From: Dactylellina haptotyla
Lineage: Eukaryota > Ascomycota > Orbiliomycetes > Orbiliales > Orbiliaceae
DNA length: 64,000 nt
NCBI GenBank assembly: GCA_031310005.1
Contig: CM062386.1
Span: forward strand, 992,001-1,056,000
Reading direction: 5' to 3'
Shown here: piece by piece, positions 1 to 64,000 of the stretch
Position numbering within the stretch: the first letter of the stretch is position 1
How the letters are laid out: the number at the start of each line of letters is the position of its first letter
Program-made: the position numbers and the translations under genes
The notes under the pieces: model-generated
Told to the model about the DNA's origin: nothing
Database searches by the model: none
Seen by the model: only the letters and a program-made list of their open reading frames with translations

Positions 1-1398
1 GAGCGTTCTTTCGCTGCGTTTTCAACAATAGTGCGCGAGGACTCTAAATTTACGTTTTCGAGTCTTTCGAATGGATAAATAGAGATATATTTCAACCGTA
101 CGGTTAGAGATATGTTGCTAGACTTTGGCTTATTGATATGTATCCGTCTGTTTCTTAAGGAGGTTAACTCACAGCGGATTGGCAGCGAAGGGTGCGAAAT
201 GCTCCATTACGGGATAAGATCGTAGGAATAGTGGTGATTATTGATATACCTCAAGATCTGAAGAGCACTAGTAGCCTGGTACCTAGCGAGAGTACTTGGG
301 GGCAATGGCTAATACGTAGACACCAGGGAGGGGTTGATGTAGTGTAGTCCAGTATTGTATTGAGATATCCCACAGGTGAAGCTCAAGCCGTAAGGAACGT
401 AGTTTGGTTCGAGACGATGTCGATATATCTAGATCCTAATATCCAAGGCAAGAACGTGATATCGGACCAACGAGCTCTTGCAAGCTTGGGTGATTTAACA
501 GAATCTCATATCAGTTTTGCGCCTGATATTGGTTTACGAGAAAACCTGATATTGATATTGGGACAGCAAGTGCTACAAATGCGGGGAGGCTAAGATCCTG
601 CATGAATACAAGTACCAACACATAGCCAGATCGTAAATATGACAGCCTCGTCGCTCTTGCTAAAACGGTAGGAACCTTCGCTTTTATAACTTCGGCCTTA
701 CGATGGATCTCCCAGGTTTGTGATTCATTGGACAGATATAAATACCAAAAATAAATTTGCATATTCTTCCCAAGACAAAGGCTATAGCAACTGCTGCTTT
801 CCATAATAGAAATATATATCGAGAATTCCCGTCTCAACAAGTTAACAGCCGTACGTATCATTAAAAGATCTTTCTGTAAATTTATGTAAGGTACATTTAA
901 AGGTTCCGGATAGAAACTGGAGAAGAAAAACAAAAAGAGGTACAGCACTACCACGAAGAAGAAGAAAACGAGGAAGAATGCCATCAAAAAAAGACAACCA
1001 CAAAGGAGAGTTAAGAAACAAGGTAAATATAAAAAGAAATCCATGCAATCCTCAAGCATACACCAGCATGTAATACCAACATCAATAAAAATGTAAAAGC
1101 GGCATTGAATTTTTTCCATTAATACACTTTAGTAGTAGTAGTTGTAGTAAAAAGAGATGTAAAAAGAAAACCATTTTCTTCCAAACCAAAAAAAGCGACT
1201 GTTTTAAAACCAAAGGGGTGACGCTGACACTGTATTCTTTGAGGCTAAACCCGCCAACTGCATAACAAGGGAAGACTGGAAAATGTCGCCGTTTATGTGG
1301 ATCGTGATGATGATAATGTTGAATGAAAATAGGAATAGAACGGAGGGAGGTCAATGCTTCGGGTGGTGTTCCAAATTAACAAGGGATTTTGCTATGCT
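1..1398. other. Left-edge intergenic / 3' flank of KNR4
   Basis: No ORF here resembles a known protein. The longest open frames lie on the minus strand across an A-rich stretch (about 900-1200) and translate into Phe/Leu-rich low complexity, so I read them as chance. The right end should hold the 3' UTR of the minus-strand KNR4 gene. A gene ending left of the window cannot be excluded. Confidence 0.5.
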
Positions 1399-3150
1399 CT
1401 ATTTATCTTTCCCTAGATCGACGTCTTCTAATGTGTCGGCTAGGGAGTTGGCATCCTTACTCGCATCCTTGGATTTAACCGATTCTGGAGCCTTTGATGT
1501 AGTGGGTGTACTGATGAGATCAGATAGATCTTCGATATCGTCCTTCTTCTTTGTGACGCTATTGTCAATGGTCAACGGCGGCGGTGTCTCTGTACTTCTC
1601 GAGGATTGTAAACTTGTTCTAGCGGGCGTTAGGATTGTTGGGGTGTTGGGTCCGGAAGCAGTCGCGGAGGTCGGCATCTCCTCGATAGCCTTGCCAATCG
1701 GTCTGACAGCTCGGGGGGCATGGATAGGGGAGAGGGTTTTTGAGGGCATCGGTTCGCGAGATCCATCCGGTCGTACAATTGGGGAAAGGCCGATCATGGG
1801 GGAGCTAGGCGAGGCCGTTCCAGGACCAGGTCGTGGCCCGACGGGTCCATTGCCCGTAGCGAGATGGGGGGGTGGGCCCGGCCGCCTTCTCATGTGTGGT
1901 GGGATCTTTCTACCATACTTCTTGTCCGTTCGCAGTCGCAGGATATCCAAATACCCAGGCTCAACTTTTGTTGTCTTTAATTCGCGGAGTTTGAGCTCGC
2001 CAGTCTCCTCATCGACGTACCAATTGCTTCCCTCCAAATCATCGGCGACGGTAGCGAGGAAGGATGCCCAGGATTTCGCGACAACGTATTTACAATCGTA
2101 ATCCCTTCCAAACAAGATAACTTGACCCCATTTTCCGGCTGGGCCAGGCGCCAGATCAATACCGATATTGTTGCCGCCCCAGTCACGCACCAATGGAATC
2201 CATCCAGGGTGGCAGTAAACCTTCTGCACGGCGCCTTCCGGTTGCGAATCTTGTCGTGCCATCAAGACGGCCCTGTTCAGCGTGCTGCCGTTGGGGGGCG
2301 CTCCTCCGCGCGGACTGGAGGGACCGCTGGAAGGACCCGCCTGCGATGGAGGGGGTCTAGCAACAGCCTGCTGTTTCTGTAGATATTCCGCCCTGACAAT
2401 CTGCCACTGTTTCCATTCGTCTAGGATTTCCTCACAATCTAGCAACATGGCGCCGAATATTATGCCGGTAGGGGTACCACCTCGCTCCTGTCCGTCGTGA
2501 AACTGCAGGGACTCTCGAACTTCCATGGGTAACGAGCAGTCTAGATCGTGTTCCAGCTCGTTGATATCGTTCACCGTGGACCCTTCGCACAGCTGGTCGA
2601 ATAGTTCCGGGTAGTTGTCCTCCGCCCATGCGTCGATTCTCCTCCAGGAATGCGAGACAGGTGGCGGCGGCGGCGATCCATCAGCGTTGAAGTCTTGGAG
2701 CGGAATGCCCGATATTGCGGACCCATCCTTCGTTCTCGAGGCCGTGCTAGACCTGGAGCCGGGGGAGTAAGGAGCGTTAGGGCTTGTGGGATTTCCATTC
2801 TGAGATCTGGGGCTGTAGAGGTCGTTGGCGTCGGGTGCGGAGGCGAGGTGGGTGGAGGATCGGGAGGCAGAGTGGCCGAGGTCGTCGTTGTAGGGAGCGC
2901 TGCCGTCTAATCGCGAGGAGACGCCGGCGAATTCTGGGTTTCTGCCGACTCCTTGGTAGGCGTTTGCGGCGCGGTAAGGGGAGTTGAAGTTTGCATGTCT
3001 GTCATCCGAGGTCATAGCATGCCAGAAAGTTTTCATGGCATTTGTAAACCCGCTGTTTGTCATTTGTATTTCGTGGTTAGTTTCTGAGCGTAGTCAATAA
3101 TATCTGAGAAATTGGGAGTAGTTCAGGAGGTTGACGTACCTAGAAGCCAT
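1399..3150 (-). CDS. KNR4: KNR4/SMI1-type cell wall assembly regulator
   Basis: Family: KNR4/SMI1 proteins are intrinsically disordered hub proteins linked to cell-wall integrity signalling and 1,3-beta-glucan synthesis. Seen: 554 residues; the N-terminus carries the conserved TFWHAMTSDDRHA and NSPYR patches, then a Ser/Pro-rich linker, then a SMI1/KNR4 globular domain (about residues 135-400) with WRRIDAWAEDNYPELF, SLPMEVRESL, HDGQ, TGIIFG and NNIGIDLAPGP segments. A Pro/Ser-rich tail with acidic patches follows. Start: I use an 11-nt first exon (3140-3150, MAS plus two bases of a Ser codon) with a GTACGT donor, an ACTAAC branch point and acceptor at 3053/3052. This gives MASSGFTNAMKTFW. An unspliced start at 3063 gives MTNSGFTNAMKTFW with the same total length. 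The identity is firm and only the first codons are uncertain. The next gene, also minus-strand, is 2.3 kb upstream. Confidence 0.9.
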
Positions 3151-5472
3151 GTTGAAGGAGAGGGAGGAGAGATGAGCTTTGCAGGCTACTTGCTCGGGGC
3201 GTCTGGAGTATCTCAGTCGTATGAGAGAAGAGCGAGGTAAGGATATGACGGAAGAATCTTTTCTACGCCGTTTGGAGGTTGCTGTGGGAGTCCCGATGGG
3301 TTCTGTGCGGTGGAGGAGGATGTTGTTAGTTTGGAGGTGATGGGCATTGGCTGGCCGGGTTGAGTTGCACAGCAGCCGGCAGCGGAAAAGGAGCAGCTCG
3401 GTCAAGCTGTTTGTTCAGAATTGCGTACACTTTGCCCGGGAGGCCCTGGCTGGCGGTCGTACAGTGTTGAAACCAGCACTCGCTCGTGTTTCGCGAACCC
3501 CAGTCCTATTCGAAGCCGTAATGTGATGTTGAATGCGGTGGTGGTGAGGGTGATGGAGGTGATGATGACGATGATGGAGATGGAGATGGGGATCGAGGGA
3601 AGGGATCGAATTGCTTATATCCAACAAGACACGACAACATCGGCAAGAAAAAGGGTCAAACGGAGTCGGCAAAGCTAACCAAGCAAGCTACTTCGGTCGT
3701 CCCTATTACTAAATACTGGCAACTATCACATCCCCTTAAAAAGGTGCTGTTCCTTTGGTGCCCGGGGTCAAATAACTATCGAAATTAAAGGCCCGAGCCA
3801 GGGACCTCAACTCGAACTCGCGGTACGGTTCAAGTAGACAGCACCCAATCTCGCTCTCTCCCTTTCGTATATCACACATCAAATGAACGTGCTTGAAAAG
3901 GGCGCAGGTCACAATCGATCAATTCGCACCGTATTAACGTATTCTCTATATGCATTGTATCTAGGGACGCATTTTGCGAAACAAACCCACCCGCCGAAGT
4001 GCGAATAGGTAGAAAGAGAAAAGTTTTCCGACCTCAATCAGGGTCGCGCTCATCGTTCGCATTCGAAAAAATACTCGCCCGTTAATTCGCCCCCTAAGCC
4101 GATTTTTGCTTCCAGTTGCTGTGCCGGGTAAGGTCTCGTCCGCGAACTACACCGGCAACAGAACTAGTTTGGGGCCAAACTGTTCCTCCCCAAAACAAGC
4201 TTATTCCACAAGAGAGAGGGAAATAACGAAAAAGTCTTGGTGCCTGTTTGCCCTTTTCGAGAAAGTCCTCCTCGCTCGACTTAAGCGGGCTAAGCAATCT
4301 CTTCGCCTGGGAAAGCATGCTTAATATGTACCGGGTATCTGTGTGCACCCCCCGACGATGACGAATTTCGAGGTCATTGTTACATGTAAACACGCTGAAG
4401 TGGGCAAGTATATATATAAACTGTCTACACATCATCGACTTTTGCCCTCTTCCCCGTACAATTCGAATGGGGGCCAAATAGCAAATCTGGGTGCACCCTT
4501 GCGCGGATCTTTTCTGACTGATCTAATTGACTGGTCCCCGTTCGCCCTGCCAAAAATCGTCGCACGTCGGAGCTTTAAATTTTCCGTCCTTCGAGAGGTG
4601 ATTGGCCGTGTGCGGAAAGTGGCTGACAACAAGCTAATAACCACAGTCTTTGGTAGCTGATATAAATATTAAAAGTATTCGAGTACTACAACCGTCGCTT
4701 TTATTTTATTTTTACATATAATTGTATAACAGCCCGTAGCACTCACAAACCTCGTACATCGTACCGGGTGTCCCACTTGTGAACTCCCGTGTTGTTATCG
4801 TATGTATATGCATAGATATATCAATGACGGCATCGTTTAATATGGGTGAATATCACAGACTCTCGAAACCCTGCTCAGCCTCAGAAAATCATGGAAATGT
4901 AGTCACGAGCCAACCACGAGACTTTGCTTATATATACACTGAACAAAAATGAGCAATTACCAAAAAGGTCATAAACAAGAAATAGTGACAGGTCGAAGAA
5001 TAAGAGAGAAAGCGAATAGAAAAAACTCTAGAAAGCAACCTCGGGCCCGAACCGCCAGTTCTCAGGAGAGACTGTGAGAAGCAAAAGAAAAAAACAAAAG
5101 TAGAAAAATGAAGCCAGGGCCGACCCAGTGCATACAAGATGTTGGATGACCGCTGGGGAGGGAAATAAGTTATGTGAAATATGTTTATGAGTGTGTGTGT
5201 GTGTGTGTGTGTGCGTGTTTATAGAGGTAAGAGAATTGAAGAAATCGTAACCTCCCTACCTCATCAACCTTTAAAAACAGGCTGGAGGCCTCTATCTAAC
5301 AAAAATCCCGAAACGCCCGATTTTCTTTTCTGATGTGATACGTCGATACTTCTTCTACACGAATCAACAAGATCATCTCGACTAATTCCAACCATCCTTC
5401 AATCCAACATCGAAAAAAAGGCCATTAACTGCTCTCTGCAGCTCCTTAGAATATTATTTACTAATAATATGC
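3151..5472. other. Intergenic region, KNR4 promoter and GMT 3' flank
   Basis: 2.3 kb without a recognisable gene. It should contain the KNR4 promoter (near 3151) and the 3' UTR of the GDP-mannose transporter (near 5472). The short open frames at 4094-4660 on both strands have no protein-like conservation. A GT dinucleotide repeat lies at 5191-5213. Confidence 0.6.
5191..5213. repeat. (GT)n microsatellite
   Basis: An uninterrupted GT repeat of about 11.5 units in the presumed 3' flank of the GDP-mannose transporter gene. Simple-sequence repeat; no function inferred. Confidence 0.95.
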
Positions 5473-6837
5473 TTAGTTCTTCCGAAGACCATCACGCTGG
5501 CTTGCGCTGCTCGCGCTAGTTGGTAGTGATGTATTCTGCTTCTGCTGGATCTTGGCCATGGAATACACAATACCCGAGATGAATCCGATAGCAATAGCCT
5601 ATATAGCCACCGTTAGCACACACCTTTCTCTTAAGCTATTTTGGAGATAAAGTATCAACTTACAGTAACGGAGAAGAAGGTGACTGGGGCATCAAAGAAG
5701 ATGAGACCGGATACGGCGATTGGGAGCTTATTCAAAGCACCAACCATACTATATGTCGTCGAGGAAGTAACACGGACACACCACGCAGATGTATAGCTGA
5801 TAAACACGGACGAGAGACCGGAAATAAACATGGCGGTCAAAACGCTGTTACGGGTGTCGACAGGGAAGTTCTTGTTGACGTTCACGGTGCTCCAGTCTTC
5901 GAGGAGGAAGGTGCAAACCAAAAGGACCGGAATGCTGAGGAGATTGTTGTAGAACATGGCTATAAATTTCATCGAATATTAGCTATTTGTTCCTCTCTTT
6001 TTTATGAGAGAATGGCTACATACTATCGAAATCCTTGAACTGGGTGACCTTGATTCTCTTGCGCATACCCAAGACGTAGGCGGTGGTGCTCAAACAGTTG
6101 ATGAACATCCACAGGTATCCGGCGTTCAAGGTGGAGATCTGGGTGGCAGCTTCGGCGGAGTTGTGGCCGTGGGTGGACAGAGCAGCTTGGATGTCGGCCC
6201 AAGCGGCGACAACGGACGAGAGCACGATGAGACCGAAGGAGAGGAGGGCCATTGGGGTGACGGTGCCACCGAACCAGAGAACCTCACCGTAGGCGATCAT
6301 GATGATGGTTAAGTTCTTGAAGATGGTGTACACGGGGATCGAAAGGAATTGAAGCCTATAATTTATCCGTATTATCAGCAATTGTCCAGAAGGCGGTGCT
6401 CCGATAGAGGTATGCTTACGCTTTGGAGCCGGTATAGATCATACCAATCAAGAGCAGAGAGATAGGCATCCCTACACAGTCATTAGCTACAGTATATTCA
6501 AATATACCGAATCCGGGAACTTACATTTCCGAGCTTCGTCCATGTTGAAATCACGATATGTGATAATCTTCATCCGCTTGCAGACCTCGATAGCAACCAC
6601 GCACACGACAGACTGCACAATCAAGAGGAAGAAGTTCAAGTTGAAGTGGTATCCGGAGAGAACATATTTGTTCGTGACAGTCATGAGGATGGAGGCACCG
6701 CAGTAACTCGCGATCGCGACAGTTCCCTGGTTACCGGCAGCATTTGGGTTCTGCACGGGGGGTGGTCGCGGAGGCGGCGACATGGGCGGCATCGGGACCT
6801 TGAAGTCCTTCATTCTGATATCGTCTGAGGAAGACAT
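5473..6837 (-). CDS. VRG4: GDP-mannose transporter (Golgi nucleotide-sugar transporter)
   Basis: Imports GDP-mannose into the Golgi lumen for mannosylation of glycoproteins and sphingolipids (known for VRG4/GMT). Seen: five exons (6525-6837, 6420-6471, 6024-6355, 5664-5959, 5473-5598) joining in frame to 372 residues. The cytosolic N-terminus is Pro-rich. About ten hydrophobic segments follow, starting at [18 protein letters not shown]. The family's substrate-binding GALNK signature is present ([12 protein letters not shown]), and so is [19 protein letters not shown]. The C-terminus ends in polar residues (RDGLRKN). The length is normal for the family. The introns are 53-67 bp. Divergent from the TXNDC9-like gene across a 991-bp spacer. 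Confidence 0.96.
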
Positions 6838-7828
6838 TGTGGCGGGTGTATTCCGTAGTAATTAAAATTAAAAGCGAGATGAGGTAAAAGGAAATGTGAT
6901 GCTACACTGTTTACGACGATTCAAAGTCCCTCACGAAATAAAGAGGTGAAACGGTTGACGCAAAAGGAGCGGTAGAATCGAACTCAGACGACACCGGAGA
7001 GAGGGCAGCAAACGAGGCCGGGGTCAGTTGGCTGGCTGGCTGGCGGGCTGGTGGATGGGGTGAAGGGGAGGAGGATGGGGGAGAGAGAAGAGAGGAAAGG
7101 GAGTCGGTTTTGACGATGTGGTCGGGTTTGGCGATGTTTGATGTGTTCTGTTTGATTGAAATTGCCCGTTCGAAAAGGAGACGACGTTTCAGCTGTGGGA
7201 ATTCGAATGCCTTCACGTTAGCAGGAATCATTCCCCTGGCGGAAGGGGCGCTCCCATTGGCCCCGCGGCTGCAACCTAACAATTTGGCCTTCTCGAAGGC
7301 GAGCTTACCCTGGCACGAGTCTGGTAGTCGAGTGCTCTTTCACTGCAAGTTATCTGGCCTTCGCGGGAAAAGTAAGCGTGAGGGCCAAAGTGGGACCTGG
7401 CTCGCTGGTTAGCTGGGTGCTGGATGCCACCCACGACTGCATACGGCTACTGCAGCCGGGCAAGGCTGGACACTGGACGACATACATACGCTTTCTACTT
7501 TAATTTTGTCGTTATTATCTCGTAGGCGGAGAGTCGTGAACGACAAGCTCGATCGAGCACCCGAAGTATAGCGACTCCCCACAAAATTCAATTCCAACAC
7601 TGCCCCGGAGACAGATACCCACCTCTGCACCATTACGTCCTCTCTTGTCCCCTTGCCAATTTCCGCCGCGCCCCGGGAAGCACCAGCCATTCCGATCTCC
7701 AGCAATCTTCACTTCCACGTTGATTTTTTGAGGATTTTGTTATAATCGTTAATTTTTATTTCCTTTTTTTACCACAGCCACAACGCACCGTCTTCCGGGG
7801 TTAGAACTACCACCAGTATATTTTCAGG
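6838..7828. promoter_or_regulatory. Divergent promoter region, GDP-mannose transporter / TXNDC9-like
   Basis: 991 bp between two divergently transcribed genes, so both promoters should lie here. It includes GGCTGGCTGGCTGGCGGGCTGG-like direct repeats around 7029-7050 and pyrimidine-rich stretches close to the plus-strand start. No gene is recognisable. Confidence 0.6.
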
Positions 7829-8693
7829 ATGGAGGATGGCCCGATAGATGAGCGGGTTGCACAGCTCCTGGACTCCAGGACGGATAAAGCCCAGAAGACT
7901 GCTACCGACGAGGACGACGAGGACGCTCTCTTGGCTGAGCTTGAAAAGGACGAGGATAATGTACTGGACGGGCTACGAGAGGCGCGGCTACAGCAGCTGC
8001 ATGAAGAGTACGTGCCCGCTCATAATTTATAAAATCCGCATTCTATAATATTTTATAGTTTTTATTAATCATTAGATATTCATATAGACTATCGAGAGAG
8101 AGGAAGATGAAGGCGGAAAACCAGGGCGAGTACTTTGAAACCATGACCGAGAAGGAAATCATGGATCTCACCACGTACGGTTATCACATATATCTATCCT
8201 TTCAAAGGAAATATTGTATTCTAATGAGGGGGTGGCTCGCAGGTCGCGGAAATACTCTCTCGTTCACTTCTTTCATCCAGATTTCCGCCGGTGTAAAATC
8301 ATGGATACCCACTTGGAAATACTGGCGAGGAAACACTTCGACACCATGGTTACAAAAATTAACGTCGAGAACGCACCATTTTTGATAGAGAAATTAAAGG
8401 TTCAGGTTTTGCCGTGTCTGATAGCGTGGGTGGACGGCAAGAGTGTTGATAGGATAGTCGGGTTCGAAGGAGAGCTAGGGAATACCGATTCCTTCCAAAC
8501 CGCGGCATTGGAGAACCGGCTGTTGAGTTCCGGTAAGTTGACCCTATTCTTTCCCGTCTCACCAAGAGGTGCTTACACCATAGTAGGAGTCTTCCAGAGG
8601 GCAAAGACGACAGACAATACGAGGAACCGATCGATATTTGGCCAAACGGCCAAGAAGCAAGTAGATGGAGATGACGACGATGATTGGGATTAA
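7829..8693 (+). CDS. PLP1: Phosducin-like / thioredoxin-domain protein (TXNDC9 family, Plp1)
   Basis: Family: TXNDC9/Plp1 proteins are co-factors of the chaperonin CCT in folding of actin and tubulin. Seen: four exons (7829-8007, 8088-8174, 8243-8532, 8587-8693) giving 220 residues. There is an acidic helical N-terminus (EDDEDALLAELEKDED), then the junction segment LHEELSREKxKAENQGEYFE typical of the family, then a thioredoxin-like fold starting at KYSLVHFFHPDFRRC and including VLPCLIAWVDGKSVDRIVGFE. The tail is acidic and ends DDDDDWD. As in other family members, the CxxC redox motif is absent, so a chaperone role rather than a redox role is expected. The 3' end faces the prephenate dehydratase gene 83 bp away. 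Confidence 0.93.
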
Positions 8694-8776
8694 ATAGCAT
8701 TATATCTTTGTCTAATCAGAAGCGTCTATGATAATACCAAGCTTTATTGTTTCCTTGAGCCTTAACACTAACAAAA

Positions 8777-9738
8777 TCAACTGCTGCTGCTGTCTCGCTT
8801 TAACCCCCTCTCGTAACTGCCAAACACCCTCATCGACCTGCAATACTTGTTCATTTTGTGCAGCGCCTTCTTCACATGAGCGGAGTCCTTGTGCCCCTCA
8901 AACTCCACGAGGAATATGTAATTCCACGAAACAACCAGTGACGGCCGGCTGGAAATGCTAGTCAAGTTCATCCCGAACTCTTTGAACACCATCAGCATAT
9001 CGCACAGCGCACCCGGCTGCTCGTGGTGCACCGTGAAAGTCATAAAAGTCTTATCGCTCCCTTCGACGGTCGATGGCTCCGCTGTGGATTTGGATATCAC
9101 CAAGAAGCGAGTGGTGTTATCCGATCGTTCTTCGATATTCTTCGCCAGGATGCTCAAATTCGGATGCACGGACGCCGCGATGGAGCTAGCTATAGCCACC
9201 GCTGACGGTTCTTTATTAGCTAGATCGGCGGCCTTCGACGTCGACGATACATCCACCCTTTCCACGCCCTTCAGATGCTCCGTCAAGAAGGGCTCGCATT
9301 GTCCGAACGCCTGCGGGTGGGAGTATATCCTCGATACAGTCTCACGGGATATTCCGCCTTCGCGCTGGTGGCCGAGCAGACAATGGTGAACATCGAGATA
9401 CGCTTCGCCGCAGACTCTGATCTCAGGGAACAGCTTCTCCCTGTCGCAAAAGAGGTCGAGGGTTTGGACTACGGATCCGTTTGTAGAGTTCTCGAAGGGG
9501 ACGACGCCGATGTCCGTTTTGCCGGATTCAACGGCGACGAAGATGTCGGAAATTTGGATGCATGGGACATGTTTGTATTTGTCGGTGGGGAACCGTTGGA
9601 GGGTCACCTATAGAACAGTTTCATTTTCAATTAATATATTGTATTTTCTATTTTCGTGAACGATTTGAGTGCGTTGTGAGGGAGCGGTACCTGGTGGGAG
9701 TAGGTGGATGGCGGGCCTAAGTACGCTACAGTCTGCAT
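8777..9738 (-). CDS. PHA2: Prephenate dehydratase (phenylalanine biosynthesis)
   Basis: Converts prephenate to phenylpyruvate, the penultimate step of phenylalanine synthesis. Seen: two exons, a 48-nt first exon (9691-9738) coding MQTVAYLGPPSTYSHQ and a long second exon (8777-9607), separated by an 83-bp intron. The product has 292 residues. PDT domain (about 1-185): start motif YLGPPSTYSHQ, VPFENSTNGSV, YSHPQAFGQC and the catalytic TRF motif in DNTTRFLVI. ACT regulatory domain (about 200-285): PGALCDMLMVFKEFGMNLTSISSRP, a variant of the Phe-binding ESRP motif, so feedback inhibition by phenylalanine is likely. The first exon is too short for an ORF scan and was placed from its splice signals and the conserved N-terminus. 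Confidence 0.95.
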
Positions 9739-10270
9739 CTTGAATATCTCTGACGAGCACTATCATATATCAATGTATTAAGATATTCTAGTGCGGATCT
9801 TAAGATCTTTGAGAATTCTTGCGGAAGAGCTTCGCAATTTCGAATTTTGTAGGCAGGTACCGTGAGGTGACGTTATCTATGAGGGTATCGGAACAATTGA
9901 AGATAGCATTGTAGCACAAAACGAGAACCCCGATACAAAATAAGTACTTTTTCTTAGAAACGGGAGCTTTGATCCGAGGGGAGGAAAAGCATTAAGACAT
10001 TTCTGTCAGCGTCGGTCACCGCGAGTCACGATGGCCGCTCCTAGTCGAGGCGAGGTTAGAGAGAGGGGGTCTTGGGAACGGTCTTCCCCTTGCATAAGAC
10101 GTTCGATGCGGGTTCACACTCTAATCAGTATTAGGTTCAGGTACTTTTTCTCTCACTGGCTGGGTTCATCCGATGTCGCCTTTGCAAATTGATGCTCGAC
10201 GTTTATTAACTTCCGATGCCAGACTCGGTTAGACCGGGGAGGAAAGAAGAGCCCGCTTGTGTGCAGTCGG

Positions 10271-10310
10271 AGTCACAGCCAGTCACAGCTGGTCACCGCA
10301 AGTCACAGCC
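10271..10310. repeat. 10-bp tandem repeat array with phased GTCAC
   Basis: Four consecutive decamers close to AGTCACAGCC, each carrying GTCAC at the same offset (10272, 10282, 10292, 10302). A related pair with the same 10-bp spacing sits at 10015 and 10025. The array is about 650 bp upstream of the eRF1 start codon. Confidence 0.8.
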
Positions 10311-10734
10311 GGTCAATCAGAGCCGGGCTTGGGAAATGCTTGACGGGCATCGGCCTCTCACTCAAGCCACTCCTCGCTCACTCGCTCGCTCTCAGGAACA
10401 GAGCAGAACAGCAAAGACGTGCATATTTCGTGCAGGGCGGTCTGACGTTATAAAGCAGGGCGCTCCTTCCTGTTCGACTCTCCTTCTCGATCGAGTAACT
10501 GTAACATCTTCTCTTAAACCTGATGGTATATACCTCTCGAGATACTCTGCCACCCGCCCGCCATCTTGTACCGTGACAACGGGTCAAACAAACCCTCCCA
10601 CTAAACAAAGACAGCAGAAGAAAAAAAAAAACCAAAAAATCTTGAATTTTGGTGGTGCAGCGCAGGCGTGTTGGGTGTGTCGTCGGAGTGTGTTGCGGTG
10701 CCAGACAAACGTCGACCTCCTCGCCAATTCTCAA

Positions 10735-10760
10735 TTTTTATTTTATTTTATTTTATTTTA
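10735..10760. repeat. (TTTTA)n pentanucleotide repeat
   Basis: About five tandem TTTTA units in the presumed 5' leader/promoter of eRF1. Poly(dT)-like tracts of this kind are common nucleosome-excluding elements in fungal promoters; that role is an inference. Confidence 0.9.
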
Positions 10761-10966
10761 TCTTATTCTTCCTTCTCACCGCTTCGACCGCTCCGTCGTC
10801 AGATCCTCTCCGTCCAGAAAGACGCCCGAACCCACCTGCGAACTAGCTTCCTTAAGCTCGGCCGTACCTCCACCGGACTCGATCCGACCTCCCTGACCCT
10901 CCAACCCATCTCTCTCTCCGTCTCGTCACAGCTTCTGTAGCTTCACAACAGAATCCTCAGTCCAAA

Positions 10967-12642
10967 ATGTCGCAGCCTCCACCCGGCAATGATGCGGAGA
11001 AGAACATCGAAATATGGAAGATCAAGAAGCTGATCAAGAGGTACGCTCTCACACCCGTCTGGCTATCTTCTGCTCTACCGCACACGCTAACCTGTGGACG
11101 TTTAGACTTGAACTGGCCCGTGGAAACGGTACCAGCATGATCTCACTCATTATTCGTACGTTGCCCTTCGAATCCCACGCAAGCTACATATACTCTACGA
11201 CCCCTCCAGCTAACCTCCCGCACTTACAGCTCCAAAGGATCAGGTTTCCAGAGCCGCAAAGATGTTGGCTGAAGAATACGTATGGCTGCCTACTTTCCCC
11301 TCTCAAAACTTCACCACCAAAGTGGGGCAATGTTTTTTTTTTAATTTTTGGGGGGGAACTAACATGGGGAATCCATGGATCAGGGAACCGCCTCCAACAT
11401 CAAATCTCGCGTCAACCGTCTTTCCGTCCTCTCAGCCATTACCTCTACCCAACAGCGTCTCAAGCTGTACTCCAAAGTCCCACCCAATGGCCTCGTCATC
11501 TACTGTGGTGAAATCATCACCTCGGAAGGAAAAGAACGAAAGCTCAATATCGACTTTGAGCCCTTCAAGCCTATCAACACCTCCCTATACCTCTGTGACA
11601 ACAAATTCCACACCGAAGCTCTTTCCGAACTGCTCGAGAGCGACTCCAAATTTGGCTTCATCGTCATGGACGGTAACGGTGCCCTCTTCGGTACTCTGAG
11701 CGGCAACACTCGTGAGGTCGTCCATAAGTTCGCCGTCGACCTGCCCAAGAAGCACGGACGTGGTGGTCAGTCCGCTTTGCGTTTCGCCCGTCTTCGTGAG
11801 GAGAAACGTCACAACTACGTCCGCAAGGTTGCTGAATTGGCCGTCCAGAACTTCATCACCGCCGATAAGGTCAACGTCTCCGGTCTCATTCTCGCCGGTT
11901 CCGCCGACTTCAAGTCCGAATTGGCGCAGAGTGATATGTTCGACCAGCGTCTCCAGGCCAAGATTATCAAGGTTGTTGACGTCTCCTACGGTGGCGAGAA
12001 CGGGTTCAACCAGGCTATCGAATTGTCTGCGGAAACCTTGAGCAACGTCAAGTTCATCCAGGAGAAGAAACTCATCAACCGATACTTTGACGAGATCTCC
12101 CAGGATACCGGCAGAGTTTGCTATGGTATTGATGATACTCTGAAAGCCTTGGAGCTCGGTGCTTGTGAAAGTAAGCTCCATCCTCTCATCCACACCATTT
12201 GGATCTGCATAATGCTAACTACAATATTGTAGCACTCATCGTCTTCGAGAATCTCGACATCACCCGCTGGGTCCTCAAAGGTTCTGACGGCAGCGAGATC
12301 ATCTTGCACACTAGCAAGTCGCAAGAAACAGATCGTAGCAAGTTCATGGACAAGGAGTCCGGCCAAGAGATGGAAGTCGCCGAACAAGCTCCTTTCCTTG
12401 AATGGCTCGCCGAAAAGTACAAGGACTTCGGTGCCACCCTTGAATTCGTTTCTGATCGTTCTAGCGAGGGCAATCAGTTCGTCAAGGGATTCGGTGGTAT
12501 CGGAGCTCTCTTGCGATACAAGGTCAACTTTGAACAGTTAGCTGATCTCGACGACGAGGACGAGTAAGTCTTTCAATTACAAAATCTGGTGGAAAAGAAT
12601 GATATCTAACAATACTTCTTTTGCAGGTTCTACGACGATTGA
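10967..12642 (+). CDS. SUP45: Eukaryotic peptide chain release factor 1 (eRF1)
   Basis: Recognises all three stop codons in the ribosomal A site and triggers peptide release together with eRF3. Seen: six exons (10967-11040, 11106-11155, 11230-11279, 11384-12170, 12233-12563, 12627-12642) joining to 435 residues, the normal length. N domain: NIKS stop-recognition motif in [12 protein letters not shown] and the YxCxxxF element [10 protein letters not shown] domain: catalytic GGQ loop [12 protein letters not shown] domain: eRF3-binding region ending in the acidic tail [13 protein letters not shown]. The intron at 11280-11383 falls immediately before the NIKS exon and contains a T-run followed by a G-run. 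The last coding exon is only 16 nt. All hallmark residues are intact. Confidence 0.98.
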
Positions 12643-14279
12643 CGATTAGGCGACCTCGCAACCCCCCGCGAGGATGTTTCCAGGCCGATGACTGGCCTGA
12701 GGGCTCCGCGCGAGGATCACCAGGAGATGGAGAAGAAGATGAGTAAAAACTATAAAAAATCTTATGACACGCCGGAAGAGACGACGAAATTTGTGTTGAA
12801 TTGTGTAGCCGATGAGAAGATGCCTGCTCTTGATGATGCGAAGAATGCCCGAGTGAACTCGGATCATCAAGGTATGGTGCGGCGGGAGGAAGAACGTTGT
12901 GCCGATGAGCCAACGGGTGGTGGATCTCCTGGTAGATATGGTGTAGTCCCACAGATGGTCCCCCGATACGGACCAAAGGTGGTGATGTTACACCATTATC
13001 AGGCCTTCAACACCTGCAAGCTTTTCTCCGCAACTGCGATTCCTCCTGGCGTACCTGTGGAAACCTTCTCGTACGGCTAGCAATAGTGGAACCTACGCTT
13101 CTCTCAGAACTGCGCACGTTAAAATACTTAGTTTTGCGGGGGGTGTAGTGTATAAGCACCTTTCGTCGCCGGCGTTTTTAAAAAATCAGGATTTTATATA
13201 CTTTTTTTGGGAAACGTTTGAAATTTCTTAATGCAGAGGAATGGATAACTTTTTTATTACCGATATTTTTTACTCGATCATATCATTCCTCGACTTTCTT
13301 CTTCTCCCTGGTCTGTGGTCAAAGATGAGACGGACCAATCTCTTGTTTTTGATGATTCCTCACATGCGCACAACTTTTCCTTTTACCAATTTTATACTTG
13401 CCTATTTTTACCTTCCATACGCTCGTTCGTCAATATTTTTCTTCTTTTATAATTCGACAACGACCACTCTAGGTCAATTCTTCCCTTTCGGCATAGACAA
13501 AACCCGCCCTATTTTTGTTTTATTTTTTGACCCATCATCGTCAGCATAAGCATCATCATCGCCAGCAAAGCATCTCATATCCTCCAGCATAGAAGACAAA
13601 AAAAGAAGTTTCTTGTACTAGAAAAAACACAAAAGGGAATCGATTTCGGCATTTCGATCGGCAAAATATAACATTTTTTCGGAAGGGCATTTCTTGGAGG
13701 AGTCCATGGCGTTTTCTTTTTTTATGTTTTTATGTTCGTCTGGGTTAACAAAAGAGAAAGACAAAAGAAAATGAATTGGGAGGGTGTTTATTCTCGGGGG
13801 TTGCATATCATTTTCAATTCTATCTTTCGTTCGTTACATATATATATTTAGGTACTATGTTGGCTATTATAGAATAGTTCTTAGATCAGATGCTGGGGTT
13901 TGCGATGGCCGATGCTGTTGGGATCTTGGTGTGGTAGTGCTAGGGAATATATATAAAAACCGCTGTTACCCATTATTATTATATTATATATATTTGTTGA
14001 TTCGTAGATTTGTTTCATCTCATAATACAAGTTCCAATATGTACAGATGCGGCCGTGAAATCCTTTTCCGGGCCGCAGAACGGGAAATTCCGGCTATAGA
14101 TACAATAATTTTGGCGTGTCCTCGTCGACAATTATACCAACGGTATATACATCGCTCATCTGTTGTGACGAAAATCTTTATAATTTTCTATCATAGCGGC
14201 TGCCTTCCCATACATCCGGCCTATCCGAACAAACCTCGGAGCCAGAAGAAGGAGGATATATATATAGTGAGTGAGCGGT
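12643..14279. other. Convergent intergenic region, eRF1 / PET100
   Basis: 1.6 kb between two converging 3' ends; it should contain both 3' UTRs. One plus-strand frame (12688-13080) is open for 130 codons directly after the eRF1 stop but has no recognisable domain. The stretch around 13180-13860 is AT-rich with many T-runs. No gene is supported. Confidence 0.55.
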
Positions 14280-14616
14280 TCACTCCCTCTCGATCAATCT
14301 CTCCCTGTTGACCTTAGCTTCGGCCTCCAACCTCTCCCGTCTCCGCTGCAGCCGCTGCTTCTTCAACCGCTCGAGTTCCATGCGGATCTCCTCCTTCTCA
14401 AAGGGGATCTGGTGCGTTTCCTCCTTGGATGGCCAGAAGTCGGGGACGGAGAAGCGGGAGTCGAGGTTTGTGCCGAAGTAGTACATGGAAGCGATGGGGA
14501 AGAGGATGTAGATTCCGAACTGTGAAGTGGTGTTTGGTTAGTTATGTCGAAGTGGAGTAATTATATTTTGGGGGTATTCAGGTCACCTTGAAAACCTCGA
14601 GGTTGAGACCTCCCAT
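14280..14616 (-). CDS. PET100: Cytochrome c oxidase assembly factor PET100
   Basis: A mitochondrial inner-membrane chaperone needed to assemble complex IV (known for Pet100). Seen: two exons (14587-14616 and 14519 down to 14280) giving 89 residues. The first exon codes MGGLNLEVFK, the conserved Pet100 start. The second continues FGIYILFPIASMYYFGTNLD, the single membrane segment, then RFSVPDFWPSKEETHQIP. A basic, charged helix ends at LIERE. The MYYFGTNLDxRFSVPDFWP block is diagnostic. The ten-codon first exon was found from its splice signals. Confidence 0.95.
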
Positions 14617-15791
14617 CTTTGCGTTATTCGAGGATGTACAGGTTATTATTTATTATATGGTTCTTGGGTGGTCTGAGGTGGAGAGAAAAATTCGGATATT
14701 TTCTTTTGTTTCTGTTTGGCTACCTCCAGCCCATTGTCGGTGCGAAGAGTCGGGGTGGACGGTGAGTCGGGGGCGCGGTTAGAGCATAGGAACCGGTAAT
14801 CAATCGCTGCGACGGGGGAGGAAGGACGCAGGATGGCGGGGGTGTTCGACGTTCGCGGGTTGGTTGTTGGTGGGTAGGTTGGAGCGGGTGTGGAGGAGAT
14901 GAGGTTCAAATTGGAGCGGTTTGGTTCGCCGGTTTGCCTGCGGATGGCGAACAACACACGCTCGCCCGACGGGAGCTGGTATCGTGATATCGACGTATGC
15001 CCATATATCTATCTTGGTATAATGTGCACATAATAGCTATACTATTGGGTCGAATATAGGAATATATGTCTACTATTTAATTTATCAAGATTACAGTCAG
15101 CGGTATCCAAAATAGCAGCCCAACAAAGTGACTACCAAATACATGCTGTATTGCAGGTGTATACTAGTATTCCCCGTGTTACCAGACGGATCCTACCAAT
15201 AGAATAGATGATACGGCTGGGACAAAGCTCCTACGCCTTTCCTTAAGCACTAAGTTACCGGTACCTTTCTCGAATACATAATAGATAGTAAAAGCAGGAT
15301 AGCTTGACGGCTCGGTCACATGACATCACAGCGGCCGTTTCGAAGCCTTAGTCTAGCGTGAACGAAGAAGGAATCAGTACCCGAGTGCTCGATAGCCATG
15401 GCGGGTGTCGTGCGAGCTCGGGGTGACGCAGGAAGCAGAAGGGGAGGATCACGGGGAGGGCAGAACAGTCTGTTGCGGCGGTGGCCCCCAACAGTTTCGC
15501 ATTGCCGTCGGACGGATGACGATGTCTTGACGCCCACATTTCACAGCTCCCCCCTGTTCCCCCGTTAAATACATTTTATAAGGGAATAGGGATCTTCTTC
15601 CTCTTTTGATTCTTTCTCCCGTCAGCTATTTTGTATATTCTTCGACGCCGTCTCCGAGTTTACGACTTTACTTTTTGTAGTTACGGCGATACGTCAATAC
15701 CGCCTCTGCCAGCTCGCCATCACACAATACTTGTTCCGATCGTTACCCTGCAAACCACACCACTCAAACGCTACGACAACCACCCTAGAAA
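14617..15791. promoter_or_regulatory. Divergent promoter region, PET100 / Rab18-like
   Basis: 1.2 kb between divergent genes. Short open frames on the minus strand at 14646-14957 and 15316-15537 show no conserved protein. The promoters of both flanking genes must lie here; I see no specific site to name. Confidence 0.5.
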
Positions 15792-16674
15792 ATGGCGACT
15801 CCGGAACGACCTACCGTCATCAAGGTCCTCTTGATCGGTCCCTCCAGCAGCGGCAAGACCTCTCGTAAGTTCACTCTCCTCGTCCTGGGCCTTAGTGGGA
15901 ACAAGCTAATTATAATCACCGGCCCAAAGTGCTGAAACGCTACGTTGACGATGTATTCGAACCCGACGACACCACCACAACCATCGGCGTCGACTTTCGA
16001 GAAAAGAAATTGACCATCAACAAGAAACTCTACCGCCTGCTGCTTCACGACACTGCTGGTCAGGAGTACGTCCTCCAATCTTACAGATCTCCCTCTCTTT
16101 GGCTTGAAATTCGTCCTTCTAATGTCTTCCAATCACAGACGCTTTCGGACCCTAACATCCTCATACTACCGCGGCGCCCACGGCATCCTCCTCGTCTACG
16201 ATGTTTCCAACCGGGATAGCTTCCTATCCATGGCCGGCTGGTTCGCCGAAGCTGAGAGGTTTGCGCCGGAAGGCGTCATTAAGATTCTCGTACGTTTTTC
16301 ACCTCTTTTTCTCGATTTCCCAGGCTCCTACCTCCAGGCTGTTCTCAACAAAATGTGACTCAGATTCCTCATTGCATGTTCACACATACTGACTCGCCCG
16401 CCTTCCATAAACACAGGTCGGCAATAAAACAGACCGAACAACCCAACGCGCTGTCAAGGCGTCCGAAGGCGAAGAGCTAGCACAGAAATACGGCGCTATA
16501 CATTTCACGGAAACCAGCGCCAAGACGAGAGATCATGCGAAGGAGCCGTTCCAGAAGCTTATCGAGGCTGTGATCTCCACACCGGGGGCGTTGGATGCGA
16601 ACAGACCGGTGGCAGGGAGTAGTACGATCGATTTGGCGACGGAGGATCCTAACAGCGCTGGTTGTGCTTGTTGA
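15792..16674 (+). CDS. Rab family small GTPase, Rab18-like
   Basis: Membrane-traffic GTPase; Rab18-type proteins act at the ER, lipid droplets and Golgi in other eukaryotes. Seen: four exons joined with good splice sites. P-loop GPSSSGKTS, switch I with TTTTIGVDF, G3 motif DTAGQE (preceded by His instead of the usual Trp), RFRTLTSSYYRGAHG, G4 motif VGNKTD and G5 motif ETSAK. The C-terminus GCAC is a double-Cys prenylation signal. RFRTLTSSYYRGA and the CxC end favour Rab18 over Ypt1 or Sec4. Paralog assignment is by eye, so an alternative Rab class is possible. The 3' end faces the ABHD11-type gene. Confidence 0.88.
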
Positions 16675-17101
16675 TTTCGGGACGGCGATGGGTTTCAAAA
16701 CCAAAAAAAAGGGTGCCTCTAGAATGGGTAATATCGGGTGTTCAAAGGCTCGTTGATGTATAATCTCTCGGATTCGATTGAAGGAAAGCGGGCGTTTCTT
16801 ATTTTTCTTCTCCTCTTATCGTTTTATTGTTTTGGTTTCCACCTTTTGCTCTCGTTTTCAGCAACGGGTCTCACCAGTTTCTTTCATACCCTTGGTATAA
16901 TTCTCTTCTTTTTTTTTTTTTGACTTCCAGCAAGCGTGTTCAGGTTCGGTTCGATTTACAGTGTGTTTCTTCTTCTATTCTCTTTCGGAGGGTTGGTTCA
17001 ATCTTCGTTTTTCTCTATATCAGTTATTATACACGGAATATAGACAACTACCAAATTTCTATGAACACCATATCAAATCCTCGACTCGGTACAACTCTAT
17101 C
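16675..17101. other. Convergent 3' flank
   Basis: 427 bp between the converging Rab-like and hydrolase genes; T-rich and presumably 3' UTR of both. Nothing else seen. Confidence 0.6.
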
Positions 17102-18315
17102 TTATGTTTCCTTCTCTCTCTTGAAGAATTCAAGGCACACTACCAAGACGGAATTGTCAGCGATTTTCGGTTTCACAGCCACGCAGCTTATCATTGTTTT
17201 GAGATCAACTTACCATTCTTAAACCCCTCCGGATTCTCTGATATCAGCCAATGTCCCGCCTCCACGTCCTTCAATTGGAACCTCGGGAAGAACTCTCCAA
17301 TCAATGGAATCGTCTCATCTGCAACGTATTTGCTCTCCGTACCCCTCACGAACAACGCCGGTTTGGTGAACACCGCGCTCCCACCGGGCGTGAACGGGAA
17401 ACTCGCCATCTCGTCCAATGAATCGCCCAGTATCCGAACCGGAATCCGCCATCTGAATTTATCGTGCGTCGCCGTCGGCTTGAGTAGGTTTGTGAAGAGG
17501 AATTGCCGGATCTCGACGATGGGCTCGTAGGATTCCATGATCTCATCGGCTTCTTGGGTGTTGATTATGTGCGTTGCTTCGATGCGCTGCATGGCTTGGA
17601 CGTACATTGCGAACTGGCGGCCGAGTTGAGCGTTTATGGGGGCATTGTCGACGGCGACGATGTCCTGGATTAGGTCTGGAGAGCGGAGGGCGACGGACAT
17701 GGCGACTTTGGCGCCCCTGTGAGAACGGTAAAGTTGGGTTAGTGAGATTGGTCATTTTTTGGCGAGAAGGGACGAGGAGGTGGTGGTGTATACATCGAGT
17801 GGCCGATTAGTGTCGGGTTCTGGATATTGTGTTCCTTGATGAAGTGTTCGACGTCCTCTGCCATTGCGGTATAGGTGTGCGGTTTGATATGTGGGCTTTC
17901 ACCGTGGTTTCTGAGATCCTAATATCCGCCACTAAATATCAGTAAGCTGCGCGGTGAACCCGTGGGTGGAGTGGTATAAACGGAGTTGTTCATACGAGAG
18001 CGTATATGCTTCTACTCAGCTCTTTCGCAAGCATCCTGTTTGGGTCGCAATGTTAGTATTTACCTTTGAGGCAGATTATATCGAAAGATAGGAAATTATA
18101 TTATCTTACTTACTGATACCGCGATTGTTCGTCTTGGATCCGAATAGCCCGTGCATGAATATTATCGGCTCGTGCTTCTCGTCGCCGCCACTGGCCGGTT
18201 TGTGCAGGTTGTATGCCATCTCCACAGGGCCCTTTCCGCTGGAATACAGCCGCTGCTGAAGATACGTGGACGGCCGCAGACCCAGACGGGCTATCGGCCG
18301 GTGGAACGCCCTCAT
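17102..18315 (-). CDS. IMO32: Mitochondrial alpha/beta hydrolase, ABHD11/Imo32 family
   Basis: Family: ABHD11 and yeast Imo32 are mitochondrial serine hydrolases; human ABHD11 protects the lipoylated 2-oxoglutarate dehydrogenase complex. Seen: an Arg-rich presequence (MRAFHRPIARLGLRPS), then oxyanion motif HGLFGSKTNNRGIS, LDLRNHGESPH, the nucleophile elbow GHSMGAKVA and late catalytic His in VEAGHWLISENPEGF. At least five exons are needed: the middle exons (KMLAKELSRSIYAL, then DLRNHGES through GHSM) lie at about 17805-18045. A 38-nt last exon (17102-17139) ends FFKREKET. These short exons were placed from splice signals. It shares a 270-bp divergent promoter with the complex I subunit gene. 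Confidence 0.92.
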
Positions 18316-18585
18316 TGTGTCTTTATTCGTATGTTCTATTCCGTAGTCGATAGGTATATCAAGATGGATGAATTGGTAATCAAAAAAATATGTAGCGAAG
18401 TTTTGCAATTTCGGTGTTGAAGGTTATGACATCGGAGGCAGCCAAAACCCAGCCAATCAGACGGCCGACGTTTTTGGTGGGCCAAACTGGCGAAGCACAC
18501 AGCACAACCTCCGATATCCACACCCTCAGTCCGCCCACGTCAACCGAGCCCTCCAACCTCTCACGTCCTCCGCCCTCCCGTAACC
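18316..18585. promoter_or_regulatory. Compact bidirectional promoter, ABHD11-type / NDUFA6
   Basis: Only 270 bp separate two divergent start codons, and both genes encode mitochondrial proteins. Shared control is plausible but not shown. An ACAGCACAACC-type stretch and CCAATCAG (CCAAT-box like, about 18454-18461) are visible near the middle. Confidence 0.6.
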
Positions 18586-19195
18586 ATGACCATTAACGCT
18601 ACGGCCTTCGCGCTGCCCACACGGCAATGTATGCGCCACCCTTTCCCGCGAATGCCCGACTCAATTGGCCGCTAACGGACATACTACTCTTCTAGCCGCG
18701 AACTGGGTGGAAGCGAACAAACGGGTCATCCAAGCGTACAGACTCTGGCAGCGTGCGGTCCGTACAATCTTGATATAGATTCTTACATCGGATACCGAAA
18801 ATCCAGTCTAATTCGATATAAAAAACAGGCACCCGAAATCGTCAAGCTGTATCTCCTGGACGTGAACGTCCCAGCCGTCAGATCCAAGATCCGCGAGGAA
18901 TTCGAACGTCACAGACACGTGAAGGATATCGGCACCGTGGACGTGCTGCTGATGAAGCAGCATATGGAATACCAGGAGACCATGAACTACTGGAAGCAGT
19001 TGCCGCACTTGATGAAGTACTTTAGGCCGGAGCAGGAGGCACAGGCGCATATTCCAAAGTCGTTCATGGCGAATTTCTTGGAGGTGGGTTCTTCATATTC
19101 CCTTCCACTTTCCTCAGGCCTATTATATATATCTGGCTTTAGATAGTATTATTTATGCTGACCCTGTGGATTGGTGAATATAGGGCCGAAACTAA
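18586..19195 (+). CDS. NDUFA6: NADH:ubiquinone oxidoreductase LYR subunit (NDUFA6/B14)
   Basis: Accessory subunit of respiratory complex I that binds the acyl carrier protein through its LYR motif (known for NDUFA6/LYRM6). Seen: four exons (18586-18628, 18696-18757, 18829-19083, 19184-19195) giving 123 residues. The LYR-type signature is AYRLWQRAAPEIV, followed by VRSKIREEFERHRHVKD and the conserved core DVLLMKQHMEYQETMNYWKQ. The last exon is 12 nt (GRN and stop). The first, second and last exons are too short to stand out alone and were placed from splice sites with phase agreement. Neighbouring genes PET100 and ABHD11-type are also mitochondrial. Confidence 0.95.
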
Positions 19196-19522
19196 ACCCA
19201 GCGAACTTCTTTCTTGTGTACATTACCTTAGTGTTATATAAGGCATCTACCTTTTTATTTTTTTTATTTTTTATTTTTTTCACATTGGCGAATTACTTTT
19301 CGGGGTTATGGAACGGTATAGCAGTGGTGGGTGGAACTCTAGAGATAAAAAGGACTTCCGGTATATACAACCAAAATACAAGTACATAAGGCCTTCCCAA
19401 GAAAAATATCAACGCCTTCGGAAAGATAAAACGTGCAAAAACGGTGTCGAAACCAAGCTCTAAATTCTAGTAGCTCAAAGTATATCGTACAATACTCTCC
19501 TCCTTAAATCTTTACCTCCCTC
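19196..19522. other. Convergent 3' flank, NDUFA6 / RPC19
   Basis: 327 bp between converging genes, T-rich at 19250-19280; presumed 3' UTRs, no other feature seen. Confidence 0.6.
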
Positions 19523-20200
19523 TCAAGCAACTGCCTGCTTTTTCTCCGTCACAAATCGTTCCTTCTCTGCGACGAATGTATCCGTAACCACATCGCAGAG
19601 ATCCCGTAGATCGGCAAGACCTTGTATCAGAGCATCTTTGGCGGTGATATCGCCTATACAAATACCACCGTAGTGTCAGCAAAGATATAAACAGAGATAG
19701 GTGTCGAACAGGTCTAACCGTATGTCTGTATCCGCATGTTCATCTTGGGTTCCGAAGGGTGAGGTATCGAGTAACCGCAGAATTCGACTTTAGGACTACA
19801 CGAGCAATATAATAATAGCTATTTAGCATCTCTCAATCCCCCCCAAGAATTCGAATAAAGTGAGAGTGCTGGGGTCGTACTTTTTCATGATGATCCACCG
19901 TAGCGCATTGCCTAGAGTATGGTCTTCGTTCTCGAACTGGAATGATGCGCAGGAATCATCATCCGTAGCACTGCCTAGCTGTATTCACCCAATCCACCGC
20001 CAGAAGTTAGCTATGCACCTAAGCTATGTGACCAAGTTATCTATGGTTTTGCGATCTCGATGAGGTATGGCTCGTACCATGATGATCTTAGCATTGTTTT
20101 CTCTTGAGAGGTCGAGCGGCTCATCGTCATCGTAATCGACGTCGCCGGCAGCTTCGTTGTCGTATTCTGGGGCATCTGGGAGTGTTTCGTTGTCTGCCAT
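19523..20200 (-). CDS. RPC19: RNA polymerases I and III subunit AC19
   Basis: Alpha-like subunit shared by RNA polymerases I and III, which pairs with AC40. Seen: four exons (20078-20200, 19881-19978, 19719-19795, 19523-19653) joining to 142 residues, the normal length. Acidic N-terminus ([11 protein letters not shown]), then the alpha-like core [58 protein letters not shown] and a C-terminal helix from [12 protein letters not shown] to KKQAVA. The core block is highly diagnostic. No single exon is long, so this gene is easily missed in an ORF scan. Its promoter lies in the 281 bp up to the COG1 stop. Confidence 0.96.
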
Positions 20201-20481
20201 TGCGAATCGTATCGTATCGTACGAGGGGGGGTCCGCGGGGGTGGTAGTTGAGAGCTATTGCAAGGGAGCTTTTTTTCTTTCGCAAATGGATGGTTTAACG
20301 CTATAAAATTTCAAGAGGCTCCGTTTCGCGTCGGACATAACCAGAAACGCCGACTGGGCAGCGAAACCACAGTTCAACACATAACTTTAAAATCGTCTTT
20401 CGACGAGCTAACAATTGATATTACTTAAGCACCCCGGTTTAAGATTTGCCGTATTTTCCAGGTTCTAGACATATATATTCT

Positions 20482-23375
20482 TTAGATATCCAATACTCCA
20501 AATAGCAAACTTGTTCTCCTCCAGTAATCCTCTGCAGACCTCGACATCTTCACCCGCTCGTCCGTATCAATTGGTACCTATGCAAACACGCGCGCACGCG
20601 CATTAGAAAATAAAAAACTTTACTCTTAAGGAAAGTTACCAGTAACATACCTGCTCTCGCGTTCTCTCAATGAACTCCCACGAAAGAGCTATATGGGACC
20701 CGCTCTCTTCCTTATTCTTGTCCTCGCCGGCAGCATCTCGACCTTGCACGGTCCGTAACGCATTATCCAAGTAAGTTGCATCAAAGTACGCTTGCAAGAC
20801 CTGCTCGCGGGAAAGACCGGATGAAGGGTGCGCCGCTATAGGCTCGGGTTTTCCGTCGGGGCTGTTTTCGGAGTTGTTTTCTGCCGCCGCTTCCTGCTCC
20901 TCACCTTCCTCCTTCTCCTCCTCTGCGTGTTTTGTTGTCCCGTTGGTCTGCTTCTCGGCTCCGGCAAGCGAAGCCTCCAATTCACCCCATACCGACTTCG
21001 AGACCTCCCGCTTTAATGCATCCGCTGCGTCTCTCGACCATACGTCCGCTCCAACCTCATTCATCGATTGAACCAAATTTCGCAGAAACTTGAAGATAAG
21101 TGGCGAGGGTTGGATAGGAAGCTTAGGGGTACCTTGAGATCCCGTTAGCTTTGTTATCTTAAGTTATTAATAAAACAAGGATTATCACGTTTAAAAAAAC
21201 CCACGTACCTTCCCATAAACTATTAAAAGACACATCTGAAGCCCATTTGCGTCTAGACAGGTCTTTCGCCAGACTCCGCAATGCCTTCCTTGTAACGCCT
21301 CTGGCAAGTAAATCGTGGATCTTAATCCTCGCATCCTTCCCGAACCAGCTCAGGTCGATGATATTGGTAGCTTCGTATTGAGGAGTGATATTCCTAATGA
21401 TTGTGATAAATCGGACAATCAAGCAAGCATTTTCAATCGACTGCGCCGCTTCAGTCGCCTCTCCGGGTTGCCGCATATCGTCCACGAGGCTAGATAAATT
21501 ACCTTCTAACAACCGATAACCTTCCTGTAATCCTTCTGTATACGTGGAAAGCAGCGATTGGGTATCTGCATGGTTCATCTCCTTCAGGCTCTCCGGGGCG
21601 TCAATATCGTCCTCGTCCTCATCATTGTCCGGATCCCAGTCCTTCTCCTCACCCATTCTCTTGATGTGAGAGTAATTGCTCGCTATGTTTCCGATCCACT
21701 TGGTATGCTTGAGTCGAGCTCCTCGAAGGCCTGACTTGTCGCTATAGCTGACCGCTCTAACCATGGCCCTCAAGTTCCTTCCACCTTTGGCACTTTCAAA
21801 TGACGATAGCATGCTATTCCATGAAACGGGATCTAATCATGTGTATTAGTACGGGGATACGGATACAGTATTCGTGGCGACGGCGCCTACCTTTCTTTCT
21901 CGCAGTGGGGGAGCCATCTGTGACCAATTTCGACAACTCTAAGCCGATCCCCCCCATCGCTCCGATATCTTCGTTCAGAACCTCGCGGATCCTAGTGTTT
22001 ACAATCTCCCGAATCCTAGGCAGAGACTGACGGAGATCCTCGCTGTTCAAGTCTGTTGTCCTCCCCATCACCCCTCTACTCGCGGTAAGGATGTTATGCC
22101 TGATTTGGACGAGAGTCTCTACCTTGTTCACAGCTTTGACCGCCTTCTCAAGTCCGTTAAAGATGGCTCGTAGCGTATTTCCCAGCTTGCTCGTGATCTC
22201 AGCTTTACAAGCATCAAGGCTTAGATCGTCCGTCTTTAGCCATGGGGTGTATTTGCGTATGCTTTCGCTGATCCAATGACCATGGACGGTCATGTTAAGT
22301 TCTACCATGTCGTTTATGACTTGTTCTTGGAATAGCGGCTTGAGTTTCAATGCGGTGAGGGTATCTGAGAGTCTTTTTGGGAATAGCTGGGCCGATAATC
22401 GGATATTCTCGTTGACAAGACGGATAGCTTCCAGAATTGTTTCCGAAGACACATTGTCTTCCTGTAGAAGCGTAATCACAGCATTGAGACGGATGGTTTG
22501 AAAATGCATAAAGGTGTCTGATGTCGAAGATGAAGTGATGAGGGAGTAAGCCCCGAGACATTGTAGAATCTTGCTGGCATCGGTATCTACGTGGCAGAGT
22601 TCCTGCTCGATGTCTCGTAGGAGGGTAACGCGTAGGTTGGAGATTTGTCGCTCTAGGGATGTGATATATGGAGATCTAAGCTGTATTCCGGCGATATGGT
22701 TGATATATTACTATGTATCGCAAAAGTGAAATATGCGCCTATATATTACATACCTTCTCGGAAATCGATCTTCTTAGCAAACGAGCGAGGATGTAAAGCT
22801 TAGCCGCGACCAAAGGCGACTCATCCCGCGACAATGCTCGTGATATCGCAACCGGGCAATTCGAGAGGACGGCGAGTTCGGCCGCAGTTACGCGATTTTT
22901 CCTATCTATCTTGCATGGTGACGTATTAGATATCACCTAGCTTCGATATTCTAAGCGATGTGCCGGTCCCTGAAGACCACATTTCGATTATAGCCTCTTA
23001 CCTCTATTCTCTTCTTTCTCTTTCATGGCAACGGCATTGCTCGCCTTCTTCTGCAGGGTCCCGTAATTGCATTGTTTGGAAGCCTGCGAAAGATGCGACT
23101 CAACCTGCTGGATCGAATCGTTCATCTCAATGATTCTTTCAGCGGTTTTCAACAAATCGCGATAACTCTCACTGCATTATACCGGAGCCAATTGTCAGGA
23201 TATTCGCAGTAGGTACGGCTAGGGGCGAAAGGTGCGCATACCCGACGAGCGCCCGCAGTCCCTCCTTCTTTTCCTGCAAGGCGACGCGTAGCTGCTTCTC
23301 CATCACCCGGACGGAAGCCACGGGCTGTTGGAATGCATCCTCCCATTTCTCCAACTGTAGGGCGTCGACCGCCAT
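20482..23375 (-). CDS. COG1: Conserved oligomeric Golgi complex subunit 1 (Vps51/COG1 family)
   Basis: Part of lobe A of the COG tethering complex for retrograde transport in the Golgi. Seen: start MAVDALQLEKWEDAFQQPVASVR, then SYRDLLKTAERIIEMNDSI, the diagnostic COG1 N-terminal region. Further exons carry SPLVAAKLYILARLL and YITSLERQISNLR, then a long helical exon (21814-22509 in part). The next holds SMLSSFESAKGGRNLR and an acidic DPDNDEDEDD loop. The exon at about 20640-21076 has an E/Q-rich insert. The short last exon begins VPIDTDERVKMSRSAEDYWRR and ends LLFGVLDI. At least eight exons are needed. Assignment rests on the N-terminal Vps51-like motif, gene length (about 800 residues) and overall helical character. 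It is divergent from TDP1. Confidence 0.88.
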
Positions 23376-23975
23376 AGCTTCGTGATGGTACCCGCGGCCA
23401 GGACGCAGCTCTCCGTCTCACTGATTCTAACGAGAGGGTGAAGGCTATCCCGGACAACAGCGCCCACGGTTCCGGTTCCGGTTCGACTGGATTTCCTGGT
23501 TCTCCCTGGATATAGATTGGCGCTCCAATTGCGCAGCGGCGTCGCGGAGAACTGACCACGTAGTAAAGAGCAATATCGCAGGCCTGGCTGATATCAAACG
23601 ATCGATTGGCGACGAGGTCGACGCAGAGAGCTCAAAAGCACAGGCTGGAACTTGGGCAAGTCGGATCCCTGCAGCTTCATTCCAGCCAGTCAGGCACTAG
23701 CTCCGGTTTCTGGCTAAGGGTTAGACGCTGCAGGTTGCGGGTTCAGGGCAATTTCGCTGAGGTCAAACGCGTTTTGAGGCCGAACGTCCCTGGCAACCAC
23801 CAACAACACGCCTTGCACATTGCCCGTAATTGTCCCCTGCTCACCGTTACCAGTACATCTTCCTCGACGAATTGTAATATCTTTGGCATGTCGCCGTATC
23901 TCGTAAAGAGAGGGCCATATACGGTGCACTTGGGCGCTATCTAAAACCCAATCCACCTTCAATACTACGGGCGAA
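23376..23975. promoter_or_regulatory. Divergent promoter region, COG1 / TDP1
   Basis: 600 bp between the two divergent start codons; GC-rich near COG1. Open frames here (23149-23559 minus, 23606-23944 plus) lack conserved content and are read as chance. Confidence 0.6.
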
Positions 23976-26906
23976 ATGGCGGACGATTACGACGCAGATT
24001 TGGCAGAAGCCATCAGAAGGTCTCTTCTCGATCAACCAGGCAGTCCGAGCCAAGCCAACGAGAGCACCAACACCAAACCAACTCCTCCAACAGAGGCAAC
24101 TCGAGTCAAGAAAGATGTCAAGAACAAGGTCAAGAAAGAGGGCCGGGGGCCACCAATAATTGTTCTGGATGACAGCAGTGATGACGACCAAGATGATGAA
24201 GAGGCTGTTAAACAGGTTAGTGGCGCCTACCAGACTAGCCCGTTGCGATTCTACAGGCTTCTGGAAACAAAATTTTATGAATCAAAAAACTAGTTTTTAA
24301 TTAACCAACATTCTTCAACTTTTCTAGACTATCAAAAAGGAGGAGCCACAGAGTATAGTCAAAAAGGAGGTAAAACAGGAGGTATCTCGTGATAGAGTCA
24401 AGGAAGAAGTGAAACAAGAAGAATCCGACAAGCAAGAGAAGCCCAGACCCTCAGGCATGCTGAATCTAGACAGAGCTCAGATGGAACAAGAACGACTGGC
24501 TAGGCTGAAACGGAAAACTCCAGATGATAGCCATGTACCGCAAGCTAAGCATGTCAAATCTATAGCTATACCGGGCAATGGTATCAAGAAGGAAGCTCCT
24601 AGGACCTCCCCATGGCTAGGATCAGGGTCCGAGTCAGGATCAGGGTCAGGGTCAGGGTCAGGATCGAACATCGGTGGGAGAAATCCATTTATGACAATAC
24701 GTGATTTACAGAAAAGAGTATCATACTATGTCCCACAACAATATTTGGACGGAGTTGTGAAGAGGACCTTTATTCAGGGAGCTGAGAGAACATCGGACGA
24801 TATAACCCTGGAGGAGATCCTCCAAAAGGTGCGGCTACATCGGGGTTCTTTCGGACAACCCGTTCCAGTAACATTGCTAATGACGTCCGATGGCCGAAAC
24901 AGGATACTCTCCAAACTGCCGTCCTTTCAGCATTTACCTGGGACTTTATGTGGATTTTGGACAAGCTCAAAGTCGGAGAATGTGACCTTGTGCTCGTCGT
25001 CAGTGCTAAGGAGGACGAAGTGGTGTGTATTTAAGACACCACATAAAATGCAACAGCGTTGAGGACAATACTGACGCATTTGGACAAAACCCAGGTTGAC
25101 CACTATCGGAGAAATCTGTGTAACATCCCACGGACGCGTCTTTGCTTCCCAGACATGTCCGGGAATATCAATTGCATGCATTCCAAACTTCAGCTTTTGT
25201 TCCACCTCACCTATCTGAGAGTCGTCGTGCCTACAGCCAATCTGACTCCCTATGATTGGGGCGAAGACATCAGTGGAGGTAGGAGCGGGGGCGTTATGGA
25301 GAATGTTGGTTGCATATCCTTGAGAAACGTGAAACAAAAAGGAAGGCGATCTAACTTGGGGTTATACAGAGCGTTTTTATCATCGATTTTCCAGAATTGC
25401 CAAAAACCTCGATAACAGGGGCATCTAATCCTTCACACACACATTTTTCTAGAGAGCTCTTGCATTTCTGTAAGGCAAAAGGATTGCCTGGTAAGACACC
25501 GAGGATAGTTGTGCTCGTGGATCATACAATCACCCTGCTAATTTCAATGCATGATATACAGCGGACATAATAAAAAAGGTGGATAGCATATATGATTTCA
25601 CTAAAAGTGAGCCTTTAGCATTCATATATAGCATTGGCGGTTCACATCACGGGGAGGACGCTCTCCGAAATGGTGTATGCGGCCTAGCCAAAGCCGTCAA
25701 GAATTTAGGACTGAAGACTACGAAACCACTGGAAGTCGACTATGTGGTAGGTCAGAGCTACTCCCATGTATCTCTCTAGGTTGGGTCGCTAAACCGTTAT
25801 AGACTTCGTCAATTGGTAATCTCAATAAAGAGTTTCTTCTGCGGATATATAGAGCTCTTCGTGGTAAGATCCGATCTTGCGAAAAGTATATCTTTAAATG
25901 ATATTAGGGCTGAGACATGATTCCTTGTTACAGGTGACGAAGGCAAGAAATCCGTCCAGGGCATCCCTAAAAAATACAGCAACCTTCAGCAGACGAATCC
26001 TGAAGATGAAAGCACAGCATCAGAAACTGAAGAAGAAGATGAGAGCGATAACAAGGTCTGGCGAGATCTTCGTGCTTCAACGCGAATATACTTTCCGTCT
26101 CGCCGTACTGTCGCAACAAGTAAAGGCGGACTTGAGGTAACTTCGCGACTTTTTTGTTTTGTTTCATTCTCCTTTGACACATGCAGCTAACCGACCTCGC
26201 TAATGCGCAACATTTACTGTAGAGCGGTGGCACAATTTGTTTTCAACGAAAGGTACGTGCTTTTTAGGATCGTTAACCAGCCATGTGTTAAACGAGAGGT
26301 ACTCATGTGATATCAAAAACCAACCCTAGTGGTTTACTAGCTCATCCTTCCCATCATCCCTCTTGCACGATTGCCAAAGTACTCGTCGTGGTATGCTTAT
26401 GCATAATAAGGTGAGTTTAGCGTGAAAACGAGCGAGGTCAAGCGGAAAAGTTAGTTGGATCCAGAAGTTAGTAACTTTTGCCGGTCCGAAATCTAGATCA
26501 TATTCGTCCGTTTTTCGCGGCCGAAACCTAAAGCTGTCGGCTGGACATATATAGGTAAGTCTAGAGCTCGCGGAACCATTCTCGCATCTTACCCGTGACT
26601 CTGATTCTGGTTGCGCACCGAATAGGCTCGGCAAACCTCAGCGAGAGCGCCTGGGGGAAACTTGTATGGGATCGATCACAGAAAGTATTCAAAATGAGTA
26701 ACAGAAACTGGGAATGTGGTGTCATCCTACCGGTAACTCTGCCGAGCGGACAGGAGCATGCACAGGGAGCAACCGCTGAAGGGAAACCAATACCGGATCT
26801 GGGAGTTTTCACGAACGTCATTCCTGTGCCCATGTCGATGCCTGCTCCACTTCTCTCGGCGGACAACCCACCATGGTATTTCGGCGAGTTGCGCGGGAAT
26901 CCGTGA
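23976..26906 (+). CDS. TDP1: Tyrosyl-DNA phosphodiesterase 1
   Basis: Repairs topoisomerase I-DNA adducts by hydrolysing 3'-phosphotyrosyl links; nuclear. Seen: about eleven exons; clear ones are 23976-24215, 24328-24828, 24903-25022 and 25095 onward. N-terminus: ubiquitin-interacting motif (residues 5-19, DADLAEAIRRSLLD), SUMO-interacting motif (61-71, IIVLDDSSDDD), then a Lys/Glu-rich segment with many Psi-K-x-E sites and a Ser-Gly repeat. Catalytic core: AVLSAFTWDFMWIL, first HxK site CMHSKLQLLFH, VFIIDFPELP, IGGSHHGEDAL, SSIGNLNKEFL, GGTICFQRK, second HxK site GMLMHNK, then GWTYIGSANLSESAWGKL (the GSxNxSxxAWG element). The end is PPWYFGELRGNP. Both HxK motifs are intact, so it should be active. 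Several internal exons were found only by splice signals. Confidence 0.95.
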
Positions 26907-29900
26907 ATGGGGGCCTTATTCTACCGTTTCTTCTTGATACTAGCGATAAGAACTGGGGGTGGAAGACAGCCTAACCTGAATAAATTTAAGGTTCAGTGAG
27001 TTGTCCTCAGTTTTTCATGCAACAACCTGGTCTGGCAGTCACTCAGATTATGCAAGCCGGTCAACGGTCCAAGGGAAAACCCGAGGGGGATGCCTATATG
27101 CCTGCCTCCCTTTTTCCTTTTGAGCTTTTAGGACCTGAAAATTTATTATATCGATGCTTCCTGTTCGTCCGTAGACTCACATCTTTGTACTACTCTCTCG
27201 TTGGAAGATCGTTGGAAAACCGCGTATCGATCGACGTATACCTCATGTACACTCATGCAATTTTAATTTTAGGTAAAAATTCGGCCGCAGGATAGACGTG
27301 ATCTAGAGTGATCTGGCCACGATCACAGCCTCCCACCGGTGCACCTTTTTAAAACAAAAAAAGGAATTCATTGCGAAGTTGCCGTGCTTGCAGGTGAATC
27401 GAGCGCAAAGAATATTTTCGCCTCCCCAATTGTTTTTGATTTGTACCTTTTGATTTTATTTTTGGACGAACCGGTTGAAAAGGAAAAGAAAAAGTATGCG
27501 TAGCCAATGTATTCTCGGAGACAATCGAGATTCTCATTCCATCAGCCTGCCGGTTGGTATTCCGCTTGATGAAATGGTTGTTAAAGAAAGATGACCCCGC
27601 GGGGCAGCTGTAAAATATTTTACGCAGCCCCAGCCTCCAATCTTTTTCCCGTGTTGTCGATAGCAAGCTAGTCTTGTGATAACTTCCTTTTTTCTTTGAT
27701 CTTACGAATTCGAATGGTGATATGCATAGCCTCGGCCGGGACTAGCGTGAGCAGTTCGTCAGGAGGTCGGGTCTCGTTCAAGAAGCTTTGTTGTTCTTTT
27801 TTCCTTTTCGATGTTGTTGTAGTTGTCGTGTCGTCAAAATATCTACCAGGTTTGTGAAGCTCTAACTTGAATAAATTTCGTGATGCATAAATGTTCGGCT
27901 AGCGAGAACTGTGAGTGGGCTTTTCTTGGATGAATTAAGAAAGCCGAACAAAAGCCAAGGCCTAATGGCATTTTTTAACGGAAGTTTTCACTCCGCTCGA
28001 ATATGCACGCAAGCCGGAATTGCAGCTTGATTCGACGTCCGGATTTCCCTGGTTTCATTGTTCTGAATCTCGATCGAATTGTTAGCTAGGTCCTGGTTAG
28101 GCTTGGGAGTCGGGGTTCAAGTTGTGGAGGAAGACCGAGTGTACGTGTTGGAGCTTAAGCGTAGCGATCTATGCAGCTTGTGCACGTCCAGTAAGCATGT
28201 TCTAGCTAAGCACTAGAATAGGGCACAAGAAGGAGTTTCCCTGTCGCCATTAACCGTAAACATTGTGGCCTTGGTCTAGAAAGCAGCTAAACGGGAGGTT
28301 ATGCCTAATTTTGCGTTCCACCGCTGCTAGTATGCAAGTTTTGTGGACGCTCGTGGTTAGCAGTCGGAGACCCCGGAAGGACAAGGGAGCTTGAAGAACC
28401 CACCCTTGGCGTCTTCTGAGGATTTCGAACCGGACGCCGGAGAAGCTGCTGGCGGTCCGAGTTTTTGCTAGAAGGACCAATGAGGGTCTCTGCATATGAT
28501 CTAGAAGGAAGTAGTGTCCGAAAAAATTGCGATTGGGCTTGAATTCTGAGTCGGAGTCAATGCACCACCCATTATTGTTGGTGTGCAGACAAAAGAACCC
28601 ACGACGCAGGCGTTCGATTTATCCTGTAGAAAATTCGAAAATCAAACTAAAAATTAAAATAATTAAAAGGTAGGGAAACTTGTCTCGCGGGTGAAAGGTG
28701 ATGGATGCATGGCCCATAGGGATCGCATTGACCCTGCCAACCTGCTTCCAGCTACTCCGAACATATGCATGCCGTTTGAAGATCCGAAACCTTCTCGAGT
28801 TCTTGAGATATGATCCACTAGCCGCTGTTCCAACAAGGTGCTGAGGGAGGAGAAACAAAGTTACCAGATCAGCTTGAGGCTGTGCCCCATATTGCATGTC
28901 TAGGAACTATATTGTGAATCGGGGATGATGGTGGTTCAGGGAAGGGGAGAGCCAGGGTTCAAACCGGTGTTTGGCACGCTGAACCCTCGACCTCACACGG
29001 GCCTCGAGCCCCATATTCCTGATTTCGCTTGGCTAATGCACCTCATGCGAGTGCAAGCTGAGCCGATGGCTTTTGCAGTCGAAAGGGCAAATGCTCAACT
29101 GTTGCAGCCAGACCCAGATTCCCGGGTACCGAACAATATTATCAACGGATAAGCCCTGTTATACACCAGAAACAGGCGGGTTCAACTCGGGCTAAGCTAA
29201 GGGTTGACATTGGCGAGCTTAGTTCCAGTTGGCCGGGCTTCGAGACATGGAATGTTCCGGTTGGCTGCCAGAGCCAGTCAGCCATCGTGACTTCAACGTA
29301 CGATGCAACGAACAAGCCCCCCCAAGGGCAAAAAGGACCATCCCAGCTGCAAAACCAGGTAGCAATGCTCCGTCAGATTAACAGGAGCTGGAGCTTACCA
29401 ATGCCCTGATTTATCCACTCTCATTCAATATATACTATACCCACTTTAGGTGGGAATACGAAATCAGGCAGAGTCTTTCTGACAACTATGTGGAGACACA
29501 TATCAAAACCAAAATAGCGTGCGCGCCCTCACTCGCGTCGCCCGCGAGATTCGGATATGTCTCAAAGCAATGGGGCCATGGGATTAAGCGGACTCGCAAA
29601 ACCATGCATGGGAGCGATTCGAGCCGCGAAAAGCTAGGCGGACCTAATGTGTGGATCTGGGCGTCGGTAAAATTACTTGGAGGGTGAGATTGTGTCTAGA
29701 GATGTTACACCGGTACCATTTTCTCAACATAAGGAGGCTTCAACTTGTATCGGAAATCAAAAACGTGTCGATGTATGCAGGTAAGAAGCGATGAATTTCC
29801 CGGAGCGTGGCAAGAATAAGAAAATACGACGGATGGTGGGATGGGAATTTTCATCGAAAAGTACATCGGGATCATTGTTTCCTTGATTTTTTGATTTTTT

Positions 29901-32900
29901 TCAGTTCACGGCTATACACTTTAAGGATTTTGTATCCTCAAAAACAACCTAAGGGTTGGCTGTTCTCGGATAAATCGCATCGAATAGCGGAATTCTCCGT
30001 CATTTTACATCATGGCTCATGACTCGGTATTCTGGATATTCTCCTGACTCAGCGGCGGAGCCCGACACCCGATCAGTTCTGTTATCAAGGCCGAGGTGAA
30101 TTTGAGACTAATGAAATCATCTGCTGGTAGCGTATTGCGACATTTGTGCTGTATTCTTGGTTGTGCGTCCTTCTGAGTATGGATAGTCCGGGATAATTTT
30201 TTTTGATAGTCCCAAAGGGAAGGAGGTTGGTGCGTTATTCTCGTTTGAAATTTTTAGCCGTAAACCAGCCAACAGGTTTAACTGTCCGTTAGCAAAGCCT
30301 CAAAAAACATTCCTTACAGAAGGCGAGGGAAAGTCTATCACGAACGAAATATGATTAGCGAGCCGCTTCCCCAAAGGCTACGCTAACCCACGCCGTTTTT
30401 CTGGGTCCAGCAGAGTTTACCGGAATCTTCCACCAGGTGACGATTGGGGGGACTTTGGGGGCGGCCATGTGTTCTTCGGTATGCGTAAATATAGTCGAGA
30501 TTAAGGAAGCCCCTGAGGTGGAGTTCGGTTGAAGGTTTGGCTGCCTCATCGTTGACTGCTTCGGAAATGACAGTATCGAGGTCAGTCCATTTTGAGGCAT
30601 GTTTTCCTTCATCTCCGAGACATTTAGCGGTTCGGAAACCCGATCGAAAGCATAGGTTCCGCTGTTAATGACCACATGGCAATCCAGTCCGTGGGAACTT
30701 GCAAGTCGGCGAATAAGCGATAGGATAACCAATCTTTAGGGCTCAAATCAAGGCCCGAAAGGGAGGATGAATATCTAATTTTCTGTAGGTGGCGTAGTTA
30801 ATGGGAGGTCCATGTAGCCTGGCGATACCGAGAGCGCCACTTATTAGCAAGCACAGCAGAGTGGAGAATGCATTGTCATTCCCTGTTTGACAGAGGGTTA
30901 TCGAAACCTCAGCCTAGTTCGGCCAGGCATTTGTGTTATGCAGATTTTTTTGTTCTTTTCTGGCGGAATTAACCGATATATCCTGAAAGGATTCGTAGGT
31001 CGGAATATTTTCTCTTTCTTTCCCAGACCCCGCTCAGGCGGATGAAGGTAACATGATTCGCCAATAAAACCCTGGCCCGTGGAAGGAATGCCAAATTCTG
31101 CAATCCAGCGATCTGTCTTGGTTTGAGAAAGGAAAAAAAAAAAAGAGAAAGGCCTACATGTGCCGATGCTTCTTTCCAGAGCCCGATTTTAAAACATCCG
31201 CCTTTATTCTCTAATCAGAAGTGATACAGGTTTTTGTTAATTTGATACCTGTCTCGAAAGGGAACTGGCGGCTCCGACGAACAATGCGCATCAATCGAGG
31301 TATCTCTCCGCCGGCAGGTGATTGCTACCAATTTGACTCCCCAGCCCGAGGCTCGAGGCAAAATTGAAGCCTTGGCAAGGGAAAATTGAAGCGTCCATGC
31401 ACCACCAATGTTATTCTTGAACATTGCGACTAAGCCGGCGAGGTGGCTATTTTGGAAATCATGATGGGAGGAGCTTCTCATCAGTTTCTCTTTGTGTTGA
31501 ATTGATATATTAGGGGCGGGTGAATGGTTCATGTAGCAGAGGTATGCTGCCTAAGCAGGTCTGGGGGAGGATGCCAATGCACCCTATCAACCAGGCACGA
31601 GAGGCATGTGGCAGCCCGTCTCGACGTCTCGTTGGTATTGTCCGATCCAGCCCCGAAGGGTTTCATAATAAAAAGCAATTATGCATTGAGTCAGTAGTGG
31701 AGGTTAACGGCAGGCCTGCTGGGCGTCGTAAGTCCGGCCCCAAGTCGAACAAAGACAGAGCGAACAGGAAAGGGTTTGAGGGTTGACGGGGAATGTCATC
31801 TCTCTGTTTCCTTTTTTTTCTCTTTCTTCTGTAGTTTGGGGGCGGAAGCGGAGGAGTGGGTGGTAGTAGAGACTGTGCGTCCGCGTCCCAGGGTAACGGT
31901 AAGCAAAGCAAAGCTAGCCGGCCGGTGTGTGAAGATTGCCCAGGGCAGCTAAAAGGCAGCAATGGCGGGCGGCAGAAAAAATAGGTAAGTTGAACCAGAA
32001 TAATATTAGAAAACGTGAGAAAAAAGAAAGAAATAGGGTGCGATAAAGCCTTGGTAAATCCTGCTATTTGTTAGCTATTCAGTTAGAGAAGAGAAAAAAA
32101 GTTAGCGCAATAGGACTCGATTATGTATAAAGAAATATTCTTTGGCGGGATTGCTTCTTAATAAACCTACTTCCCAAGGGCTCAAGGTGGCCGGGACCAG
32201 GGAAGTTACATTACAGGCAACGGTACAGAAGTGATATTTTTTTTTCTTTTGGTTTTTTTTAAATTTACGCTTTTCTATTTTTCTCAAATTGTACTAAGAC
32301 TTCGGGGGGTGTGTCCGTAGGTCGAACAGTACTTAGTCAAAGTAACCAGTAAACATTGGGGCGCTCATCGACACCACTTCCTCTTGTCTGCCGCTCAACG
32401 CTAGAAGGAGAAAGGGCTAAAGGTTCCATATGTGCGATTGCATCGAATGGATGGCCGACTTTGCGATTTACTTACTTTCTGGCCTGACGATTGGCTTCTT
32501 CCACCAATCCAACGGCTCTTTCCCTTTTCTTTTGAACATTCAACGGACGTCGTCGCGTGTGTGGTAATCCCTAGCCGCATGAAATTCCGATTTTGTCGAG
32601 CCTTAAAAACAACGAAACAAGCTTTGCAGAGACGTTTTGTGGTTGGCTACTCCAACCTCAAAAAATCTGGACGGACATTAGCTGTTGCTATGCAATAGCT
32701 TCAACATCCTCATTTTATACGGCACTTTCTTTTTCCAACCTCCACCCCAGCTGCAGCACGAGACTGCACCTGCACCTGCGTCGGCAAATCAGCTTTTGTG
32801 ACGGCGGGCTCAATTACCCAGAATTGATCCCTTGGCCGGGCCACCAGAGCTGTGGTTCAGTTGCACTGCTGCACTGCTCTCGAAGTTCTCTCTTATAAGG

Positions 32901-34918
32901 ACTTAGAAGCAGAATTCGAGTAGAAAACAAAAGCGAGAAAAAAAACAAAAGAAAAGAAAGAAAAAAAAGGAAGAAAATCTCCGTAGCGATTTCATGTAAG
33001 TCCTCTCAAGTATCACCACATTAGCCTTGCATATACCGGTCTTCCAGAAATCACCTCTCAAGGGTCATACCACGACTGCCGTTTCGTTCCCACCCTTTCC
33101 AATCTTTCCACACCTTCCATGTGTGCCTTTTAATTCTCCTTGAGGCTGCTCTCAAGACCTTATTTAGACGTCAGTCGGAGAAACTTTATGGGTTTGGCGG
33201 TCCGCATCGTATCGTGGTGACTTTCATCAAGTTCCATGGTCGCTTATATGCGTGGTGCTCCTGTCTTAGAGTTTTCGGACCTCGTTTGTAACCATTGCGA
33301 GCGTGGCCTTCTCCCAAGCTTTGTGTATCCACGCGCCTGTGACCTTGATTCGAAGAGCAGGAAGCTGGTTTATTTCTTTCCTTTCGTCGTATGATATTCC
33401 AGAGCAGAGGTCTGTCATACACTCCCACGCACATTTCACTTCCTTCTTTGCGCATGTGCACCAGCTTCCCCAACCACACGCAACATGGACACATGTGAGC
33501 TGTGCTACCACAGAGGCCGACGCTTCCAGTCAATTGCCAATTCTGTATTTTCGTCAATACCCGTGTTGCAGAGAGAGAAGCTGCCGGTCCCCAAAATGCC
33601 TTGAATCCCACACGTATCGAGAGAGAGTTCCCTATAGTGGAAGATAGCTGATCCGATGCTGGCCACCCTTAGACGTATAACTGGTCTCATCAATTTCCTT
33701 TTTCAACGAACGAAGAACCCAAATCTATAACAAGTTCTTCCTCCCTTCGATTTTAATCAACCATCGGGGGATCCCTATGTGCATAGATCTCGCACCTCAT
33801 TCATCTTCGACACTAGGGTTTTCTTTTTTCATCTCTCGATCCGGTATCTAGCTGCTAGGCCTCATCGTAGGGCCGTAAACATTGCAAGACTCCGGACATT
33901 TGAAGTCCTTGGAAAGGACGAACGCGGAAAGAGTTTTAAGGCGGCTTTGCGGAAGTGCCTCATAGTGTCGACATCAGAACCTTAGTTAACCCGGCGTGGG
34001 ATTGAATAAATTTTTTCTCTTTTCCCTGGACAGCAGTTTTTCTTCGCTTGCTTAGTTCACCCAGAGAACTATAACCCGAGAAGTCTATCACCAAGAAGAT
34101 TTAGTAAAGCTTCAAGCCAAAAGGATTACCCAACCCGCTCCTTACAACAAAACAACCACCTATCGTCGCGAGGGCCATAAACTGTCGACGCTTCAAATAC
34201 TTTCCGATTTTTTGTTTGTTTTTAGAAAAAAAACAGCAAGAACACGCTCGTGTGCGATCGATCCACCGCGTGCCAGACCCGTGAGCGGTGCCATAGCCGG
34301 ATCCGATTTTGACTCTTATCTGCTCAGTAGCTGCACTCACACACACACACACCACAGCTTGGGTGCGTGTTTTCAGGACTATCTTGTACATCGAAACGTT
34401 TTGGTTGCGAAGTCGACTCAGATATTGCGTAGTTCAAGCAGCTAGTTTGGGGAGCGAGCGAGAAAGACGGTGGAATAATAGCCTGACCAGCTGATATAAG
34501 TCATCGAACTCCTTGACGGACCAATAGATGCGGTCTACACTCAATCGACATTTCGGGTGCTTGTGCTTGTCTGTCGTTGGGATATAACCGGGAGAGAACA
34601 GGACGACGAGAATCGAATAGCAGGGTGAGTTCGTGCGTGTGTCCCGAACGTGTAGCACCGCGCCGATCAGACCTGAGCGGCGAAAAGACCAGCTATCAGC
34701 TCCGCATCGCGTACACCCCGGCTGACTCTGCACGATTGGTAGCTTGACGAACCATCACCTTTAAACAATATCCAAGTCAACGTTGGCAGTAGACTGGTAG
34801 CGGCAGATACTTGAACATCTCCAACCTTACGGGCCTGTTCACGGGCCTAGTTGCGTGTAGCGCCTTACCAGCTTTCCAGACAGAGGTACAGCAATTTGGC
34901 AACGGCCAACTATATACA
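26907..34918. promoter_or_regulatory. 8.0-kb gene-free region upstream of the WOPR regulator
   Basis: No stretch here yields a conserved protein, and open frames are short and scattered over both strands. Visible items are a 14-bp AT palindrome at 27610-27623, a CA repeat near 34338-34353, several poly(A) runs, and an AAACTTTAT (one mismatch to the Wor1-type site) at about 33182. C. albicans WOR1 is known for a similarly large upstream regulatory region with a long leader; a comparable role here is inference. A lineage-specific gene or long non-coding RNA cannot be excluded. Confidence 0.5.
34338..34353. repeat. (CA)n microsatellite
   Basis: About eight CA units in the upstream region of the WOPR gene, some 570 bp before its start codon. 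Confidence 0.9.
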
Positions 34919-36367
34919 ATGTCGTCTGCAGGGTCTCTGATCCAGCCAACAATATCGAATGTCTTCTGCCAGACAAACGAAGATGCCTTGATGATAGTCG
35001 AACTCATCCTACAACGGCAGCTATTCACAGTGCAGAGGAGGGCTCAAGACAGGGAACGGGCGTCTGCAGTTCAGTCGGGGAACGTATTTGTTTTCGAGCA
35101 CACCGACACCGGTATCAAGAGATGGACCGATGGCGTGCACTGGAGTCCGAGTCGAATTCTAGGGAACTTTCTGTTATACCGGGAGCTATCCAGGCCGTTC
35201 CCACCAGGGCAGAAGAAGAGGGCCCAAAGAAAAAACACCACAAAGGCTCGTCGGCCCCCAAACGCGGAGATGGACGACCCTCATAACCAGTTTCACCCCA
35301 TGGGACTGCCTGATCCGGGAAGGTCGGGGCCACCGGGTGATTCTGATCGCTCGCTTGTTGGCTCGCTAATTGACTCCTATGACTTCAAAACGAACGGCCT
35401 AGTAAAGAAAACCATCAGTATCCAAGACGAAAACAACCGACAATTCCACCTGATATCTTACTATATTCCTCAGGATGTCCTGGACAACCGACTCACCAGA
35501 CCGACAGAAATCTCGGCCTACAACCATATTAGACCAAGGACGACTTTGTTCATTTCGTCTTCTTTAAGGCAACCGACATCAGACATGTCACGAAGGCCTT
35601 CGTTCATGGAGGATGGAGGTCCGGATGCCATGTTCGAGGCTCAGACAGACGAGGACGATGATAATTCGCCCTCAAAAATAGGGTCGTACGGTCGACACGA
35701 TCCGCATCACCCGCATTCCTTCCTCCCGAACAGCTTTTCAGGTGGCCCATCAGACTACAATTATATGCAGTCGCCTGTAAACTACTTCCCTCCAACAGGT
35801 AGTCCGCATGGGTATCCAGCGGGGGAGATTCCGCACCAAAGTGACCCAATGAAGGTAGAAGATTATGACATTCCCCATAATAGCCACAACCCAAGATACC
35901 ACCCTCCATATCCACCGGCCTACACGACAAGTATGAGTAGTGCCCCTGTCAGTGCCCCCTTATCTCTCCCTGCTCAAACAGAAACCATCACTTCACAGAG
36001 TTGGTCTGGAAGCCAGTACTCTGGATTCCAAAATTCGCCTCTTAACACCAGTGCCCTTTCTGGGAGCGCGCCGTATCGATCGACGTATTCGACAGTTGGA
36101 AGTGGCCATTACGATCGGCCGATGGTACCGAGTCCCGCAGCTTCGAACTATAGCTCAGCATCATCAACGGCCTGGACACAGCCGATATACGGCACCCATA
36201 GCCCCCAGCCCGGCCAACAGCAAATGCAAGATCGAGGTCGATTCCCACCGCCAGATAACTTTGTTGGTTGGACTTCTTCGCCACAATCGGCTCCAGGGAC
36301 GAGAACAGGCACAGTAAATGACGAAGATGTCTTGCATCACTATCCTCCTCAGTGGACCGGCCAGTAA
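34919..36367 (+). CDS. RYP1: WOPR-domain transcription factor (Wor1/Ryp1/Sge1 family)
   Basis: Family: fungal master regulators of morphology and virulence (Wor1 white-opaque switching, Ryp1 yeast-phase growth, Sge1). Seen: intronless, 482 residues. WOPRa half (about 12-125): DALMIVELILQRQLFTVQRR, DRERA, SGNVFVFEH, GIKRWTDGVHWSPSRILGNFL and YRELSRPFPPGQKKRA. WOPRb half (about 175-240): LVKKTISI, FHLISYYIPQDVLDNRL. KRWTDG is the threonine-containing kinase-type site known in Wor1/Gti1. The C-terminal half is Pro/Ser/Tyr/Gln-rich and probably disordered. Start: I chose the ATG at 34919. The frame is open upstream to 34811 but only with non-ATG codons. GIKRWTDG and HWSPSRILGNF place it in the WOPR family; the Ryp1 paralog call is less certain than the family. 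It is isolated between 8.0 and 4.3 kb of non-coding DNA. Confidence 0.93.
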   Translation: MSSAGSLIQPTISNVFCQTNEDALMIVELILQRQLFTVQRRAQDRERASAVQSGNVFVFEHTDTGIKRWTDGVHWSPSRILGNFLLYRELSRPFPPGQKKRAQRKNTTKARRPPNAEMDDPHNQFHPMGLPDPGRSGPPGDSDRSLVGSLIDSYDFKTNGLVKKTISIQDENNRQFHLISYYIPQDVLDNRLTRPTEISAYNHIRPRTTLFISSSLRQPTSDMSRRPSFMEDGGPDAMFEAQTDEDDDNSPSKIGSYGRHDPHHPHSFLPNSFSGGPSDYNYMQSPVNYFPPTGSPHGYPAGEIPHQSDPMKVEDYDIPHNSHNPRYHPPYPPAYTTSMSSAPVSAPLSLPAQTETITSQSWSGSQYSGFQNSPLNTSALSGSAPYRSTYSTVGSGHYDRPMVPSPAASNYSSASSTAWTQPIYGTHSPQPGQQQMQDRGRFPPPDNFVGWTSSPQSAPGTRTGTVNDEDVLHHYPPQWTGQ

Positions 36368-39300
36368 ACGGATAGGCCTGTAGTCTGACTGAAAACACGA
36401 AAACCCTTTTCATATCGAATATTCTTCCCTTTCCTCGGCATTCCAGTGATGGTGGTGGTGGCGCTTGCTCGGGTTTCCAAAATTCTAAAAGAAAAAAAAG
36501 ATTAACTTGTGTAAAAGAGGGTCTCTCGTGGGAGAAACGGGTTGCATGACTTTTGATGTAACGTTAGCGTCTGTTGTTTATATTTTTTTGTTATTTCTTA
36601 TTTCTTCTTCTTCCTTTTCCCGCCTCCCGGTTGATGGACATAGAAAGTGTTTTTTCTTACCTTCAGAGAATAATTTAGTGATGATGAAATACAGTTATCG
36701 GACCGTTATAACCCAATTCTCTTGACTAAACAGTTGGACATTGTAAAAACATGTCTTTTTAAATTAAACCTTCCAGTTAAACTTTGAAAGTTTGAGGGAC
36801 TGGCCAATACCAACCGTCTGTGGCTGTACGTGGCAGTAAAATCCATGTATACAGGGGACCCAATGTCGAACGCCTAAGCATCCACGTATATATACAACTC
36901 TGTGCCTTCCTATCATTATTGTCGATTATCCCTGGGTAGTCTCGAACCTAGACCTTCTACTGTACACAGTCCTTGGGGGCTGAAACAGATATGGGAATCG
37001 CAATTCTTTTTCTTTGTGGCCTAGTTATGTAATCTGCGGGAGAGTAGGTAGGCATCCTGGACTGATTCGAGGAACAAGGCATTGTAAACCCCTGTATTCG
37101 ACTACGATTGACGGTTCATTGGGACACAAGGGCCATTTGCAAAACGTATTGGTGTCAGAGCCCGAATAATTACTGTCTGACGGAAGGACATGGTCGCGTT
37201 GGAATCGAGGCTCGTTCCGGTAAGGGCGCTTAGAGGATTTGATATGATATTGACCAAGTAGGAAGGATCGAATAATTGGGCATGTCTAATCTTCTCGACG
37301 GTATAATATTTCGGTATGGTCTAACGACAAGGGCCAAGGGTGAATCGGGAAAGACAGGCTCTTTCTAGGAAAAAAGACTAGATTTATGGTGTTGGGTTTC
37401 CTGCTAGAGGGAGGTATTGGGGCCTGTTTAATGTTAAACGTAGCCTGAAAGTAGTGCAGCGTATGATTGATTATATTCCGCAGCGAGCTGATGGACACCA
37501 GAACATATATTCGAATAATACGCACCTAGGATGACGAAACAAGGATTCTGTTCTTACCGTGCAGCGTTGGCAAAAGAAAAGGGACTTTTAAGTACTTCTT
37601 TGGAGCGGCTCAACCTGCAACCGACACCTCTTACACGGACAGTACAATTAGGCACTCTGGCTGTTCTTGTATCGCATCCCCTTAGTAGGCTCTTTTTATT
37701 ATAGTAATATACCCCGCGAAGAGGCTATTATTATTTTCTTTTCAATCAAGTATACCTTTGATGTTTTGGCTCTTTTGTTTTCCTAAACCGAAAGGCTGAT
37801 AAACTAACTTACTTATGTCCGATGGGCATGGGACTCCAATGGCGGGCCCTCCATTCTCTCAATAGAAAATGTGGGTAGGATGACGCGAAATTTAACCCAC
37901 TTACCTGCATGACAAAGTTCTTCATCGTGTCTACATGCCATTTAGACGATTTGGGGGAGAAAGCTACGGGTTCAATTGTAAGAGCCGAAAAAAGCCCACT
38001 TGTCAAAGAATAACCCTTAATCGTTTTCTGGAGTGCATGTGCATACGCTCTAACGTAACTTAAAAAAAGCATGGCTACTGGCGTCTGGACCATCCGAAAG
38101 TTGACCGCAGACACGCTAGCTAGTGGGTCATAAAAAAAAATTCAAGCGCTCATCTAACCACTAGATCCAAGATCCAACTAGCAGCGGCAGAGAGGGCAAA
38201 GGGAACACCGCCAAAAAACAAAACAAGAGAGTGAGAGAAAATGAAGGGGAAAAAATTCGCTCTGGATATACCGAAAATCCCAAGCGCCAGTTCGCGAAAC
38301 AAATTTTGCAAGGGAATATCAGACGAACGGCATTCGAAATCCCGGGATTTTTTATTTTATTTTTTTTCGTGAGGAGTGTGCACCCAGTTCATGAGCAGGA
38401 AATGGACCCATCCCAGCTAGTCGCTGGGATTGTGTGTAGGTGTACATTAACTGTGTGGTGGTGGTGGGTTCCTTCGCATTCGGGCTATTTTGTACCACTC
38501 CGATTCCAAATGTTGGCGGGATACTTTCGTACCTTTTCCAAAGTTTTTGGAGCTATTTACGCTCCCAAAGCCTGCGAGCTTGGCAAGGGGATCTTTGTTT
38601 TTTTCGGTTTTTTTCTTTTCTTTCTTACCTTTTGATTATTTTAACCATGTTTTAGTGGGTATTCATGCAAATCGTTTTCCAGTTTATGATCGTGTTACAC
38701 AGCTTTCTGCCTGTTGAGTTCCGTTAACTTGACTACTGGGATAAGTCGGAAAAAGTTGAAGGGCGGAAAAAAAAAGAGTTGTGATGAAACCCTCAGAAAA
38801 TTGATCCGAGTGGCCGTGGTTCCGTAAGAATTTTGAAAGAAGTTGGAGTAAATCGAACCGAAAGGAGGTACTCAATTGACAAACTAGACGGGCGGAAAAA
38901 AAAGGAAAATAAGACCTTGCGTTTTTTCCCTTGTGATTTAGAGTCCAGAAGTTTTTCTGGAGTTCTCGCCCAGCGAATGCTTCGATTCCCATTGCCTGAT
39001 ACCTTCCTAGACTAGGTGCATGAACATGCATGAAATCGACGGTGCAACCAGGCTCTCGTTTTTGAAGCGGACTAGCTTGGGCACGGAACCTATCACATAC
39101 ACAAACAAGTCCTGAGGCTTGTAATTGGCGGGATGTGCGGAAAGTGCGTTCACTCATCTAGGTGTGTGCTATAGATTTAATACCCGTTTCGAGCAAGGAA
39201 AAGTAAGAAACGAGATAGAATGCATATTGCATGCGCATTTCGGTTTAAATGGCAAAAAAAGTAGAGGGTCGAAATGAGAAAAGAGGAACAAATAAGCTGA

Positions 39301-40702
39301 TCTTTCTTGGGATACAGCTCTTGAATACGGGCTTTCTTCACATGGGAGCCATTTTCTAGAGTTTACTACCGGTGCACGTGGGCGAGGACCGCTTCTAGAA
39401 GGGCTCTCTCTAAATACTAATGCCAAAATATGAGACAATTCCATATTGATCATCGAGTTGATTGCTACGGAATGAGGTCAAAGAATGTGGGTCTCTCAAG
39501 CCTCTTTTTTTTTTTTCAATCATTCCCAGACAAAACGCCAGAATCTCAGCTAGCCCCTTGATAATACCATGGCAATGGTGGTTGAGAGTCCGGCCTGAGT
39601 CGGGTTGATGGTGGGTGAAGGCAAGGATTAGAGAATGACTAGAAATTTGCCGAAACCCGAGAGGAAAGTATCTTATTGGGAGTGGTGGCCAGTTCGCACT
39701 CGCACGCCGACTTCAAGCGGATGGATTCGTCGACAAAACAAGGATTGTCCTGTGCTGAAGGTCTCCTTCCCAGAAAACCCACCGAGAACTCATTCTGCAT
39801 AGTGTATCTTTCTGGAGCTCACCTTGTTGTGGCCGTTCTTTGGAAGGATTGGATTGTTCAACATTGTTACATTATCGTTTTCAAAACATAATGGCAACAG
39901 AGGACATAGTTAAAATCCGATGATGTCGATAGTCGATAGACGCAACGACTGCCGCGTAGACAATAGGCCAGAGCGCCGGAACGAAATACCAAAGCCAGGG
40001 GATACAGATGAGAACCTTCGCCTAGATAAGATAATAGTTACATTACCATGGCTTGCCTTTCCAGAGGCGGATTTCGAGTGTGAGAATAAGGTTCGACAAC
40101 GTTGTTCGGATCTCAAAACCTTAAATTTAGAGTTTTCGTTAGAAAAAATTTGTTTTGTTAACCGTATTTTAAACTAAACGCCAGCCCTAAGCTCAATCAA
40201 TACTCTGGCCTGCTTAGTTAGTTATTACTACATGCCATTATTGGCTCGGCTGCACTAATCCTCTCCTCTTTACATTCTGTGTAAAATCTCTTCTTTGAAG
40301 GTCGTTGGCGAACGACTTTGGCGATGTCGACACAGACCACGACTATTTGCCGCTTACTTTAGCAACAAAGCCCAAAGGCTGGAAACTTTCCGCTCCTCCA
40401 ACGTGTTTTGCAGCCCAAGACGAAGAAAAAGAAAAAAGAAGGAAGGAATGTAAGAGGGAAAACCGGACTATCCACTTCCGAACTAATTTGCACAGTTGCT
40501 TTTGCTTTTGTACCAGAGGTCACTTTCCTTCTCCGGCCCGCGTCCTTTTTTTTTTTTTTTTTTCATCGTGAAGGACAAAACCCGCTTCCCTGCCAAGACA
40601 AAATATCAACGCTCAGCTATCACGATAAATTTGAGGGTCTCATGACCAAGGATATGATCCCTTCTACGTTACAGGTCTGCATCTAGCTGGTAGCTGGGCA
40701 CA
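36368..40702. other. 4.3-kb gene-free region downstream of the WOPR gene
   Basis: No conserved protein in any frame; open frames such as 38231-38635 are low-complexity hydrophobic translations of T-rich DNA. It should hold the WOPR 3' UTR and the MTO1 promoter. A perfect palindrome AAACTTTGAAAGTTT lies at 36779-36793. Confidence 0.5.
36779..36793. promoter_or_regulatory. Palindromic Wor1-like site (candidate)
   Basis: AAACTTT-G-AAAGTTT, 412 bp after the WOPR stop codon. The published Wor1 core is TTAAAGTTT; each arm here matches it with one mismatch. Autoregulation is a hypothesis only. Confidence 0.35.
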
Positions 40703-43347
40703 ATGTTGGGGACCCGTCTCTCTCGAACTGGTGCTGCTCGGACACTTCGGTGGAGAAATCCTCTCTCATCAGGGTTTTCTACTGCACGACGCAGTTTAGC
40801 CACAAGTGCATCTGAGGATAGGTAAGATTGCGAGGCTCTTTTACCAACAACACCCCCAAAAAAGCCATTCTTTGCGCGGCTGATATCCTTTTGAATATCA
40901 CATTTTAATCCCCTAAAAGAAGCAAAATATGAAACTAACCAATGACGTAGCACTACTGGAGTATTCTACGATGTCGTTGTCGTTGGTGGTGGACACGCTG
41001 GTTGCGAGGCATCTGCTGCTGCTGCAAGATGTATGTCCCATGCCGTTTTTGGCGAACTTGTTGCAAGCAAACAGCGATATCTGACGAGATGCATTTGGTC
41101 AACCAGCTGGAGCTCGGACGGCCCTGGTGACCCAGAAGCTTGCAAGTATAGGAGTTTGCTCCTGCAACCCGAGTTTCGGTGGTATTGGAAAGGGTATAAT
41201 GATTAGAGAAATCGATGCATTGGATGGTCTCTGTGGTCGTCTTGTTGGTAAGGCTGCTGTCAAGCTCATGATCCTACAATCATATCGAATCCTAATCAAC
41301 TATTTTTTTTTTTTTTACAGATAAGGCCGGTAGTCAATTCAGGATTCTGAATCGAAGAAAAGGTCCTGCGGTTTGGGTCCGTGCACATCAACTAAACCTT
41401 AAAGATACTAGATCATGATGTTGATAGAAATGCGCGTCAACAGGGCCCGAGGGCATTGATTGATAGAAAGCTTTACAAAAAGCATATGCAAGCTGAGCTT
41501 GCCAATTATCCCAATCTGACGCTTAAAGAAGGCTCCGTTGCAGACGTCATTATTGACAAGAATGAAGGCTTCCAACAGGATGGTGACGGGCACTACGGCC
41601 AGGTTACTGGTATCAAATTGGAATCCGGAGAGGAAATTTACACCAAACATATTGTGATAACTACCGGCACGTTCCTGAGCGGGGAGATACATATCGGTAT
41701 GACTAAAATAACCCCTAGCTGAAGTATTTCGGAAAGTTCCGCAATGCAACTAACGATACTCCAGGCTTGGACGTATTTCCATCTGGACGCATGGGCGAAG
41801 CCGCGTCTTTTGGGATCAGCAAGTCACTACGCGAAGCAGGTTTCAAGTTAGGTCGTCTCAAGACTGGGACACCACCACGCATTGATGGAAACACTATCAA
41901 TTACAACAGCCTAGAGATCCAATATGCAGATGATCCACCTGTGCCTTTCAGTTATCTCCATGAGAAAGTAGAACAAGAGGTATTGAGACCCGGTTGGCCT
42001 TTTTAGGATGTGGAGAAGTTAACCCCTGGATATAGAAGCAACTTACCTGCTACCAGACTTTCACAACCGCCGAGGGCCATGACATAATCCGAAACAACCT
42101 AGACAAGTCAATACATATTCGGGAAACTGTCAAAGGCCCTCGATACTGCCCTTCTCTAGAATCCAAGATAATTCGGTTCTCTCAGAAAGAGAGGCATGTT
42201 ATTTGGCTTGAGCCTGAAGGATACGATGATAATATCGTTTATCCGAATGGTATTAGTATGACGGTTCCGGCTGACGTGCAAGAAGCCTTCCTTCGTACTA
42301 TACCCGGGCTGGAAAATGCCACAATGACGCAGGCAGGCTACGGTGTGGAGTACGATTATGTCGACCCTCGAAGCCTACGTGCCACATTGGAAACTAAGGC
42401 CATCAAAGGACTCTTCTTAGCCGGACAGATCAATGGAACTACAGGATACGAGGAAGCAGCTTCCCAGGGTATCATCGCTGGAATCAATGCTGGGCTGTCA
42501 GCTAAGAATAAACCACAAATGACGCTCCTTCGCTCCGATGGATATATTGGAATCATGGTTGACGACCTTATTACAAAAGGGGTCTCCGAACCGTACCGGA
42601 TGTTTACGGCAAGATCCGAGTTCAGAATGTCTGCAAGATCAGACAATGCAGATCTACGGCTCACGGAAAAGGGCCGAAAACATGGAGTGGTTGGGAACAA
42701 GAGATGGAACCACTTCCAGAACGAATATGCGATGATGGAGGCGGTCAGATCCACAATGGAAGGCTTGGTACTCAGTGCGCCGAAATGGGTTGAAAGGGGA
42801 ATCGAGGTCTCGGCGGATGCCTTCAAGTATAGCGCATTCGATCTCTTGAGAAAGAATCACCTAACGACGAACTCTTTCTTGGATGTCTTTCCAGAACTCA
42901 GCAAGTTCCCTGAGAGGATAAGAGAAAGGATAAATATCGAAGGTACATATGCGCCATACATCAAACAACAGATGGACGACATACGTCTATTCGAGCGAGA
43001 TGAAAACCTCGTCTTGCCTCCTAGCATGGACTACTCTGGGATCGTTGGGCTATCTTCAGAGGAGAAGGCCTTACTTTCCGCAACTAAACCCGAATCAATC
43101 GGACAGGCGAGAAGAATTGAAGGGGTGAGCAGTTTTCGATCCATCCAAAATTCGAGGACCAAACACTGACTGCAAGTTTTAGATGACACCATCTAGCTGT
43201 TTGATTCTACTCAAATATGCAAACAGACGTCTCCGAGCCCTTAGCTATGCAAATCGAGCCCACCCTCCTGAAGCTGCACAGGAGACTCTACTAAAAACTT
43301 CAGAGACGTCCGTGCTACCGCCACCAACAGGGGACGCCACAACGTAA
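40703..43347 (+). CDS. MTO1: Mitochondrial tRNA uridine-34 modification enzyme MTO1 (GidA/MnmG)
   Basis: FAD enzyme that, with MSS1, installs the carboxymethylaminomethyl group on U34 of mitochondrial tRNAs. Seen: an Arg/Ser-rich presequence ([18 protein letters not shown]), then the FAD-binding motif [66 protein letters not shown] and [49 protein letters not shown] and [21 protein letters not shown] follow, and then the C-terminal helical domain with [25 protein letters not shown]. Eight exons or so; the final one (after the intron near 43123-43183) ends at PTGDATT. The conserved first Cys of the CNPS block is present. It heads a run of three mitochondrial genes. Confidence 0.96.
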
Positions 43348-43708
43348 TTATCATTATAGTAGATAATTGCACGGTATAATACTGTATTATATATCCTTAT
43401 TTTTGCATTCCTGTACATATCTGTATTTCCTTCTTAGCGCTGAAAATTTTACGTCGTCAATCGAATATAGTGACTCCCTGGTTTTCGTGGGACACAGCAT
43501 GTTGATGTCCGGGAATGTGTTGGTGTGATTCTTCCTTTCCTTTGGGCCTCGGCCAAATCCCTACGATGACGTTGAGGTGCACTGTGATCTTTCCACACCA
43601 CAATCATCCCCCACTAACAAACCTTAGCGACAGCGCCGACTTCACGGCGAGGACGAGAACACCGTACGAAGCACCCTCGGGGCGGTTCGAGCACCGCATA
43701 GTCATCCG
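43348..43708. other. MTO1 3' flank / promoter of the FMP32-type gene
   Basis: 361 bp between two tandem plus-strand genes; AT-rich just after the MTO1 stop. No specific element seen. Confidence 0.55.
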
Positions 43709-45168
43709 ATGTCACTACCTCGCCTCACATTCCTCTATCCCAGCTTTTTCTCAACGGCGCGGGGCCACTGTGGTGCAGCCTGCTGCAAACATGCTGCTCG
43801 CACTGTCAGCAGCAAATACCCAGGCAGAACGAAACGATGCTCGTTCGCTTCGATATCAGGACATACAGATGTTTACAGGCCGATAATATTCCAAAGGAGA
43901 GGCGTGAGCACCCTGCAGGAATCTACGCCGAGACGGGATGATGCAGTACTTGCGGGTGGTTCAATAGTACCTCCTACTCCGGCAAAAAAGACATCCATTG
44001 GTACAGCCGCAGCAAAAACGGAAGAGAATCCAGAGAAAGCACTGGGGAAGGGATCGGAGAAAACAACAGAGAAGATACCGAGTCCGGTCGAAACATCCCA
44101 AGCGCAGCCTACCGATATAGGCATCAACTATAAACAAGATATATCACACGAAACCTCAGCGTTGGATGTTATAACGGATGTGAAAGCGCCCAAAGCACAG
44201 GAACCGGAAGAAAAAAGGGGGCAAGGAACCGCCGGGGCAGGCACACCTGATAAGCCGGGAAGCCAGCCAACGGCTGTTAAGCCGAAAACCGCGGCAGAGT
44301 TAGCTATGAGCCAGATGTTGGCGAAGTTATATCATAACTTTGATACATATGCCATGGTTAAGCAGTTAGAAACCGGTGGTCTTACTTACGGTCAATCGGT
44401 AACAGCTATGAAAGCTATCCGGGGTTTGTTAGCAGCAAACCTCGAAAAAGCAAAGGAGACGATGGTGACAAAGTCTATGTCGGAAAATGTATGACTCCCC
44501 GATGAGTATCGAGACAACGCGAGTCGATGCTGATGAGGTGCTTTGAGATAGGAGAATTATCTTTTTCGAGCCGCGTGTTCAGAATTGAAAACAGAAACAG
44601 AGTCTTCAAGGCGCACAGCACTCGAGAAAACCAGGATAGATCGTGCTCAAATACAACATGAATATGAACAGTTAGAGCAAAAACTTAACGAGGACCTAAT
44701 GAACCTCAAGGACGAGGTATCTAGTCTTTTTAATGATCGCAAAATAGTCACAAGACAAGAACAACGAGCAATGGAGGTCAAGATCCAGGAACTAAATTAC
44801 AAGTTAACCATTTTATTAAATGGTGATATGAAAAGTGAGATCGAGGCTTTAAGATGGACTACGACTCGAAGAGGCTTGGTAAGTTACACCAGGAATGAAG
44901 CTATTTATGTTGTGTTTCTAATATATTATACAAGATTGCCATTGCGATCATCGCCGTTCTAGTGGTAACACTTATACGTTACACGAGCGTTCAGTCGCAT
45001 GCCGCCACAAAGAAAGAAGCTTTGGAAGCGAAAGACCTGAAGTCTAAAGACTCGCTCCATCATGCCGCCGATGCGGGGCTGGTCGCGACTCTTTCATCAT
45101 CCGGTGCGCGAGGTAGACCAGACGGAAAGGATAATGGTGACGGCGGGACGTTTGTATCACTCGGATAG
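43709..45168 (+). CDS. FMP32: Mitochondrial coiled-coil membrane protein, FMP32/MCUR1 (DUF1640) family
   Basis: Family: DUF1640 proteins (yeast Fmp32/Put7, human CCDC90/MCUR1) are inner-membrane coiled-coil proteins linked to cytochrome oxidase assembly, proline metabolism or the calcium uniporter. Seen: a basic, Cys/Ser-rich N-terminus consistent with import, a low-complexity Lys/Glu/Thr linker, then the diagnostic FDTYAMVKQLETGGLTYGQSVTAMKAIRGLL. The short exon element ENYLFRAACSELKTE follows an intron ending at about 44553. Then comes a coiled coil (EYEQLEQKLNEDLMNLKDEVSSLF through LNGDMKSEIEALRW) and, after another intron, a single TM IAIIAVLVVTLIRY and a hydrophilic tail. The start ATG is the least certain part. 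It converges with the release-factor gene 123 bp away. Confidence 0.9.
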
Positions 45169-45291
45169 AAGGGATATCCTATTTGCAACACCTCGCCACT
45201 CTGAATATATATATTTTCGCCCATAACTCTGAGTATAGAAGCTTTATTCCACAGTCGCCCGTATTTAGAGTTGGGTAGTAAGAGAAATCGG

Positions 45292-46279
45292 TTATTTGGG
45301 TCGTATCTCTTTGGATGCGGTCTGCGTTTTAGATGCCTCCTCTAAGTATGTACTGACTTGCTCATCTGCGTCCTCATCGATATCTCCATAATCTTCCCAG
45401 TCCTCTTTCGTCTCGTCCCCTGCTTCCAATTCACCAGCTATAGCACTCCCAGCCGCCAGCTGTCCCGCAGTCTCTTGATTGGCGTCGCCTAACTTCCGAT
45501 ACCTTGACACGCATCAACAAATTATTAGTGTCCAAAACTCTTGCATTAGATTATTTACCAATAATACCTACTTGCGCAAACTCTTTTTCCTCTTGCTGGC
45601 CTTTTTCTTCCTCGCAACCTCATTGAGGACGTTATTCCGGCTTTGGTCTCCTTTTTCGATATCTTCTAGTTTTGAGGCCAAAAGTTGCCTCGCTATTTTT
45701 CGGTTTTGCTCTCGGGATCGAGTTTCTTGGGACTTGACCACAATGCCAGTTGGTACATGACGGAGTTGAACCGCGGATGAGGTTTTATTCTTGGGAAATT
45801 AGAGTTAGAGTTATTATATAGACTTCCGAATAGTGCAAAGGTAGTAGAATCGATGGATACCCACAACTTGGATATTTTAATATCTTAATGTTAGCCATCT
45901 TAAACAGAAGTTATTAATAGTTGGAATACTTACTTTTTTGGCCACCTTATTTCATCCAAAATCATTCTATCAGCTATCCAAACTACCAGATATCAGGATA
46001 GTGAATAAGTGTCCTACCAGGGCCGCTATATGCATTCGAAATTTTCCTCCGTTAGAATCTCGCGGACCATTGTGTAATTTCAATGACAAATACTTACCTT
46101 CCTTTGAGGAATTTCTCTTCTATGTCTTCTTCGCTTACAGTTGGTCGTGGTGGCATCTGTTTTTTACCGACTATTGCAGTTGCGTTGAACGGACGAGAAA
46201 ACAAAGCGGGAGCCCTATGATCTCCCGTTCGTATCAATTCAAATGGCGCTCTACCTAATGCTCTTCTAGCAGCGAACAT
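45292..46279 (-). CDS. RSO55: Mitochondrial GGQ peptide-release factor, RSO55/MTRFR (C12orf65) family, with micro-exons
   Basis: Family: small mitochondrial class-I-type release factors that rescue stalled mitoribosomes by hydrolysing peptidyl-tRNA. Model: six exons, 46098-46279 (182 nt), 46018-46025 (8 nt), 45934-45945 (12 nt), 45865-45866 (2 nt), 45572-45789 (218 nt) and 45292-45502 (211 nt). Together they are 633 nt, in frame, coding 210 residues. The N-terminal presequence MFAARRALGRAPFELIRTG is basic. The joined core reads [36 protein letters not shown] in the order exon 1, S/G/P, GGQK, I, then exon 5; this is the canonical GGQ motif. A basic tail (ARKKKASKRKKSLRKYRK) precedes an acidic C-terminus. 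The 8- and 12-nt exons are well supported by flanking AG/GT and conserved residues. The 2-nt exon is needed for the Ile codon but needs RNA proof. Confidence 0.85.
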
Positions 46280-47138
46280 CGCTTTTTTGTGAATAGAAAC
46301 TTTGATTTATCATTTGAGGATTATAAGTAAATGATATTACATCTGTGGTTGTGGACCTATTATGATGCCGCAAAGGTATCGTAACGTATATATAGTTTCA
46401 GTTTGAGCTGCTAAAATTCTTTTGGGTTGGGGTTTGTTGTATTTTGGCACGAACAGCTTCTCGAGGAATGCTCCCATCTTTACATTGGTGAGATTTTGTG
46501 AAGCTCTTCCGATCTTGGGGTTCACTAACCTGGCAGCTCAATATTGTGAGATAAGCCTTTTCGTTGATTTGGAGTCTGAATCAATTAAAGTATCAAGTCC
46601 GATTAAACTTGTGAGTAAGTTTCGAACGACTGATTGTCTCGACAGCTTGGCGCCTTTTGGCAAATGTGGTAGAATTATCCGCAACACACGCCTTGCTGCA
46701 TTTAGAGGAATTAGGCCGCTGCCGGCGTTTAATAACCCTCGGAATGGTATAAATTGGGATAGAAGATATATCGATATAGTAGCTATGCAAACTCCTCTAT
46801 TCCGCTGAGAAAACCCTGAACCTGTATTTGGATGCTTCCAAAATTATTTTGGGAATACAAACCCGATTCCTCGCAGAGAAGAAGGGTCGTTTGAACCAGT
46901 CTAGATATAGCTATTGGTTATTATCTACACCCCGGTACCGCGGTAAGTGAGTCCATAGTGAGTTAGGAAGTAAATAAAAGAATTTCGAATATCCGTTTGT
47001 TTATATTTGCAATTATAACCAATAAATCTTCAAATATGATACAGATATTTGGCTTTTCATACACAATTCACATCGAAGCAACTGCTTTAAAGTGCAGATT
47101 CTTATCCGCAAGCTCCCTATAAAAGGATACAAGAATGT
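46280..47138. other. Intergenic region upstream of RSO55
   Basis: 859 bp. It holds the RSO55 promoter next to 46280. A 62-codon minus-strand frame at 46337-46525 and a plus-strand frame at 46422-46808 show no family I know. A TATAAAAG stretch sits at about 47119, only about 20 bp before the first ATG of the doubtful ORF that follows. Confidence 0.45.
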
Positions 47139-47486
47139 ATGGCAATCCCGATCCAACCCCGCGATATATTTGAGCTATCCAGCAACGACCTAGAAGACGA
47201 CGAGAAGCCCGTTCCCGCAAACTTTAACCGTTCTCCAACCAACAAGTTGGTTTATCTCCCTCTCCGTAAAAGAAGAGTCTCTAGAAAGACGTTGTGGATA
47301 ATCCGCAGGCTTATCAGAGCTATTGTTATTATCTCTATTACTATTGGTGTAGTCATCAGTTTTATGAAAACAAAGATACGTTTCACTTTTACCACAGGAA
47401 ATAATAGGGATAGCAAAGACCCCTATCAAAACCGGCGCCTCAGGAGGATCATTGATGATTTCGACAGCCCACATGACAATATTTGA
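47139..47486 (+). CDS. Hypothetical small single-TM protein (doubtful)
   Basis: An open frame of 115 codons that I do not recognise. It has an acidic patch near the start (DLEDDEKP), a basic stretch (LRKRRVSRKTLW) and one hydrophobic segment (about residues 63-80, AIVIISITIGVVISF) flanked by Arg/Lys, then a polar Arg/Asp-rich tail. The composition is more protein-like than most chance frames here. It is preceded by TATAAAAG about 20 bp upstream, which is too close for a usual fungal start. It may be a small lineage-specific protein, one exon of a larger gene, or chance. Confidence 0.25.
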   Translation: MAIPIQPRDIFELSSNDLEDDEKPVPANFNRSPTNKLVYLPLRKRRVSRKTLWIIRRLIRAIVIISITIGVVISFMKTKIRFTFTTGNNRDSKDPYQNRRLRRIIDDFDSPHDNI

Positions 47487-47527
47487 ACCTACAGCAGTCT
47501 AAATTATATCAATATTTACATATATAA

Positions 47528-47761
47528 CTGAATAGTCTAACAATATTTTTAAAGCATCTAACACTTCCGCTTCCACCAAGTCAAGGCAAGCAAGCCCCCA
47601 AAAATGCTAAAATTAAGAGGACCGTCAAAGAACTTGCTAGGAAGCCCTCTTGGTTCCATGGAAATATTCGGAGCAGGAACAAAGGCTCTAAGCAGCTCAC
47701 ATTTCAGCATTTTATAGCAGGCATGGCGTATTATAGGGATAAATTGAAGACTCTAGGATAG
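47528..47761 (+). other. Open frame of 77 codons without a start (possible exon or relic)
   Basis: Open between two stops, with protein-like sequence such as KIKRTVKELARKPSWFHGNIRS and LTFQHFIAGMAYYRDKLKTLG before the stop. The only in-frame ATG is near the end, so it could be coding only as a downstream exon (an acceptor-like TTTTTAAAG precedes residue CAT at about 47543) or as a decayed fragment. I could not join it to the ORF at 47139 with convincing splice signals. Confidence 0.2.
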
Positions 47762-49718
47762 AAAGATAGCAAAGGGGTTAAAAGCGTCTTTTTGCTTACC
47801 TATAATGTGTATGTGCAATTGATATCTTGGGGCTGCAATTGTTTTTTTTAAAATATATATATAATGGTAGTCTTATTCAATACAAAATATTTATGGCGTC
47901 GACACAGGCATGCTTGAATTTTCCAAAATCCAAAACCCGACCATTGAAATTTCTCTTCCAATAGTGACAGCAATTCCCCTGGAGATAGAACTCATAGCTA
48001 ACCCGCGAAGAGAAACATATTCTACCTGGTTTGGAGTAAAAATTAAGTAATATACCCTAGTCTCAGTTGCAATAACGCTCTAATTCTGCATATTCTCATT
48101 TCGTTACGGGATTCAAATCCTGATTTGAAAATCCGCATCTTTTCGACCCCGCGTTTTCCATAAATCGTCGGGTATGCGAGGTTGGCAGCGGGATTCATGT
48201 AACACAGATCTACGGGGAGGCACACCTCGCTCGAAGTTTACACCGAACCTTCGGATACGATCCTTAGCTCCGCCAATAATCACTAGAGTGCATCCAGTTA
48301 GTGATACCAGGCACAAACTCTTTGCCGGCACGCGTAACTACATAGTCACCTACCCGGGGCAGAAATCTCCACATAAACCTTGCGCCTCATTCGGAAGACG
48401 GGTATGCAGTGAGCAAGGTTCGGCGAGGTTCTGTCAAAGATATGAGAAATAGATACCTTCTTCCGTGCATCGATTCGAGGCTATCGGATCAAAGGATGTA
48501 TCCACAATAGCTATGAAAATTCAAGCTTTTTCAAATATAAAATTGAGAGTCTACCCGCGGAGATTGGACATTAATTTCGACAGACCTAAGTAGTTATATT
48601 CTAACAATTCGAATTTCGATATCATATCATTATCGTGTTTTACGCGTACGCCGAACTGGGATTTGAACGCCGAAGGTGAGCAAATGCCTTATCGATTGCA
48701 TTCTCGGCTTCGGTTTGCGAATATTGTGACTCTGAATTCCGTTCCGAGAGCATACATTCCTTATCCGAAAGTTCCTGTCTCTTGTCATTGGTTTACTTGC
48801 TTTTTTTTTCATCGAAGAACTGTACGCATAATCCCGCTATTCTAGACTTGTCTTACTCATCTCAATGACTTCTCTGGGCTCTGTCCCAGATATCATCAAT
48901 GAATATCTAGAGTTGATTACTCCTTGTCTCTCGTATGATTTCATGGTTCTGTTTATTTCCGGCCAGTTTTGAATGGTTTCCAGCCCGAAAGTGCGAATCC
49001 CCAGCGCCACCCGACAGCATTTTCCTCAGAGGCTGGCTCACCTCCATTGCGCATGGGTTCTACCCCGCATTTTATCTGTGCTGTGACGTCTTGGGCTGTC
49101 GGATGGACGGGATCCATAATGCAACGCTGATGCCAAGTTTCGCCTAGCGGGCAAAGGCACCTCGTGCGGTGTCGCACAAGCTCAAGCATTCATTCGCCTC
49201 CGGGCAGGCACTTTCATTCTTCCGCTTACGACGCTGTCCATTTTGTTAGAGAGCGAATTCGCTCTCGTGAACAATTGCGGCTTCGTATTGGAGAGACCCT
49301 GCAAGCCCAATTATTTTCTTCCTGCGGCCGCGTATGGGATAATTGTTAGCAGATAATATGTGAATCAAGTCGCAACCGCAGAATCACGTCCGCAATTCAT
49401 GCAGAATACTCAATTGATCGAATTTTGTTCAGAAAGTTATCGATTGTTGAGTATCTCGGAGAATTTGATTAGGATTTGCTGACCGCTTTCGCCCTCCGGC
49501 CGTTGGATGCCGTCTACGGGGTATATCAAAGCTGCAGGTAGATATCAGCCGGATTGAGTCTCAGCAGTAGTAGTCGCCTTAATTAAGGGCATTCAGCCAG
49601 CCAATCAGTCACTTACGAAAAAACAACTAAAAACAGTCATACCATTTATATAAACCAACCCGATTGACTCAATTAAGCTCGGTCTACGTCTCTTTTCTAT
49701 TCCCCAGTTTTCTTCAAA
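47762..49718. promoter_or_regulatory. Intergenic region / formate dehydrogenase promoter
   Basis: About 2 kb with no supported gene; the right part must hold the formate dehydrogenase promoter. A perfect 18-bp palindrome occurs at 49249-49266. Two stretches resembling a tRNA T-loop (near 48112 and 48668) were checked and do not fold into tRNAs. Confidence 0.5.
49249..49266. promoter_or_regulatory. 18-bp perfect palindrome upstream of formate dehydrogenase
   Basis: GAGAGCGAA-TTCGCTCTC, a gapless inverted repeat with an EcoRI-like centre, about 450 bp before the formate dehydrogenase start codon. It could be a dimeric transcription-factor site; no factor is assigned. Confidence 0.4.
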
Positions 49719-51508
49719 ATGGTACTTCGAGCCACATCTACCCTTGCGCGTTGCCTCGCCAAACCAGCCTTCCAGGCCTCCACGCTGGGAGCTCGTGTTG
49801 TTCGGCCAGCGTATCGCCAGCCATTGACCGCAATTCAAACCAGAAAACTGACAACCACTTTCCAACCTCAGGTCAAAGTTCTTGCTGTCTTGTATGATGT
49901 GAGTAGTCAATTGGTTTGCGAAACGGGTTCTAAAGATCGGTATCTGAAATATATGGTGTTATAGGGTGGCAAGCACGCCCAGGATGTTCCAGCTCTGCTA
50001 GGAACCACAGAGAACGAGCTAGGTATTAGAAAATGGGTATGTCATTTCTACTGGACGACGAATACCGTTTTCGATAAATAGGGATAAATGACTGAAATAC
50101 ATCAGCTTGAGGATCAAGGACACACTTTGGTCACCACCTCTGACAAGGAAGGCGAGAATTCAAAATTCGACCAGGAGTTGGTTGATGCTGAAGTTATCAT
50201 CACAACCCCCTTCCACCCTGGTAAGAATATTTGCTTTGTGAATTTGAAGACCCTTTGGCAGCTAACTTCTATATCCTCTAGGATATTTGACTGCTGAGCG
50301 TCTTGCAAAAGCCAAGAAATTGAAGCTTGCTATCACTGCTGGAATTGGTAGATATCCTCGCCACCCTTGATTGATCTGAAGGAGTCCGTATTTACGATAT
50401 CATTAGGATCTGACCATGTGGACCTCAATGCTGCCAATAAGACAAACGGTGGAGTCACTGTCGCTGAAGTCACTGGATCGAATGTCGTCAGTGTAGCTGA
50501 ACGTAAGACTCAAAACCACAAGTAATCAACCTATTCAGTACGTTAACCATGTTCGGATAGATGTTGTTATGACAATCTTGATCTTGGTTAGGAATTTTGT
50601 CCCAGCTCATGACCAAATCAGGAATGGTGACTGGGAAGTTGCCGCTGTTGCCAAGGATGAATATGATCTCGAAGATAAGGTTGTTGGAACTGTTGGTGTT
50701 GGTAGAATTGGCGAGCGTGTTCTACGAAGATTGAAGCCATTCGACTGCAAGGAACTGCTTTACTTCGATTACCAACCACTCAATGCAGCAGTTGAAAAGG
50801 AAATCGGCTGTCGCCGTGTCGAGAGTTTAGAGGAGATGGTTGCACAGTGCGATGTTGTAACGATCAAGTGAGCACTTTTATCGTTGTTTCCAATTGGACT
50901 AAAGAAATGCTAACCTTTGCTTAGCTGTCCACTCCACGAGTCCACCCACGGGTTATTCAACAAGAATTTGATCTCCAAGATGAAGAAGGGTTCTTGGTTG
51001 GTTAATACTGCCCGTGGCGCCATCGTGGTCAAGGAAGACGTTGCCGAAGCCGTCAAATCTGGCCACCTTCGAGGGTATGGTGGCGATGTTTGGGTTCGTA
51101 AATCGACCAATCAGATATAACTAGAGGTTCTTAGACTAATTTGAGAACTGCAGTTCCCACAACCGGCTCCTAAAGAGCACCCACTGCGATACGCCGTGAA
51201 CCCATTCGGTGGCGGTAATGCCATGGGTACGTACTTAATAACCTGCAAATTCAGATTCCTAAAATCTAACAATTTTGAAATATAGTCCCACATATGTCAG
51301 GAACCTCCCTCGATGCTCAGAAGGTAAGTGTTTATGCCCCGAACGCAATTAAAGTAAGCAGCTAGATACTGACGGTAAATAGCGATATGCCGATGGTACC
51401 AAGAAAATCCTCGAAAGCTATCTTTCCGGCCGCCACGACTATCAACCACATGACCTCATTGTCCACAAGGGAGACTACGCGACCAAGGCATACGGTCAGC
51501 GCAAATGA
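49719..51508 (+). CDS. FDH1: NAD-dependent formate dehydrogenase
   Basis: Oxidises formate to CO2 with NAD+ (EC 1.17.1.9), removing formate from one-carbon and methoxyl metabolism. Seen: about ten exons with clean junctions. The N-terminus ([19 protein letters not shown] through [10 protein letters not shown]) looks like a mitochondrial presequence; many fungal FDHs lack one. The catalytic order is [133 protein letters not shown] and [20 protein letters not shown]. It ends [20 protein letters not shown], which holds the catalytic His. The Rossmann motif has Val where Ala is usual (GVGRIG). The C-terminus is AYGQRK. Confidence 0.96.
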
Positions 51509-51735
51509 GTCGCTGGTCTAAAAGCGAGAGGTTAAGAAATTAAAACATAGGATTGTATTAACAAAAATTTGAAAAAGGGGTTGGGTTCTGCTTTAAACCT
51601 ATCCGATAGGATTCTAAGAAATAGCGCACAGATGATGTAGCCAAAATATTCTAACGCCAGCGAATGAGAATATTTATGAAATGACAAACGTCGTAAAACA
51701 TCGATAACTTTTTTTTTTTCATATGTGAGGACCTT

Positions 51736-53115
51736 TCAAACTTGGAATAGATTTCCTTCATCCGCTTGCTCGTCCACAACTGCATTTGGAACATCCACAC
51801 CCATAGAACTCTCTAAGAATTCTTCGAGCTCCTCACTGACTGCCTTCATTCTCTCCTTCACGCTTTGTACCCCACCTTCTCCGTCCTCTCCGCCTTCTTC
51901 CCCTCCGACAATTATCCTTCCGGGAGGGTTTTCTTTGCCTGCAACTGCCATGATAACCTTCACGGTTTCGGCGACCATTTCCAGTTGCATAGTGGGATTG
52001 ATCCCTGGATACCTTAGAACTCGTGGTAGTGGAGTTGTGCTCTCGGAGGTACTGGTCTCGCCACCACTGCCTGCTGGGGTGTTTTTATCTTCGCTCTCTG
52101 ACTGGAGAGTCACACTCTCCAACATCTTTCGCAAATTAGCAGCTCCCATCCGAGGTGTCAAGTGCTCTTCTTCATCTTCGTCATCGTAATCTTCATCTCC
52201 CCCAGTATTTTTTTCTTCATTCACAGGCTCCTCTCCATCGTCCGGAGTTTCCCGCGGTAGATGCACGGGATTTGTTAGTAGATATGTCATAATTGACGGC
52301 TCCACGTTCGTTAACTTGATATTGAATGGGGCAATTTCGAATGCCAAGGCCTCCATGAAGCCTTCAACTGCATGATGGGCTGCTGTGAGGAGTGAAAGCC
52401 CGGGAGTTCCGGTTTGAGCGGCCAAGCTTGTTACGCATATGATATGCCCTCCTGTTCCCTTCTCTCTCATATCTTTGACAACTGTTTTCGCAATATTGAT
52501 GGTACCAAAGTACGAGACCTCAAACTGCTCGCGCGCATGCCAGTCGTCACATTCCCCGAGCGCGCCGTAGTATGCTATTAGGAGCATGCACTTTTTAGCA
52601 ACCTGAGAGACTTTAAGACTCGTGGATACTAAATGATACTTACTATGGCTCGTGCAGTTCAGTAATATATCCACACGTCCAAATGTCGAAATCGAATGGG
52701 CGAGAGCCGCTTGACATGATGTAACGTTCCTTAAGTACCAGCCAATACGTGTTAATAATGTCCACGTCAAAAGATATAAATTGTCACAAACGCGTAGGAG
52801 TTGCACATACTTTGTGTTCAACGGAACCGGTAGACACTGGGGCCCGCCCAAGCGACTGAGAATTCCGATATCCAGAGCCGGAACGTCGTCTGCATCCCGC
52901 TTCTGTCGCGCTTTCGCGTTGTTCGCTGTTGCATTTTCGTCGGGCGGGTTGAAGTCCCGGAGAGCAGCGTATTCCTCTGCCGAACAGCCGGCAACCACGC
53001 TGTCGCCGTTCCGCAGCGCCTGTCGAGCGATTGAGAACCCGAGCGGTGAGGTAGCAGAGGTCACCAACCAGACCTTGCCTGGAGCTTGAACTACAGCGGA
53101 AGACGTCGGCGACAT
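51736..53115 (-). CDS. Degenerate short-chain dehydrogenase/reductase (putative pseudoenzyme)
   Basis: An SDR-fold protein by overall pattern: VWLVTSATSPLGFSIARQAL, FGRVDILLN, GALGECDDWHAREQFEVSYFGTINIAK, GGHIICVTSLAAQTGTPGLSLL, AVEGFMEALAFEIAPFNIKLTNVEP. Three exons (52811-53115, 52644-52729, 51736-52574) give 409 residues. Both introns are a multiple of three and lack stops, so the unspliced frame also reads through. Oddities: the TGxxxGxG cofactor loop is TSATSPLG, the NNAG motif is NCTS, and the YxxxK active site is replaced (LTAAH). A long acidic insertion (DEDYDDEDEEE) and an acidic tail are unusual for the family. Catalysis is therefore doubtful. A regulatory or lipid-droplet role like AYR1 relatives is only a guess. 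Confidence 0.82.
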   Translation of the reverse strand: MSPTSSAVVQAPGKVWLVTSATSPLGFSIARQALRNGDSVVAGCSAEEYAALRDFNPPDENATANNAKARQKRDADDVPALDIGILSRLGGPQCLPVPLNTKYVQLLRVCDNLYLLTWTLLTRIGWYLRNVTSCQAALAHSISTFGRVDILLNCTSHSKYHLVSTSLKVSQVAKKCMLLIAYYGALGECDDWHAREQFEVSYFGTINIAKTVVKDMREKGTGGHIICVTSLAAQTGTPGLSLLTAAHHAVEGFMEALAFEIAPFNIKLTNVEPSIMTYLLTNPVHLPRETPDDGEEPVNEEKNTGGDEDYDDEDEEEHLTPRMGAANLRKMLESVTLQSESEDKNTPAGSGGETSTSESTTPLPRVLRYPGINPTMQLEMVAETVKVIMAVAGKENPPGRIIVGGEEGGEDGEGGVQSVKERMKAVSEELEEFLESSMGVDVPNAVVDEQADEGNLFQV

Positions 53116-53529
53116 GACATCCCCATTAACCCCCGATATCGTGACGGCTATAACAGTGACTTATAGCCAGACAGGAGATCCCCCGTCGGGTATAATGGCC
53201 AATTGGTTATAGCCGCCGTCCTGCATTGCCGAACTTGATAGAGATCGTGCGACTCAAATAGATTGAGGGACACGCATGGCGCCGCTACTCCTGCCCCGCC
53301 GAACCGTTGAAGCTTAGCTTGAACCAGATGGTTGGGTTGGGTTGTTGCGACTCAACTGAGAAAATTCCAACATGATTCACCACACCATCTGCATGCACTG
53401 CATTTCTGGAAGGTGGATTGAACGCAGGATATAGAGAAACACTCTGGCGGATACCTCGAAGTTTGTGCACTGAATTCCGAAGACAGGTCGTTATAGCCGT
53501 ATACGCATACCTGGATTCGATCCCGCAGA
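53116..53529. promoter_or_regulatory. Divergent promoter region, SDR-like / ELP5
   Basis: 414 bp between divergent start codons. CGGCTATAAC occurs near 53145 and a near inverted copy GTTATAGCCG near 53489, so the two lie close to the two genes in opposite orientation. No gene. Confidence 0.5.
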
Positions 53530-54660
53530 ATGGCACCGCCCCAGGTGAACGCAAAGACGGTGCAATACCGGAGAACCCACAATCTCCTGCTGGGAACCAG
53601 ATTGCTCTCCCAACGAGGTACACCGTCGCCGTTTACGCTAGTTCTAGATAGCTTGGAGCAATCCTCGATACCTCTCGTCGAAGAATACATAAACAGAGCA
53701 AAGGTATAGTAATATCTCAATTCGAATTTCTAAATAGTGTGTTAACCTGCTACGACCATTTAGCTCATCCGGGTCAACATAATATATGTATCATTTGTCA
53801 CAATACGTCCACATAAGGACGTCAGCAAAGTCATTAAAGCCCGCGGGGAGTCACTAGACGCTCTGCAAAAAAAGATAATCGCCGCAACCTCAAGTGACAA
53901 ACCTACAGAAGCTACGAAGGGTATCCAAAACTTAGTAGTCATCGATTCCACAAACAGTTTAGTATCACTATCGAGCGAAGGTGGTTCGAAGAACAGTATC
54001 AGTCTAGCGTACTTTCTCTCATCGCTCCTCACCCCGTCAGTTTCAATCCTGGCGACCTACCACACGGATATCCCACGAATTGAAACTCCCACGACGGGAA
54101 ATGCATATTCTCCAGATCCTATCGAACTACTCAAATACCTCTGCACAACTCTAATCACGGTCTACTCTGCATCTCATATTTTCGCACAGAAGCGCGCATT
54201 GGACAAATCGTTACCGCCTCCGAGTTTCGGCCTGGATGAGGGCCTGGAAGGGTCCTTCACAAGTCTAGGGGCTAACACAGGATGGTGCGATTCTTGCGGG
54301 CCGAAAGAACGCTCCGGTGCCTTGATTTACGAACTAGAGCACAGGCGTATGTCCGGACGCGCCACGATAGAGTGGTTCTTTTTAATGTGTCATCCTTCGA
54401 AGAAGACGAAAGAAAAGCTGATACTGCTGGAGGACCATCCGGCTTATAACCTGTCGATTGAACCTCCGACGCAGGATGCATCGATAGATGATAGCGACCT
54501 CACGTTCTCCCTCGGCCTGACGGCGAAGCAGAAAGTTGATCGGGACGGTGTTGTATTGCCATATTTTGATGCACAGAGCGAAGAAGGGGGAAGTGGCGGA
54601 AGGATATTGTATGTGCCCGGTCGGGAAGACGATTGGGACGACGAGGAAGATGAGATATAA
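53530..54660 (+). CDS. ELP5: Elongator complex subunit 5 (Iki1/Elp5)
   Basis: A RecA-like subunit of the Elp4-5-6 ring of Elongator, required for wobble-uridine modification (mcm5/ncm5U34) of cytosolic tRNAs. Seen: two exons (53530-53703 and 53764-54660) giving 356 residues. The N-terminus MAPPQVNAKTVQYRRTHNLLLGTRLLSQRG leads to SPFTLVLDSLEQSSIPLVEEYINRAK. The core has NLVVIDSTNSLVSL and AYFLSSLLTPSVSILATYHTDIP. The tail, LTFSLGLTAKQKVDRDGVVLPYFDAQ then GGRILYVPGREDDWDDEEDEI, is the strongest Elp5 signature. The N-terminal exon was found by extending upstream from that tail. With MTO1 and eRF1 it adds to the translation genes in the window. Confidence 0.93.
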
Positions 54661-55044
54661 GGCACATTATCCTTATAATTCCTAGATGTGCCTACTTCTT
54701 TCTATGTTCTAGAAAAACAACTACCTCATATACCCAACCCTCCCTCCCTCCCTCACAAGTCTTCAATTTGTGTACATATGCGTTATATTAAGCGTGTAAT
54801 GGAGATTATATGCCCAAATTCCCTCATCAGGGTATCCTCTTGGGCAATTACATAGAAAGAAATTATATCCTGAAGCGACGAGATATAATGAAGTAGCTAC
54901 AGCCTATACCCCTCAAGTTAACTCCTCCCACGAGGTCGCAAATATACCAACCTGGCCCCTGCTGAAAAGTAAAAACACTCCCATATATGGCCCTCACCAC
55001 ACGTAGCACCTAATTATAAGAGCGAAACGTCGGATCATTTCCAC
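54661..55044. other. ELP5 3' flank / promoter of a four-TM gene
   Basis: 384 bp between tandem genes, rich in CT near 54735. No element identified. Confidence 0.5.
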
Positions 55045-56397
55045 ATGAAGTCTCACGGGATCGCCAGTGTGATCTACGGTCCTCAACAGCAGCGCAACTC
55101 ATACCCCAGCAGTAGCAGCAGTCGGTCGCAATTCTATACTTCTTCGTATCCGTATTATCGAAACAACAGCGGGAGGATGGAGAATCCTTCGGCGGGTGTG
55201 GGGGACAGATATACCACTGGCAGTGGGCCTTACGACGAAGATTTCATGGATTCCCCAAGGGGGTTGTTAATGGAGACACGATTAGAAGGGGCCGTGGAAG
55301 AGATTGATCTTAATAAGGAGAAGTTTGAGCGGGAGGAATTGAAGGCGCTGACGGATAGAGATCAGGTATTCTTCTCTCACAAGTTGATTTCCGGCCCGGA
55401 TGCGCTAACCAATTGTCGTGGGGTCGACCTAGAGCCTACGGAATACCCTTTGCGTACTAAGATTCACGGCAAGGTGTATAAATATCTTCCTATGGTAACC
55501 CATCACCTTAACCCAGCTATTCCTAAATACAATTGCTAACTCCGGTCATGGGCAGTATTTTGATTGTAAATACCCCAATGTATCCCCCGTCCCGAGCTTC
55601 TGGAGCATTCGTGACAATATTAACGCAAACCAATGCAATGCTCACCAATAGGGAACATTCTTAATCAATGCCTACCGTCTATACGAAGATACGAAGGACC
55701 ACAAAATAAGCGCCGGACGCCCGGGTTCTAAACCATACATCACAGCGTGGCCCGCTAAACCCTATCTACGCCCAATGTAAGTCCCAAAATCCTATTCTAT
55801 ATATGTATTTCTATATGACGCCCTAATTCATTTCAACTAGGTACCTTATGGGAGCAACCGCTATCTCCACCGTCTCGATCAGTATAATAAGCATGTTAGT
55901 ATCATGCTGCGCCTGCAAACGCAACCCGCGCAAGGATACAAAGTATGATATATTCTCGTGCGTCTGTAGCGGTGTTCTAGTTGCGCTTTGGGGGTTAGCA
56001 GCCGGGTTGTACAAGGGGATGAAGGGAAAGAAAGGTATTTTTCCTATCGCTTTATCTAGAGCATCCTTCGTTTTGTCAAATGAGAAGGACTGACAAGTTA
56101 TGACGAACTACGAAAAGATCTTTTCGGGTATTCGTGTAGTCGGGTGGCACTAGCACGGACCAGGCATTTCCGAAATATCAAGTTCGGTATGGCATGTGAT
56201 GCGCATGTAAGCTCTTCCGATAAATGGTCTACACTATGGGCGGTGCTAATCGGGTTTCATCACGATAGAATCTGGTGCTATGGACTGCTGTTTCGGCATT
56301 TATTTTCAACGCATTGAGTCTCGTCGAATTAGTTCTAGTTCTGAAACGTAGGAAAGTAAAGAAGGATGTGATTCAGCTGGAGAAGTTGAAGGTATAA
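55045..56397 (+). CDS. Four-TM membrane protein, fungal MARVEL-like
   Basis: An unnamed fungal membrane family; function unknown. Model: exons 55045-55365, 55433-55494, 55556-55610, 55652-55776, 55841 to about 56034, about 56116-56206, and a last exon from about 56269. The N-terminal 100 residues are Ser/Tyr/Gln-rich and cytosolic. TM1 is assembled across exons 2-3 (CVLRFTARCINIFLCILIVNT), TM2 is GATAISTVSISIISMLVSCCA, TM3 is FSCVCSGVLVALWGLAAGLY and TM4 is LVLWTAVSAFIFNALSLVELVLVL. Between TM3 and TM4 lies GYSCSRVALARTRHF..KFGMACDA, a Cys-containing loop seen in this family. The intron after exon 3 is only 41 bp. Reading TM1 unspliced would meet a stop, so the splicing model is preferred. 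Confidence 0.78.
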
Positions 56398-56593
56398 ACC
56401 GCGCGAGCTTAAAGTATTCGCGTACTGTACCTATTTTTTAATTTAGCACTGGGAGCAACTTAGCATCTCCGGATTAAAACTGTCTATGCCATTCCCTTTG
56501 TGCTATATACCTAACATTCTATCTATGCATTTTTTTTAAGTCTCATTACAATTCTGCGCACAGTTCGTGACTATCACCGCAATCAACACCATC

Positions 56594-58991
56594 TCACATC
56601 TTCTTCCTCTGCTTCAGTCCTTCCTTCGAACTCTCACCCTTTGTCTCCTTCTCTTCTACGACTTCGGCCTTCTCGCTCTCATCCTTAGCCTCGATAGCTT
56701 CCGTCTTTTCTTTCTCTCCCTCTTCCTCGCCATCACCTCCTTGGCCAAACTCGTTAACACGAGAATAATCCACACGGTAGCTCCAAAGCTGGTAGAGGTA
56801 GATGAAGAATATTCTGGTATCCGATCAATTAGCTATGATTCGCCGTCTCATATTGGTTTAGAAGCGGTGAGTACTTACACGTCGTCTCTGAGGGTGGCAA
56901 TACGATGTAACGTCGGCATCTTGATAGTGAAGGCGAAGAGATCATCGACAAATGTATCTAAAAATAGGTTTGAATGTCAGCAACAATACTAACTACCAAT
57001 CTAATTTGGTGAACATACTCAAGAACTTATACATCATGGTCTTTCTCGGCATGTGGGCGACAGATTTAAGACGGTAGTTGATGTACAAACTGGGGACCAT
57101 CATCAAGAATCCGTATGCGTAAACACTCCCTGTAATCATTTGTCAGTTGTTGTTTCCATAGAGCATGTAACAGGGCATCCGTGTCAAGTAATACATACCA
57201 ACCAACGTTGTAATAGTAAAACTATACCAACTTTTATGCTCCTCATACACCAAGCTGTACCCAGCGTACGCGAGCAACAACGGGACAGCAACAATCATCA
57301 AGTACTTGAACGCTATCTCATCATACTCCTTCGTTTTCTCTTCGGTCTCGCTGAGTTTATGTTTGTCTTCGAAAGAGATCTTATAGCCGATTAACGTGCC
57401 GGGAGCCTCGCGGACCCTAACGTTGACGACAGTGGTGATTTTCCATGCTTCGATGAGAATACCCATACCCTGCCCGAAGAGAATCATCCAGGAAGTGCCG
57501 TCCGAGTTGTCGACGAGGTAAAGGAAAATGATAAGCTGCATAATGACATTGCCGAGAATAGTACGGAAGGAGACGCCAACATTGTCTTTCTTGTTTCGAA
57601 AATGGGACTACACGTAATTTTGTTAAAAAGGTGACATGCTACTGGTTGAAGAGGGACTCCTTACAATGTCACTCTTGAATGCCAACATTTCGAAGACGGT
57701 ATGGAGTAGAGACACAACGATTGTGGTGGAGAGGAGGTAGACGTTGGTATCGATGAGGATGCGCTTCACTTCTTCAAGTTCTGCTCCCTGCGCGTTATTC
57801 TGTTGGGCTTGGAGCTTGAAGGCTTGGTCCATGGAGGCGTAGATGCTGAATTTCCAATTGGGAATGTTGTAAACATTAATATGCAGGTCTTGGCTCCTAT
57901 TAAATGGTTAGAAATAGTCTTGATACCCAGTTGGAGAAAAAAATTAGTGGTCTTACTTGACGGTATCATTTATCGGCATCATATGCTCTTTGAGCAACCA
58001 AAAGTCGTTGACAAATATGACGGGATAGAACCAAGAATTATGGCCATATTGGTCGCGAGCGTTGTCACGCTCAAGACTGTAGTGCTGTCGCATCGCCGGG
58101 TGCATCGAAGGATATTGCTGGGGGCCAGTGTTTCCGACCACGTTGATGGTGATATTCGGATGCCAGTACGTTCCGATGGTTGGTCCTTCGGTTTGTGGTT
58201 CCGGCTCGACCTCTTCTTCGACCTCTTCCTCTTTATTCCCACCCAACAGCTTCTTGACCTTTCTGATCTTCTTCTTCGGCATGAACCGGGTGAGGAGCTT
58301 GTACTGGGCGTAACTGTTCGACGCATCGTGCTCGGCGATACCATGCTTGTTGACCCAAATGACGGCCCAGAGTGTGCCGTTGTGCTGGACGTTCGGGCTG
58401 AAGTTGACGGTGGCACTGGCGCCGCGCTCTTCGCTGAAATCATCCATCTTGTAGTTTTCCGTGTAGAAGACTCGATCCCGTTTGATGACGGCCGGATCTG
58501 CGAGGTTTATATTCCCCGGGGTTTCCGTGACGTAGACGGAGATATCGATGGGTTGATCGTAGGTCCATAGCGGGTATATCGCGTCCGGGACGCCCTTGAA
58601 TTCGTACAGACCGAGCTCGGAGGGGTCGAGCTTGGGTGCGGGATACATTGGGACGCCGCCTGGAGTTACAGTGCCGGTTGCCCCTTGTGCCGCCTGCGGG
58701 CCGGACTTGTTGATCCAGCCCATCTGGGTTCCTACGACTCCTGCAGGTGTACGCGGGATCGTTAGGAACAATATATATATATGAAGTCATGGTGGGGTGA
58801 AACTAACTCCATAGGTATTGGAACGCGAGGAACATTACGATGCTGTTGACGGCGGTTCGCCAGAAGGGTTGCTATACATCCGCGTGTTAGCATTTAGCAT
58901 CTACAATATATATGCAAGATTGTGGTGATTCTGGAATGGGTACCTCATCGGCCTGCGCGGCCGGGCGCCTCTGAGGTTGACCCTGAGGCAT
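56594..58991 (-). CDS. CLPTM1: CLPTM1-family membrane protein
   Basis: Multi-pass membrane protein of the ER/Golgi; in animals CLPTM1 and CLPTM1L act in GABA-A receptor trafficking and lipid scrambling of GlcN-PI. Seen: the first exon MPQGQPQRRPAAQADE ends at the GTACCC donor, the next (about 58800-58870) codes the TM PFWRTAVNSIVMFLAFQYLW. A large lumenal region follows, with GLYEFKGVPDAIYPLWTYDQPIDISVYVTE, NVQHNGTLWAVIWVNKHG, TYWHPNITINVV and SWFYPVIFVNDFWLLKE. The membrane core has STTIVVSLLHTVFEMLAFKSDISHFRNKKD and LYLVDNSDGTSWMILFGQGMGILIEAWK, then YKISFEDKHKLSETEEKTKEYD. The C-terminus is charged (EEGEKEKTEAIEAK to KQRKKM). SWMILFGQ and WKITTVVNV are family hallmarks. It has at least eight exons. 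Confidence 0.95.
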
Positions 58992-60072
58992 GTTGACGTG
59001 GGGTCAACGTTGGGTGCGATATCGCGGGTCGAAGAGTGAGTAGCGGGATATCTAGCGTGAGGACCGGGGACGAGAGTAAATATAAATTTTCAACGGCGCA
59101 TCGGATCGGCTGGTAAAACCGATCAATTATGGCGGCGGCTTATCGATAGGGAGGTCAGAGAAGGGGAAGCAGAAGGAAGAAGAGTCCAGATTGTCGGTTG
59201 GGAAGACCCCGGCAAACTGGGCAAAGATGCATGACGAAACATGGGTTGGCGCCTCTAGCCGGATGGATCCAATGCGACGATGGAGACCAAGCTCGCCAGA
59301 ACGAGCTCGGAGTTCGCCATCCGCGATGCCCCAATATCGTCCACATAATCGAACCATGTCTATAGCATAGATGTATAGATATATAAAAAGGAGCGTAGAT
59401 ATTGTCGTCTTCACATGCTCGCGGGAATGTGTTGTCGCGGACGTTGAGCTCGTCGGGTTTGGCGTGTCTTTGAAGTGTCTCTGAGCTGCTGCCTCCGTTG
59501 CCATCGCCCAATTTTCACCTCCTCCTCCTCTCCATCTCCTTCTCCCTCCTCCCTCCTCATATCTCTGCCCATCTGCTCGATTACTGCTGCTCAGTCAACG
59601 TCCATCCGTCCGCTCCTCTGCCGTATTGTTCCCATTATCACTAGCATAGATAGATAGATAGCTACTCGTTTGTCCACCGAATCGTTGGCGGCGAATACTT
59701 CCCGGCTGGGCAGCTCAGGACCCCAAGCAATCCACCATACGATCCTCACTCCTCCCCTGCGCCTGTGCAGGCGATTTGGGCCATCCCCAGTCTTCACCAA
59801 CTGCCCGACCTGCCCGATTGTCCCTGCTACACCGCACCCCAGCCGACAGCGCTAACAACGTCAACGTCAACGTCAACGTCAACACCAGCGACGAAATCTC
59901 TCGTGTGCAATCCGCTAGTAACAACCAGCCATCGCCACCGCCGGAATACTCCCCTCGGCCCTCCGTCACTTCTACGGCCGCACAACATCTCCGACACCAC
60001 TCCATTCACTCGATAATCGGAGGTGACAAGAGCATCGAAACCAGCAAGCCTGACAAGAGAAGATCTAGCAGG
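58992..60072. promoter_or_regulatory. Divergent promoter region, CLPTM1 / RHB1
   Basis: 1.1 kb between divergent genes, with CT-rich DNA around 59515-59560 and a GTCAAC hexamer repeat at 59860-59883. The frame immediately upstream of RHB1 stays open to 59776. Confidence 0.55.
59860..59883. repeat. (GTCAAC)n hexanucleotide repeat
   Basis: Four tandem GTCAAC units in the leader of RHB1. If translated in the RHB1 frame they would give an Asn-Val repeat. Confidence 0.9.
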
Positions 60073-60818
60073 ATGCCGGCAGTTAAACAGAGAAAAGTCG
60101 CCATTGTCGGAAGCAGGGCAGTCGGTATGCCATTCAACCCACCAGTTCTCTTTCTCTACCGAAAATTATGAAAATGAAAAGGCAATTTTGGTTTTTTAAA
60201 TAAAATACAAAACTATTCTAACAATCCCGGCGTCGACTAGGCAAATCCTCTCTGACCGTCCAGTTTGTCGAAAATCACTTCGTGGAGAGCTATTACCCAA
60301 CAATCGAAAACACCTTCAGCACCGTTATCAAATACAAAGGTCAGGACTACTCCACCGAGATTGTCGACACCGCCGGCCAGGATGAGTACAGCATCCTGCA
60401 GTCAAAGCACTCTATCGGTATCCACGGATACCTCATAGCGTACTCCGTGACCTCCAGCCAATCTTTCGAAATGGTCAAAATCATCAGAGACAAAATCTTA
60501 AATCATCTTGTAAGAGACACCTCCTCACATATCTTTCCCTGTTTTCTGAATTCCTGGCTGACTTGTACTTTTGCAAAATAGGGTGCTGATTGGGTCCCCT
60601 GCGTTCTCGTCGGCAACAAATCCGATCTGCACATTCAACGACAGGTGTCACCCGAAGAAGGCAAGGCCCTCGCTGAAGAATGGAAATGTGCTTGGACCGA
60701 AACATCAGCCCGGCACAACGAGAACGTAGCAAAGGCTTTCGAGCTTCTGGTTGCAGAAATCGAAAAGTCACAGAACCCAGCACAACCTCCCAACGGCGGC
60801 AAGTGCGTGCTTATGTAA
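60073..60818 (+). CDS. RHB1: Rheb small GTPase
   Basis: Ras-like GTPase of the TSC-Rheb pathway, which activates TORC1 and affects basic amino-acid uptake in fungi. Seen: three exons (60073-60124, 60241-60509, 60582-60818) giving 185 residues. The start MPAVKQRKVAIVGSR matches other Rhebs. P-loop GSRAVGKS carries the Rheb-specific Arg in place of Ras Gly12. Effector loop YYPTIENTFS, G3 DTAGQDEYS, G4 VGNKSD, G5 ETSARHNENV and a C-terminal CAAX box CVLM for farnesylation. The whole length is normal. The frame is open for another 99 codons upstream without a stop, so an N-terminally extended form is formally possible, but the family start is at 60073. Confidence 0.96.
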
Positions 60819-62780
60819 ACTCTTTTTATACCAAGAATCATAAGTTTTTTTTTGCAGCGAGTATATCAATAACTCTTTTTGGATTTTGTTTATTTTGGGA
60901 AGGAGGTCTACCGTGCCTGAAGAGCATGTTCTACCGGGCATTTTAGAGTTGACAGATCCGCTTTCTGGGACCCACAAGAGATCGTCCACCTCTGTCTTCC
61001 GCGTGTGCGATGGTGTTTTCATTCCGACGGTGCTTTTGGAGCTATATATATTTTTGGGGAAATTTTGGGGCGTGTCCCTGCAGATATCTTTAGGATTTTG
61101 ATTTATTGGTTTCTTTTTATTGGTTATCGATTGGGCGCAAGCTTATCACCGCTCCTGTACTCTTTTGGGTTCCAACTCATCCTTTATGCGACGCCATGTA
61201 TACGAGATATCGTAGAGACCTTTCGTGCCGATACCTTTTGGCACACAATGGAATGTTTATACCAAGTGTAATAACACATTGCTTGTAGTCGATATTCTCG
61301 CTATTGTGACTTTACTACCTAGTCTCGAAGCCAACTGCCTGCGCAGTTATCGTAGGAAACGATACTTGCTAGCACACAACAGCACGTCTATTGTCTAATA
61401 ACGAGACTATTTCCCACTCGAATATTCTTCTGCTTACCCGCAACCAAGCATGCTACAATCAACCCGATGACCAGCCCATTCAATAGACCTTCGTAGTAAC
61501 CACCGCACGAATCTGTTCAAGAAGGCCTTTGAACGCAAGGGGTATTCGGGGAACCAAGAATGACTTTCTTTGATTTCGTTTCTTTTCCCACCGTAGATAG
61601 TCTCGTTGCCAGACGCTGAACGCTGACTACACCCCAGATATAGGTCGCCAGAGTCAAAGTTAATATAATTTTCTACCCAGTGCCTCATGGCGCACCTCAA
61701 CCATCAGATCTTAAGGCGCGATTTTAATACCCTCACTCGCCGTTCAAATATCTGGATATATCTTGCTTTCAGTCTCTCAACTGGTCATAATCGATCAAGA
61801 TGCAATCACTCCAGCCCCCCTGCAATATACTATAATACATGATGTCTTCGCCGAGTGTGCCCTAGTACATGAGCAATAAAGAGCTCTCAAGTATTCGGAA
61901 TCCACTTCAAAATATGGAAACAAAAAAAAAAATTGTGTTGTGCGCGTGGTTCCTCCGCGGAGTAACAGAATAATATTCTGCTGTGTTATAGTCTGAGGGC
62001 GTTCGTATTCATGCGCTCGAGCCAAAACCGAGAAAGCCGCATGAGGTCATAAAATCCGTGTAGAAGTGCCCATGTGGTTGGAACTCAGCCTCCCTTAAAG
62101 AGCGTTACTTAAACTCACTGGCCACACTGCACGGAACCCAACACGGCAGGTTAAGGCGCTAAGATAATGGTGCAGCTGAGAAAAAGTCCCGGATAGGCGT
62201 CGATGTGAGTCTCTTGTAAATTTGTAATCTCGCCAAGTAGAGACCGAATCTTTCTCATATGTGGAGGTGTGTATAGTAATTTTACCGGTGGTGGTTGGGA
62301 GCTTTAGCACAACGATGTGGGCTTAAAATACATCATTGAGCCAAGCATGACCGAGTTACCCGCACATGCACCCTGTCCTGTGGTGCAGCGGGTGCCATTA
62401 TGGACCAACGGTCAGCCCCATTTTGCGGTGGTGGAATCGGCCTTGGAGCCTGGTTTCCACAGCCCAACTCGAATTTGGCACAGAACTCATCACCCTAGGG
62501 CCCTAGCTACACTCTCGCTTCCAAAGCTGCTGGTGGGCTTGGAACGAATCCTCGCGACAATTGTAGCCTTAGTTTGGGGATTTCGAATTAGCTTAGCAGA
62601 ACTCAAGTGCAATATTTGAACATGTTGAAATAGTAGTATTTAAGATGTTTCGGTCCCAGTATCAATATTTCATTGATTGTTCTATCTACGTTCAATATCC
62701 AATTCAACAAGGTTATATACGTATCTAATACACAGTATTATATATAATTTCTTTCTCGACTGCTCCAAGTAAAGACGGCA
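60819..62780. other. Intergenic region between RHB1 and the last gene
   Basis: 2 kb with no supported gene; open frames at 60886-61288 and 62317-62619 do not resemble known proteins. T-rich after the RHB1 stop, AT-rich close to the next start (62640-62760). Confidence 0.5.
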
Positions 62781-63901
62781 ATGCATCGAAAAACCACTTC
62801 ACGATTAGCATTTTTCGGTGTTTCCAATTTATACAGAGTTAATGAAGCCCAATCCACCAGTCGCTCGAAGCCGGAATTCGTGACCTCGGGCTGGTGGACA
62901 GCAATCCGCTACTACCAATGGATCACCAGCTTAATCGTTCTCGTATATGTGAACATAACTGGAAACCAAAGACCCCTCTATTTATCCAGAGAGTTTGATT
63001 ACCTACCCGGCGATTTACCAGCCTTTAAGTATGGGGAGGGCGGGTGGGGATATACTGTTATGACCGCTTCGGTAAGTCAAATTGATTCTCTTCGTGCTGT
63101 TGTTCAAAAAACAACATTTCTACGTCTACAGGAATACAAGTTTGCTAACATGGCAATTTCTTGTACCACAGCTGGCCACATACCTCGGGCTTATAATCTT
63201 CCCGTTCATCTTCTTCTTTGCCAATATCGCACTATCCCCTTTGGAGGGATTCATTATCGAGATATTCATCGTGCTTCTGTGGATAGTTGCTCTAGTCGGT
63301 GACATTGCAGCCCTCATCGGATTCATCCATACGAGGCAGAATTCCAAATTCGAACCTGGTTTCTCCCAAGCTGCCCTTATCGTGGGGCTCGTTCTCCTCG
63401 TAGTTGATGTGTAAGTCCCTCTTAATCATGATCGATACTGTTATAATGGATTACTAACATTTCAAAAAAATATATAGTATCGGTTCAGTAGTAACCTTCA
63501 GAAGGGCCTTTCGCCAACTCACCCCGGATTGGCAGCAAAAGGGAGCTGCCAGAGATGCTGCCAGACTACGAGCACGCAGAGTCGCCGTCGAGGCAGCTAC
63601 TGCAGAGGCTGAACCGGAAGCTACCACTCCCCTTACTACCATACCTCCCCAATCGGGCTTCAGGGTCATCTCTGCACACCCGATCCACACGGAAGCTCCA
63701 AAGCCGGGAGACCGTTTCTCGAGAGATCAAGAGGTAGAGGGTCGCATCGCAGCCGTCGCAGCGCCTCCTACTTACTTCTATGCGACCTCCTCGTCGCATG
63801 GACGGGGGGCGAGCGATGGGGGGTCAACCGTCTATGATCCGGAGGCTGGTGATACTGAGTTACCGACTTATAGCGCGAAGTCGGATAAAACTATAAGATA
63901 G
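62781..63901 (+). CDS. Four-TM membrane protein, MARVEL-like
   Basis: I recognise a fungal four-TM protein but not a named gene. Three exons: the first ends at the GTAAGT donor near 63072, the second ends in VVDV (GTAAGT near 63412), the third runs to the stop at 63901. TM1 YYQWITSLIVLVYVNI, TM2 YLGLIIFPFIFFFANIAL, TM3 IEIFIVLLWIVALVGDIAALIGF, TM4 AALIVGLVLLVVDVIGSVVTF. The C-terminal tail (about 130 residues) has an Ala/Arg-rich coiled coil (AARDAARLRARRVAVEAATAEAEPE), then a Ser/Gly/Tyr-rich end (DTELPTYSAKSDKTIR). The layout, with four TMs and a long cytosolic tail, fits MARVEL-domain proteins of the plasma membrane. Confidence 0.78.
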
Positions 63902-64000
63902 AAAAGGGAAAGAATATACCGGTGATTTAGGAAGTTTGAGGAGTAATGGTTATGAGATCGCATATACATATTCACCTACATTTTTGGAGTTTTTGCTTGA
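63902..64000. other. Right-edge 3' flank
   Basis: 99 bp after the last stop codon, AT-rich, presumed 3' UTR. Confidence 0.6.

Follow-up and report, generated by a model that had tools for sequence, protein, structure and literature searches.

Three consecutive micro-exons very probably encode the catalytic GGQ loop of a predicted mitochondrial rescue factor in Dactylellina haptotyla

Exons of one to a few nucleotides have been described before. In Fusarium, CYP621A contains a 1-nt exon covered by 18 transcript reads (Nelson & Syed 2026, PMC12940212), and the available part of that article also cites exons of 2-5 bp in Arabidopsis, Drosophila and humans. A further 1-nt exon with transcript evidence is found in Arabidopsis APC11 (PMC4674806). 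Very small exons can also be neighbors: adjacent 5- and 12-nt exons are described in rice Os08t0562700 (PMC8831610) and in the gene for a Zygnema M1 peptidase (PMC11096116), and human RPS24 harbors consecutive exons of 3, 18 and 22 nt, alternatively spliced in varying combinations (PMC11162997). Among mitochondrial proteins, the factor of the C12orf65 type is known in yeast as Pth3 or Rso55, and its GGQ residues are required for activity, according to the accessible text of PMC7940416.

Here we describe a gene of Dactylellina haptotyla, an Orbiliomycete fungus of nematode-trapping affinity, in which three constitutive micro-exons in a row, of 8, 12 and 2 nt, very probably encode the GGQ loop of such a rescue factor, as judged from the sequence. 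The gene lies on the minus strand, at 46279-45292 of the 64,000-nt stretch of DNA that was analyzed (hereafter the window), in a genome of 39.8 Mb and 11 contigs. Its six coding exons of 182, 8, 12, 2, 218 and 211 nt are separated by five introns of 72, 72, 67, 75 and 69 nt, all with GT...AG ends. The phases add up over the whole gene, as the initial annotation had stated, giving 633 spliced nt and a protein of 210 aa that runs from MFAARR... at the N-terminus to ...EIRPK at the C-terminus. With slashes for the predicted joins, the transcript would read ...AAAGGAAG/CGGCCCTG/GTGGCCAAAAAA/TT/AATAAAACC. The features are as follows, intron strength being a percentile rank among the 163 GT-AG introns called by an HMM gene finder, this gene's five among them:

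46098..46279, minus strand: exon 1, 182 nt, from ATG to KG plus AG, phase 2
46026..46097, minus strand: intron 1, 72 nt, GTAAGT...TAG, strong (96th percentile)
46018..46025, minus strand: micro-exon 2, 8 nt, CGGCCCTG, completes Ser, then Gly, Pro and the first base of Gly
45946..46017, minus strand: intron 2, 72 nt, GTAGGA...AAG, weak (4th percentile)
45934..45945, minus strand: micro-exon 3, 12 nt, GTGGCCAAAAAA, GGQK plus the first base of Ile
45867..45933, minus strand: intron 3, 67 nt, GTAAGT...GCTAAC...CCAAG, fairly strong (72nd percentile)
45865..45866, minus strand: micro-exon 4, 2 nt, TT, completes Ile
45790..45864, minus strand: intron 4, 75 nt, GTGGGT...CTAAC...CCAAG, weak (6th percentile)
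45572..45789, minus strand: exon 5, 218 nt, begins NKTSS
45503..45571, minus strand: intron 5, 69 nt, GTAGGT...AAG (20th percentile)
45292..45502, minus strand: exon 6, 211 nt, runs to TAA

Each of micro-exons 2-4, all of at most 15 nt, has its own AG and GT and is flanked by complete introns, and the CTAAC branch-like sequence noted earlier is indeed present in introns 3 and 4, on both sides of the 2-nt exon. Two introns lying 2 nt apart resemble the twin-intron architecture of fungi, as far as the available text of PMC12403724 describes it, but a stwintron, in which nested introns, the inner one breaking up a splice signal of the outer, leave no exon between them, is extremely unlikely here: introns 3 and 4 each possess a donor, a branch sequence and an acceptor of their own. 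The stwintron was rejected on a further ground, as removal of the whole 144 nt leads, with unshifted reading, at once to a stop and a product of 68 aa. Between 45503 and 46017 of the window, four of the gene's five introns end in AAG, an acceptor that is rare in this genome (15 of the 163 called GT-AG introns in 264 kb, those four included); the chance of this excess is about 2e-4, for an observation made post hoc. A search of the genome with introns 3 and 4, very common words being skipped, returned their own locus and no copies, so an introner-like origin of both is unsupported.

The initial annotation had assigned the protein to the mitochondrial release factors. The family assignment stands: an RF-1 domain (PF00472, E=1.9e-25) spans residues 48-144 of the 210-aa protein and is its sole Pfam match at E 0.001, and the best PDB matches are 7a5h and 2rsm (89.7 and 81.3 bits), C12orf65 and its homolog, both of which we take to belong to the MTRFR family. 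The best RF1 structure reaches 53 bits and ArfB/YaeJ about 26, which places the protein closer to C12orf65 than to RF1/RF2 or ICT1-ArfB; in the NCBIfam scan, all matches fell below the curated cut-offs. There is no codon-recognition domain, and the RF-1 domain is followed by a basic C-terminal extension, KKKASKRKKSLRKYRK. These two traits are hallmarks of MTRFR-type proteins. As to function, the protein appears to rescue stalled ribosomes and not to be a release factor that reads stop codons. We consider that the gene is a nuclear one for a predicted mitochondrial stalled-ribosome rescue factor of the MTRFR/C12orf65 (yeast Pth3/Rso55) type. It is single copy according to a genome search, which beyond the gene itself hit only a paralog, a release factor whose GAGGQ lies inside one uninterrupted 333-aa frame. 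Among the matches listed, the best named protein relatives are from Orbiliales, for instance Arthrobotrys conoides and Orbilia oligospora.

The micro-exon path is unique in its sequence. A listing of stop-free GT-AG paths with up to four introns of at least 40 nt each contained 558 paths; 64 of them encode GGQ, eight encode both GGQ and NKTSS, and a single one encodes the full conserved core. When the pattern [ST]GPGGQ[KRNH][IVL] was required before NKTSS, with up to five introns of at least 45 nt each, exactly one canonical path was recovered, giving SGPGGQKI, and the 8-, 12- and 2-nt pieces of the initial annotation, each with AG before and GT after, all lie on it. The same pattern yielded no path in any of 5000 dinucleotide shuffles, nor did any of 2000 anagram motifs on the real sequence (6719 anagrams being possible). 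An intact GGQ core was found solely on the micro-exon path. The 2-nt exon taken alone is weaker: when the 144-nt stretch is shuffled 5000 times, an Ile-making AG-T[TCA]-GT at the allowed distances arises in 66 shuffles. Flanking introns that both score at least as high as the real introns 3 and 4 appear in 0/5000 shuffles, and a summed score at least as high as the real one in 2/5000.

A homology-blind view of the locus was obtained with a plain HMM gene finder having no minimum exon length, trained by repeated decoding on 200 kb of the same genome; it was used in place of simpler intron-collection scans, which yielded 10, 10 and 17-29 introns with decoys making up about 1/7 to 2/5 of the hits. 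Trained with the window included (264 kb), it called 74 genes; of their 169 introns, 163 are GT-AG, and intron length has a median of 67 nt and a 95th percentile of 133 nt. Only four of its 114 internal exons are of 15 nt or less, namely the 2-, 8- and 12-nt exons of the rescue-factor gene and one of 11 nt. Training without the window gave 56 genes, 111 introns and 74 internal exons, and this version decodes exactly introns 1-5 of the rescue-factor gene, hence calls the 8-, 12- and 2-nt exons, with the proviso that it is not perfectly clean because the starting codon table included ORFs of the window. It picks the alternative start ATG at 46156 for exon 1 instead of the one at 46279. The HMM favors the 2-nt exon only modestly. 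Given a gene here, the posterior of any 1-2-nt exon is 0.495, and that of the TT exon rises to 0.889 once the ends of exons 3 and 5 are fixed in frame.

If 1-2-nt exons are barred, the HMM loses 3.8 bits and turns to a 38-nt intron together with a 44-nt exon (45871-45828). This exon and one of 23 nt (45883-45861) are the two longer forms that exon 4 could take, each placing an insertion inside the GGQ loop. Either form has a canonical path free of stops, paths devoid of 1-2-nt exons account for 0.107 of the conditional probability, and some Orbiliales protein models (P0002, P0005) have insertions at the loop. We nevertheless regard a longer exon 4 as unlikely: the 44-nt exon requires a 38-nt intron, whereas only one of the 163 called GT-AG introns is of 38 nt or less, the path with the 23-nt exon has an HMM posterior of 1e-4 given the flanking frames, and K followed by Ile stands directly before NKT in all 164 motif-matching homologues among the 177 described below.

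Outside the window, a single one of the 74 internal exons called is of 15 nt or less; this 11-nt exon lies at 4583-4593 (plus strand) of L017, in a gene for a YTP1-like membrane protein (PF10355, PF10348). Within the window, a tRNA-modification gene of the MnmG/GidA family is located at 41486-43528 (plus strand), separated from the rescue-factor gene by about 1.8 kb; the HMM apparently called it as two pieces, and the family match comes from the second. A D-2-hydroxyacid dehydrogenase-family gene with seven HMM-called introns occupies 50088-51508 (plus strand), and we presume that it is perhaps an NAD formate dehydrogenase. The longest gap between HMM-called genes in the window, about 17 kb, extends over 24293-41486.

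The homologue set consists of 177 proteins (the best 120 of 3938 matches and the best 120 of 2545, overlaps being counted once), and the motif GPGGQ.INKT.[SC] is present in 164 of these, always with K then Ile, while 13 deviate. A third search with a 97-aa piece, aimed at transcript-derived fragments from Orbiliales (best 120 of 1058 matches), added 102 new rows to the count, 100 of which match the motif; the other two, P0253 and P0269, have substitutions in it that leave GGQKI and its spacing unchanged. Altogether, the 279 homologues comprise 264 that match, 13 that are disrupted and two that are substituted. Judged by name, no Orbiliales protein other than P0010 was recognized among the best 120 of 1058 matches of the third search. 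P0010 is Orbiliales-like and its source is labeled lgn, which we take to denote the Logan assemblies. Its motif is seamless, with K then Ile, and its sequence passes from exon 5 into apparent intron 5; it may represent a transcript, or genomic DNA of a species devoid of these introns. The Ile of P0010 also speaks against a reading in which introns 3 and 4, with the TT between them, are spliced out as a single 144-nt intron, the frame being mended in translation or by slippage on an A-run (CC-A8-TAAAACC). The junction of exons 3 and 5 would indeed create a run of eight A. Such slippage would, however, provide K or nothing at the conserved Ile (by-eye reading), and 144 nt corresponds to the 96th percentile of intron length, six of 163 introns being as long. 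Together with the immediate stop upon unshifted reading, this makes a single intron very improbable.

All 13 disrupted proteins (P0001-P0009, P0011, P0027, P0035 and P0104) are annotated Orbiliales models, from eight species, the order having been checked for four of these. This amounts to a systematic annotation fault at the motif, and since 11 of the 13 models are devoid of GGQ (P0005 and P0104 keep it), anyone relying on these proteomes would in most cases take the enzyme to be catalytically dead. In 12 of them NKTSS is present but preceded by foreign residues; the exception, P0104 of A. musiformis, has SGPGGQKI followed by a jump into exon 5, a join that the chain does not readily account for. 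P0004 and P0007, which seem to continue into the intron-1 donor or beyond it, are uninformative on exon 4. The presence of SGPG in P0001, P0002 and P0006 indicates that exon 2 is included, and the Met that follows is consistent with an intron-2 donor GTATGG.

The models of O. oligospora bear on exon 3. Before NKTSS, P0006 and P0008 have AARK, and P0009 and P0011 have RRPE followed by N or K, and these residues fit two frames of one 12-mer. Just 2 of the 192 AARK-encoding 12-mers satisfy the other frame, and their third frame gives GGQK+A in one and GGPK+A in the other; as the four models come from four different strains, the argument assumes a shared exon. On that assumption, they would fit a 12-nt exon (GGQK+A) with the same ends as exon 3. 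In P0009 and P0011, codon read-back by eye places Gln-Val (CAR GTN) right before NKTSS, which would fit a CAAG acceptor, then a 2-nt TN exon, then the junction; P0011 would in addition read through a 62-nt intron 3 starting with GTAYGC. O. javanica P0003 (SKV) would likewise fit AG, TN and the junction. The models of both species are compatible with AAG before the 2-nt exon.

The micro-exon layout thus seems common to related Orbiliales, their exon structure being deduced from misannotated proteins, not from DNA, and it was probably present in the common ancestor of these Orbiliales. The weak splice sites of introns 2 and 4 could suggest a decaying or unexpressed locus in which the chain is a relic, but a gene that is single copy, whose protein is conserved (75% identical to P0010 in alignment A1), whose motif is intact after splicing and whose relatives show the same frame deficit makes this highly doubtful.

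Short fungal introns are thought to be recognized as units, by intron definition. If each intron of about 70 nt were recognized singly in this way, exon size would hardly be limiting. Only 2 nt separate the acceptor of intron 3 from the donor of intron 4, too little for both sites to be readily occupied together, and splicing should therefore be sequential. As introns 1 and 3 are stronger than the weak introns 2 and 4, the former two would be removed first, an alternation based on four introns. Their early loss would make each tiny exon the end of a longer one, and introns 2 and 4 would be cut last.

Among the seven combinations of skipped exons 2-4, six lead to an early stop (61-96 aa). If a single intron is retained, whichever of the five it is, translation ends at 61-141 aa. 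Skipping of exon 3 alone keeps the frame, giving 206 aa with KGSGPVNKTSS and GGQK deleted. These results bear out the earlier statement that skipping the micro-exons destroys the frame or the GGQ, but the idea attached to it, that splicing acts as a switch on activity, is unsupported; constitutive, intron-defined splicing suffices to explain the chain. Since only the exon-3 skip keeps the frame, a switch has one mechanically possible form. It would be a gate on splice fidelity: the exon-3-less, GGQ-less protein of 206 aa would retain the remainder of the domain along with the basic tail and, under splicing stress, act as a decoy occupying stalled mitoribosomes without releasing the peptide. 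We consider such a gate quite unlikely; if real, it would tie mitochondrial rescue to the quality of nuclear splicing, and the layout would have been kept in Orbiliales for that reason.

Should transcripts confirm the constitutive chain, a fungal spliceosome would build an active site out of three pieces that total 22 nt, the smallest being 2 nt long, and such assembly would seem to extend over a fungal family. With splice sites 2 nt apart, the chain would also offer a small, naturally occurring system for testing intron definition and splicing order.

Several described systems resemble the chain in part. The GGQ-domain mitochondrial rescue factors Pth3/Rso55 and C12orf65/MTRFR are of the same kind, but here the GGQ region is split by four introns, and gene structure is not among the traits described in the available text on Pth3/C12orf65 (PMC7940416). 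As in Fusarium CYP621A, an ultra-small fungal exon falls in a conserved protein motif, was found through a frame deficit and was missed by automated annotation, the CYP621A exon being common to many species of a genus; CYP621A, however, has a single 1-nt exon with reads, as far as the article is available, whereas three micro-exons across a catalytic motif are predicted here from sequence alone. The 1-nt exons of plant APC11 and VPS55 are likewise frame-essential, conserved and absent from reference annotations, but they are single exons, in plants, supported by RT-PCR sequencing and RNA-seq (PMC4674806, PMC8831610). The earlier remark that a 2-nt exon is near the lower size limit is fair, although published 1-nt (PMC4674806, PMC12940212) and 2-5-bp exons mean that it is no record. 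Neighboring micro-exons in one gene are shared with rice Os08t0562700 and the Zygnema M1 peptidase (PMC8831610, PMC11096116), and three micro-exons between two ordinary exons with RPS24 (PMC11162997), but for none of these do the available parts of the sources describe a catalytic motif cut in three with a 2-nt member. Trichoderma virens Xlr2 also has a functional micro-exon in a filamentous fungus; its inclusion is glucose-dependent and alters a transcription factor, whereas the rescue-factor chain is read as constitutive (PMC11121469). Among the literature matches listed (titles and starts of abstracts, with few subscription journals), we found no micro-exons in this gene or in Orbiliomycetes, and no catalytic motif spread over three successive exons of at most 12 nt each. 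Exons of 1 nt are known, as are micro-exons in runs; a single active site covered by three successive exons of this size appears to be new.
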